From Nesterenkonia sp. PF2B19 (lineage in GTDB: Bacteria; Actinomycetota; Actinomycetes; Actinomycetales; Micrococcaceae), in assembly GCF_001758425.2 (NCBI RefSeq), contig NZ_MDSS02000027.1:1-46550 (forward strand): a stretch of DNA of 46,550 nucleotides, written 5' to 3'. Shown here piece after piece: positions 1 to 46,550 of this stretch. The position numbers were made by a program, and so were the translations under genes. Within the stretch, counting starts at the first letter, position 1. Every line of letters starts with the position of its first letter. Under the pieces are notes generated by a model that searched no databases, was not told the origin of the DNA, and worked only from the letters and a program-made list of their open reading frames with translations.

Positions 1-2331
<2,331 letters not shown>

Positions 2332-2370
2332 CGGGGAGGTTTCCTTCCGGAGCGCAGAGGGGTGGACATG

Positions 2371-2642
2371 CTCGTGTCCCTCCCCGAACTCTGTAGGGAA
2401 CCTGAGAGTTTGACCCGGCTGCTGAGGCGAGGAGTCGCCGTCGGACGCGGGCTTGCACCGTGGGTGAGGAGCCGCCGTCGCGGGCCGGATCCTGCGGCCG
2501 GGCGTCGGGGTCCTGCTTTCCAGAGTCGCCACCCCTGCACGGTACGGGTGCCTGAGAGATTCCTGGGGAGGATGTTGCTCCTTCGGCGCCGGGGCTCACC
2601 CGCCATGACGGCGTGCACTCCGGGCTCTCCCACACAGGGGAC
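2371..2642 (-). promoter_or_regulatory. Tandem glycine riboswitch upstream of gcvP
   Basis: Read on the minus strand, the leader carries the first-aptamer signature: GTGGGAGAGCCC at the start, CGCCGAAGGAGCAA, AATCTCTCAGGCACCC and GACTCTGGAAAGC (about 2640 to 2510). A second, more divergent aptamer follows with CACGGTGCAAGCC and AAACTCTCAGGTTCCCTAC, then CAGAG and a G-rich closing strand (about 2475 to 2371). The layout matches the glycine riboswitch placed before gcv genes in Actinobacteria. It lies 40 bases above the gcvP start. A possible -10 TAAGAT lies at 2675-2670 on the same strand with no convincing -35. Confidence 0.88.
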
Positions 2643-2757
2643 GTGGCGTATTCAGTTGACCTGTGGCCCATCTTACCTGCACTGCCGGAGGGGGATCACA
2701 CCCCGGCGGCGGAGCCGCACTGACGGATCAGACGGCGCCGGATCAGGGGGCAGCGGA

Positions 2758-3777
2758 TCAGACGGAACGGGCCTCGCGCTCCTGCTTGGCCACGAGTCGG
2801 GCGTCGAGGATCACCAGCACCGTGACGACGGCGAATCCGGCCGCCGCCAGCCCGAGGATCGGCAGCAGATCCCCGGTCGGGGCCAGCAGGCTGCGCGCCT
2901 CGTCCTGCCAGGGCCACAGCGTGCGCAAGGCTCCCAGCATCACCCCGGCCAGCACCACCATGGTGATCCGGTGGTGGTGCTCCAGCAGCCACTGCAGCAG
3001 CTTGACCAGCAGGATCACCCCCAGCACCATCCCGACGGCGAACAGCCCCAGGTAGCCGACGTCGCGCTCGTCCACCGCGCGCAGCGTGGGCTCGTAGAGG
3101 CCGAAGGTCAGCAGCAGGAAGGAGCCGGAGAGGCCGGGCAGCAGCAGGGCGGAGACGGCGACGGCGGCCGCCGGGATGATGGTCACCGGGGTCGCCTCCA
3201 CATCCGTGGGCGGCAGGGAGACCAGCCAGAACGTCACCGCGGCCGCGGCCAGTCCGGCCAGCACGTGCCGCAGCCTGAGCACCCGCAGACCCCAGGTGCG
3301 GGCGTCCCTGCCCGTCTGCTCCGGGCCGACGTGCATGGCCATGCGCAACGGCACCGCGATGGAGGCCAGCACCATGCCGAAGAACGCCGCCCGCGTGGCT
3401 TCCGGATGGGATTCCACGGCGTCGGCCATGGGACCGGCGATGGTGAACACGGCCAGCGCCATGCCGATCAGCACGGGGATGACCAGCTTCCACCGCACCG
3501 CGGCGAGGTGCTCGCGCATCCCCGCCGCCCGCTCCGGGCCGGTCACCAGCCGCCGCCCGGCCGAGACCACATGCGAGGCCGAGTCGATGAGCTGGGTGTA
3601 GATGCCCACCACCAGGGCCACGGTCCCGCCGGAGACGCCCGGGACGGTCTCCACCGTGCCGATGAGGGCACCACGGACCAGGTCTCCGACCACGCTGGTG
3701 CGGCGCTGCTCGGGCGCGCCCGCGGCGTCGTCAGGGGTCTGCTGGGAGAGGTCTCCGGCAGAGGATGATGCTGGCAT
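2758..3777 (-). CDS. DUF368 membrane protein, PopT-type undecaprenyl-phosphate translocase
   Basis: A polytopic inner-membrane protein of 339 residues. The family signature GTVETVPGVSGGTVAL near residues 40-60 is typical of DUF368. Members of this family (PopT) have been shown to return undecaprenyl phosphate to the cytoplasmic face for reuse in cell-wall synthesis. A second G/S-rich re-entrant segment, LLLPGLSGSFLLL, lies in the C-terminal half, as expected for the family's inverted repeat. I chose the ATG at 3777 because AAAGGCGAG lies six bases before it. An in-frame GTG at 3795 would overlap that ribosome site. It shares its strand with gcvP but is separated from it by the riboswitch, so co-transcription is uncertain. 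Family assignment is firm; the substrate rests on distant homologues. Confidence 0.85.
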   Translation of the reverse strand: MPASSSAGDLSQQTPDDAAGAPEQRRTSVVGDLVRGALIGTVETVPGVSGGTVALVVGIYTQLIDSASHVVSAGRRLVTGPERAAGMREHLAAVRWKLVIPVLIGMALAVFTIAGPMADAVESHPEATRAAFFGMVLASIAVPLRMAMHVGPEQTGRDARTWGLRVLRLRHVLAGLAAAAVTFWLVSLPPTDVEATPVTIIPAAAVAVSALLLPGLSGSFLLLTFGLYEPTLRAVDERDVGYLGLFAVGMVLGVILLVKLLQWLLEHHHRITMVVLAGVMLGALRTLWPWQDEARSLLAPTGDLLPILGLAAAGFAVVTVLVILDARLVAKQEREARSV

Positions 3778-4057
3778 AGCGCACTCGCCTTTCACGCCTT
3801 ACACTGAGGTCTCCGGGCCTGTCAGACAGGTCACGAGACACGGATCACACCACCATGAGGCGCTCCGGCCGGACTCTGTCCGACCAGGGCACCCTGGGAA
3901 GCGCCGCGACGGCGGGCTGTCTGTCACGCCCGGAGCGGACGGCGGCCTCAGTCTACGTCGTCGTCCTGGCGTCTCCCTGCCACCATGACCACCTGCGCAC
4001 CACCGGAGAACCGCGGTGCTCAAGCCACCCGTGACACGGGAGGAAGGGGAGACGACG

Positions 4058-5545
4058 ATGAGTCCCCAGGCCATCGGATTCGCGATCGTCCTGCTGGCGG
4101 CGATCATGCTGCTCGGCAAGTACCTTCGCGTGAAGGTCCCGTTCATCCAGAAGCTGCTGCTTCCCAGCTGCATCATCGCCGGATTCCTCGGCCTGATCCT
4201 CGGCCCGGAGGTGATCGGGCGCCTCGCCGAGCCGCTGAACCTCGGCTGGCTGGCCGAGGGCGGCGTCTTCACCGCCGACATCTACGAGGTCTGGGGCACC
4301 CTGCCCGGGCTGCTGATCTCCGTGGTCTTCGCGACCCTGTTCCTCGGCTCCCGCATCCCCTCGCCGAAGCGCGTGGCCAAGCTGGCCGGTCCCCAGCTGT
4401 CCATCGGCGTGGCCTACGGCTCCGGCCAGTACGTGGTGGGGCTGCTGCTGGCCCTGCTGGTGCTCGCCCCCCTGTTCGGCGTCAGCCCCATGATGGGTGC
4501 GCTGATCGAGATCGCCTTCGAGGGCGGCCACGGCACCGCCGGCGGCATGCGCCCCGCCTTCCAAGACATGGACATCCCCGAGGCCGCCGACCTCGCCCTG
4601 GCCATGGCCACCGTCGGGCTCGTCTCGGCCATCGTCATCGGTGTCGCCGTGGTGAACTGGGGCGTGCGCACCGGCCGCACCCGGGTGCTCAAGCAGGTCT
4701 CCGAGCAGTCCACCGCCGAGCTGCGCGGACTCTACTCGGACGACGAGACCGTCTACGCCGGCCGGATGACGGCCCGCCCGGGCTCCATCGAGCCGCTCAC
4801 CCTGCACGTGGCCGTCGTCGGCCTGGCGATCATCCTGGGCTGGATCCTGCTGGAGGGCATCGTCTGGGTGGAGGATCTGCTGTGGGGCCAGCCGGACTCC
4901 CTGTGGACTCCCGCCGGCGAGGACGGCACCACGCTGCTGGGCTATGTGCCGCTGTTCCCGCTGGCGATGATCGGCGGGGTCATCATCCAGGTGGTGCTGG
5001 ACCGCACCGGCAACACGAACCTGCTGGACCACGAGATGATGAAGCGCATCCAGGGGCTCGCCCTGGACATCCTCATCGTCGCCGCTCTGTCCACGATCTC
5101 GCTGACCGTGATCGCCGACTTCTGGCAGACGTTCCTGATCCTCTCGGTGGCCGGCGTCGCGTTCTGCACGTTCATGCTGCTGTACTTCACCCCGCGGATC
5201 GTCCCGGAGTTCTGGCTGGAGCGCGGCATCGCCGACTTCGGCCAGTCCATGGGCGTCACGGCCACGGGCCTCGCGCTGCTCCGCGTGGCCGACCCTGACG
5301 ACCAGTCCCCCGCCCTGGAGGCCTTCGGCTACAAGCAGCTGGCCTTCGAGCCCTTCTTCGGCGGTGGACTGATCACGGCGATCTCGATTCCGATCATGTA
5401 CGCCACCGGCAGCGTCTACATCGTGCTGATCCCGATGGCGGTGCTGTTCGTCGCGGCGATCACCGCCGGCATGATCTACCACCGCGGTGTGCGCGCAGGA
5501 CGGTGGACGGACCCCGCCTCAGAGATGGCTGCAGGTCAGCGGTGA
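4058..5545 (+). CDS. Sodium/glutamate symporter family protein (GltS-like)
   Basis: A hydrophobic protein of 495 residues with about twelve membrane segments. FEGGHGTAGGM near residue 160 corresponds to the GltS hallmark GGHGTA. The opening segments (AIGFAIVLLAAIMLLGKYLR and a LLLPSCIIAGFLGLILGPE-like helix) also match that family. GltS carriers import glutamate with sodium. At 495 residues it is longer than E. coli GltS (about 400), the extra length lying in the loop between the two halves and in the C-terminus, so the substrate may be another acid. The ATG at 4058 follows GGGAGGAAGGGGA with good spacing. It is a single-gene unit, divergent from the DUF368 gene and followed by a hairpin. Confidence 0.83.
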   Translation: MSPQAIGFAIVLLAAIMLLGKYLRVKVPFIQKLLLPSCIIAGFLGLILGPEVIGRLAEPLNLGWLAEGGVFTADIYEVWGTLPGLLISVVFATLFLGSRIPSPKRVAKLAGPQLSIGVAYGSGQYVVGLLLALLVLAPLFGVSPMMGALIEIAFEGGHGTAGGMRPAFQDMDIPEAADLALAMATVGLVSAIVIGVAVVNWGVRTGRTRVLKQVSEQSTAELRGLYSDDETVYAGRMTARPGSIEPLTLHVAVVGLAIILGWILLEGIVWVEDLLWGQPDSLWTPAGEDGTTLLGYVPLFPLAMIGGVIIQVVLDRTGNTNLLDHEMMKRIQGLALDILIVAALSTISLTVIADFWQTFLILSVAGVAFCTFMLLYFTPRIVPEFWLERGIADFGQSMGVTATGLALLRVADPDDQSPALEAFGYKQLAFEPFFGGGLITAISIPIMYATGSVYIVLIPMAVLFVAAITAGMIYHRGVRAGRWTDPASEMAAGQR

Positions 5546-5578
5546 GCTGACCACCACAGCGGCGGAAACCCCTCCAGT

Positions 5579-5610
5579 GCCCGGGTGAGGCGACAGGCGC
5601 CTCCCCGGGC
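5579..5610 (+). terminator. Hairpin after the GltS-like gene
   Basis: GCCCGGG-GAGGCG pairs with CGCCTC-CCCGGGC around a tiny loop, 34 bases past the stop codon. There is no T tract, as is usual for high-GC actinobacterial terminators, so the call rests on stem strength and position. Confidence 0.55.
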
Positions 5611-5837
5611 CCTCGCTGTGCCCGGACGCTGTGCCCACTCCCTGCCGCCGTTCTGCCCCGCTGTCCCGCCGCTGGGCACCCGCCTTGCCATCCGAACACT
5701 GTGTGAATTTATGAACTATCGTGACACAAACCCTTGACACCAGCTCCACGACACTGGAGGGTACTGTGCTGACGCGCTTCATCGAGGAGCACCCGTCAGC
5801 CGCCTCCCCCGCCGGAGGCCTGACACCAGAGGAATCC

Positions 5838-6692
5838 ATGACACACCTGCGTCGCGTCGGCACACTGCTGCTGACCCTCATCGCACTGCTCGGCCTGATG
5901 GCACCGGCCGCCCAGGCCGAGGCGGACACCAGCCGCGGCCCCGATCCCACCGAGTCCTCCATCGAGCAGACTCGGGGCAGCTGCAGCGTCGGAGAGCGCA
6001 GCATCTCGCGCTTCGCCGCAGACGGCTTCAACGGCGGCACCATGCACTACCCCACCGGCACCGACGAGACCTTCGGTGTCGTCGCGATCTCCCCGGGATA
6101 CACGGCCAGCGAGTCCTCCATCTCCTGGCTGGGACCGCGCCTGGCCTCCTTCGGCTTCGTCGTGGTCACCTTCGACACCAACTCGCGCTACGACCAGCCG
6201 CGCCAGCGCGCCACACAGCTCCTCAGCGCGCTCGACCACGCCATCGACGACAGCGTGGTCGGCCCACTCATCGACGAGGGCCGTCAGGCCGTGATGGGCC
6301 ACTCGATGGGCGGCGGCGGGGCGCTGCAGGCCGCCGAGGATCGCGACGAGATCCAGGCCGTGGTGCCGCTGACCCCGTGGAACGCCAAGAAGAACTGGAG
6401 CTCCATGGATGCTCCCACCCTGATCATCGGGGCGGAGAACGACCGCACCGCCCCGGTGCGCAGCCACTCCATCCCGTTCTACGAGTCCCTGACCAACGCC
6501 GGACAGCGGGCCTACCTGGAACTGCGCGGGGCCAGCCACTTCGCCCCCAACCGGTCGAACACCACGATCGCGAAGTACAGCATCGCCTGGCTGAAGCTCC
6601 ACCTGGATGACGACGAGCGCTACGAGCAGTTCGTCAACCCCAGCCCGGACACCGGACTGCGCACCGGCATCTCGGACTGGCGCATCAGCTGA
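5838..6692 (+). CDS. Secreted cutinase / polyester hydrolase (Thermobifida cutinase, PETase-like family)
   Basis: An alpha/beta hydrolase of 284 residues that should cleave polyesters or cutin esters outside the cell. The signal peptide covers residues 1-27 (arginines, a leucine-rich core, cleavage after AQA). The mature protein follows the actinobacterial cutinase fold closely: VAISPGYTASESSISWLGPR (oxyanion-loop Tyr), the nucleophile in GHSMGGGG (Ser156), LTPW and KNWSS, IGAENDRTAPV (Asp202) and GASHFAPN (His234). The segment SFGFVVVTFDTNSRYDQPRQ is also typical. The two C-terminal cysteines that form the stabilising disulfide in homologues such as TfCut2 are absent, and only Cys49 remains. 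The surface is rich in Asp and Glu, which suits a salt-tolerant enzyme. The ATG at 5838 has AGAGGA upstream. An upstream GTG at 5721 would put the signal peptide inside the protein, so I rejected it. Confidence 0.9.
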   Translation: MTHLRRVGTLLLTLIALLGLMAPAAQAEADTSRGPDPTESSIEQTRGSCSVGERSISRFAADGFNGGTMHYPTGTDETFGVVAISPGYTASESSISWLGPRLASFGFVVVTFDTNSRYDQPRQRATQLLSALDHAIDDSVVGPLIDEGRQAVMGHSMGGGGALQAAEDRDEIQAVVPLTPWNAKKNWSSMDAPTLIIGAENDRTAPVRSHSIPFYESLTNAGQRAYLELRGASHFAPNRSNTTIAKYSIAWLKLHLDDDERYEQFVNPSPDTGLRTGISDWRIS

Positions 6693-6735
6693 CACCGCCG
6701 GCCCCGACCCGGCCACCTCACCGCCCTGAGGCAGA

Positions 6736-6782
6736 CGACCCCTCCTTCAGCCGCCCGCCCACGCGGCCAGAAGGAGGGGTCG
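6736..6782. terminator. Strong hairpin between cutinase and amylase genes
   Basis: A perfect 13-bp stem (CGACCCCTCCTTC pairing with GAAGGAGGGGTCG) encloses a GC-rich loop, 44 bases after the cutinase stop. It separates the cutinase from the amylase promoter region. Confidence 0.75.
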
Positions 6783-6821
6783 CCTGCGTCCCTGCGAGGC
6801 CGCATCTCGACAGAATGCATC

Positions 6822-6871
6822 TGCAAGCGCTTCCACGAATCCTTGCGATCTGGATCACATTCACGCTATCT
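6822..6871 (+). promoter_or_regulatory. Amylase promoter with LacI-family-type operator
   Basis: TGCAAGCGCTTCCA at 6822-6835 is a near-perfect 14-bp dyad with a central CG, the form bound by LacI/GalR-family sugar regulators such as maltose or catabolite repressors. Eight bases downstream begins a plausible promoter: TTGCGA (6843-6848), a 17-bp spacer, then CTATCT (6866-6871). The operator therefore sits just upstream of the -35. The coding start is about 105 bases further on. Which regulator binds is unknown; none is encoded nearby. Confidence 0.55.
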
Positions 6872-6976
6872 TCAGTCAGGAGACGTCGACTCGACGCGGT
6901 CGCCGATGCTACGGCGACGACGCCTCTCATCCGATTCCCGGCGGACTGAGATGCCATCACCTTGGAGACAGCACTG

Positions 6977-9220
6977 ATGACGACGACACAGAGTACGGCG
7001 GAGCCTGTGCCGCACTCACCTTGGAAGCGCTTGCGGAAACATGCGGTGCGGACGGCAGGGGCCCTCGGACTGGCCGGGGCCATGCTGGCACCCGCCACCA
7101 TGCCTGCGGCCACCGCCTTCGACGGCGGGCCCCCGGCCTCCGACAACGCGGCCGATCATGCCGGTGCCCGCGGCGCGGAGAATGCCTCGCAGAACTCCGC
7201 CCACCACACCGACCGGCTCCCGGAGTTCCGCACCGCGGCGCAGAGCGCGGAAGGCCCGAAGGACACCACCGCCGTGATGTTCCAGTGGACGTGGAACAGC
7301 ATCGCCCGCGAATGCCGTGAGACGCTCGGCCCGGCCGGCTACGGCTACGTGCAGACCTCCCCCACCCAGGAGCACATCCAGGGCGAACAGTGGTGGACCC
7401 ACTACCAGCCGGTGAGCTATCAGATCGAATCCCGGCTCGGCACCCGCGAGGAGTTCGCGGACATGGTCGCCGAGTGCAACGACGCCGGTGTGAAGGTCAT
7501 CGCCGACGTCGTGATCAATCACATGACCGGCCAGCAGGAAGGCGTGGGCTGGGCCGGCAGCGAGTTCACCCACACGGACTACCCCGGCACCTACTCGCCC
7601 GATGACTTCCACAACCACGGCTGCGAGGTGGAGGACTACACCGACCGCTGGCAGGTCCAGGAATGCGACCTGCTCGGACTCGCCGATCTGAAGACCAGCT
7701 CCGACTACGTCCAGTCGAGGATCGCCGAACACCTCGAGGACCTCATCGACCTCGGCGTCGAGGGCTTCCGCATCGATGCGGTCAAGCACATCTCCGCCGA
7801 CGACCTCACCGGCATCCTGGACCGCGTGGACCTGACCGACATCTACGTGGTCTCCGAGGTCATCCGCGGCGGCGGCGAACCCATCCAGCCCGAGGAGTAC
7901 CAGCACCTGGGCGACGTCCACGAGTTCACCTGGGGCCGGAAGCTCAAGGAGGCCTTCGACGGCGGCGACATCCACTGGCTGCTCTCCGGCGAGGGCATCG
8001 GCGAGACCTGGGACGGATTCATCGCCGACGAGCACGCCGGCACGTTCGTGGACAACCACGACACCGAACGCAACGGCGAGACCCTGAGCTACAAGGACGG
8101 AGACGCCTACCGCCTGGCCCAGGCCTTCACACTGGCCTGGCCGTACGGCATGCCCGCGGTGCACTCCGGCTACTCGTTCAGCGACTACGACGCCGGCCCT
8201 GTGCAGCACGAGGACGGTCGGATCCGCGACGCGGTCTGCGGCGAGGAGAACTGGACCTGCATCCACGCCCAGACCGAGGTGGCCAACATGGTCGGGTTCC
8301 GCAACGCCGTCGGGGACGCCCCGGTGACCGACACGTGGACCAACGACTCCCACGCCCTGGCCTTCGGCCGTGGCGACCAGGGCTTCCTGGTGGCCAACCG
8401 CGGACCGAACAGTGTGCAGCACACCTGGCAGACCTCCCTGCCGGCCGGCGAGTACTGCAACGTCTACACCGGCTCCGCCACCTCCGAGGGCTGCTCCGGG
8501 GAGACCGTGACCGTGGCGGCCGACGGCACCTTCAGCGCCCACGTGGGCCCGGACTCCGCCGTGGCTCTGCACGTGGGCGCCACCCCGGCCAGCGGCGACG
8601 GAGACGGCGACGGTGACGGATCGACGCCGCCGGAGGAGCGCGAGCTGTCCCTGTTCTACGCCACCGACTGGGAGACCCCGTACGTCCACTATCAGGTGGG
8701 CGACGGCGAGTGGACCGATGCTCCGGGCGAGGCACTGACGGAGGTCTGCGAAGGCTGGGCCCACACCGAGATCGACCTCGGCACCGCCCGCACCATCACC
8801 GCGGCGTTCAACGACGGCGGCGACGCCTGGGACAACAACGCCGGAGCGGACTACACGATCGGCTCCGGCGTCATCCAGCTCGCCGACGGCCAGCTGGCCG
8901 AGGGCGACCCCTGCGAGGCCCAGCCCGCCCCGGGCGAGGACCCGGACCTGACCGTGTACTACGAGACGGGCTGGGAGAACCCGCGCATCCACTACCAGGT
9001 GGGCGACGGCGGCTGGACGGACGTTCCGGGCGTGGCGATGGCCGAGGCCTGCGAGGGCTGGTTCCGGGCCGACATCCAGCTCGACGACGCGGACGGCATC
9101 ACGGCCGCCTTCAACGACGGCGCCGGCACGTGGGACAACAACGACCACCAGGACTACAGCATCGCCGCCGGCGAGCAGCAGGTCTCAGAAGGAGAGGTCA
9201 CCGCAGGCAACCCCTGCTGA
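6977..9220 (+). CDS. Secreted alpha-amylase, GH13 with two C-terminal CBM25-like starch-binding modules
   Basis: An extracellular endo-acting alpha-1,4-glucanase of 747 residues that would hydrolyse starch. A long twin-Arg-free signal peptide (about residues 1-45, ending AATA) is followed by the GH13 barrel. Conserved pieces are VIADVVINHM, GFRIDAVKH (nucleophile Asp267), VVSEV (acid/base Glu294) and FVDNHD (Asp362). The barrel resembles Streptomyces-type amylases. An Asp-Gly linker (GDGDGDGDG, near residue 540) leads to two tandem modules of about 90 residues. Each carries W-x-x-P-x-(V/I)HYQVGDG, AFNDG and WDNN, typical of CBM25 starch binding. The protein is strikingly acidic, as in halotolerant enzymes. 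The ATG at 6977 was chosen because GGAGA lies eight bases before it. A single-gene unit. Confidence 0.95.
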   Translation: MTTTQSTAEPVPHSPWKRLRKHAVRTAGALGLAGAMLAPATMPAATAFDGGPPASDNAADHAGARGAENASQNSAHHTDRLPEFRTAAQSAEGPKDTTAVMFQWTWNSIARECRETLGPAGYGYVQTSPTQEHIQGEQWWTHYQPVSYQIESRLGTREEFADMVAECNDAGVKVIADVVINHMTGQQEGVGWAGSEFTHTDYPGTYSPDDFHNHGCEVEDYTDRWQVQECDLLGLADLKTSSDYVQSRIAEHLEDLIDLGVEGFRIDAVKHISADDLTGILDRVDLTDIYVVSEVIRGGGEPIQPEEYQHLGDVHEFTWGRKLKEAFDGGDIHWLLSGEGIGETWDGFIADEHAGTFVDNHDTERNGETLSYKDGDAYRLAQAFTLAWPYGMPAVHSGYSFSDYDAGPVQHEDGRIRDAVCGEENWTCIHAQTEVANMVGFRNAVGDAPVTDTWTNDSHALAFGRGDQGFLVANRGPNSVQHTWQTSLPAGEYCNVYTGSATSEGCSGETVTVAADGTFSAHVGPDSAVALHVGATPASGDGDGDGDGSTPPEERELSLFYATDWETPYVHYQVGDGEWTDAPGEALTEVCEGWAHTEIDLGTARTITAAFNDGGDAWDNNAGADYTIGSGVIQLADGQLAEGDPCEAQPAPGEDPDLTVYYETGWENPRIHYQVGDGGWTDVPGVAMAEACEGWFRADIQLDDADGITAAFNDGAGTWDNNDHQDYSIAAGEQQVSEGEVTAGNPC

Positions 9221-9264
9221 GAGACGGCCCGGTCTGAGATGAGCCTCGGACCGGAGCACCACAC

Positions 9265-9296
9265 CTCACGCGTGCCGAGCCTTTCGGCCGTGTGAG
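9265..9296 (+). terminator. Imperfect hairpin downstream of the amylase
   Basis: CTCAC...GCCGA pairs with TCGGC...GTGAG with a mismatched centre, 44 bases after the amylase stop. A second small dyad (CCGGTC/GACCGG, about 9229-9253) precedes it. Probably the amylase terminator; no T tract. Confidence 0.45.
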
Positions 9297-9404
9297 CCGG
9301 GAGCGGGCGGCGTCGGGATCACCGGCGCCGCCCTGCCCATGCCTGGGGACCTGACCATCCGGTGGCCGACGGTGTCGACCTCCGGTCCCCCGGCACACTG
9401 TCGC

Positions 9405-9417
9405 TAGAGTGATCGCG
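9405..9417 (+). promoter_or_regulatory. -10 element for a leaderless start of the amidohydrolase
   Basis: TAGAGT at 9405-9410 fits the actinobacterial TAnnnT -10. It is followed by exactly six bases and then the GTG start at 9417, and no ribosome-binding site precedes that GTG. This is the geometry of a leaderless mRNA. Confidence 0.5.
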
Positions 9418-11043
9418 TGACGCTATTCGTGAACGCCCGAGTGATCCCCTCAGCCCGCATCGGTGAGGCCCGCGGCGACGCCGTGCTGGTCCGTGGCGAA
9501 CGCGTGGCCGCCGTCGGACAGGCCACCCGACTGCATCCCGATCTCGCCGCCGGCGAGGAGGTCATCGACCTGCAGGGCGCGGTGGTGCTGCCCGGATTCG
9601 TGGACTCCCACGTCCACACCGGACTCTACGCCCGCGGCCTCTTCTCCGCCGACCTGCGGGACTGCACCTCCCTGGAGGCCGCCCTGCAGCGGGTCGCGAC
9701 CACCTGCGGAACCGGGTGGAGGCCGCCAAGGCCGAGGGCACCTGGCCGCAGCAGCCCCAGTGGATCTTCGGACAGGCCTGGGACCACAACATCTGGGACG
9801 TCCCCCAGGTGCCGGACCGCCGAGCGCTCGACGCCGTCACCGGCTCCTTCCCCACCGCTCTGCACTCCACCGATGCTCATACCTGGTGGGTCAACTCCGC
9901 CGCCCTGGAGGCCCTGGGGCTGGACGCCTCCACGCCGGACCCGGTGGGCGGAAGCTTCGACCGCGACACCGACGGGCAGCTCACCGGCATCCTGCGGGAG
10001 TCTGCCGGGCGGGCGGTGGACCAGATCCTGGCCTCCGGTGCCGCTGGAGACCTCACGGCCCAGCTGGAGCACGCCCAGCGGCAGCTCTGGGCCCAGGGGC
10101 TGGTCGGTGTGCACGACTTCGACGGCGAGGACGTTCGCGCCGGATTCTCATCCTGCACGAGACGGGGCGGCTGAGGATGCGCGTCACCAAGGCAGTCCTC
10201 GCCCCGGACCTGGATCTGGCCCTGGCCGAGGGGCGGTACACCGGCTCCGGCGACGCCTGGCTGCACACCGGGCCGGTGAAGATCTTCTCCGACGGCGCCC
10301 TGGGCTCCCACACATGCCTGATGCATGAACCCCTGGCCGGCTCCACGCACGGGCATGGGGTCGCGGTCACCGAGGAGGCCGAGCTGCGCGACCTGCTGGC
10401 CCGTTCCGCAAGCGCCGGGCTGGCCGTGGCCACCCACGCGATCGGGGACCGCGCCAATGAGTTGGTCCTCGACGCGTACCAGTGGCTGGCGGAGCAGGTG
10501 AGCTCCGGCGTCCTCCCGGCCTCCCCGCTGGTGCACCGGACCGAGCACGCCCAGCACCTCGCGGTCGAGGACGTGCGGCGCTTCGCGGCACTGGGCGTGG
10601 TGCCGTCGATGCAGCCGCTGCATGCCACCGCGGACTTCGAGCTGGCCGAGCGCCTCATGGGTGACCGGCCGATGGCCTCCTACGCCTGGCGATCGCTGAT
10701 CGACGCCGGAGCCACGCTCGCCTTCGGCTCGGACGCGCCGGTGGAGCCGCCGTCGCCGCTGGGCGGGATCCACGCGGCGGTCACCCGCCAGAGGCCGGAC
10801 GGCAGGCCCGACGGCGGCTGGCAGCCCCAGGAGCACCTCAGCGTGGGCGAGGCGATCACCGGCTTCACCACCGGAGCCGCACATGCCGCCGGGATGGGGC
10901 ACCTGACCGGGGAGATCCGCCCCGGGATGTTCGCCGACTTCACCGTGCTGCGCGAGGATCCGTTCGCCGTCGCGCCCTCCGACCTGCCACACATCCCGGT
11001 GGCCGGGGTGATCACCGGGGGCCGCGTGCGCCACTGGGTGTGA
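9417..11043 (+). pseudogene. YtcJ-like amidohydrolase, two frameshifts
   Basis: A cytoplasmic metal-dependent amidohydrolase of the YtcJ type (Amidohydro_3), about 542 residues if repaired. The substrate is unknown. The N-terminal frame shows LPGFVDSHVHTGLYARG (HxH metal site). The middle frame from about 9704 shows QAWDHNIWDVPQVPDR and HSTDAHTWWVNSAALEALGL. The last frame from about 10140 shows KIFSDGALGSHT, ATHAIGDRAN, HRTEHAQHL and GSDAPVEPPSPLGGIHA. Each junction is repaired by adding one C to a CC pair (near 9703 and 10140). All family motifs survive, so this is either sequence error or very recent inactivation. The GTG start at 9417 is probably leaderless. A palindromic repeat element lies between its end and the convergent permease. 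Confidence 0.8.
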
Positions 11044-11064
11044 GCCCTCTCCCCCATTCATGAC

Positions 11065-11131
11065 GTTGTCTCCGCGTTGGGCCCTTTTGAGCCCGACTCC
11101 GGCGTCATAAGGCCCAAACCGCCGAGGCAAC
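11065..11131. repeat. Palindromic intergenic element, type P1, copy 1
   Basis: Imperfect inverted repeat with arms at 11065-11090 and 11105-11131 around a 14-base loop. The ends are GTTG and CAAC, the inner arm TTGGGCCC against GGCCCAA, then TTTTGA against TCATAA. It fills the gap between the convergent amidohydrolase and permease genes, so it may terminate both. A closely similar copy with the same loop length lies at 15748-15817. Confidence 0.7.
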
Positions 11132-11149
11132 GGGGAGGGACAGCGCGGC

Positions 11150-12547
11150 TCAGGCCTGCTCCTCGGCGAACGTGCCGTCGTTCTCCCCGCGGAAGAAGTC
11201 ACGGCCGTAGATGACCAGGCAGAGCAGGATCCCGACGCCGAGCCCCCAGGCCGCACCGAGCAGGGCCAACGCTCCGGCTGTCACTCCGGCGATCCCCAGA
11301 TCCCGCTGACTGCGGGCCTCCATGATGCCGATCCGCACGCTCACGTAGGCCTGGACCAGCAGGGTCAGGGCCATCGCGACGCCGAGCACCGGCTCCACAA
11401 GGGTGACGATGGGAAGCAGCAGCAGGCCCGTGTTGGTGCCCCAGCGGAAGGACCCGGCTCCTCCGTAGAGGGACTTCATAGCCTTCCGGCCCTCTTTGTA
11501 CCGTTCGGTGATCACCACCAGCATCGCCGACCAGGAGGGACCACACATCGCGACGTCGGGGCCGATCACTCCCATCAGGGCGTTGCGTCCGCCGAAGATC
11601 AGGTGGGAGCGGTCGGGGTTGTACTCCACGTTCTCGTCCGGCCGGGCTCTGTTCGCCTGCTTCAGCACGGCGTTGGCCTGCAGCGTGTCTCCGAAGACCA
11701 CGATGTAGGTGGCCAGCACGGTGGGGATGGCGGTCACGAACATCATCAGCGGCGGCAGGCCCAGCCCGAAGATCGTGTACTCGCGCCACAGCGTGAGAAA
11801 GTCGGGCTGCACGATGCCCCACTCGATCTGCGACCACTCCGCCTCGCGGGTCAGCGGGGCGATGAGGACGGCCACCAGGATCGCCGGCAGCACACCGAGC
11901 TTGCCGATCTGCATGGCCAGGCGGTTCTTCTCCCGCCAGCGGGGGAAGTGACGGGAGAACAGGAGGAAGAACACCAGCCCGATCGCGATGGTGATGGTGA
12001 TCGGGAACTGCTCGAACTGGCCGCCCTCCCCGAAGACGGTCTGCACCGCAGCGATGCCCGCGCCCATGAGCACACCGGCCTTGATGGCCGGCGGGATGGC
12101 GCGCACCACCCGCTTGGCCAGCCCGGTGACGCCGAGCAGGATCGAGAACAGTCCCAGCAGGATCTGGAAGGAGATCAGCGCATGGACGCGCTCGGGGCCT
12201 TCCGGGAACGTCATGCAGTAGGCCATGACCAACGGGATCGCCGGGGTGATCCACCCCGGGACCACGGGATCGCCCAGCAGGTGGTGCGTCAGGTAGAGGA
12301 ACCCGTTGAGCAGGATCACGGCGAGCGCCACCTCGAAGGGCATGCCCAGCAGGGTGATCATCATCGGGATGGCAGCGAGGTCCACCGCGCACATCAACAG
12401 GCCCTGGGTGTAGTCGGGCCATTCGAGGCGGTAGTGGACGAAGGGAAGCCGGATCTCGAAGGGGCCGGCCTTCCAGTGGGGTGAGGAGGGGGCGCCGTCG
12501 CCCTGCTCTCCGGGGCTGTCCCCGTGGTCTTCGATGGTCTGGGCCAT
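11150..12547 (-). CDS. SLC23/NCS2-like permease
   Basis: An integral membrane transporter of 465 residues with 12-14 predicted helices. Features that fit the nucleobase/ascorbate (NCS2, SLC23) superfamily are the long first half with GDPVVPGWITPAIPL, the helix pair around IPPAIKAGVLMGAGIAAVQTVFG, VFGDTLQANAV, and a C-terminal half with PDVAMCGPSW. It is not a close match to well-studied uracil or xanthine permeases, so the substrate is open. The ATG at 12547 lies 7 bases after the AGGAG site; another ATG at 12553 is too close to it. It overlaps or abuts the end of the alcohol dehydrogenase gene, so the two are surely one transcript under the divergent PucR-type regulator. The physiological substrate may be the alcohol oxidised by that partner or its product. 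Confidence 0.75.
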   Translation of the reverse strand: MAQTIEDHGDSPGEQGDGAPSSPHWKAGPFEIRLPFVHYRLEWPDYTQGLLMCAVDLAAIPMMITLLGMPFEVALAVILLNGFLYLTHHLLGDPVVPGWITPAIPLVMAYCMTFPEGPERVHALISFQILLGLFSILLGVTGLAKRVVRAIPPAIKAGVLMGAGIAAVQTVFGEGGQFEQFPITITIAIGLVFFLLFSRHFPRWREKNRLAMQIGKLGVLPAILVAVLIAPLTREAEWSQIEWGIVQPDFLTLWREYTIFGLGLPPLMMFVTAIPTVLATYIVVFGDTLQANAVLKQANRARPDENVEYNPDRSHLIFGGRNALMGVIGPDVAMCGPSWSAMLVVITERYKEGRKAMKSLYGGAGSFRWGTNTGLLLLPIVTLVEPVLGVAMALTLLVQAYVSVRIGIMEARSQRDLGIAGVTAGALALLGAAWGLGVGILLCLVIYGRDFFRGENDGTFAEEQA

Positions 12548-12549
12548 GA

Positions 12550-13745
12550 TCATGCTCCTGTCGGTGGGCGGGGTGGTGGGCGAGGTGGTGGTCGAGGGCC
12601 CTTGATGCGGGCTGCTCCGCATCGGCGGGTGCGGGGTCGGCGTCGAACTCGATGATCTGCCGCACGGCACGTCCGTCTTCGAGGTCGTCCATCGCCTGGT
12701 TGATGTCCTCCAGGCGGATGCGCGAGGTGATGAGCTTCTCCACCGGCAGCCGTCCTTCGCGCCAGAGCTGTTCGTACCGGGGGATGTCCCGGCTGGGCAC
12801 CGAGGAGCCCAGATAGGAGCCGATCACGGTGCGGGCCTCTGCGGTGATGCGCAAGGGGGAGATCGTGGCAGTGGCGGTGGGGGCGGGCAGCCCGGTGGTG
12901 ACGGTGCGGCCTCCCGGTGCGGTGGCGTCGAAGGCGGTCTCGAAGGCGCGGGGGCTTCCGGCGCATTCGATCACGTGATCCGCGGTGAGGCCCTCCTCGG
13001 CGACCTGCCGGGGGGTCCAGGTCTCATGGGCTCCGAGCTCGCCGGCCATGGTCAGCTTGTCCTCGGCCATGTCGACGCCGATCACCCGTTGGCAGCCTTC
13101 GGCCAGGGCGGTGATGAGCGCGGCCATTCCGACGCCGCCCAGGCCCACGATCATCACCGACTCCGCCGGCGCGGGTTGCGCGGCATTGAGCAGGGCCCCT
13201 CCTCCGGTGAGCACGGCACAGCCGAGGACGGCGGCCACATGGGGCGGGACGTCGTCGCCGACCGGCACCACGCTGGCCCGGTCCACCACCGCGTGGGTCG
13301 CGAATCCGGAGACGCCGAGGTGGTGATGGACCTCGGCACCGTCGCGGCTCAGGCGGCGATGGCCGTGGAGCAGCTCGCCGGCGTTGTTGGCCCGGGAGCC
13401 GCGGGTGCAGGGCAGTCGTCCCCCGGCCGCGCAGTTCTCGCACTGTTCGCAGCGCGGCAGGAACGTCATCACCACCCGCTGGCCGGGGCTGACGTCGTCG
13501 ACGGCGGAGCCGACGGCCTCCACGATGCCGGCCGCCTCATGGCCGAGCAGCATGGGCACGGGGCGTTCCCGGTGGCCGTTGAGCACCGAGAGGTCCGAAT
13601 GGCAGACCCCGGCGGCCTCCATGCGGACCAGGACCTCTGTGGGTCCGGGAGCCTCGAGGGTCAGCTCGCTGATGCGCAGCGGCTCGGTGGAGGCGTAGGG
13701 GCGGGCGCGGCCGATCTCTTCGAGGACGGCACCTCTGATCTTCAC
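12550..13745 (-). CDS. Zinc-dependent alcohol dehydrogenase, 3' end probably frameshifted
   Basis: A medium-chain, zinc-type alcohol dehydrogenase oxidising an alcohol with NAD(P). Visible motifs are AAGVCHSDLSVLNG and GHEAAG (catalytic zinc), the structural zinc cysteines in CEQCENC...LPC, and the Rossmann turn GLGGVGMAAL. The conserved domain ends with RAVRQIIEF near residue 366 (about base 12648). No stop follows in that frame: it stays open through the whole permease gene to 11199 (848 codons), which cannot be real. A one-base deletion between about 12650 and 12570 would move translation into a frame that stops with the TGA at 12550, overlapping the permease start. That end is adopted here. 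GTG at 13745 follows AGGAGA by eight bases. Confidence 0.8.
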
Positions 13746-13797
13746 GGATGATTCTCCTGGGCGTCTCGGCAGGTGTGAGGCGGGCGTGGTGCTGTGT

Positions 13798-13860
13798 CTG
13801 ATGACATCAGCTCCCTGTTCCCTGGGCCACAGCCGCCGTGGCTGAGAATTCTCCTATGAT
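13798..13860. promoter_or_regulatory. Divergent control region between alcohol dehydrogenase and PucR-type gene
   Basis: Three dyads are packed here: CTGATGACATCAG (13798-13810, perfect, one-base centre), GCCAC/GTGGC (13826-13842) and GAGAATTCTC (13844-13853, perfect). The last abuts TATGAT at 13855-13860, a good -10 located six bases before the ATG at 13867. The dyads are candidate operators for the PucR-type protein itself; this is an inference from position. Confidence 0.45.
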
Positions 13861-13866
13861 GTGTCC

Positions 13867-15657
13867 ATGGTGGACACCTTGGATGGCTCAGGCACTGACG
13901 AGACCGGTCACGGCCGGGAAGCGCTGCTGCGGGCGCTGCTGGACACCGCGGCCGAGCTGTCCAGCCTGCAGGACGTCGAATCGGTGCTCCAGTCGATCGT
14001 CCGACGCACCCGGCACCTGCTGCGCTCCGACATGGCCTACATCAGCCTCAACGACCATGCCGCCGGCGAGACCTACATCCGCCAGTCCGACGGCGTCACC
14101 ACCCAGGAGTACCGGACGCTGCGCATGCCGATCGGCTACGGCATCCTCGGTCGGGTGGCCACCGGCGTGGCTCCGTATCAGACCACCGACTATCTGCGGG
14201 ACGAGTCGATCCCTCACCTGGACTCCATCGATGAGATCGTCGCCGGCGAGGGCGTGCTGACCATCATGGGAGTGCCCCTGCTGGTGGGTGGGCAGGTCAT
14301 CGGCGCGCTCATGGTCGCTGAACGCTCCCACCGGGTCTTCAGCCCGGAGGAGATCGACGTCGCGGATTCGTTGGGCACGCACGCCGCCGTGGCCCTGGAC
14401 AATGCCGAGCGGTACACCCGCGCCCTGCACGACGCCGAGCAGCTCAGCCGCGAGCATGAGCGCAGCCAGGAGGAGCTCGTCTCCCGCACCCAGCTGATGG
14501 ACTTCGACGCCGAGCTGCTCCACGAGATCAACCGCGCCCCCACCGAAGACAGCGTCCTGACGCTCACCGCACAGACCCTCGGGGCACCCGTGGCGCTGCT
14601 CTCCGAGATCGGCGAGCAGATCGCCGTCGCCGCAGCCCGGCCTGGCCACCCGGATGACCCGGCAGGCCGCACACCCACGATCCCGTCCCCTGGGCTCGCC
14701 GCCCTGGAGGCGGCCAGCGCCGCCGGCCGGGCCCTGCGGATCGGCGAGGGCCCTGATGCCGTCGTCGTGGCGCCCATCCGCTCCGGCCATGACGCCCTGG
14801 GGCACCTGGTGACCTGCGGCGTCGAGGACCCGGCCGAGCTTCAGCTGCTCGATCACGCGGCGGCGCACATGGCGCTGGCGCTGCAGTTCGTCCGGGCGGA
14901 GGAGGACGCTCAGCACCGCCAGCAGCTGGACGTGATCGAGGATCTGCTGGCCGAACGGCCGATCTCCGACCACCGGCTCGCCCGCCGCCTGCAACGCTGG
15001 CGGCTGGGCCTGCACGACCCGATCCACGTCGCGGTGATCCTGCCCGCACAGGACACCGACGCCGTGCGCCGGCTGCTGCGTGGCCTCCCGGGCACCCGGT
15101 TGGCGGCGCCCCTCGGCGACCAGCTGTGTGTGATCTTCGACGACGAGCGCTGGGTGGCGTCCGCACGCCGCCAGGCCTCCGAGCAGGGGCTGGGCATCCA
15201 GGGCGCCTGGTCCGGGCCGATGCCGTCGATCCGCCACCTGCCGAAGCACCACCGCATCGCACGCCTGGCCGTCACGGCGATGCGGCTGGGCGGCCGCCAG
15301 GGACTGGTGGACGCTGCCGACGTGGGTGTGGTCGGTGCCGTGCTCCACGCGGCAAGCCAGGCCGAGGCCCAGGGGGATCCGATCGACCTGACCGCGCCGA
15401 TCGCCGCGCTGGTCTCCCACGATGCCGAACGGGGCACCGAGCTGGTGCGGACGGCTGCGACCTTCTTCGAGACCGACCGGCGGATCGACCGCACCGCCGA
15501 AGCGCTCTTCCTGCACCGCAGCACCGTCAAGCAGCGGCTGCAGTCCATCCGCCGGATCCTCGGAGAAGGATGGGACCACGCGCCGCGCAGCCTGGACGTG
15601 CATCTCGCGCTGCGGGTCTGGAGCCTGACGCACGGCCCGGAGACGGACGCCGACTGA
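13867..15657 (+). CDS. GAF-domain PucR-family transcriptional regulator
   Basis: A cytoplasmic regulator of 596 residues. The N-terminal region (about 20-180) is a GAF-type sensor domain with ALLDTAAELSSL and TLRMPIGYGILGRVATG. A short coiled linker (residues 180-220) and a degenerate second sensor region follow. The C-terminus is the PucR helix-turn-helix with DRTAEALFLHRSTVKQRLQ near residue 545. Such proteins activate catabolic operons in response to a small molecule. The gene is divergent from the alcohol dehydrogenase and permease, which are its likely targets. I chose the ATG at 13867 because TATGAT lies six bases upstream, the spacing of a leaderless start; GTG at 13861 would sit inside the initiation region. 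It ends before two palindromic elements. Confidence 0.85.
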   Translation: MVDTLDGSGTDETGHGREALLRALLDTAAELSSLQDVESVLQSIVRRTRHLLRSDMAYISLNDHAAGETYIRQSDGVTTQEYRTLRMPIGYGILGRVATGVAPYQTTDYLRDESIPHLDSIDEIVAGEGVLTIMGVPLLVGGQVIGALMVAERSHRVFSPEEIDVADSLGTHAAVALDNAERYTRALHDAEQLSREHERSQEELVSRTQLMDFDAELLHEINRAPTEDSVLTLTAQTLGAPVALLSEIGEQIAVAAARPGHPDDPAGRTPTIPSPGLAALEAASAAGRALRIGEGPDAVVVAPIRSGHDALGHLVTCGVEDPAELQLLDHAAAHMALALQFVRAEEDAQHRQQLDVIEDLLAERPISDHRLARRLQRWRLGLHDPIHVAVILPAQDTDAVRRLLRGLPGTRLAAPLGDQLCVIFDDERWVASARRQASEQGLGIQGAWSGPMPSIRHLPKHHRIARLAVTAMRLGGRQGLVDAADVGVVGAVLHAASQAEAQGDPIDLTAPIAALVSHDAERGTELVRTAATFFETDRRIDRTAEALFLHRSTVKQRLQSIRRILGEGWDHAPRSLDVHLALRVWSLTHGPETDAD

Positions 15658-15674
15658 GCGGTACGCTCCCTCCG

Positions 15675-15745
15675 GTTGAGTCCGGAGGCATTGTCGCTAT
15701 GAGTGCACTGACGCGGCTTGTAGCGACCACGGCTCCGGGGCCAAC
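15675..15745. repeat. Palindromic intergenic element, type P3, copy 1
   Basis: Arms at 15675-15699 and 15721-15745, 19 of 25 positions pairing, loop 21 bases. The ends are GTTG and CAAC, then CCGGAG against CTCCGG, and inner GTCGCTA against TAGCGAC. It follows the PucR-type gene and is immediately followed by a P1 element. A second P3 copy is at 41330-41400. Confidence 0.65.
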
Positions 15746-15747
15746 AC

Positions 15748-15817
15748 GTTGAGTCCGCGGTGTGGGCCCTTATGACGCGGGATCCGAGCTCATAAGGGCC
15801 CAAGCCGCGGAGGCAAC
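15748..15817. repeat. Palindromic intergenic element, type P1, copy 2
   Basis: Arms at 15748-15775 and 15790-15817 with 24 of 28 positions pairing around a 14-base loop. The arms contain GTTG, TCCGCGG and GGGCCCTTATGA with their complements. It lies between convergent genes (PucR-type and Lrp-type) and is the better-preserved relative of the element at 11065-11131. Confidence 0.75.
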
Positions 15818-15848
15818 GCAGCGGAGGCAACGCAGCGGAGGCAACGCA
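15807..15848. repeat. Three perfect 14-bp tandem units
   Basis: GCGGAGGCAACGCA occurs three times in a row. The first unit is the 3' end of the adjacent P1 palindrome, so the element's tail has been amplified, probably by replication slippage. It ends 11 bases before the Lrp-type stop codon. Confidence 0.85.
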
Positions 15849-15859
15849 GAAGGACCGAC

Positions 15860-16744
15860 TCAGATCGCGCGGGAGTAGTCCTCCTTGAGCGTCTTGAGGT
15901 GGAACCAGGTCTCCATCCCGGTCACCCCGGGCAGGCCTTTGAGATCGTCGAGCCGGGCGAAGACGTCCCCGGGCACAGAGGAGGCCAGAGTGGCGATCAG
16001 GTCGAAGGGCCCGAAGCTCATCGCCGCGAACTCCGTCTCCGGATAGCCCATGAGCCTCCGGGCCACGGACTCGTCCTCCCCACCCAGGTGCAGCCCCACC
16101 CCCACTTTGACGCGGCGGGCATGGGAGGAGTGGGTCACCACCGCACTGATCCGCAGGATCCGGTCGTCGAGCATGCGCCGCACCCGGCTGCGCACCGCCG
16201 TCGGCGAGAGCCGCACCTGCCGGGCCAGGTCCCGGTAGCTGATGCGTCCGTCGTGGCGCAGCAGCTCCACCAGCTCGCTGTCGATCTCGTCCACCCGGCC
16301 GCCGCCGTCGTAGTCCGAGACGAAGGATCCGCGCAGCACCTCGGTGTAGATGGCTGTGCGGATGCGCGCCACCTCGGGGAAGCTGCGCACCTGGGCCAGC
16401 ACCTCGAACAGGGCCTCGTGGTCCGCCGCCCGGACCTCCACCACGAGGTCCTGGGAGCCGGAGATCGCCGAGACCAGGGGGATGTCATCGCGGCCGCTGA
16501 GCTCCTCGACCACCCCGCTGAGCTCACCACGCCCGGTGATGGACACGTGGGCCAGGCAGCTCTCCCCCAGGAACGCCGGCGCCGCGGCCGCCACGATGCG
16601 CACTGCACCGGATTCGATGAGCTCCCGCACACGCGCGGACACCACGGAACGCGGGACCCCCAGCTGTTCCGCCAACGCGCTGAAGCTGGCTCTGCCGTCC
16701 TCCTGCAGCGCGGCGATGAGCTCGTCGTCGATCGACGTCGCCAT
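15860..16744 (-). CDS. Lrp/AsnC-family regulator with two tandem Lrp units
   Basis: A DNA-binding protein of 294 residues, about twice the size of a classic Lrp. An AsnC-type helix-turn-helix at residues 5-50 (IDDELIAALQEDGRASFSAL, then VPRSVVSARVRELI) is followed by a RAM-like ligand domain. A second HTH at about 152-200 (IDSELVELLRHDGRISYRDL, then LSPTAVRSRVRRML) and a second ligand domain follow. Lrp proteins bind amino acids. The divergent position next to an amino-acid 2-monooxygenase and ureohydrolase suggests control of that operon in response to the amino acid, but this is inferred. The ATG at 16744 has GGAGGAGG upstream. An in-frame ATG at 16810 lacks a site and would add a non-homologous tail. 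Confidence 0.85.
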   Translation of the reverse strand: MATSIDDELIAALQEDGRASFSALAEQLGVPRSVVSARVRELIESGAVRIVAAAAPAFLGESCLAHVSITGRGELSGVVEELSGRDDIPLVSAISGSQDLVVEVRAADHEALFEVLAQVRSFPEVARIRTAIYTEVLRGSFVSDYDGGGRVDEIDSELVELLRHDGRISYRDLARQVRLSPTAVRSRVRRMLDDRILRISAVVTHSSHARRVKVGVGLHLGGEDESVARRLMGYPETEFAAMSFGPFDLIATLASSVPGDVFARLDDLKGLPGVTGMETWFHLKTLKEDYSRAI

Positions 16745-16920
16745 CGGCCTCCTCCTTCCATCGGCGGCCCCCAGAGGCCGACCCACCGATTTCCCCACAT
16801 GCGACACCATCTCGGCAGATCATCACCATGGAGAGCACATGGAACACCTTCTGCGTCACATTCTGGCGGATCGACCGTCAGAAGTGAATCATCAGCACCC
16901 TCGTCCTGAACTTTTCCCCA

Positions 16921-16949
16921 TTGCCATGTGACGCGCCTCTCAGTACATT
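16921..16949 (+). promoter_or_regulatory. Promoter of the monooxygenase-ureohydrolase operon
   Basis: TTGCCA (16921-16926), a 17-bp spacer and TACATT (16944-16949) give a good sigma-70-type match. It lies 90 bases before the start codon at 17039 in the Lrp-divergent region, which is noticeably less GC-rich than the coding DNA. Confidence 0.5.
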
Positions 16950-17038
16950 CGGAAGCAGATCCCCGCCGTGCGCACCGGTGCACCCTGCCCGCCGTCGCCA
17001 CCGGCGACACGCCCACCCCCGTCTCGTGAGGACCGCCC

Positions 17039-18762
17039 ATGACGCTCTCGACCCCGCTTCCCGATGAGTCCCCCGCCGCCGAGCGGCCCGCCGACACCCC
17101 GCCCCTGACCATGCTCAGCCCGGACTTCCCCTTCAGCTACGACCACTATCTGGCGAGCCCGACCGGACTGGGTCAGGTCCCCGAACAGGCGCACGGCACC
17201 GAGGTCGCCGTCGTCGGCGGCGGACTGGCCGGCATCGTGGCCGCCTATGAGCTGATGAAGATGGGCCTGAAGCCCGTGGTCTACGAGGCGGCCGGAATCG
17301 GCGGGCGCCTGAAGTCCCAGGTCTTCGACGGCGCCCCCGACGTCGTCGTCGACCTCGGCGGGATGCGCTTCCCCACCACGGGCCGCGCCTTCTACCACTA
17401 CGTGGACAAGCTGGGCCTGGAGACCCGTGCGTTCCCCAACCCGCTCTCGCCCGTCACCCCGTCGACCGTGATCGACTCGCCCACGAGCCCGAGCCCACCT
17501 ACGCGGAGACCGAGGACCAGCTCCCCCCGCTCTACCGGGAGGTCGCCGAGGCATGGAAGCAGGCGCTGCGTGACGAGGCCGAACTCGACGCCGTGCAGGA
17601 CGCCATCCGTCACCGCGACGCGCAGACCCTCAAGCGGCTCTGGAACGAGCTGGTGGCCCGCTTCGACGACGAGTCCTTCTACGGCTTCGTCGCCGGCTCC
17701 GAGGCCTTCAAGGCCCTGAGCTGGAAGCACATCGAGACCTTCGGGCAGGTGGGCTTCGGCTCCGGCGGCTGGGACACCGACTTCCCGAACTCCGTGCTCG
17801 AAGTCCTGCGAGTCGTCTTCACCGACGCCGACGACGACCACCGCGGCATCGTCGGCGGCGCCCAGCGTCTGCCCGAGTCGCTGTGGCGCCACGCTCCCGA
17901 GGACATCGTCCACTGGCCGGCCGGCACCTCGCTGGAGTCGCTGCACGGCGGCGCACCCCGAGGTGCGGTCACCGGCATCCACCGCGGCCAGGACGGCTCG
18001 CTGCCCGACGGCGGCGTCACCATCACCGAGAAGTGGGGCCGCACCACCACGTACCCGGCCGCCGTCGTGACCTGCCAGTCCTGGCTGCTCTCAGCCCGAA
18101 TCGACACCGACGAAGACCTCTTCACCCCGGAGATGTGGAACGCCATCGAGAAGAGCCACTACATGCTCTCCTCGAAGACCTTCGTCATGGTGGACCGCCC
18201 GTTCTGGCGGGACATCGACCCGGAGACCGGCCGCCCGGTGATGTCCATGACGCTGACCGACCGGCTCCCGCGGGCCACCTACCTGCTGGACGAGGGCCCG
18301 GACAAGCCGGCGGCGATCCTGCTCTCCTACACCTGGAACGACGACGCCCTGAAGTGGCTGCCGCTGGACGCCGACGAGCGCACCCGGCTCATGCTGCACT
18401 CGCTGCACAAGATCTACCCCACCCTTGACATCGGCTCCCACATCATCGGCCAGCCGATCACCGTCTCCTGGGAGGCCGACCCCAACTTCATGGGCGCCTT
18501 CAAGAACAACCTGCCGGGCCACTACCGGTACCAGGAGAAGCTGTTCAACCACTTCGTGCAGAAGGACCTGCCGCAGCACCAGCGCGGCATCTTCCTGGCC
18601 GGCGACGACATCTCCTTCACCGCCGGCTGGGCCGACGGCGCCGTCACCACCGCGCTCAACGCCGTCTGGGGCGTCATGGACCACCTGGGCGGCTCCACCG
18701 CCACGGACAACCCCGGCCCCGGCGACGTCTGGGACGAGCTCAAGCCCATCGCCCTGGACTGA
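17039..18762 (+). pseudogene. Amino-acid 2-monooxygenase-type flavoprotein amine oxidase, one frameshift
   Basis: An FAD enzyme of the flavin amine oxidase fold, about 574 residues if repaired. The FAD site is VVGGGLAGIVAAYELMKMG with an acidic residue in VVYEAAG and GGRLKSQ. The C-terminal stretch [19 protein letters not shown], then [12 protein letters not shown] and [20 protein letters not shown], is the signature of lysine, arginine and tryptophan 2-monooxygenases. These oxidatively decarboxylate an amino acid to an amide. With a ureohydrolase directly downstream, arginine (giving 4-guanidinobutyramide) is the favoured substrate by inference. The frame breaks near 17476 after STVID. Restoring one C gives the continuous run AHEPEPTYAETEDQLPPLY. 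All motifs on both sides are intact. GAGGA lies ahead of the ATG. Confidence 0.85.
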
Positions 18763-18833
18763 GGCACCCCCGCTTCCTGCCCTTCCCGCCCTTCCCCTCC
18801 CTTCCCTGCCCTTCCCCGCCCCGAAAGGACATC

Positions 18834-19850
18834 ATGACCAGCCAGTCCTCCCCCGAGAACACCCCCACGACGCCGGTCGGCCCCCGCGACAGCTCCAAGA
18901 CCCCGCGCTACGCCGGCCGGGCCACCTACGCCCTGCTCCCGGAGCTGCACGAGGTCGGCCGCGCCGACATCGCCGTGGCCGGGGTCCCCTTCGACACCGG
19001 AGTGAGCTACCGCCCCGGGGCGCGCTTCGGTCCCTCCCACGTCCGGGAGGCCTCGCGCCTGCTGCGCCCCTACAACCCGGCCCAGGACATCTCCCCCTTC
19101 GCCGTGCAGCAGGTCGCCGACGCCGGTGACCTGGTGGCCAACCCGTTCAACCTGGACGAAGCCATCCAGCAGGTGGCCGACGGCGCCCGCGACCTGCTCA
19201 CCCAGGCCGAGAAGCTGGTGGTCATCGGCGGCGACCACACCATCGCCTACCCGCTGCTGCGCACCATGGCGGAGAAGCACGGCCCGGTGGCGGTGCTGCA
19301 CGCCGACGCCCACCTGGACACCTGGGACACCTACTTCGGCGCCCCCATCACTCACGGCACGCCGTTCCGCCGCGCCTCCGAGGACGGGTTCATCGACCTG
19401 ACCGCCAGCGCTCACCTGGGCATCCGCGGTCCGCTCTACGGCAAGGGCGACCTCGACGACGACGCCCGCCTGGGCTTCCAGATCACCACCAGCGAGTTCA
19501 TCGAGGAGCACGGCGTCCCGGCGGCGATCGAGCGGCTGCGCGCCCGCCTCGGCGACCGCCCGGTGTACATCTCGGTGGACATCGATGTCCTGGACCCGGC
19601 CCACGCGCCGGGCACCGGCACCCCGGAGGCCGGTGGCCTGACCTCACGGGAGCTGCTGCGCATCATCCGCGGACTCTCGGACCTGAACCTGGTGGGTGCC
19701 GACGTCGTCGAGGTCGCCCCGGCCTACGACCACGCCCAGCTGACGGCCGTGGCGGCCAGCCACGTGGTCTACGAGCTGATCTCCGCGATGGGCCAGTCCA
19801 AGAACGCCCCGGTCGAGAACACCCAGGTCGAGAACACCCAGGAAGCCTGA
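18834..19850 (+). CDS. Ureohydrolase (agmatinase / guanidinobutyrase family)
   Basis: A binuclear manganese enzyme of 338 residues that hydrolyses a guanidino compound to urea and an amine. The metal ligands are all visible: GGDHT (His135), HADAHLDT (Asp158, His160, Asp162) and [19 protein letters not shown] (Asp249, Asp251). SHGTPFRRA-like [10 protein letters not shown] is also present. Agmatinase and 4-guanidinobutyrase cannot be separated by eye. Its place behind a 2-monooxygenase, plus GABA-degrading genes at 32-37 kb, favours guanidinobutyrase. GAAAGGACATC precedes the ATG. The C-terminus ends in a tandem [11 protein letters not shown] caused by a 15-bp duplication (19812-19841). The upstream gap (18763-18833) is a pyrimidine-rich CCCTTCC repeat. 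The next gene starts four bases after its stop. Confidence 0.88.
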
Positions 19851-19854
19851 GCCC

Positions 19855-21243
19855 ATGAACCTCTACCGCCGTCTCGACCAGCACCTCGAGACCCACTCCG
19901 AGACGGGGCAGCCGGTCGTCGGTGAGCTCACCGGCCGCCGGATCTTCATGATCTGGCTGGCCGCGAACCTGGTGGTCACCACCATGCTCACCGGGACCCT
20001 GTTCGTCCCTGGGATCGGCTACGGGGCTGCGGCCACCGCGATCCTGATCGGGACGCTGGTCGGGGCGGCGGTGCTCACCGCGGTGGGCGCGATCGGCACC
20101 CGCACGGGTTTGGCCACCATGGCGCTGACCCGCGGGCCCTTCGGACTGCGCGGCTCCATGCTGCCGGTGGCCGCCAATGTGACGGTCCTGATGGGGTGGA
20201 GCTGGGTGCAGGCCATGCTGGCAGGCATCACCGTGGACCACCTGATCGCCGGGTTCACCGGTTGGTCCAACCCCGTGCTGTGGTCGGTGGTCTGCGAGAT
20301 CATCGTGGTCTCCCTGGCGATCTTCGGCCACTCCGGGATCGCCAAGGTCGAGCCTTGGCTGGCGGTCTTCATCCTGGCGGTGATGGGCTACGTGTTCTAC
20401 CTGGCTCTCTCCGCGTTCTCCGTCACGGACTTCCAGGCCCTTCCTGAGGCCCCCGAGGCCGGAATGACCTCGATCATCGCCCTGGACATCGTGATCGCCA
20501 CCGCGATCTCCTGGACGGTGCTCTCCGCGGACTTCAACCGCTTCGCCCGCACCCCGCGGGCCGGCGTCGTCGGCTCCGGGCTGGGCTACACGACCTCCAC
20601 GGTGCTGGCCATGCTGCTGGGCCTGACCGGAATCTCCTACCTGATCGCCTCCGGCACCAGCCCGGAGGCCTTCGACCCGGTGGCGTTCGTCGAGGGCTTC
20701 GACACCCCGGTGGCCGTGGTGATCTTCTTCTCCGTGATGGCCACCAACACCATGGCCGTCTACGGCATGACGACGTCGGCGGTCGGCCTGCTGCCCGGGC
20801 GCCGCTTCCGCTTCCTGCCCACCGCGCTGGTGCTGGGCGGCGTCTCCGTGCTCGGCTCCACCTGGCTGGCCCTGCTGGACCAGTTCACCGACTTCCTGGT
20901 CATGATCAGCGCCTTCTTCATCCCGGTGTTCGCGATCCTGCTGATCGACTACTACCTGCTGCGCCGCGGCCGCTACACCCGGGACATCCTCAATTCCGCC
21001 GGAGGCGCCTACTGGTACCGCCAGGGTGTGAACTGGCGGGCCTTCCTGGTGTGGTTCGCCGGAGCCGCGTCCATCTACTGCTGGACCTACGTCTGGCCCC
21101 TGGCCGTCGGCGCCTCCATCCCCGCGTTCCTGCTCAGCGCCGCCGCCTACCTGGCGCTGTCGTGGCACACTCGTTCCCCGGGACGTGCCGCCTCGGCGTC
21201 CTCCGACCCTGACTCCCCCGCCCAGCTGTCCACCACAAGGTGA
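19855..21243 (+). CDS. NCS1-family (cytosine permease-like) transporter
   Basis: A membrane carrier of 462 residues with about twelve helices. It resembles the CodB branch of nucleobase:cation symporters: TGRRIFMIWLAANLVVTTML near the start, TRGPFGLRGSMLP, the ISWTVLSADFNRFARTPRAG loop, and MISAFFIPVFAILLIDYYLL. NCS1 members carry cytosine, allantoin, hydantoins and related nitrogenous compounds. Here the operon suggests uptake of a guanidino compound or amino-acid derivative, which I infer only from context. It starts four bases after the ureohydrolase stop and the next protein starts eleven bases after its own stop, so translation of the three is coupled. Confidence 0.82.
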   Translation: MNLYRRLDQHLETHSETGQPVVGELTGRRIFMIWLAANLVVTTMLTGTLFVPGIGYGAAATAILIGTLVGAAVLTAVGAIGTRTGLATMALTRGPFGLRGSMLPVAANVTVLMGWSWVQAMLAGITVDHLIAGFTGWSNPVLWSVVCEIIVVSLAIFGHSGIAKVEPWLAVFILAVMGYVFYLALSAFSVTDFQALPEAPEAGMTSIIALDIVIATAISWTVLSADFNRFARTPRAGVVGSGLGYTTSTVLAMLLGLTGISYLIASGTSPEAFDPVAFVEGFDTPVAVVIFFSVMATNTMAVYGMTTSAVGLLPGRRFRFLPTALVLGGVSVLGSTWLALLDQFTDFLVMISAFFIPVFAILLIDYYLLRRGRYTRDILNSAGGAYWYRQGVNWRAFLVWFAGAASIYCWTYVWPLAVGASIPAFLLSAAAYLALSWHTRSPGRAASASSDPDSPAQLSTTR

Positions 21244-21254
21244 GGTCACCTGCC

Positions 21255-22742
21255 ATGACACAGACAACCACTCGACGAGCCGCCCCCTGGTTCCTCATCC
21301 CATCCCTGCTGGGGATCATGATCTTCGTGGTGCCCATCCCGGATGGGGAGGGATCCATCACCATCCCGGTGGCCTGGCTGGCCGGCGCCACCGAGGCCGG
21401 GCTGGGCGACGCCCTGGCCTGGCTGACCGTGGGCGTGATGGCGGTCTCGGTGCTCGGCACCTCCCTCTTCCGCGCCCTCCCCGAGCACCTGCGGGAGCGC
21501 CCGCTGGTGCGCGCACTGTTCTCCACCACACCCGTGTGGTTCGGGCTGCGCATCCTGGGCCTGATCTTCGGGCTGCTGACCGTGCTGCAGGTCGGGCCGG
21601 AGTGGCTGTGGCACGAGGACACCGGCGGCCTGATCTTCGGGCTGGCCGCCTTCATGGTGACCGTGTTCTTCTTCGCCGGCTTCCTGCTGCCGCTGCTGCT
21701 GAACTTCGGGCTGCTGGAATTCGCCGGGGTGATGCTGACCAAGGTGATGCGTCCGCTGTTCACCGTGCCCGGGCGCTCCTCCATCGACAGCCTCGCCTCC
21801 TGGCTGGGCGACGCCACCATCGGTGTGCTGATGACCAACCAGCAGTACGTGCAGGGCTACTACACCAAGCGTGAGGCCGCCGTGCTGGGCACCACGTTCA
21901 ACGTCGTCTCCCTGACCTTCACCATCGTCATCATGGGTTACCTGAGCCTGCAGCACATGTTCGCCCCCTTCTACGCGACCATCGTGGTGGCCGGCCTGGC
22001 CGCCGCGGTCATCATGCCCCGCATCCCGCCGCTCTCCCGATTCAGCGACAGTTACGCCGACTGGATCCCCCAGGGCGGCACCGAGGCCGCCGTCGCCGCT
22101 GAGCACCAGGCCGATCAGCACGGGGACACCGAGCACGGGGACACCGAGCACCAGGCCGCTGGGCATCAGGCCGACGTGGCCGCCTCGGCCGCCGAGGCCC
22201 CGGCCGGGTCCGAGGCGTCCTCCGGCTCCCGCTCTTCCACCTCCCAGCCGCCGATGATCCGGCGTGCGTGGGGCGCGGCCCTGGATCGGGCGGCGTCCTC
22301 CCGGCTGAGCGACATCTCCCGGCGCGGCGGCTCGAACGTGCTGGAGATGTGGATCGGCATCATCCCGATCATCATGGCTGTGGGCACCGTGGCGGTGCTG
22401 ATCGCCGAGCACACGCCGCTGTTCTCCTGGCTGGGCGCACCGTTCGTGCCGGTCCTGGAGCTGATGGGCGTCCCGGAGGCCGCGGCGGCCTCTGAGACCC
22501 TGTTCATCGGCTTCGCGGACATGCTGCTGCCGGCCCTGATCGGAACCGGCATCGAGGCGGAGATGACCCGGTTCATCATCGGGTGTCTGTCGGTCACCCA
22601 GCTGATCTTCATGTCCGAGGTCGGTGGTCTGCTGCTCGCCTCGAAGATCCCGGTCCGCTTCCACCACCTGGCGGCGATCTTCCTGCTGCGCACCCTGATC
22701 ACCCTGCCGATCATCATCGGGCTGGCGCACCTGTTCTACTGA
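21255..22742 (+). CDS. YjiH-family Gate-domain (nucleoside-recognition) membrane protein
   Basis: A membrane protein of 495 residues. Two Gate-type halves are recognisable: FAGFLLPLLLNFGLLEFAGV with SWLGDATIGVLMTNQQYVQG, and SNVLEMWIGIIPIIMAVGT with ETLFIGFADMLLPALIGTGI. This matches YjiH proteins, which are probably transport proteins of uncertain substrate. Between the halves (about residues 272-333) lies a hydrophilic His/Asp/Ala/Ser-rich insert with the repeated peptide HGDTE, encoded by a perfect 15-bp tandem duplication (22119-22148). The ATG at 21255 was chosen over an in-frame GTG at 21240, which overlaps the previous stop. It is the last gene of the operon and is followed by a strong hairpin. 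Confidence 0.8.
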   Translation: MTQTTTRRAAPWFLIPSLLGIMIFVVPIPDGEGSITIPVAWLAGATEAGLGDALAWLTVGVMAVSVLGTSLFRALPEHLRERPLVRALFSTTPVWFGLRILGLIFGLLTVLQVGPEWLWHEDTGGLIFGLAAFMVTVFFFAGFLLPLLLNFGLLEFAGVMLTKVMRPLFTVPGRSSIDSLASWLGDATIGVLMTNQQYVQGYYTKREAAVLGTTFNVVSLTFTIVIMGYLSLQHMFAPFYATIVVAGLAAAVIMPRIPPLSRFSDSYADWIPQGGTEAAVAAEHQADQHGDTEHGDTEHQAAGHQADVAASAAEAPAGSEASSGSRSSTSQPPMIRRAWGAALDRAASSRLSDISRRGGSNVLEMWIGIIPIIMAVGTVAVLIAEHTPLFSWLGAPFVPVLELMGVPEAAAASETLFIGFADMLLPALIGTGIEAEMTRFIIGCLSVTQLIFMSEVGGLLLASKIPVRFHHLAAIFLLRTLITLPIIIGLAHLFY

Positions 22743-22767
22743 TCGTTCCGGCTGAAAAGCCTGAGCC

Positions 22768-22809
22768 CCGCCGACGCCCCGGCCGCCTCCCGCGGCTGGG
22801 CGTCGGCGG
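22768..22809 (+). terminator. Terminator hairpin of the 17-22.7 kb operon
   Basis: A perfect 12-bp stem, CCGCCGACGCCC with GGGCGTCGGCGG, around an 18-base loop, 26 bases past the YjiH stop. Confidence 0.75.
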
Positions 22810-22835
22810 CCGGATCGTCCCCAGATCCGCACCCC

Positions 22836-22868
22836 CCACCGAGTACCCACCGAGTACCCACCGAGTAC
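22836..22868. repeat. Three perfect 11-bp tandem units before the dehydratase gene
   Basis: CCACCGAGTAC is repeated three times, with a fourth unit decaying at CCACCGCTAG. The fourth unit merges into TAGAGA, a plausible -10 about 26 bases before the ATG at 22907. The repeats therefore occupy the -20 to -50 region of the likely promoter. Confidence 0.8.
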
Positions 22869-22906
22869 CCACCGCTAGAGAACCGTCTCCCTGAGAACGA
22901 GGTCCC

Positions 22907-23866
22907 ATGAACCGTGCTCCGCGCCTGCTCGACGTCGTCACCGCCCACCGCCGCCTGCGCGGCCGGGTGCGCACCACTGCCGTGGAGGCCTCCGGTCCGC
23001 TCTCCGCAGAGTCCGGCGCCGAGGTGCTCATCAAATGGGAGAACCAGCAGGTCACCGGCTCGTTCAAGGCGCGCGGAGCGCTGAACACCGTGGACTCGCT
23101 CTCGGAGGCGGAACGCGCCCGCGGCGTCGTCACCGCCTCCTCGGGCAATCACGCCCAGGGGCTGAGCTGGGCGGCCGCGGCCCAGGGGTGCCGGCCACGA
23201 TCGTGTGCCGGAGACCACTCCGGAGACCAAGAAGGCGGGGGCGCGGACGCTCGGGGCGGAGCTGATCGTCCACGGCTCCTCCTATGACGACGCCGAGGCG
23301 CACGCCTGGACGCTCGCCGAGGAGCGCGGTGCGGTCTACGTGCACTCCTATGACGATCCGCGCATCATCGCCGGACAGGGCACCGTGCACTGGAGGCGCT
23401 GCTGGAGCACCCCGACCTGGAGGCGATCGTGGTGCCCGTGGGCGGCGGCGGACTCATCTCCGGGATCGCGGTGGCGGCCAAGGCCATCAGCCCCCAGATC
23501 CGGATCATCGGGGTCCAGCCCGAGGTCTCGGCGAAGTTCGGCGCCAGCTTCGCCGCCGGGCACTGCGTAGACGTCCCCTACCGATCCTCCTGGGCGGACG
23601 GTCTGCCGGGAGACATCGGAGAGCTGAACCTGCAGGTCGTGCTGGAGCATGTGGACGACTTCGTGGCGGTCTCCGAGGACAGCATCGCTGAGGCCGTCGC
23701 CTGGCTCGCCCGGCATCACCGGCAGATGATCGAGGGTTCCGGGGCGGTCGGCGTCGCCGCCTTCCAGCAGGGGCTGCTGGAGGATCTGCGCGGGAAGAAG
23801 GTCCTGACGGTCGCCACCGGCGGCAACATCGACGCCGACCGGTTCGCCGCGTTCCTGCAGCGCTGA
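22907..23866 (+). pseudogene. Threonine/serine dehydratase (PLP, fold type II), three one-base losses
   Basis: A catabolic-type threonine ammonia-lyase converting threonine to 2-ketobutyrate and ammonia, about 320 residues if repaired and without a C-terminal ACT domain. The PLP lysine is in QVTGSFKARGA (Lys54). SSGNHAQGLSWAAAAQG, VVPVGGGGLISGIAVAAKA (phosphate-binding glycine loop) and the end VLTVATGGNIDADRF are intact. The frame changes near 23187 and 23204. Adding a G at each gives GVPATIVVPETTPETKKAG. It changes again near 23387, where one more G gives GTVALEALLEHPDLEAIV. The protein is complete apart from these losses, which fit sequence error as well as decay. GAGG lies before the ATG. 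Confidence 0.85.
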
Positions 23867-23876
23867 CCCCGGCGCA

Positions 23877-23917
23877 CCTGGGGCCCTGCCCCTGCACCCC
23901 TGGGGCCCTGCCCCTGC
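23877..23917. repeat. 19-bp direct repeat downstream of the dehydratase gene
   Basis: CCTGGGGCCCTGCCCCTGC occurs at 23877-23895 and again at 23899-23917. The second copy runs into the adjacent P2 palindrome. No function can be read from it. Confidence 0.75.
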
Positions 23918-23990
23918 GCTGAGTTGGTCTGGAGTTGTGCATACTCGAGTCGATCGAGTCGAGTACCCACAACTCCAGACCAACTCAGCG
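23917..23990. repeat. Palindromic intergenic element, type P2, copy 1
   Basis: A 74-bp near-perfect palindrome with no loop: 34 of 37 positions pair. The outer part is GAGTTGGTCTGGAGTTGTG with its complement, and the centre is ACTCGAGTCGATCGAGTCGA. It sits between the convergent dehydratase and sodium-symporter genes and could act as a bidirectional terminator. A diverged copy lies at 32144-32216. Confidence 0.85.
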
Positions 23991-24026
23991 GGTTGTCAGG
24001 CCGTCATCTCAGGCCCTGCCACAGGG

Positions 24027-25511
24027 TCAGGAAGCGTCCGCCCGCACCGTGGTGCCGACGTCGATCTGCGCCCGCTCCGCCGCGAGCTGGTCCAGGGCCT
24101 CCTGTTCGGAGACCTGGGACCGGGGAGTGATCAGACTGACGAGCACGCAGGCCGCCGTGGCCACGGCCAGGGAGGGGAACACCGGACCGCCCCAGAACTC
24201 GATCCAGGTGTCGTTGGCCTGCACGGTGAGGGACGTGGCGGAGCCCGCCACGATCGCCGCCATCCCGCCCTGCCAGGTGGCACGCGACCAGAAGCGCCCC
24301 AGCACGGAGGCCACGAAGAGCCCTGCGAGGATCGTCGAGATCATCGTGGTGATGTACCCGATGACAGTGTCCGCGATCAGCGCCCCGGCCAATGCCAGCG
24401 TCAGCACGCAGACCAGGGAGATCCGTGAGTACAGGACCATCTTCTCCTTCTTCGGCATCCGCCCGGTGACCATCTGCACGACATCGCGCAGCAGGATCGT
24501 CACGGCCGTCACCGCGTCGGAGTCCCCGGAGGACATGGTCGCCGAGAGCCCCGCCACCAGCAGGAACGCACCCACAGCCAGCGGGAAGACCTCGGTGGCG
24601 AGATACGGGAACGCCATGTCCGGTGACGCCAGGTCAGGGTTGAGGCTGTAGGCGGCCATACCGACGAGCGCGGGCATCACCGCGAATGCGGCGAACAGCC
24701 CCGCCACCCAGAGGAAGCTGCGTCGCACCACCTGGGTGTTCCGCGCCGAGTAGATGCGTTGCCGGAAGGAGGGTGTGGCCAGCACTCCGACGGCGATGAC
24801 GGCGGCGAAGGACACAGCCGGCAGCGGCCCCATGGCCTCCAGGCCGAGGAAGCCCATGGCCTCTTCGCCAGAGGCAGCATCCAGGCCGGAGAACCCGCCC
24901 AGCGTCACGACGGCCAGCACTGCCAGGCCGGTGAAGCCCAGGAAGAGCAGCGTCCCCTGGATGGCGTCGGTGATCACCACAGCGAGGTAGCCGCCGACGA
25001 CGGTGTAGATGCCGAAGCCGAGGGCGACGATGACCTTGGACAGGGTGATGTCGATTCCCGTCAGGTAGGTCAGGTAGATGGATCCGCCCATGATGTGGGC
25101 GCCCAGCCACCCCACGCTGGCCAGCAGGAGGACCACGGCGACGAGGCCCTTCACCTTGCGGTCCGCTCCGTAGTAGAAGCTGACCTCCTCGGAGTAGGTC
25201 ATGAAGCCATGCTTCCGGACACCGGCGAAGAGCAGCATCAGGAGCAGCACGCCGGTGGCCCCGCCGATGCCGTAGAGCGCCCCGGCCCACCCGTTCTCAT
25301 AGCCGAAGCCGACGGCGCCCAGGCTGGAGCCGGTGCCCACCAGGGTGGCCAACGTGGTGGCCAGCAGCAGCGGCGTGGTCAGATTCCGTCCGGCCAGCAG
25401 GAAGTCCTCACCGGTCTTCGTCCTCCGGGCGATCAGGATCCCGACGACCAGCATGAGGACGACGAACCCGATGAAGACACCCAGGTAGACAGGGTGCGGC
25501 GTGATGTCCAC
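24027..25511 (-). CDS. Sodium:solute symporter (SSS family)
   Basis: A membrane carrier of 494 residues with about thirteen helices. SSS features are RRTKTGEDFLLAGRNLTTPL near the start, ATLVGTGSSLGAVGFGYENG, GGYLAVVITDAIQGTLLFLG (family signature region) and LVAGLSATMSSGDSDAVTA. Such proteins import sugars, organic or amino acids with sodium. It is the last gene of a four-gene operon with a deacylase, a D-amino-acid dehydratase-like enzyme and RidA, so the substrate is probably an N-acylated or free D-amino acid or amino-sugar acid. It starts with GTG at 25511, six bases after the RidA stop and without a good ribosome site of its own, implying translational coupling. Confidence 0.88.
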   Translation of the reverse strand: MDITPHPVYLGVFIGFVVLMLVVGILIARRTKTGEDFLLAGRNLTTPLLLATTLATLVGTGSSLGAVGFGYENGWAGALYGIGGATGVLLLMLLFAGVRKHGFMTYSEEVSFYYGADRKVKGLVAVVLLLASVGWLGAHIMGGSIYLTYLTGIDITLSKVIVALGFGIYTVVGGYLAVVITDAIQGTLLFLGFTGLAVLAVVTLGGFSGLDAASGEEAMGFLGLEAMGPLPAVSFAAVIAVGVLATPSFRQRIYSARNTQVVRRSFLWVAGLFAAFAVMPALVGMAAYSLNPDLASPDMAFPYLATEVFPLAVGAFLLVAGLSATMSSGDSDAVTAVTILLRDVVQMVTGRMPKKEKMVLYSRISLVCVLTLALAGALIADTVIGYITTMISTILAGLFVASVLGRFWSRATWQGGMAAIVAGSATSLTVQANDTWIEFWGGPVFPSLAVATAACVLVSLITPRSQVSEQEALDQLAAERAQIDVGTTVRADAS

Positions 25512-25517
25512 TGGCGA

Positions 25518-25910
25518 TCACCCCTCGGAACCTGAGAGGGGCGAGTACAGCACGGCATCCACCTCGATCTCGAACCCGGGGAGATCCGCCTGCAGCGTGG
25601 TGCGAGCCACCTGCCCCTCCCCGAAGTACTGCGGGAAGAGCTCGTTCATGCCGGCGAAGTTGCCCAGATCCAACAGGTAGACACCCACGCGGACGGCCTG
25701 ATCGAGGCTCGCGTCTGCGGAGGCGGCGATGGCGGCCAGATGGTCGAAGGTGACCTTGGCCTGGGTGGCGAAGTCGCCCTCCACCAGGCTGCCGTCCGGC
25801 CGGTGCGGTGTGGCTCCGGAGAGGAACACGAAATCGCCGGCACGCACGGCGTGCGCGTACGGCCCTCCGGGACGGCAGGCCTCGGGGGTCATGATCGGCT
25901 TCTTAGTCAT
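25518..25910 (-). CDS. RidA-family enamine/imine deaminase
   Basis: A small soluble protein of 130 residues, the normal RidA length. It hydrolyses reactive enamine/imine intermediates such as 2-aminoacrylate that PLP dehydratases release. Typical pieces are GPYAHAVRAGDFVFLSGATP, FDHLAAIAASADASLDQAV and ARTTLQADLPGFEIEVDAVL. The active-site arginine of the family lies in the ARTT segment. Its position directly after a PLP dehydratase-like gene supports a clean-up role for that enzyme's product. AAAGGA lies six bases before the ATG. The 78-base gap to the upstream gene holds a small GTCTC/GAGAC dyad. Confidence 0.88.
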   Translation of the reverse strand: MTKKPIMTPEACRPGGPYAHAVRAGDFVFLSGATPHRPDGSLVEGDFATQAKVTFDHLAAIAASADASLDQAVRVGVYLLDLGNFAGMNELFPQYFGEGQVARTTLQADLPGFEIEVDAVLYSPLSGSEG

Positions 25911-25988
25911 AGCATTGTCCTTTCAGTGCTCGGGTTGGGGACTGTCTCGGGAGACATGTGAGGGACGTCAGGCGGGGAAGGCCCGGCG

Positions 25989-27245
25989 TCAGAATCTGGT
26001 GCGGACGGAGGCGTCCCAGCGCAGGTGGCCCGGCTCGACGGCCGTGACCAGCAGCAGGTCCCGCCATTTGTCGGCGATCGTGCAGGGATGGGACTGCCCG
26101 AATTCGATGACGTCGCCGATCTCGATCTCCTGGTCGGCGTGCTCCAGGTAACCGTGCTGGTCATTGGTGTCCACCAGCTCCGCCTGGGTGAACGGTTCGA
26201 TGCGCCCGTCAGCCCGGTGGATCCGCAGCGGTCGGGGCAGGGAGATGTCATAGGCCAGGTCCCGTTTGCCGGCGTCGAGGATCGCGAGTCCCTGTTCTGG
26301 CGTGGAGAGCACCCGCGCCCAGAGCGTGGCTGCCGCACGCAGCTGCGGACCAGAGTCACGCAGCTGGTAGGGGGTCAGCCGCCCGTAATGACCATGGTCA
26401 TGAAGCAAGTAGGAGCCCGGGCGGAGGACCACGCGCCCGCCGACGGCGGTCTCTGCCGGTGGCCTGAGAATCTCGGCCGCCAGGTCGAAGTAGAGCCCGC
26501 CGCCGGCGGTGAGTACGGGATGATCCACTTCCATCCGGTCCGCATAGCGCTCGAAGAGCCGGGCCATGCGCCGAAGGAACGCCCGGACCTCCTCGATCCG
26601 CTCCGGGGGCAGCACGCCTTCGAAACCTGAGAACCCGGCGAAGGCCACGGCATCGGATGCCGTGATCGCCTCCACGATCTCGCCGACCTCATCGTCCTGC
26701 CGGACTCCGGCCCGTTTCCCCGGGATGCCCAGTTCGATGCACACCTGCACCGGACGTGGAGTCCGGCCCAATGCTGCCTGCATCTGCTCGACGGCACGCA
26801 CGGAGTCCACCCAGCACATGATCTCTGGCCCGTCGTCCTCCAGGACGCCACGCAGCCAGGTCAGCCCGGGCGGCGTGAGGAACTCGTTGGCGATCACCAC
26901 CAGCGGAACTCCCTCCTGCACCGCCACACGGGCCTGTGGGAAGTTCGCCACCGTGATGCCCACGGCACCGGCGGTCAGCTGGGCGCGCCACAGAGCCGGG
27001 GTCATCGTCGTCTTGCCGTGAGGGGCCAGCTGGACTCCCTGCTCGGCCATCCAGGACGCCATGCGTTCGATGTTGGAGACCACCGCCTCGGTCTCCACGG
27101 TCAGCATCGGCGTCGGGAGTTCGTCCCTGATGCGGAGAGTCTGCCCGGGCTCGAGTCTCCCCAGGGAAGACTTGGAGCGCGGGCCGGGGGCCTCGTGCTC
27201 CGCCAGGACGGCGGTTCGGATCGTGTCGGTGTCGTGCTGCGTCAT
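25989..27245 (-). CDS. Fold-type III PLP enzyme, D-serine dehydratase / D-glucosaminate dehydratase-like
   Basis: A PLP enzyme of 418 residues with an alanine-racemase-type barrel followed by the DSD C-terminal domain. The PLP lysine is Lys78 in QLAPHGKTTMTP. The C-terminal domain holds NDQHGYL and GQSHPCTIADKWRDLLLV, whose His386 and Cys388 match the zinc pair of D-serine dehydratase. Relatives deaminate D-serine, D-threo-3-hydroxyaspartate or D-glucosaminate, or cleave D-threonine. The neighbours (N-acyl-D-amino-acid deacylase, RidA, KDG kinase, KDPG aldolase) make 2-amino-2-deoxy-D-gluconate a strong candidate, with KDG and ammonia as products. This is inferred. ATG codons at 27248 and 27245 are both possible; the second has better spacing from GAGGAG. 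Confidence 0.82.
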   Translation of the reverse strand: MTQHDTDTIRTAVLAEHEAPGPRSKSSLGRLEPGQTLRIRDELPTPMLTVETEAVVSNIERMASWMAEQGVQLAPHGKTTMTPALWRAQLTAGAVGITVANFPQARVAVQEGVPLVVIANEFLTPPGLTWLRGVLEDDGPEIMCWVDSVRAVEQMQAALGRTPRPVQVCIELGIPGKRAGVRQDDEVGEIVEAITASDAVAFAGFSGFEGVLPPERIEEVRAFLRRMARLFERYADRMEVDHPVLTAGGGLYFDLAAEILRPPAETAVGGRVVLRPGSYLLHDHGHYGRLTPYQLRDSGPQLRAAATLWARVLSTPEQGLAILDAGKRDLAYDISLPRPLRIHRADGRIEPFTQAELVDTNDQHGYLEHADQEIEIGDVIEFGQSHPCTIADKWRDLLLVTAVEPGHLRWDASVRTRF

Positions 27246-27270
27246 CATCTGTCTCCTCACGTGTGTCGGC

Positions 27271-28914
27271 CTACTCGTCTCCGGTGCGCCCTGACGGCAG
27301 CGACCTGCCCACGGGACCGGTGCGGTGCAGCTGTCCCGAGCCGGAACCGGCATCGCCTGGCGCCTCGGGACGCCGTGGCCAGACCGGTCGGCCTCCGAGC
27401 AGCACGGCGTCGAGCCCCTGTGTCTCCCGCCGCGGGTTCTGATAGTCGGCCCGGTCCATGTAGGTGGCAGGGTCGATGATCTGCAGGTCAGCTGGTGCCC
27501 CCGGGACGATGGAGCCGCCGGCGACTCCGAAGCGCGCACGCGGAGCCGAGGTCATCCTCCGGACGACCTCCTCGGCGGGCACCACTCCCTCAGCCCACGC
27601 ATACGTGCTCAGAGCCCGGGGGAACGTGCCGAACAGCCGCGGGTGGACATACCCTTCCTCCCGGGGAAGGCCGTCGGAGCCGAGGAAGGCGTGGGGCCAG
27701 CTGAGCACCTCCCGCATCCCCTGCGGGTCCGAGTGGTGGACGATGATGGTGAGGACTCCGTCCTCCGCGAGCAGGAGATCAGCCAGCGCCTCGGCGGGAT
27801 CCTCGCCTCGTTCGGCGGCGATGTCCGCCAGCGCCCGACCGTCGAAGGCCTGGGCCTGCGGATCGCTGAATCCGGCGAGCAGGATCGCTTCCGGCCCCAC
27901 CGAGGTGAATTGGTTCTCCAGGGGCCCGTCCCACGGAGTGCGCATCTCTTCGAGAGCCCGGGACCGGGCATCCGGATCGGTGAGGACCTCCAGCAGCGAG
28001 TCTGTTCCGCGGTCGGTGGTCCAACTGGGGAACAGCGTGGAGGCGGTGGTGCTGCCGGCGGTGTAGGGGTAGACGTCGGCGGTGACGTCGATCCCTTCTG
28101 CGCGGGCGGCCTCCAGGCGGTCGATGATCCGAGGCATCGTGCCGAAGTTGGCGGCACCGGTGACCTTGAGATGACTGATGTGCAGCGCGCATCCGGCGTC
28201 GCGACCCAGGGCCAGAAACTCCTCCAGGGAGCCTTCCAACCTGCCGCCTTCGTTCCTGATGTGCGCCACCAGCACCTTGCCCCGGCGAGCCACCACCCGG
28301 GCGAGCGCCAGCAGCTCGTCGCGCCCGGCCGCGCTCCCCGGGGAGTACATGAGTCCCAGGGAGAGACCCGCCGCTCCGGCGCTGAGCGCCTCGTCCAGGT
28401 GCGCGGCCATCTCACGGATCTGGACGGCATCGGCCGGCTTCTGCTCCATACCCATCACGCTGGCTCTCAGGGGCGCGTGCGGGACCAGGGCGATGACGTC
28501 GAGTGCGGTGGCGGAACGTTCCACCACGTCGAGGTAGTCGGTGAATCGGGGAAACACCTGCTCCGGGAACGGGCCGAGCACGGGCCTCGCGTAGTCCTCC
28601 AGGCCTCCACCGGCGACGGAGGGCGCACACCCGTGGCCGCAGTTGCCCACGATGGTGGCCGTCACCCCCTGGGAAAGCTTCGGATCGAGGGCACGGGGGC
28701 GGAGGAGGGCGGCGTCGTCGTGGGAGTGGACGTCGATGAACCCGGGAAGCAGGAGGCGTCCCGTGGTGTCCCGCAGCGTCTCGCCCTCGGTGAGGGACAG
28801 GTCGGTGCCCACCTCGACCACCCGTCCGCCGGCGATCCGGACATCGGCACGACGGCGGGGACGTCCGGTGCCGTCGAGCAGGTCCCCGCCTCGGATGAGC
28901 TGTCGGTCGTGCAT
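27271..28914 (-). CDS. N-acyl-D-amino-acid deacylase (D-aminoacylase family)
   Basis: A zinc amidohydrolase of 547 residues that removes the acyl group from N-acyl-D-amino acids. Residues matching those known in D-aminoacylases are visible: LLPGFIDVHSHDD (His63, His65), IVGNCG (Cys92), VAHIRNEG (His218), LHISHLK (His248) and AFLGSDG (Asp414). Length and order are normal. In this operon it would supply the free D-amino acid to the PLP enzyme 25 bases downstream. If the substrate is N-acetyl-D-glucosaminate, the products are acetate and D-glucosaminate. The ATG at 28914 or 28917 follows GGGAGG. It is the first gene of the minus-strand operon, divergent from the YheO-type regulator. Confidence 0.88.
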   Translation of the reverse strand: MHDRQLIRGGDLLDGTGRPRRRADVRIAGGRVVEVGTDLSLTEGETLRDTTGRLLLPGFIDVHSHDDAALLRPRALDPKLSQGVTATIVGNCGHGCAPSVAGGGLEDYARPVLGPFPEQVFPRFTDYLDVVERSATALDVIALVPHAPLRASVMGMEQKPADAVQIREMAAHLDEALSAGAAGLSLGLMYSPGSAAGRDELLALARVVARRGKVLVAHIRNEGGRLEGSLEEFLALGRDAGCALHISHLKVTGAANFGTMPRIIDRLEAARAEGIDVTADVYPYTAGSTTASTLFPSWTTDRGTDSLLEVLTDPDARSRALEEMRTPWDGPLENQFTSVGPEAILLAGFSDPQAQAFDGRALADIAAERGEDPAEALADLLLAEDGVLTIIVHHSDPQGMREVLSWPHAFLGSDGLPREEGYVHPRLFGTFPRALSTYAWAEGVVPAEEVVRRMTSAPRARFGVAGGSIVPGAPADLQIIDPATYMDRADYQNPRRETQGLDAVLLGGRPVWPRRPEAPGDAGSGSGQLHRTGPVGRSLPSGRTGDE

Positions 28915-29012
28915 CATCGCCTCCCGTGCTGTCGTCGTCCATCGATGTGTCGTGGGCAACACTGTGCCGGGATCGAGACTAACGCATGGTTTACCGAGAA
29001 TCTATACACTTG

Positions 29013-29027
29013 ATGTAACTTTTACAT
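29013..29027. promoter_or_regulatory. AT-rich dyad in the deacylase/regulator divergent region
   Basis: ATGTAACTTTTACAT is a perfect 6-bp inverted repeat with a three-base centre. It lies in a conspicuously AT-rich stretch (about 28980-29030) midway between the two divergent transcription units. Its most likely ligand is the adjacent YheO-type regulator. TATAGA on the minus strand just beyond it is a possible -10 for the deacylase operon. Confidence 0.5.
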
Positions 29028-29111
29028 GAGAGTGCGGGAACGGAGTCCCTGTCCACGGGGTACCGTATGGACCACACAACCCTGAATCAGCGCACAGCCG
29101 AGAGGAATCCA

Positions 29112-29783
29112 GTGAGCGATGTGACGGCAGATCCGCCGCGGTTCGAGAGCATCGAGGAGCTCCATGCGGTGCTGGCTCCGGTGATGAAGGCCGTCGCCGT
29201 CACCATCGGGGAGCACTGCGAGGTGGTTCTCCATGACCTGAGCCGACGCGACATGGACCAGACGATCCACGCGATCGAGAACGGCCACGTCAGCGGCAGG
29301 TCCGTCGGCGGGCCCTCGACGGACCGTGGCCTGACCCTGCTGAAGGACGAGTCAGTCGACCATGACGCCTTCGGCTACCGCGGTCGCACCGCCGACGGCC
29401 GGGAGCTGCACTGTTCCTCGGTGTACTACCGGAACCGCGCAGGTTCTGTCATCGGGGCGCTGTGCATCAATGTGGACCTCACGGCGCTGGAGAACGTCCG
29501 CTCGATCATCTCCTCCCTCCTGCCGACTCAGCAGCAGGATGAGCCGGAGGAGATCGTCGGCCCCAGCATCGACGCCGTCCTCGACGGGATGCTGGAATCC
29601 GCCATCGCCGAGATCGGCAAGCCGCCGCCGGTCATGGTGAAAGACGATCGCATCGCGGTGCTGCGCAGGCTCGAAGCGCGCGGGGCGTTCCATATCAAAC
29701 GCGCCGTGGACCGCGTCTCCCAACGCCTGGGCATCTCCAAGGTCACGGCCTACAGCTACCTGGACACCATCCGCAACTCCTGA
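29112..29783 (+). CDS. YheO/DauR-type transcriptional regulator (PAS-like plus HTH)
   Basis: A DNA-binding protein of 223 residues. The YheO-type PAS-like sensor fills residues 10-125 (VLAPVMKAVAVTIGEHCEVV, LHDLSRRDMDQTIHAIENGH, and GALCINVDLTALE). The C-terminal helix-turn-helix is at about 175-220 (RIAVLRRLEARGAFHIKRAV, LGISKVTAYSYLDTI). Relatives include DauR, the repressor of D-arginine catabolism, so a D-amino-acid-like effector fits the neighbouring deacylase operon. The GTG at 29112 was chosen because GAGAGGA lies before it. An ATG at 29067 sits on a possible -10 (TACCGT) and has no ribosome site. Followed 66 bases later by the KDG kinase gene, probably in the same transcript. Confidence 0.83.
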   Translation: MSDVTADPPRFESIEELHAVLAPVMKAVAVTIGEHCEVVLHDLSRRDMDQTIHAIENGHVSGRSVGGPSTDRGLTLLKDESVDHDAFGYRGRTADGRELHCSSVYYRNRAGSVIGALCINVDLTALENVRSIISSLLPTQQQDEPEEIVGPSIDAVLDGMLESAIAEIGKPPPVMVKDDRIAVLRRLEARGAFHIKRAVDRVSQRLGISKVTAYSYLDTIRNS

Positions 29784-29849
29784 ACCACCCGGCGGACTCC
29801 GTGGGGCACACCGTGCCCGCGGAAGCCCCAGACCGGAAGAAGGCACCCC

Positions 29850-30749
29850 ATGACGATCACACCCTCACCCGTGCTGTGCGTGGGCGAGACGATGGCTCTT
29901 GTCACCCCCAGCAGCACGGACCGGCTGCGCACGGCCGGTGCGTTCGCCCTCGACGTCGGCGGGGCCGAGTCCAATGTGGCCGCTCACCTCGCCCAGCTCG
30001 GACGCCGCAGCATCTGGTTCAGCCGACTCGGCGACGACGAGCTCGGCCGGCGAGTCTCGGATGTGCTCGCCGCTCGCGGCGTGGACCTCGCCCCGGTGAT
30101 CTTCGACCCGGAGGCTCCGACCGGCGTCTACTTCAAAGACCCCGGCCACGGCGTCCTCTACTACCGCAGGGGATCTGCCGCCTCCCGGCTTTCGGCGGCC
30201 GACGCCGATGCGCTGGATCTGGGCGACATCGGATTGGTGCACCTCTCGGGAATCACCCCTGCGCTGTCCACCTCGGCAGCGGCATTCATCGACCAGCTGG
30301 TGGTGCGTACCGCAGAATCCGGCATCCCCATCAGCTTCGATGTGAACTACCGCTCCCCGCTCTGGCCGCGCGAGGACGCCGCTGCGGCCCTCCTGCGCCT
30401 GTCCCGGCAGGCCGACGTCGTCTTCGTCGGCCGTGACGAGGCGGAGCTGCTCTGGGGAACGATCACGGCCGAGGCCGTGCGCGACCTCCTGGACGACGTC
30501 CCCACCCTGGTCATCAAGGACGGCGACGTCGGCGCCACGGAGTTCACCGGAGAACAGCGCGTGTTCGAACCTGCCATTCCGACCGACGTCGTCGAAGTCG
30601 TAGGAGCAGGTGACGCCTTCGCCGCCGGATACCTCGCGGCGATGCTCGACGGCGAAGCCTCTGCGGCGCGTCTCACGGCAGGTCACCGCCGTGCCGCACT
30701 GGCGCTGCAGACCACCACTGACTTCCTGGACGAAGGAGCATCCGCATGA
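29850..30749 (+). CDS. kdgK: PfkB-family sugar kinase, probable 2-keto-3-deoxygluconate kinase
   Basis: A cytoplasmic ribokinase-fold kinase of 299 residues that would phosphorylate 2-keto-3-deoxygluconate (KDG) with ATP. The first PfkB motif region is DVGGAESNVAAHLAQLGRRS. The catalytic signature VVEVVGAGDAFAAGYLAA carries Asp255. YFKDPGHGVLYYRRGSAAS in the lid region and FDVNYRSPLWPRE are typical of KDG kinases. The stop overlaps the aldolase start (ATGA at 30746-30749), so kinase and aldolase form one unit and the sugar-acid assignment is strong. The pair shares a transcript with the YheO-type regulator of the deacylase operon. Confidence 0.87.
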   Translation: MTITPSPVLCVGETMALVTPSSTDRLRTAGAFALDVGGAESNVAAHLAQLGRRSIWFSRLGDDELGRRVSDVLAARGVDLAPVIFDPEAPTGVYFKDPGHGVLYYRRGSAASRLSAADADALDLGDIGLVHLSGITPALSTSAAAFIDQLVVRTAESGIPISFDVNYRSPLWPREDAAAALLRLSRQADVVFVGRDEAELLWGTITAEAVRDLLDDVPTLVIKDGDVGATEFTGEQRVFEPAIPTDVVEVVGAGDAFAAGYLAAMLDGEASAARLTAGHRRAALALQTTTDFLDEGASA

Positions 30750-31375
30750 CCTCGACATCCTCACCGGTGGAGAACACCTGGTTCGATCACGCCTTCGGCT
30801 CCGCCCCGGTCATGGCCATCCTCCGCGGCATGGGAGTGGAACGCTCGGTGGAGCTCGCCACCACGGCCTGGGACCTCGGCATCGACTCCGTGGAGCTGCC
30901 CCTCCAGACCGACGAGGACCATGCGGCCCTGCGTGAGGTCTCCCGCCTGGCCTCCGAGCGGGGCACGTCCGTCGGCGCGGGCACCATCGTCCGACAGGAG
31001 CAGATCTCCGCCGCCCAGGAAGCCGGTGCGGAGTACCTGGTCTCCCCCGGCTACGACGAATCGCTCATCCGCGCCGCCGCGCAACAGTCCATGCCCTTCC
31101 TGCCGGGTGTCACCACTCCCACCGAGCTGCAGGCCGCCACCACGCTCGGACTGACCTGGGTGAAGGCCTTCCCCGCGGCCTGGCTGGGGACCTCGTGGTT
31201 CTCGCTGATGCGCGGCCCGTTCCCCCAGGTCAGCTTCGTGGCCACCGGCGGGCTGAACGCCCACAACGCTCAGGAGTTCCTCGACGCCGGCGTCCGCGTG
31301 GTGGCCGTGGGCTCAGCGCTCGAAGATCCGGAGCAGCTCACACTGCTGGCCGCGCAGGTGGGTCAGCAGGCCTGA
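30746..31375 (+). CDS. eda: 2-keto-3-deoxy-6-phosphogluconate (KDPG) aldolase
   Basis: A class I aldolase of 209 residues that splits KDPG into pyruvate and glyceraldehyde-3-phosphate. The Schiff-base lysine is Lys140 in LTWVKAFPA. PVMAILRGMGVERSVELATT at the start, GIDSVELPLQT, TSVGAGTIVRQEQ, YLVSPGYDESLI and VSFVATGGLNAHNA are all family features. The Thr-Val-Arg usually seen after the conserved Glu is replaced by Leu-Pro-Leu, which may shift substrate preference toward other 2-keto-3-deoxy acids. It overlaps the kinase gene by four bases and ends 14 bases before the convergent cyclase gene. Confidence 0.9.
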   Translation: MTSTSSPVENTWFDHAFGSAPVMAILRGMGVERSVELATTAWDLGIDSVELPLQTDEDHAALREVSRLASERGTSVGAGTIVRQEQISAAQEAGAEYLVSPGYDESLIRAAAQQSMPFLPGVTTPTELQAATTLGLTWVKAFPAAWLGTSWFSLMRGPFPQVSFVATGGLNAHNAQEFLDAGVRVVAVGSALEDPEQLTLLAAQVGQQA

Positions 31376-31389
31376 GCCTCGGGAGCACG

Positions 31390-32106
31390 TCACCTCCAGG
31401 CGACCACGCGGGCCGGGGCGCCGTCGCACTCCTCCAGCGGCATCGGGAAGATCCCGATGTGGTGCTCACCGGCCGGCAGCTCGCGCAGCCCGGTGAGATT
31501 CTCGACGACCAGCCCGTCCTGCCCCAGCACCACCGCATGGACCGGGAAGCCGGCCGCGGCGTCGTCGCCTTCGGTGCCGCCGCCTGGAACGTCATCACCG
31601 GCGTCGCCGACTCCCTGCGTCAGGTCCGGGCTCAGCGCATCCGTGCCCAGCACCCGCATCCCCCGCGCCCACAGCAGCGCAGCGGCCTCAGCACTCAGCC
31701 CCGGATGCTCCAGCGCGCGGTCCGTGCCGAAGAAGGTGTCCCAGCCGAAGCTCAGAAAGACCCGGGGCGGCACTCGCCCCGGAAGCAGCGGCTCCAGCTG
31801 CTGCCCGGTGACCAGCTGGCCGGCGTCGGCTTCGACGTGGACCACCAGGGTGGGACCCACCAGCTCCTCGAGCGAGATCTCTGAGGTCGTCCGCCCGCCG
31901 GCCACCGTGTGGGACGGCGCGTCCAGATGCGTGCCGGTGTGGGTGCCGCAGGACAACCGGGCGACGGCGACGCCGTCGTCGGCCAGTGTGAGCCCCGGCT
32001 CCACGACGACGGCCGGGTCCCCGGGGTAGACCATCATCGCGTCATGGATGGGCCGGCTCAGGTCCAGCAGCCCAGCACCCGCCGGCGACGTCGGCGTCGA
32101 ACTCAT
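31390..32106 (-). CDS. Cyclase-family metal hydrolase (kynurenine formamidase-like)
   Basis: A metal-dependent hydrolase of 238 residues. The family motif HTGTHLDAPSH (His56, His60, Asp62, His66) is intact, as are ILDLSRPIHD-like LLDLSRPIHDAMMVYPGDP and the C-terminal PLEECDGAPARVVAW. Members hydrolyse N-formylkynurenine, isatin, cyclic imides or lactones, and the substrate here cannot be told. It lies downstream of the gab-type genes on the same strand, separated from them by 137 bases that hold a P2 palindrome, so it may be transcribed separately. GAGGAGGACAG precedes the ATG. Confidence 0.82.
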   Translation of the reverse strand: MSSTPTSPAGAGLLDLSRPIHDAMMVYPGDPAVVVEPGLTLADDGVAVARLSCGTHTGTHLDAPSHTVAGGRTTSEISLEELVGPTLVVHVEADAGQLVTGQQLEPLLPGRVPPRVFLSFGWDTFFGTDRALEHPGLSAEAAALLWARGMRVLGTDALSPDLTQGVGDAGDDVPGGGTEGDDAAAGFPVHAVVLGQDGLVVENLTGLRELPAGEHHIGIFPMPLEECDGAPARVVAWR

Positions 32107-32143
32107 CAGCCTGTCCTCCTCGGAGTTGAGGCCCTCCCCCGCG

Positions 32144-32216
32144 AGGTGAGGTGGTCCGGAGTTGCGGATACTCGACTCGATCGACTCGAGTATCCACTAC
32201 GTCGGACCAACTCGCG
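32144..32216. repeat. Palindromic intergenic element, type P2, copy 2
   Basis: A diverged relative of the element at 23917-23990. The centre GGATACTCGACTCGA and its mirror are almost perfect, and TGGTCCG pairs with CGGACCA further out, with a decayed stretch between. It follows the dehydrogenase stop at 32244 on the minus strand and precedes the cyclase gene. It is the only one of the six elements not between convergent genes. Confidence 0.75.
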
Positions 32217-32243
32217 CCGGTGACATCATCTTGCGGAGGGGAC

Positions 32244-33704
32244 TCAGCCCTCGCCGCCCGCGATCTCCGGGTCCACGATGGTCAGCAGCCGCTTGTTGAC
32301 GAACTCGTCCATGCCCAGCGGCCCCAGCTCCCGGCCGAAGCCGGAGCGCTTGACCCCGCCGAACGGCATGTCCGCGGCCTCGGAGCCGGCCACATTGACG
32401 TTCGACATGCCCACCTCGAGCTGCTGGGCCACGCGCAGCGCCTGCGCGTGGTCCTGGGAGAACACCGCGCCGCCGAGACCGTAGGGTGAATCGTTGGCCA
32501 GGCGCACCGCCTCCTGCTCGTCGCGCACCCGGTAGACCGTGAGCACCGGACCGAAGAGCTCCTCATGGAAGGCGTCCATCTGCTCGGTCACGTCGGTGAG
32601 CACGGTGGGCTGCAGCCAGGCTCCGGGCTGGTCCGGCCGCTCGCCGCCGGCGCGGATCACCGCGCCCTGCTCGGCGGCGCGGCGCAGCTGGCCGTGCAGC
32701 CCGACGGCGGCCTCCTCCGAGGACAGCGGATAGTAGCGTCCCGGCTGCGGCTCCACCGGGTCCCCCGGCTCCAGCCCGGCGACGGTCTCCACCAGGGTGT
32801 CCACGAACTCGTCGTAGATGTCGTCGGCGACGATCAGCCGCTTATTGGAGGTGCAGGCCTGCCCCATGGTGTCCAGGCGCGTCTCCACCGCCTCACGGGC
32901 CGCGGCGGCGACGTCGTCGGCGGAGAGGTAGATGTGCGGATCCGAGCCGCCCAGCTCCAGCACGACCTTCTTCAGGTGCCGTCCGGCGATGGCGGCCACC
33001 GCGGAGCCGGCACGCTCCGAGCCGGTCAGGGACACCCCCTGGACCCGAGGATCGCCGATGATGCGCTCCACCTGCTCGTGGGTGACGAACAGGTTCTGAT
33101 ACACCCCGGCGGGCAGGCCGGCGTCGTCGACGAGCCGCTGCAGCGCCAGGGCGGCCCTCGGGCAGGACTCGGCGTGCTTGAGCAGGATCGTGTTGCCCAG
33201 CAGCAGGTTCGGGGCGGCGAAGCGGGCGATCTGGTAGTAGGGGAAGTTCCAGGGCATGATGCCCAGCAGCAGACCCAGCGGCCGCTTCTGGATCACCGAG
33301 CGGCGCCCGGCCTCCTCCTTGATGACCTCGTCCGCGCCCAGGTGCGGGCCGTTGACGGCGTAGTACCGGAAGATGTCGATGCACTCCTGGATCTCACCGT
33401 CGGCCTGGTCCAGCGCCTTGCCCATCTCGGTGGAGGCGATGACCGCCAGCTCGGTGCGCCGCTCCTCGAAGAGGTCTGCGATCCGATGGGCGAACACGGC
33501 ACGGTCCTCGATGTCGAGACCGCTCCACGGTCCGTAGGCGAGGTGCCCGGCCGCCAGCGCCTCTTCGAGGTGGTCGTCGTCGACGACGTCGAAGGTCTCC
33601 AGCACCGCATTGGTGCGCGGGTCGCGGGTCCGGTAGGCGGGGCCACGCCCGGTCCCGCTCGCAGCCTTCGTATCGGTGCTCGTCTCGGCGTGTGTCTCAG
33701 TCAT
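32244..33704 (-). CDS. NAD(P)-dependent aldehyde dehydrogenase, succinate-semialdehyde dehydrogenase type
   Basis: An aldehyde dehydrogenase of 486 residues. The general base is in LELGGSDPHIYL and the catalytic cysteine is Cys284 in GQACTSNKR. GIMPWNFPYYQIARFAAPNL and the end MPFGGVKRSGFGRELG are typical. The overall pattern resembles the GabD1-type succinate-semialdehyde dehydrogenases of Actinobacteria. It is the second such enzyme in the locus. A strong hairpin and three 14-bp tandem repeats lie between it and gabD, so its expression is probably set separately. GAGGAG precedes the ATG, the G-rich part of it lying at the end of the repeat array. Confidence 0.85.
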   Translation of the reverse strand: MTETHAETSTDTKAASGTGRGPAYRTRDPRTNAVLETFDVVDDDHLEEALAAGHLAYGPWSGLDIEDRAVFAHRIADLFEERRTELAVIASTEMGKALDQADGEIQECIDIFRYYAVNGPHLGADEVIKEEAGRRSVIQKRPLGLLLGIMPWNFPYYQIARFAAPNLLLGNTILLKHAESCPRAALALQRLVDDAGLPAGVYQNLFVTHEQVERIIGDPRVQGVSLTGSERAGSAVAAIAGRHLKKVVLELGGSDPHIYLSADDVAAAAREAVETRLDTMGQACTSNKRLIVADDIYDEFVDTLVETVAGLEPGDPVEPQPGRYYPLSSEEAAVGLHGQLRRAAEQGAVIRAGGERPDQPGAWLQPTVLTDVTEQMDAFHEELFGPVLTVYRVRDEQEAVRLANDSPYGLGGAVFSQDHAQALRVAQQLEVGMSNVNVAGSEAADMPFGGVKRSGFGRELGPLGMDEFVNKRLLTIVDPEIAGGEG

Positions 33705-33716
33705 CGTCTCGGCTCC

Positions 33717-33758
33717 TCGGTGACGGCCGTTCGGTGACGGCTCTTCGGTGACGGCTCA
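33717..33758. repeat. Three 14-bp tandem units in the dehydrogenase leader
   Basis: TCGGTGACGGC plus three variable bases (CGT, TCT, TCA) is repeated three times, immediately upstream of the ribosome site of the gene starting at 33704. On the transcribed strand the unit reads GCCGTCACCGA. Confidence 0.85.
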
Positions 33759-33775
33759 TCCAGCTGGACAGTGAT

Positions 33776-33826
33776 CGTCCCGCCGTCCGTGCCGCCGTGG
33801 TCGACGGCAGAACAGACGGCGGGACG
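33776..33826 (-). terminator. Strong hairpin between gabD and the second dehydrogenase
   Basis: A perfect 12-bp stem (CGTCCCGCCGTC with GACGGCGGGACG) around a 27-base loop that itself can pair. It lies 48 bases after the gabD stop on the minus strand and probably ends or attenuates the gabT-gabD transcript. Confidence 0.7.
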
Positions 33827-33873
33827 GACGGCGGCGGCCAGACCCATGACCGGACCGCGGGTCGGGCCGTGGA

Positions 33874-35271
<1,398 letters not shown>

Positions 35272-35317
35272 GGTGTCCTCCAGAGGGTGATGTGAAGCGG
35301 GTGGGCGGGCAGCTGGC

Positions 35318-36637
35318 TCAGGCGGCGGCCAGCGCGTCGAGGATGATGTCCAGGCCCTCGGTGAGCAGGTCCTCGCCGATGGTCAGCGGGGGCAGCAGGC
35401 GGATGACGTTGCCGTAGGTGCCACAGGTCAGGGTGATGACGCCGGCGGCCGTGGCGGCGGCGGCCACGGTGCCGGTCAGGGCGGCGTCGGGGGCCCCGGT
35501 CTCCGGGTCGACCAGCTCGACGGCGAGCATCGCCCCGCGGCCGCGGACCTCGCCGATGCGCGGGTCCTTCTGCTGGGCCTCACGCAGCCGACCGGCGGCG
35601 ATCTCCTCGATGCGCCGGGCCTTGGCCGTCAGGTCCTCGGCCTCGATCGTCTCGATGGCGCCCAGGGCTGCCGCGCAGGCCACCGGGTTGCCGCCGTAGG
35701 TGCCGCCGAGGCCGCCGGGGTGGGCGGCGTCCATGATCTCGGCGCGGCCGGTGACCGCGGACAGCGGCAGGCCGCCGGCGATGCCCTTGGCGGTGGTGAT
35801 GATGTCCGGGGTGATGCCCTCGTCCTCGCAGGCGAACCACTGGCCGGTGCGGGCGAAGCCGGTCTGGATCTCATCGGCGATGAACACGATGCCGTTCGCG
35901 CGGCACCAGTCCACGATCGCGGGCAGGAAGCCCGGGGCCGGGGCGATGAATCCGCCTTCGCCCTGGATCGGCTCGATGATGACGGCGGCGAGGTTCTCCG
36001 CCCCCACCTGCTTCTCCAACTGGTCGATGGCCCGCTCGGCCGCGGCCGCGCCGTCGAGTCCGTCACGCAGCGGGTAGGAGCCGGCGGCCCGGTAGACCTC
36101 CGGGGCGAAGGGCCCGAAGCTGTGCTTGTACGGCATGTTCTTGGCGGTGAGCGCCATGGTCAGGGTGGTCCGGCCGTGGTACGCGTGGTCGAAGGCGGCC
36201 ACAGCCTGGCGGCCGGTGTAGGCGCGGGCGACCTTGACCGCGTTCTCCACGGCCTCGGCGCCGGAGTTGAACAGGGCCGTGCGGACCTCGCCGTCGACGG
36301 GGGTCAGCTCGGCGAGCTTCTCGGCCACGCGCACGTACCCCTCATAGGGAGTCACCATGAAGCAGGTGTGGGTGAACTGGGCGACCTGCTCCTGGACGCC
36401 GGCGACCACGCGCTCGGCGGAGGCGCCGACGTTGGTGACCGCGATGCCGGAGCCGAGGTCGATCAGCCGGTTGCCGTCCACGTCTTCGATGATGCCGCCG
36501 TCGGCCCGCACGGCGAAGGTGGGCATCACGGAGGCCACACCCGCCGGCACGGCGGCGCGCTGACGCTCCAGCAGCTCGCTGGCTCGGGGGCCGGGGATCT
36601 CCGTGGCCAGGTGGCGGGACTGGGACAGTGCGGTCAT
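35318..36637 (-). CDS. gabT: 4-aminobutyrate (GABA) aminotransferase
   Basis: A class III PLP aminotransferase of 439 residues moving the amino group of GABA to 2-oxoglutarate and giving succinate semialdehyde. Family features are VDGNRLIDLGSGIAVTNVG, LFNSGAEAVENAVKVARAYT, FDHAYHGRTTLTMALTAKN, EPIQGEGGFI, FIADEIQTGFARTG and the PLP lysine Lys284 in DIITTAKGIAGGLP. The end VIRLLPPLTI is also typical. The ATG at 36637 follows AAGGAGGA with good spacing, while the longer reading to 36730 adds an unrelated tail. It heads the gab operon and is divergent from a LysR-type gene, its probable regulator. Confidence 0.93.
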   Translation of the reverse strand: MTALSQSRHLATEIPGPRASELLERQRAAVPAGVASVMPTFAVRADGGIIEDVDGNRLIDLGSGIAVTNVGASAERVVAGVQEQVAQFTHTCFMVTPYEGYVRVAEKLAELTPVDGEVRTALFNSGAEAVENAVKVARAYTGRQAVAAFDHAYHGRTTLTMALTAKNMPYKHSFGPFAPEVYRAAGSYPLRDGLDGAAAAERAIDQLEKQVGAENLAAVIIEPIQGEGGFIAPAPGFLPAIVDWCRANGIVFIADEIQTGFARTGQWFACEDEGITPDIITTAKGIAGGLPLSAVTGRAEIMDAAHPGGLGGTYGGNPVACAAALGAIETIEAEDLTAKARRIEEIAAGRLREAQQKDPRIGEVRGRGAMLAVELVDPETGAPDAALTGTVAAAATAAGVITLTCGTYGNVIRLLPPLTIGEDLLTEGLDIILDALAAA

Positions 36638-36741
36638 GGGTCCTCCTTGAGGGACGGGCCGGGCGACTTCCGTGTCGGCGCGGCCGGGGGCGATAGTTCT
36701 CCTGAAGTGATCGTCCCCCATCCATCTCATGCCGTCTAATG

Positions 36742-36765
36742 CCTGTCATTGATGCAGGGTATGCT
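36742..36765. promoter_or_regulatory. Dyad and -10 in the gabT/LysR divergent region
   Basis: CCTGTCATTGATGCAGG (36742-36758) is a dyad with one bulged base, the kind of site LysR-type proteins use. TATGCT (36760-36765) follows and is a plausible -10, eight bases before the LysR-type ATG at 36774, which has no ribosome site and may be leaderless. The flanks are less GC-rich than the genes. Confidence 0.5.
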
Positions 36766-36773
36766 TTCTAGGC

Positions 36774-37670
36774 ATGGAAGCCCGTCTGCTCCGTTATTTC
36801 GTCGCCGTCGCCGAGGAGGGCGGCGTCTCCGCGGCCGCCGACGCCCTCCACATCACCCAGCCCGCGCTCTCCCGGCAGATCCGCGGCCTGGAGGCTGACC
36901 TGGGCCTCACCCTCTTCGACCGCGGCGAAGGACGTCTGCGGCTGACTCCAGCAGGCCGCGAGTTCCTGGAGACCGCCCGCACCGTGCTGCAGGCCCACGC
37001 CCATGCCCGAGACTTCGCGGACCGGCTCGCCTCCGGGGAGCTGCGCAAGGTCTCTCTGGCCTCGCCGCGGACCACGCTCATCGACGTCGTCGCCCCCTTC
37101 GTGGCCACCTTCACCCACCAGGACCCCGTGCCCTCGGTGGTGGAGATCGGCGGCGACGAACGCCCCCACCGCCTGGTGGCCGACCATGACCTGGTCATCG
37201 CACCCCAGTCCCCCGGCGATGACGTCCCCTCCCGGCTCATCGCCCAGCTGCCGGTGTGGGCCTATGTGCCGAGCGACCACCGCTGGGCGGACCGTGGGGA
37301 GATCCCGCTGGAGGAACTGGTCGACGAGCAGCTGGTGGTCACCGCCGCCGACTTCAAGGCCCGCCGGCTGCTCGACGCCGCCCTGGATCTGGCGGACCTC
37401 ACCCCGCGCAGCCTGCTGGAAGTCCGGCACGGCCGGGTCGCCCAGGCGCTCGGCCGCCGCGGCCGCGTCGCCGCCGTCATCACCGACGATCCCCACTTCT
37501 CCCTGGTGCCGCTGCGCATCCTCACCGACGGCGGGGATGGCCGCCGGCCGCTGCACATCCGGCTGCACGCCTCCTGGCGGCGGGGGCATCATGCCGCCGA
37601 CGCGCTGGAAGGGCTGGTGACCCGGCTCCGCGACTTCAGCGCACGACGCTACGGGCCGACGGTGGACTGA
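36774..37670 (+). CDS. LysR-family transcriptional regulator, probably of the gab operon
   Basis: A DNA-binding regulator of 298 residues. The N-terminal winged helix is clear: LLRYFVAVAEEGGVSAAADA, LHITQPALSRQIRGLEADLG, LTLFDRGEGRLRLTPAGREF. The C-terminal two-lobed effector domain (residues 90-290) is recognisable but not informative about the ligand. The divergent position beside gabT suggests it senses GABA or succinate semialdehyde. A dyad and a possible leaderless promoter lie just upstream. It converges with the FAD monooxygenase gene across 31 bases. Confidence 0.88.
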   Translation: MEARLLRYFVAVAEEGGVSAAADALHITQPALSRQIRGLEADLGLTLFDRGEGRLRLTPAGREFLETARTVLQAHAHARDFADRLASGELRKVSLASPRTTLIDVVAPFVATFTHQDPVPSVVEIGGDERPHRLVADHDLVIAPQSPGDDVPSRLIAQLPVWAYVPSDHRWADRGEIPLEELVDEQLVVTAADFKARRLLDAALDLADLTPRSLLEVRHGRVAQALGRRGRVAAVITDDPHFSLVPLRILTDGGDGRRPLHIRLHASWRRGHHAADALEGLVTRLRDFSARRYGPTVD

Positions 37671-37701
37671 CGCCCCGGCCGCGGACACGGAGCGGACGCC
37701 C

Positions 37702-38991
37702 TCAGCGCCGCGCCCATGTCGGGGCGTGCTCGGGGCGCACCCCCACGCCGATCGCCCAGGGCATCAGTCCGCTGAGCTGGGGTACCCTGCGCATCAGTCG
37801 GGCCACAGACGCAGGCACCTCCGGCGGGGCGTCCGCGGCGAACATGGCCTCCAGCTGCCTGTGGATCTGGGACTGCAGCGCCTGGGTGAGACGCGTCGGC
37901 GGCATACGGCGGCGCTGCACGGCGGCGACGTCCGCGTCGGTGATGACGCCGCGGAGCAGCGGCTCCGCCAGCAGCGTCGCGGCCGCGACCCCGTCCTGCA
38001 CCGCGAGGTTGACCCCCACTCCCCCGGCCGGGGACATCGCATGGGCGGCGTCCCCGAGGCACAGCATGCCGCGCCGCCACCATCGGGTGAGCCGGTCCAT
38101 GCGCACGTCGAGGAGCTTCACGTCATCCAGCTCGAGCCGCCTGGCGGCCTCCGCACAGTCAGGCACGGCGGACGCGACCTCCTCACGCAGGGCCTCCACC
38201 CCGCGGGCGCGCAGCCGTGCATCTGCGCCCTTCGGGATGAGCATGGCCGCCTGGACGTAGCCCCCGCGTGGAATGGGCAGGATCGGATGGGCGCCGGTGA
38301 AGCTCGGCAGGATCGTCTCCGCCATCCCGAGACGGCTGCTCGACTCGAGCCGGAACCACCAGACGTCCAGCGGCGCCGAGAAGGAGACCGCCGGGAGTCC
38401 GGCCTGCTCACGCACCCGTGAGGTCCTGCCGTCTGCGGCCAGCGTCAGCAGGGACGGGATCTGGTCCTCCCCGTCGGGGCCGCGCACCGTCACGCCGGTG
38501 ACCTGGGCGGCGCCGTCGTCCGGCTGAGAGCGGCCAGCCGCAGTGCTCTCGGCCGCTGCACCCTCAGCCGCTGGGCCGTCCCAGAGCAGCCCCGTGACCT
38601 CGGTGCCCAGGCGCAGCTCGAAGCTCGGCTCCTCGGCGGCAGCCTCGGCCAGCAGGTCCAGGAAGTCCCACTGCGGGGCCATGGCGATATAGGGATAGGG
38701 ATGGCGCAGGCGGGAGAAGTCCACCATGGTGACGCGGCCTCCGTCGGCAACGGGAAGACGGGCCGCTTGGACGCGCTGGTGCGGCACGCTCGCCTGGAAG
38801 CGGGGCATGAGCCCCAGCTCGTCCAGGAGCAGCAGAGTGCTGGGGTGGATGGTGTCACCGCGGAAATCACGGAGGAAGTCCTCGTGCTTCTCCAGCACGA
38901 CGACGTCGACTCCGGCACGGGCGAGCAGCAGCCCGGCGATCATGCCGGCCGGTCCGCCTCCGGCGATGACACAGCTGCGCGGCTCTGACAT
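37702..38991 (-). CDS. FAD-dependent aromatic-type monooxygenase
   Basis: A flavoprotein of 429 residues of the p-hydroxybenzoate hydroxylase-like group. The three FAD/NAD motifs are in place: VIAGGGPAGMIAGLLLARAG at the N-terminus with VVVLEKHEDF, LAADGRTSRVREQAGLP in the middle, and GMLCLGDAAHAMSPAGGVGV toward the end. FRGDTIHPSTLLLLDELGL is typical of FAD_binding_3 proteins. A substrate cannot be named. An Ala/Ser-rich insert at about 140-165 is unusual. Divergent from the NRAMP-like and DUF1445 genes across a region with two GntR-type dyads, so it may belong to the same regulon. GAGGATGG precedes the ATG at 38991. Confidence 0.82.
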   Translation of the reverse strand: MSEPRSCVIAGGGPAGMIAGLLLARAGVDVVVLEKHEDFLRDFRGDTIHPSTLLLLDELGLMPRFQASVPHQRVQAARLPVADGGRVTMVDFSRLRHPYPYIAMAPQWDFLDLLAEAAAEEPSFELRLGTEVTGLLWDGPAAEGAAAESTAAGRSQPDDGAAQVTGVTVRGPDGEDQIPSLLTLAADGRTSRVREQAGLPAVSFSAPLDVWWFRLESSSRLGMAETILPSFTGAHPILPIPRGGYVQAAMLIPKGADARLRARGVEALREEVASAVPDCAEAARRLELDDVKLLDVRMDRLTRWWRRGMLCLGDAAHAMSPAGGVGVNLAVQDGVAAATLLAEPLLRGVITDADVAAVQRRRMPPTRLTQALQSQIHRQLEAMFAADAPPEVPASVARLMRRVPQLSGLMPWAIGVGVRPEHAPTWARR

Positions 38992-39085
38992 GCGGCCATC
39001 CTCAACGGAACCGCATGCGACGGCAAGGGTTGCCGGGCCGGGAAGGGACTGCCGACGGTAGGAGGAGCAATCCGGTCCGGTCAAT

Positions 39086-39130
39086 ATTGTTGGACAATCT
39101 CTTGCCGGATTGTTGAACAACCACTACTCT
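39086..39130 (+). promoter_or_regulatory. Promoter with two GntR-type operators
   Basis: ATTGTTGGACAAT (39086-39098) and ATTGTTGAACAAC (39109-39121) are two copies of one 13-bp dyad, centres 23 bases apart, in the TTGTnnnACAA form common for FCD-type GntR proteins. A promoter overlaps them: TTGCCG (39102-39107), a 17-bp spacer holding the second dyad, and TACTCT (39125-39130). Binding would block transcription of the NRAMP-like gene and perhaps the divergent monooxygenase. The likely binder is the GntR protein encoded at 42323-43012. Confidence 0.65.
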
Positions 39131-39235
39131 GGGAGACGCGCGTCACAGACCCACGTCACATCGGAGCCCGACCCCGCAGCAGCTCACGCTCGGGCCGTGC
39201 CGACTACCCCCTGCCCCCACCCGGAGAGCGAGCCC

Positions 39236-40471
39236 ATGGCTGAGACCACCGCCGAGACCTCGGCAGCCGCCGCCAAGCGTCGGCGCACCCGACGCACAGC
39301 CCTGCTGGGCGCCATGTTCCTCATGGCCACCAGTGCCGTCGGCCCCGGATTCATCACCCAGACGGCGACCTTCACCCACCAGCTGGGCGCCGCCTTCGCC
39401 TTCGCCATCCTGGTCTCGGTGCTGATCGACATCGCCGTGCAGCTCAACGTGTGGCGCGTCATCGGCGTCTCCGGGCTCTACGCCCAGCACCTGGGCAACA
39501 GGATCCTCCCCGGAGTGGGTTGGGCGCTTGCCGTGCTGATCTTCTTCGGCGGCGTGGTGTTCAACATCGGCAACATCGCCGGGGCCGGCATGGGGCTCAA
39601 CGCGCTGGCCGGGCTGGACGCCCGCATCGGCGGCGCCCTCTCGGTGGCCATAGCCCTGCTGATCTTCCTCTCCAAGCGCGCCGGCATCGCCCTGGACCGC
39701 GTCGTCGTCGCCTGCGGGGCGCTGCTGATCCTGCTGATGATCTACATGTCCATCACCACCGCTCCCCCGGTGGGCGAGGCGCTGAAGCAGACCGTCCTGC
39801 CTGAACAGGTGGACTTCTTCGTCATCACCACCCTGGTGGGCGGGACCGTCGGCGGGTACATCACCTATGCGGGGGCCCATCGGCTCATCGCCTCGGGAAA
39901 CACCGGCCCGGAGAACGTCCGCGCGATCACCCGCACCTCCGTGATGGGCATCGTGGTGGCCAGCATCATCCGCTTCCTGCTGTTCCTGGCCATCCTCGGC
40001 GTCGTCACCACCGGAGTGAGCCTGGCCGAGGACAATGTGGCCGCCGAGGCCTTCGGCGCCGCGCTGGGAGAGATCGGACTGCGGGTCTTCGGCCTGGTGT
40101 TCTGGGTCGCCGCGATCACCTCGATCCTCGGCGCCACCTTCACCACGGTCTCCTTCCTGACGACGCCGAAGACTTCGGAGCGGACCAAGAACCTGTACTT
40201 CTCCGGCTTCCTGGTGCTGACCTGCTCGGTGTTCCTCACCCTCGGCCAGGCCCCGCAGACCCTGCTGATCATGGCCGGCGCGTTCAACGGCGTCGTGCTC
40301 CCGCTGGGCTTCACCGTGGTGCTCTACGCGGCGTGGCGCCGTCGGGACCTGCTGCAGGGCTACCGCTACCCCCGGTGGCTGCTGATCATCGGCGTGCTGG
40401 CCTGGCTGCTGACCCTCTACATGGGGGCGAACTCCCTGACCGGCCTGGCAGAGCTGTGGATGACCGGCTGA
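39236..40471 (+). CDS. NRAMP-related transporter (YcsG-like) lacking the metal-site motif
   Basis: A membrane protein of 411 residues with about eleven helices, homologous to NRAMP carriers ([20 protein letters not shown] at helix 1, and [20 protein letters not shown] after helix 6). The canonical helix-1 DPGN metal ligands are replaced by GPGFITQ, and the helix-6 MPH motif is absent. It therefore probably does not carry Mn or Fe. In Bacillus, ycsG (NRAMP-like) lies beside ycsI (DUF1445) in the 5-oxoprolinase locus, and the same pair is seen here. Import of a small organic substrate is therefore plausible by inference. The ATG at 39236 follows GGAGAGCGAG. Confidence 0.8.
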
Positions 40472-40526
40472 ACCTGACGGTGACCGAACGCCCCTGCACG
40501 ACCTCTGCCCTGAACGAAGGATCCCC

Positions 40527-41315
40527 ATGACCGCCGCACCCGAGACCCTGACCCCCGCCCAGGCCCGTCAGGCCTTCCGCGGCGGGCTGCGCGTGCCCAC
40601 CAGCGGATTCTCGCCCGGCTTCGCACAGGCCAATGTGCTCGCGCTGCCGCGTGAGCTGGCCTTCGACATGCTGCTCTTCGCCCAGCGGAACCCGAAGTCC
40701 TGCCCCGTGCTGGGCGTGCTGGAGCCCGGGCAGGTGTCCTCTGCCCTGCTGGCAGGAGGGGACATCCGCACCGATGTGCCGGCCTACCGGGTCTACCGCG
40801 AGGGCGAGCTGGTGGCGGATCCTGACGACGCCGTCGAGCACTGGCGCGAGGACCTGGTGACCTTCCTGCTGGGCTGCAGCTTCACCTTCGAGGCCCCGCT
40901 GCGCGCCGCGGGGATCCCGGTCCGCCACATGGACCTCGGGGTGAACGTGCCCATGTTCCGCACCTCTCGGCGCTGCGAGCCCGCCGGGGCGCTGTCCGGG
41001 CCACTGGTGGTCTCCATGCGCCCCGTGCCGGCCGAGCGGGTGGCCGACGCGGTGCGCATCACCTCCCGCTATCCGGGAGTCCACGGCGCCCCGGTGCACG
41101 TGGGTGATCCCTCCGCCCTGGGGATCGCGAACCTGGCGGAGCCGGACTTCGGCGACGCCGTCGACGTCCCGGACGGGTGGATCCCGGTGTTCTGGGCCTG
41201 CGGAGTGACCCCGCAGGCCGCCGTCATGGAGTCGAAGCCCGAGCTGGCCATCAGCCACGCTCCGGGATACATGCTCATCACCGACCTGCCCGACGCCGAG
41301 CTCCAGGTGCCCTGA
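40527..41315 (+). CDS. DUF1445 putative hydro-lyase (YcsI / D-glutamate cyclase family)
   Basis: A soluble protein of 262 residues. Family pieces are [71 protein letters not shown] and [11 protein letters not shown]. The family includes Bacillus YcsI and the catalytic part of mammalian D-glutamate cyclase, which forms 5-oxo-D-proline. A role with D-glutamate or 5-oxoproline is therefore the leading guess. It lies 55 bases behind the NRAMP-like gene in one transcript, GAAGGA precedes the ATG, and a P3 palindrome follows its stop. Confidence 0.87.
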
Positions 41316-41329
41316 GCGGACACCCCTGC

Positions 41330-41400
41330 GTTGGCCCCGGGGCTGTGGTCGGAAAGCACGCGCTGAAGCGAGGTTCAGCGACCACCGCTCCGGAGTCAAC
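41330..41400. repeat. Palindromic intergenic element, type P3, copy 2
   Basis: Arms at 41330-41351 and 41379-41400 with 18 of 22 positions pairing (GTTG, CCGG and GTGGTCG with complements). The loop holds its own perfect 7-bp hairpin (CGCTGAA/TTCAGCG). It fills the gap between the convergent DUF1445 and DUF1989 genes. Related to 15675-15745. Confidence 0.7.
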
Positions 41401-41407
41401 CGTGACG

Positions 41408-42274
41408 TCAGCGCAGCCCGTGGAGCCCGTGGAGCCCGTCCGCACCGCGGTAGGAGGCACGGGCCGGGGGCTCCCAACCGGCGAGCGCGTCGTCGTCGAC
41501 GGCGAAGACCTGCACACCCAGCGGATGGCAGTGCTCCAGCTGCTCCTGCGTGGACGCCGCCTCCGGGCCCCACATGTGCACGGAGAGGTCTCCGCCCGGG
41601 CAGGTGGACAGTGCGCAGAGCAGATCCACCTCGGCGAAGAACTCGAAGACGTCTCCCGGTCGGGCCGGGCAGGCGTCCATGAAGTAGCGGTGCTCGTGGT
41701 TCAGCCCGGCCAGCTGGAAGACGTTGAGCACATCGTGGACGTCGTGCTCCGTGAGCCCGTAGGGCAGCACTGCCCGGGTGAGGTTGGAGTGGCAGTGGCG
41801 GTCGAAGTCCTCCCCGGTGAGCATCCGGTTCACATACGGGTCGCAGCGGGTGCCCAGCAGGTCATGGATCACCGCGGCATCCGGGTGGTCGGCCAGCGTG
41901 TCGGTGACGACGGTCGCCAACGGCCGAAGATGCGGCAGCGTCGACCAGAACCGGTCATAGGTGGTCATCGAGGATCGTTGCAGCTGCCGCGTGCGAGCGG
42001 CCCAGAACCGTTCCCTCGGGTCATGCCGGTTCCATAGGTTCAGGTCCCCCACCTGCGGCCCGTCCACCTGATGGAGCCGCACCACATGCCCCGCCGGGAC
42101 CTCCCAGGCGACTCCGGAGCGCACGGGGATCTCGAACTCCTGGACCAGGCGCCGCTCGGCCACGGCGATCCGGTCGTAGAGAGCCCGGTCGACGTCGAGC
42201 ACGCCACCGGGCGGGGACCTGTAGGCGGCGTCACGGGTGTAGACGCGTGGTGACGGCTCCTCTGGGGCGGGCAT
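41408..42274 (-). CDS. DUF1989 (urea carboxylase-associated) family protein
   Basis: A soluble protein of 288 residues. Characteristic pieces are IPVRSGVAWEVPAGHVVRLH, VDGPQVGDLNLWNRHDPRER, GTRCDPYVNRML, HCHSNLTRAVLPYGL and LCALSTCPGGDLS, with conserved Cys and His likely to hold a metal. The family includes the subunits of carboxyguanidine deiminase and other urea-carboxylase-associated proteins, but those work in pairs and only one copy is present here, so the substrate is open. The C-terminus ends in a GLHGLHGLR repeat encoded by a 9-bp tandem duplication near 41420. It shares a strand with the GntR gene upstream (gap 48 bases), and AGGAGG precedes the ATG. Confidence 0.82.
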   Translation of the reverse strand: MPAPEEPSPRVYTRDAAYRSPPGGVLDVDRALYDRIAVAERRLVQEFEIPVRSGVAWEVPAGHVVRLHQVDGPQVGDLNLWNRHDPRERFWAARTRQLQRSSMTTYDRFWSTLPHLRPLATVVTDTLADHPDAAVIHDLLGTRCDPYVNRMLTGEDFDRHCHSNLTRAVLPYGLTEHDVHDVLNVFQLAGLNHEHRYFMDACPARPGDVFEFFAEVDLLCALSTCPGGDLSVHMWGPEAASTQEQLEHCHPLGVQVFAVDDDALAGWEPPARASYRGADGLHGLHGLR

Positions 42275-42322
42275 GAGGCCTCCTGTGGCGATCGTATGCT
42301 CCTGGGCTGCTCCACTCCGGAG

Positions 42323-43012
42323 TCAGCCCATGGTCTCCAACAGCTGCTGCTCGGCGGCGTCGAAGTAGTCGGCCAGGTAGGCTTCGGCAGCGGCCCGGTC
42401 TCCGTGGCGCAGCAGCTCCGTGAGCCGGGCGTTGCGCTCCACGTAGAACGTGTGGAAGGTCGGCTCGTCGCGCATCGTGTGGAAGACCAGGCGCATGCGG
42501 GCCAGGATCTGCTCCATGAAGGTGCTCAGCTGGTCGCTGCCCACTTGCGCGATGATCAGCCGGTGGAACTGCTGGTTGGCCTGCGCGACGGCGGGCAGGT
42601 CGTCGGCGGCGACGGCGGTCCGGGCCGCGGCGATGATCGACTCCAGCGCTTCCACCGCGTGCGGATCGAAGACCCCCTGCCGCACCGCGCCGATCTCGAC
42701 CACGCGTCGGACTCGATAGGTCTCCCGGATGTCCTCCACCGTGGGCGAGTGGACGAAGACTCCGCGATTGGGCCGCCGCTCCACCAACCCTTCGGCGGCA
42801 AGCGTCTGGAAGGCGGTGCGCAGGGTGTGCCGGGAGACGCCGAGCAGCTCGGTGGTGCGGACCTCAGGCACCTTCGTGCCGGGAAGAATCCCGCCGGAGG
42901 CGATCAGCCGACGCAGGATGTCCGCCACCCGGTCCGGCACATGGGCGTGATCGCCCAAGCCCCGGCGCACCGCCTCGTCGGCGAGCAGCTCCTCCAAGGC
43001 CGCGTCACTCAT
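42323..43012 (-). CDS. GntR-family regulator with FCD domain
   Basis: A regulator of 229 residues. The GntR winged helix occupies about residues 20-85 (VADILRRLIASGGILPGTKV, GVSRHTLRTAFQTLAAEGLV, ERRPNRGVFVHSPT). The all-helical FCD ligand domain follows (residues 90-225) with the metal-type residues in QANQQFHRLIIAQ and FHTMRDEPTFHTFY. Such proteins usually repress catabolic operons in response to an organic acid. The likely targets are the two matching dyads at 39086-39121 and the DUF1989 gene just downstream. The ATG at 43012 has AGGAGG six bases upstream. An in-frame ATG at 43066 has none. Confidence 0.87.
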   Translation of the reverse strand: MSDAALEELLADEAVRRGLGDHAHVPDRVADILRRLIASGGILPGTKVPEVRTTELLGVSRHTLRTAFQTLAAEGLVERRPNRGVFVHSPTVEDIRETYRVRRVVEIGAVRQGVFDPHAVEALESIIAAARTAVAADDLPAVAQANQQFHRLIIAQVGSDQLSTFMEQILARMRLVFHTMRDEPTFHTFYVERNARLTELLRHGDRAAAEAYLADYFDAAEQQLLETMG

Positions 43013-43106
43013 GGGCCGCCTCCTGACTATGCTGACATCCCGGACGTCCTGCTGTGCGCCGTGCATGACACCAACCTATCGGTCAGCGCCTGCTTCCGGA
43101 GTGCGC

Positions 43107-43496
43107 TCACAGGTACTGACAGACCTGGTCAGCCCGGCACGCGGCGGGGTCGACATCGGCCGCCCGCTCCTCCAGCGCCGCCACGGCCTGCCTCAGGTCC
43201 TGCAGCTCGGCGATCCGGCGGTCCAGCTCTGCACGCTCCGCGGAGAGCAGGCCCCGCACGTGCCCACAGGGGGCCTCACCGCGGTCGCGGACCTCCAGGA
43301 TGGTCCTGATCTGTGCCAGGGTCAGCCCGGCGGCCTTGCCCCGGTGTATGAAGCCGATCCGCTCCGCCGTCCGGCGGGGATAGTCCCGATACCCGGCGGC
43401 AGTCCGTGCCGCCGCTGGCAGCAGTCCCTGCTCCTCATAGAACCGCAGGGTCTTGGGGGTGGTGCCGGTGATCTCCGCCAGCTCTCCGATGCGCAT
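43107..43496 (-). CDS. MerR-family metal-responsive regulator
   Basis: A regulator of 129 residues. The MerR winged helix is at the N-terminus (MRIGELAEITGTTPKTLRFY, YEEQGLLPAAARTAAGYRDY). A dimerisation helix follows, and there are three cysteines: Cys77 in EAPCGHV, Cys120 and Cys126 in AACRADQVCQYL. Three such cysteines, one before and two after the long helix, is the layout of mercury-responsive MerR, although the spacing of the last two is six rather than nine. The gene is divergent from mercuric reductase, which makes Hg(II) the likely signal. A MerR-type promoter lies between them. GAGGAGGG precedes the ATG. Confidence 0.85.
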   Translation of the reverse strand: MRIGELAEITGTTPKTLRFYEEQGLLPAAARTAAGYRDYPRRTAERIGFIHRGKAAGLTLAQIRTILEVRDRGEAPCGHVRGLLSAERAELDRRIAELQDLRQAVAALEERAADVDPAACRADQVCQYL

Positions 43497-43558
43497 GGCA
43501 CCCTCCTCACAGCCCAGCTGTGCCGGGCATCCTTTCCACGGCCCGGCTCCGCCGGGAC

Positions 43559-43590
43559 TTGACCTTCCCCTGCACTGGAACCTTCATTCT
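43559..43590 (+). promoter_or_regulatory. MerR-type promoter of the mercuric reductase gene
   Basis: TTGACC (43559-43564) and CATTCT (43585-43590) are separated by a 20-bp spacer, the over-long spacing that MerR-family activators correct by twisting DNA. The spacer reads TTCCCCTGCACTGGAACCTT and with the preceding ACC resembles the E. coli CueR copA operator more than the Tn21 mer operator. Confidence 0.7.
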
Positions 43591-43657
43591 GGGTCTATGC
43601 GCCTCACCGCTCAAGGGGCAGACCGCCGTTCACGCGCACATCGGCAGGGAGAACACC

Positions 43658-45108
43658 ATGGACCACCACCTATCGCCGGGGACGACCGCGGACCTGGCGA
43701 TCATCGGTTCCGGCGGCGCCGCATTCGCCGCCGCCATCAGGGCGCGGGAGGACGGACTCCGGGTGGTGATGGTCGAGCGGGGAGTCCTGGGCGGCACCTG
43801 TGTGAACACCGGCTGTGTCCCGTCGAAGGCTCTGCTGGCCGCAGCGGAGGCTCGCCACACCGCCGGTGACGGCGTCGGGCGCTTCGCGGGGATCTCTGCG
43901 ACGGTCAGCCCGGTGGACATGCCCGCCCTGGTGGAGGGCACCCAGCGTCTCGTCGCCCAGCTCCGGGCCGAGAAGTACCAGGACATCGCCGCTGCTCACG
44001 GGTGGGAGATCCTCCCCGGGCATGCCCGCTTCGCCGGGGCTCCGGAGGATCCTGTGCTCACAGTGACCGCCCAGGACGGCACCGTCACCGCCGTCGAGGC
44101 GCAGCATCACCTGATCGCCACCGGCTCCCGCCCCACGTTGCCCCCGGTCCCCGGCCTCGAGGACGTCACACCGCTGACCTCGACCTCGGCGATGCAGCAG
44201 GAGACTCTCCCTGGCTCTCTGCTGGTCCTCGGCGGCGGCCCGGTCGCCCTGGAGCAGGCGCAGCTCTTCGCCCGACTCGGTTCTCAGGTGACGCTGCTGG
44301 TCCGCTCGCGGCTGGTCTCCCGGGAGGAGCCCGAGGCCTCACACGCCCTCACCGAGGCGCTCCGGGAGGACGGCATCCACGTGGTCCTTCAGGCCGCCGT
44401 CGACCGGCTCCGCGCGGACCCGGTCACCTCGTCGGTGACAGCGGAGGTCCGGACTCCCGACGGCGGTCAGGTCGTCTCGGCAGAGAGGCTGCTGGTGGCG
44501 GTGGGCCGCACCCCGAACACCGAGGACCTGGGGCTGGAGCAGGTGGGCGTCCGGACGGGACAGCGTGGTGAGGTGCTGGTCACCGAGCAGCTGGTCTCCA
44601 GCAATCCTCGGATATGGGCCGCCGGCGACGTCACCGGCGGGCGGGAGTTCGTCTATGTGGCCGCCGCCCAGGGGGCGCTCATGGTCGCCAATGCCTTCCA
44701 CTCCGCGGGCCGTGCCCTGGACGATGTTCACCTGCCCTCGGTCACCTTCACGAGCCCGGCCATCGCCCGGGCCGGGATGACCCGGGCCATGGCTGAGGCG
44801 GCGACATCGACCATGAGTCCCGGACGGTGCCGATGTCCCAGGTCCCCCGCGCGCGCGTGCAGCGCGACACCCGGGGGCTGATCACCGTGGTGGCGCAGCG
44901 GCAGTCCGGCCGCATCCTGGGCGTGTCCGCCGTCGCTCGGGATGCGGGCGAACTGGCCGCCTCCGCGGTGCACCTCCTCGACGCGGAGCGCACCGTGGAG
45001 CAGGTGGCCGGCGCCTGGGCGCCGTACTTGACCATGGCGGAGGGCCTGAAGCTCACCTGTCAGGCGTTCAGCACGGACGTCACCACGCTGTCCTGCTGCG
45101 CGGTGTAA
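43658..45108 (+). pseudogene. merA: Mercuric reductase, one frameshift near the C-terminus
   Basis: An FAD disulfide oxidoreductase reducing Hg(II) to Hg(0) with NADPH, about 483 residues if repaired. The redox pair is Cys48 and Cys53 in GGTCVNTGCVPSK. The NADPH loop VLGGGPVALEQAQLF, the FAD motif WAAGDVTGG, and the MerA-specific C-terminal cysteine pair in TLSCCAV are all present, which separates it from lipoamide dehydrogenase. No N-terminal HMA (NmerA) domain is present. The frame breaks near 44800, and adding one G to GG gives AEAGDIDHESRTVPMSQVPR. This is either a sequence error or a recent lesion. It is divergent from the MerR gene. No merT, merP or merB is visible. Confidence 0.88.
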
Positions 45109-45171
45109 GCGCTGCCGGGCATGAGCCCCGTCCAGGTGAACACAGCTCAGGTGGACCCAGTGCCCCGGCCG

Positions 45172-46550
45172 TCAGCCCAGCCGCGCCAGCACCTGCCCCG
45201 CCGTCAGGGAGGCTCCGGCGTCCAGCTCCTCACGGCGCAGCGTGCCGGCCCGGGGGGCGCGCACCGTGGACTCCATCTTCATGGCCTCCACGACGGCGAC
45301 GGCGGCACCCTCCTCCACGTCCGCCCCGTCCTCGGCCGCCCAGCTGACCAGGGTGCCGGCCACCGGGAGGTGATCGCGCCGTCGTCGGCATTCCCACCCG
45401 AGGAGCTGTGCGAATCCGCGGCTCCCGACGCGGTGCCGCCGGCGGAGCCGAACAGGCCCAGCAGGGCGGCGGGAAGCCCCAGGTTGACCGCACGGCCGTC
45501 GATCTCCACGGTGGCCCGGCGCATGCCCTGCTCCCGGTGCCGCACGGCGGCTGCCAGGTGCTCGGATTCGGCCAGCTCGGCCTCGAACTCGGTCTCGATC
45601 CACCGGGTGTGCACCCGGAAGCTCTCGGCGCCGTCGGCGGCGAGGAAGTCATCCGCCTCCAGCACTGCCCGGTGGAACGGCAGCACGGTGGGCAGGCCTT
45701 CGATCCGCATCTCGGCCAGCGCGGTGCGGGCCCGACGCAGCGCGGTCGCACGGTCCGACCCGGTCACGATGAGCTTGGCGATCAGGGAGTCGAAGGCCCC
45801 GGAGACCTCGTCACCGCTGCGGACCCCGGTGTCCAGGCGGATGCCCGGCCCGGTGGGCGGCTGCAGCAGATCCACGGGCCCGGGGGTGGGCAGGAAGCCG
45901 TGGGCAGGCTCTTCGGCGTTGAGGCGGAACTCGATCGCGTGGCCCCGGAGGGCACCCCGGTCTCGTGCAGCGCCGTGGCGGCGTCGCGGGCCGCCGCGCT
46001 CAGCGGCTCCCCGGCGGCGATGCGGAGCTGCTCGGCCACCAGGTCCACTCCGGAGGTCTCCTCGGTGACCGGGTGCTCCACCTGCAGGCGGGTGTTGACC
46101 TCCAGGAAGCTGAGCACCCCGTCCGGACTGAGCAGGTACTCCACGGTGCCGGCGCCCATATAGCCGGCGGCCGCGCAGATCGCTCCGGCAGAGTCGATCA
46201 CCGCGAGCCGATGCTCGGCGGACAGGAACGGCGCCGGAGCCTCCTCCACCAGCTTCTGGTTCCGGCGCTGCAGGGAGCAGTCGCGGATCCCGACGACGGC
46301 GACCTCACCCTGCGCATCGGCCACCACCTGGGCCTCCACATGGCGGGGGCGGTCCAGGAACCGCTCCACGAAGCACTCCCCGCGGCCGAAGGCCCCTTCA
46401 GCCTCGCGGACCGCGGAGGCGTAGGCGTCGTCGATCTCGTCGGTCTCCCGCACCACGCGCATGCCGCGCCCGCCGCCGCCGTGGGCGCTGCTGACACCGG
46501 GCAGGCCGTGCTCGGCGGCGAAGGCGCGCACCTCGCAGCACCTCGACGGG
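45172..46550 (-). pseudogene. Biotin-dependent acyl-CoA-type carboxylase, alpha subunit (biotin carboxylase plus biotin carrier), 5' end outside the window, frameshifted
   Basis: The alpha subunit of a biotin-dependent carboxylase (acetyl/propionyl-CoA type). It carboxylates biotin with ATP and bicarbonate on a C-terminal carrier domain. Visible from the right edge inward are the ATP-grasp loop [46 protein letters not shown], and after a frame change near 45951 [13 protein letters not shown]. After another change near 45366 come VAGTLVSWAAEDG and the biotinyl site EAMKMES. Each break is repaired by one base in a C run (read on the minus strand). Near the edge the expected ATP-binding lysine segment before HGGGG is shortened to LPGVSSA, so that stretch is also suspect. 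The partner beta subunit should lie outside the window. The acyl-CoA substrate cannot be told. Confidence 0.8.

Follow-up and report, generated by a model that had tools for sequence, protein, structure and literature searches.

What does a bacterium consume with a gene block in which an amidohydrolase of the D-aminoacylase family and a PLP enzyme of the D-serine-dehydratase type stand beside a predicted kinase for 2-keto-3-deoxygluconate (KDG) and a KDPG aldolase? Such a block is found in Nesterenkonia sp. PF2B19, within the stretch of 46,550 nucleotides analysed here (the window). Its seven genes have intact frames at the places given in the original prediction, and the Pfam and NCBIfam matches bear out the names proposed there (SSF, Ribonuc_L-PSP, D-ser_dehydrat with Ala_racemase_N, and Amidohydro_3, further PAS_6 with HTH_22, PfkB, and KDPG/KHG aldolase). 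The minus-strand operon is transcribed in the order deacylase (DAA), PLP enzyme, RidA, symporter (SSS), which follows the course of catabolism and ends with the transporter. The plus-strand operon, consisting of the YheO/DauR-type regulator, KdgK and Eda, diverges from it across a gap of 194 bases, and its kinase and aldolase genes overlap by 4 bases.

24027..25511, minus strand: sodium:solute symporter of the OngIT clade, predicted N-acetyl-D-glucosaminate (GlcNAc1A) importer (SSF domain, identity, clade support)
25518..25910, minus strand: RidA-family protein, role of OngD (Ribonuc_L-PSP domain, identities)
25989..27248, minus strand: fold-type III PLP enzyme of the D-serine-dehydratase type, role of OngC (D-ser_dehydrat domain, motifs, 3gwq)
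27271..28917, minus strand: amidohydrolase of the D-aminoacylase family with a long insertion domain, role of OngB (Amidohydro_3 domain, residues)
28918..29111, no strand: divergent promoter region (blocks common to N. cremea)
29013..29027, no strand: operator-like inverted repeat ATGTAA-CTT-TTACAT (exact match, shuffles, N. cremea)
29112..29783, plus strand: YheO/DauR-type regulator (PAS_6 and HTH_22 domains, N. cremea match)
29850..30749, plus strand: PfkB kinase, predicted KDG kinase (PfkB domain, NCBIfam, comparison within its own genome)
30746..31375, plus strand: KDPG aldolase, Eda (domain match, N. cremea match)

Three of these starts were moved. The deacylase probably begins at the ATG near 28917 and the PLP enzyme at the ATG near 27248, its longer ORF overlapping the deacylase. 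For the regulator, the GTG near 29112 appears to be the start because Nesterenkonia cremea retains GTG/TTG-AGC-GAT-GTG-AC but not the ATG of position 29067.

We favour, with moderate confidence, a reading of the block as a regulon for the catabolism of an N-acylated 2-amino-2-deoxy-D-aldonate. The likeliest substrate is GlcNAc1A, the end sugar, oxidised at C1, that chitin LPMOs produce. According to this scheme, in which we infer every reaction, substrate and regulatory effect, the OngIT-type sodium symporter would import GlcNAc1A and the amidohydrolase would take off the acetyl group. The PLP enzyme would then convert D-glucosaminate to KDG by eliminating water and ammonia, with RidA perhaps clearing the enamine or imine, and KdgK and Eda would yield pyruvate and glyceraldehyde-3-phosphate.

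The transporter is the strongest link of the block to GlcNAc1A. It is 53% identical to the symporter of the Vibrio ong cluster and 45% to that of P. piscicida; gammaproteobacterial ong-type symporters as a group show 45-54% identity to it, against at most 33% for the other SSF proteins that aligned. The P. piscicida reference cluster, which also contains GH20 and RpiR genes, was validated by its OngB, whose best match in the PDB was PpOngB (584 bits). In a quick tree the window symporter lies inside the OngIT clade (SH-aLRT 100), separate from E. coli PutP and PanF; the tree left out three symporters of the same genome, two that were weak or partial (L126, L128) and one that was not detected (L127). 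All three trees of this study (symporter, deacylase and PLP enzyme) were built by a quick method, with SH-aLRT as the sole measure of support, and those of the symporter and the deacylase carried long-branch warnings. The one characterised member of the clade is needed for growth on GlcNAc1A, according to the available text of PMC9537276. Across a further 395 genomes of the phylum, no symporter was found to exceed 35% identity, and the block is therefore rare.

The enzymes fit less closely. The original prediction rightly credited the deacylase with all zinc residues: the equivalents of H68, H70, C97, H222, H252 and D368 of PpOngB (9kb1, PMC12017989) are present, so that the Cys/His/His metal site and the catalytic Asp are complete. 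It also has the equivalents of Lys254, Tyr194, Tyr285, Ser291, Leu370, Arg379 and Glu226; in PpOngB the last of these holds the C4 hydroxyl (PMC12017989), and related D-aminoacylases have Glu there too. It does not belong with the GlcNAc1A deacetylases in the tree, which places it outside the OngB clade, and four specificity positions differ. At PpOngB positions 193/256/290/292 the window and N. cremea proteins have M, T, G and T, in contrast to A, A, S and S in 10/10 OngB-clade rows; unlike PpOngB, the window deacylase also has Val at Leu116 and a longer insertion domain. In the Q298 column it has Val, a placement made unsure by the insertion, and the OngB-clade rows have Q (8/10) or E (2/10). 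In PpOngB the exchange S292T lowers kcat/Km to 1.3% (PMC12017989, Table 1), and Thr is found at 292 in AfDam and BbDam, which are inactive on GlcNAc1A. These two are also the best-scoring solved relatives (274 and 259 bits), followed by 9g5m (242) and PpOngB (199); 9g5m is an amidohydrolase close to OngB, with 553 bits to the P. piscicida protein. Where AfDam-type enzymes have a hydrophobic pocket for hydrophobic D-amino acids, the window protein has Met at 193 but Thr at 256 and, in one alignment, His at 348 (Gln in N. cremea), and the structure model (AlphaFold2, from 9 sequences, mean pLDDT 59) was too poor for this comparison. The alignment left out L078, which has broken ORFs, and rows of 120 bits or less.

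A pocket that is neither of the OngB type nor plainly of the AfDam type, with its longer insertion domain, would also suit another N-acylated 2-amino aldonate, such as N-acetyl-D-galactosaminate, or a non-acetyl acyl group. The logic of the pathway would be unchanged, in that deacylation and dehydrative deamination would give KDG or KDGal, both usable by kinases and aldolases of these types, and the closest kinase models are indeed those of bifunctional KDG/KDGal kinases. We nevertheless regard another aldonate as unlikely, the symporter belonging to a clade whose one characterised member is required for GlcNAc1A growth.

The PLP enzyme has a PHGKT lysine motif and an SHPC motif. In its tree, six OngC rows form one clade (100), and the window type falls outside it among actinobacterial rows (rows of 150 bits or less were not taken, and L079, a truncated window copy, was left out). 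The SHPC motif was rejected as an OngC marker, S/A-HPC occurring in 41/41 rows, one of them the truncated window copy. The best solved relative is 3gwq, a "D-serine deaminase"; OngC itself also accepts D-serine and D-threonine. RidA is 82% identical in N. cremea and 34-36% identical to the RidA proteins of two reference ong clusters.

For the kinase, the best NCBIfam match is the KDG/KDGal kinase model, at 177 bits under the model cut-off of 440. No other close match of this kind was found in the genome; the next best has 30% identity and 55 bits. The Eda protein of N. cremea is 78% identical, and the window genome contains another Eda-family gene at a different place. A set of 36 further genomes of the order has 30 KdgK-like genes, of which 8 fell within the 0.36% of sequence around deacylase matches, where 0.11 were expected (binomial p ~1.5e-13, which treats genomes as independent). 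The eight come from four genera, five from a single genus, and three showed the KdgK match before the stretches were chosen; the 40 deacylase stretches examined are most, not all, of the places with a strong match. The original prediction would have been abandoned had the KDG pair never been linked to such operons; KDG kinase and/or aldolase genes were instead recurrently found beside actinobacterial deacylase/PLP pairs.

The same survey bears on another explanation, in which the block salvages D-amino acids (N-acyl-D-Ser/Thr and similar compounds) and the KDG pair merely adjoins. In the order, 17/25 deacylase-PLP pairs have no KDG kinase inside the stretch taken, one of them (L035) accompanied by a YheO-type regulator of 58% identity. 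DauR-type regulators are tied to D-arginine use, and the best solved relatives of both enzymes are named for D-amino-acid substrates. Salvage is nonetheless rather improbable when it is set against the enrichment of KDG genes beside such deacylases, their retention beside the deacylase operon in N. cremea, their place in the operon of the regulator with a promoter region common to both operons, and a symporter that groups with OngIT and not with PutP or PanF.

The promoter region supports the regulon. The blocks GGTTTAC, TCTATAC, TAACTTTTACAT and CGGGGTACCGTA are common to the window genome and N. cremea. The inverted repeat ATGTAA-CTT-TTACAT has one exact match in the window and appeared in 0/100 shuffles at up to one mismatch; its core TRTAACTTTTACAT occurs as a single copy per genome at the equivalent site in both species, and one base in the left half of the repeat differs in N. 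cremea. Because this unique core lies in the gap and is kept, the KDG genes and the deacylase operon probably form one regulon, as judged from the sequences. The regulator (83% identity in N. cremea), whose gene opens the KDG operon, probably exerts its effect at this single palindrome and would control both operons.

Nesterenkonia cremea has all seven genes in identical order and orientation with 62-84% identity. When 36 window ORFs were compared with its 21-kb locus, matches were confined to the 7 ORFs of the block, with none for the remaining 29, which sets the limits of the conserved block at the seven genes; its conservation is, at the level of sequence, more than chance. The neighbouring cyclase and aldehyde dehydrogenase genes, unmatched in that locus, were rejected as members. 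These limits also weigh on the view that a uronate or gluconate pathway feeds KDG to KdgK and Eda, which are after all generic KDG enzymes, and that the divergent operon is unrelated. With no uronate gene among the annotated neighbours examined and one promoter region common to both operons, this view is very improbable.

The original prediction had pointed, correctly, to a GlcNAc1A pathway in Pseudoalteromonas prydzensis, which uses these reaction types (PMC9537276, available text). The search that the prediction had proposed for AA10 and GH18/GH20 genes revealed no AA10 LPMO in the window genome (a gene may have been missed, since the assembly is 96% complete and split into 134 contigs) and single weak GH18 and GH20 matches, the latter on a different contig beside ABC transporter genes. 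No LPMO_10 was found in N. cremea or Kineosphaera limosa. Because neither the deacylase and PLP clades nor this search gave support, the substrate assignment rests mainly on the transporter and the logic of the pathway. The pathway as first proposed is thus strengthened by the symporter clade, the KDG linkage and the shared promoter with its conserved repeat, and weakened by the two enzyme clades and by a genome search that found no AA10 gene.

Relatives in other Actinobacteria suggest a wider picture. In K. limosa the clade mate of the symporter adjoins Eda, IclR, KdgK, PLP and RidA genes. The four Nocardiopsis genomes with the symporter all have a RidA-IclR-KdgK/PLP-DAA cassette elsewhere, and each matched LPMO_10 in 3-4 stretches. 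The cassette and the symporter are unlinked there, the scanned neighbours of the symporter (ABC, transpeptidase and others) having no visible connection, and no Eda was seen in the cassette stretches. It is possible, and we propose it tentatively, that Actinobacteria assembled the use of oxidised chitin sugar separately and more than once, around an importer, OngIT, common across phyla, and that this use is not a gammaproteobacterial speciality. The deacylases recruited would come from at least two further D-aminoacylase lineages, the window type and an Asp97/Tyr226 type (Tsukamurella, Arthrobacter, Nocardiopsis), besides an EF_0837/PRK09237-type deacetylase in Kineosphaera, and a YheO/DauR-type regulator would sense an amino-sugar acid. 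Actinomycetes are important chitin degraders, many with LPMOs. A literature search, with subscription papers outside its scope, found no report on the Gram-positive fate of the oxidised end sugar; in the available text of one Gram-positive LPMO paper GlcNAc1A is mentioned once, as an assay product, and the words Actinobacteria, actinomycet-, Gram-positive and Streptomyces are absent from the two core papers. If right, our reading provides cloneable enzymes and, in N. cremea, a test species from a culture collection. It would also mean that GlcNAc1A deacetylation has been solved a second time, which offers a test of how sugar deacetylases arise from D-aminoacylases.

Compared with the ong cluster of P. 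prydzensis (PMC9537276, available text), the block has the same kinds of symporter, D-aminoacylase-like deacetylase and D-serine-dehydratase-like PLP enzyme, together with RidA and KDG kinase; kdgA is present in the ong clusters of Vibrio, Klebsiella and Serratia (section 17 of the same text) and in the ong cluster L073. Unlike ong, it lacks a GH20 (OngA), a TonB receptor and an RpiR-type OngR, the regulator being of the YheO/DauR type, its deacylase and PLP enzyme belong to other clades, and its host is Gram-positive with no LPMO found. Plain horizontal transfer of ong was rejected, as the symporter alone sits in an ong clade. Actinobacterial RidA-IclR-KdgK/PLP-DAA-Eda(-GntP) cassettes, such as that of Tsukamurella tyrosinosolvens, have the same enzyme set linked to KDG kinase, but their deacylase has Asp in place of Cys97, Tyr at 226 and, in most cases, Thr at 254. 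Their regulator is of the IclR type, and they have either a GntP permease or no OngIT-type symporter linked to them. We read the window block as a hybrid in which an OngIT-type importer is joined to an actinobacterial deacylase/dehydratase/KDG cassette.

The seven genes of the original prediction (24027..31375) are all present with unbroken reading frames, as judged by an ORF check and Pfam/NCBIfam matches. The minus-strand operon runs from the D-aminoacylase-family (DAA) deacylase through the PLP enzyme and RidA to the symporter, and the plus-strand operon from the regulator through the PfkB kinase to the KDPG aldolase (Eda), the genes of the last two sharing a 4-base overlap. One flank carries a cyclase-family gene, two aldehyde dehydrogenase genes and an aminotransferase gene, the opposite flank genes for an amine oxidase, an arginase-family protein and a permease.

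28917, minus strand: likely start of the deacylase gene
27248, minus strand: likely start of the PLP-enzyme gene
29112, plus strand: likely start of the regulator gene
29013-29027, between the operons: perfect inverted repeat, ATGTAACTTTTACAT
22907-23866, immediately left of the block: apparent PALP-type gene in pieces in differing frames; the first piece is the PALP match, frame 23284-23691 is without a Pfam match
17593-22742: consecutive genes for an amine oxidase, an arginase-family hydrolase, a cytosine/purine-type permease and a Gate-domain protein, which suggests a polyamine or guanidino-compound route

A symporter-based scan of named genome contigs gave 14 loci; it required exact short peptides and hence is no census. 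Nesterenkonia cremea has all seven genes in identical order and orientation, with identities to the window of 78% (Eda), 64% (kinase), 83% (regulator), 65% (deacylase), 62% (PLP enzyme), 82% (RidA) and 84% (symporter). Among 36 window ORFs compared with its 21-kb locus exactly these seven match, so that the block has sharp ends. In Kineosphaera limosa, the Eda, IclR, kinase, PLP enzyme, RidA and symporter genes lie together. There (L095:4291-5236 and 7031-8319) the Eda gene is in two pieces in different frames, and an EF_0837/PRK09237-type amidohydrolase, likewise split over two frames in the record, takes the deacylase slot.

The roles of YheO/DauR proteins and the chemistry of RidA are general background here. 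Starts at 28917 and 29112 leave 194 bases between the operons, and none of 100 shuffles contained an inverted-repeat site such as that found there, with up to one mismatch allowed. The repeat core TRTAACTTTTACAT occurs once per genome in the window genome and in N. cremea, each time at the inter-operon position and embedded in a series of non-coding blocks common to both; in N. cremea the left half has one changed base, which makes that copy of the repeat imperfect. The two operons probably form a single regulon, and we infer that the regulator acts at this putative operator. A 58% YheO-type regulator accompanies deacylase, PLP-enzyme and RidA genes in L035:7139-11376, a stretch without a KDG kinase, and this arrangement is a natural test for the ligand sensed.

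With moderate confidence, N-acetyl-D-glucosaminate (GlcNAc1A) is predicted as the substrate of the block. That the KDG (2-keto-3-deoxygluconate) genes serve an unrelated uronate route is very improbable. The block kinase is the sole close KDG-kinase match found in its own genome (next: 30% identity, 55 bits), which also holds a second Eda-family gene. D-amino acids as substrates, with the KDG genes mere bystanders, are an unlikely alternative on which the deacylase stretches of Nesterenkonia's order bear. A PLP gene is present in 25 of these 40 stretches, a KdgK-like (KDG kinase) gene in 8 and an Eda gene in 5. The 36 genomes concerned hold just 30 KdgK-like matches (E up to 1e-20), and 8 of the 30 fall inside the stretches, 0.36% of the sequence; the enrichment p-value (binomial, about 1.5e-13) overstates independence, the 8 genes coming from 4 genera and 5 of them from one. 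Seventeen of the 25 deacylase-PLP pairs lie in a stretch without a KDG kinase, and the pair alone is thus no proof of an amino-sugar acid. A Tsukamurella tyrosinosolvens record is annotated with RidA, IclR, sugar kinase / alanine racemase-like, D-aminoacylase, KDPG aldolase and gluconate:H+ symporter genes. All four Nocardiopsis genomes with an OngIT-type symporter have a RidA-IclR-KdgK/PLP-DAA cassette, unlinked to the symporter, with deacylases of the Asp97/Tyr226 type. Three actinobacterial RidA-IclR-KdgK/PLP-DAA-Eda-GntP clusters (L058, L061, L075) have a gluconate-family permease in the place held by the OngIT-type symporter in other clusters. The plasmid labels of L075 and L078 may be wrong, as these records contain chromosome-type genes (ftsX, smpB; hrcA, dnaG, leuA).

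The symporter points to GlcNAc1A clusters of the ong type, as in Pseudoalteromonas prydzensis, whose growth on GlcNAc1A needs OngIT (PMC9537276, in part). Reference clusters were located on replicons of Pseudoalteromonas piscicida and Vibrio; the former includes RpiR and GH20 genes, and its deacetylase has P. prydzensis OngB (PpOngB) as top PDB match (584 bits). The window symporter shares 45% (P. piscicida) to 54% (Psychromonas) identity with gammaproteobacterial ong-type symporters, 52-53% with those of Bacteroidota/Balneolota and at most 33% with all others that aligned. Seventeen rows, 7 actinobacterial, 5 gammaproteobacterial and 5 from Bacteroidota/Balneolota, form a single clade including the window type (SH-aLRT 100), which excludes E. 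coli PutP, PanF and ActP as well as seven paralogues from the window genome. Across a phylum sample of 396 genomes, its own included, and with scoring limited to three candidates in each, the 13 other genomes with a match reached no more than 35% identity. Bacteroidota/Balneolota metagenome-assembled genomes carry RidA and an OngIT-type symporter (L100) or these with an OngB-clade deacetylase (L101, L102, L103, L106), L103 also having GntP and PIG-L-type genes nearby. They fall outside the groups named in the available part of PMC9537276, which reports the pathway from Gammaproteobacteria and one Achromobacter.

In the window genome AA10/LPMO_10 was not found, and the search for GH18 and GH20 gave one weak match each, the latter adjoining ABC transport genes. 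A search of 11 genomes that carry the symporter found LPMO_10 in six, with 3-4 matched stretches in each of the four Nocardiopsis genomes, but not in N. cremea, K. limosa, two Bacteroidota/Balneolota genomes and Alteromonas sediminis. If GlcNAc1A is the substrate, Nesterenkonia sp. PF2B19 probably scavenges what other degraders release.

Alignment to PpOngB bears out the claim of a complete zinc site in the deacylase, every metal and catalytic residue being kept. Among solved relatives it scores highest with the D-aminoacylases AfDam (274 bits) and BbDam (259), followed by the amidohydrolase 9g5m (242) and PpOngB (199); 9g5m is itself close to OngB, so that the PpOngB score alone exaggerates the gap between the window protein and the OngB side. 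The window protein differs from all 10 OngB-clade rows at PpOngB positions 193, 256, 290 and 292 under two aligner settings. In trees of the kind proposed in the original prediction, the window and N. cremea deacylases form a group of their own (100), distinct from both OngB (10 rows, 100) and the actinobacterial Asp97 class, and the PLP enzyme groups with actinobacterial rows, apart from OngC (6 rows, 100). In Pseudoalteromonas donghaensis an amidohydrolase gene lies near DgcN/DgcA N-acetyl-D-Glu genes (L108:7914-16928), a distinct N-acyl-D-amino-acid context. The literature basis comprises portions of PMC9537276, PMC12017989, PMC11653859 and PMC13325158. S292T by itself lowers the kcat/Km of PpOngB to 1.3% (PMC12017989, in part), and AfDam and BbDam do not accept GlcNAc1A; for these reasons the clade and residue differences, as read from alignments and trees, weigh most heavily against assigning the block simply to ong. 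A sister amino-sugar acid as substrate is also improbable, if slightly less so than D-amino acids, and GlcNAc1A remains the preferred prediction. Since the deacylase falls outside the OngB clade and the PLP enzyme outside the OngC clade, the catabolic enzymes look, from their sequences, to be of parallel origin rather than transferred from ong.
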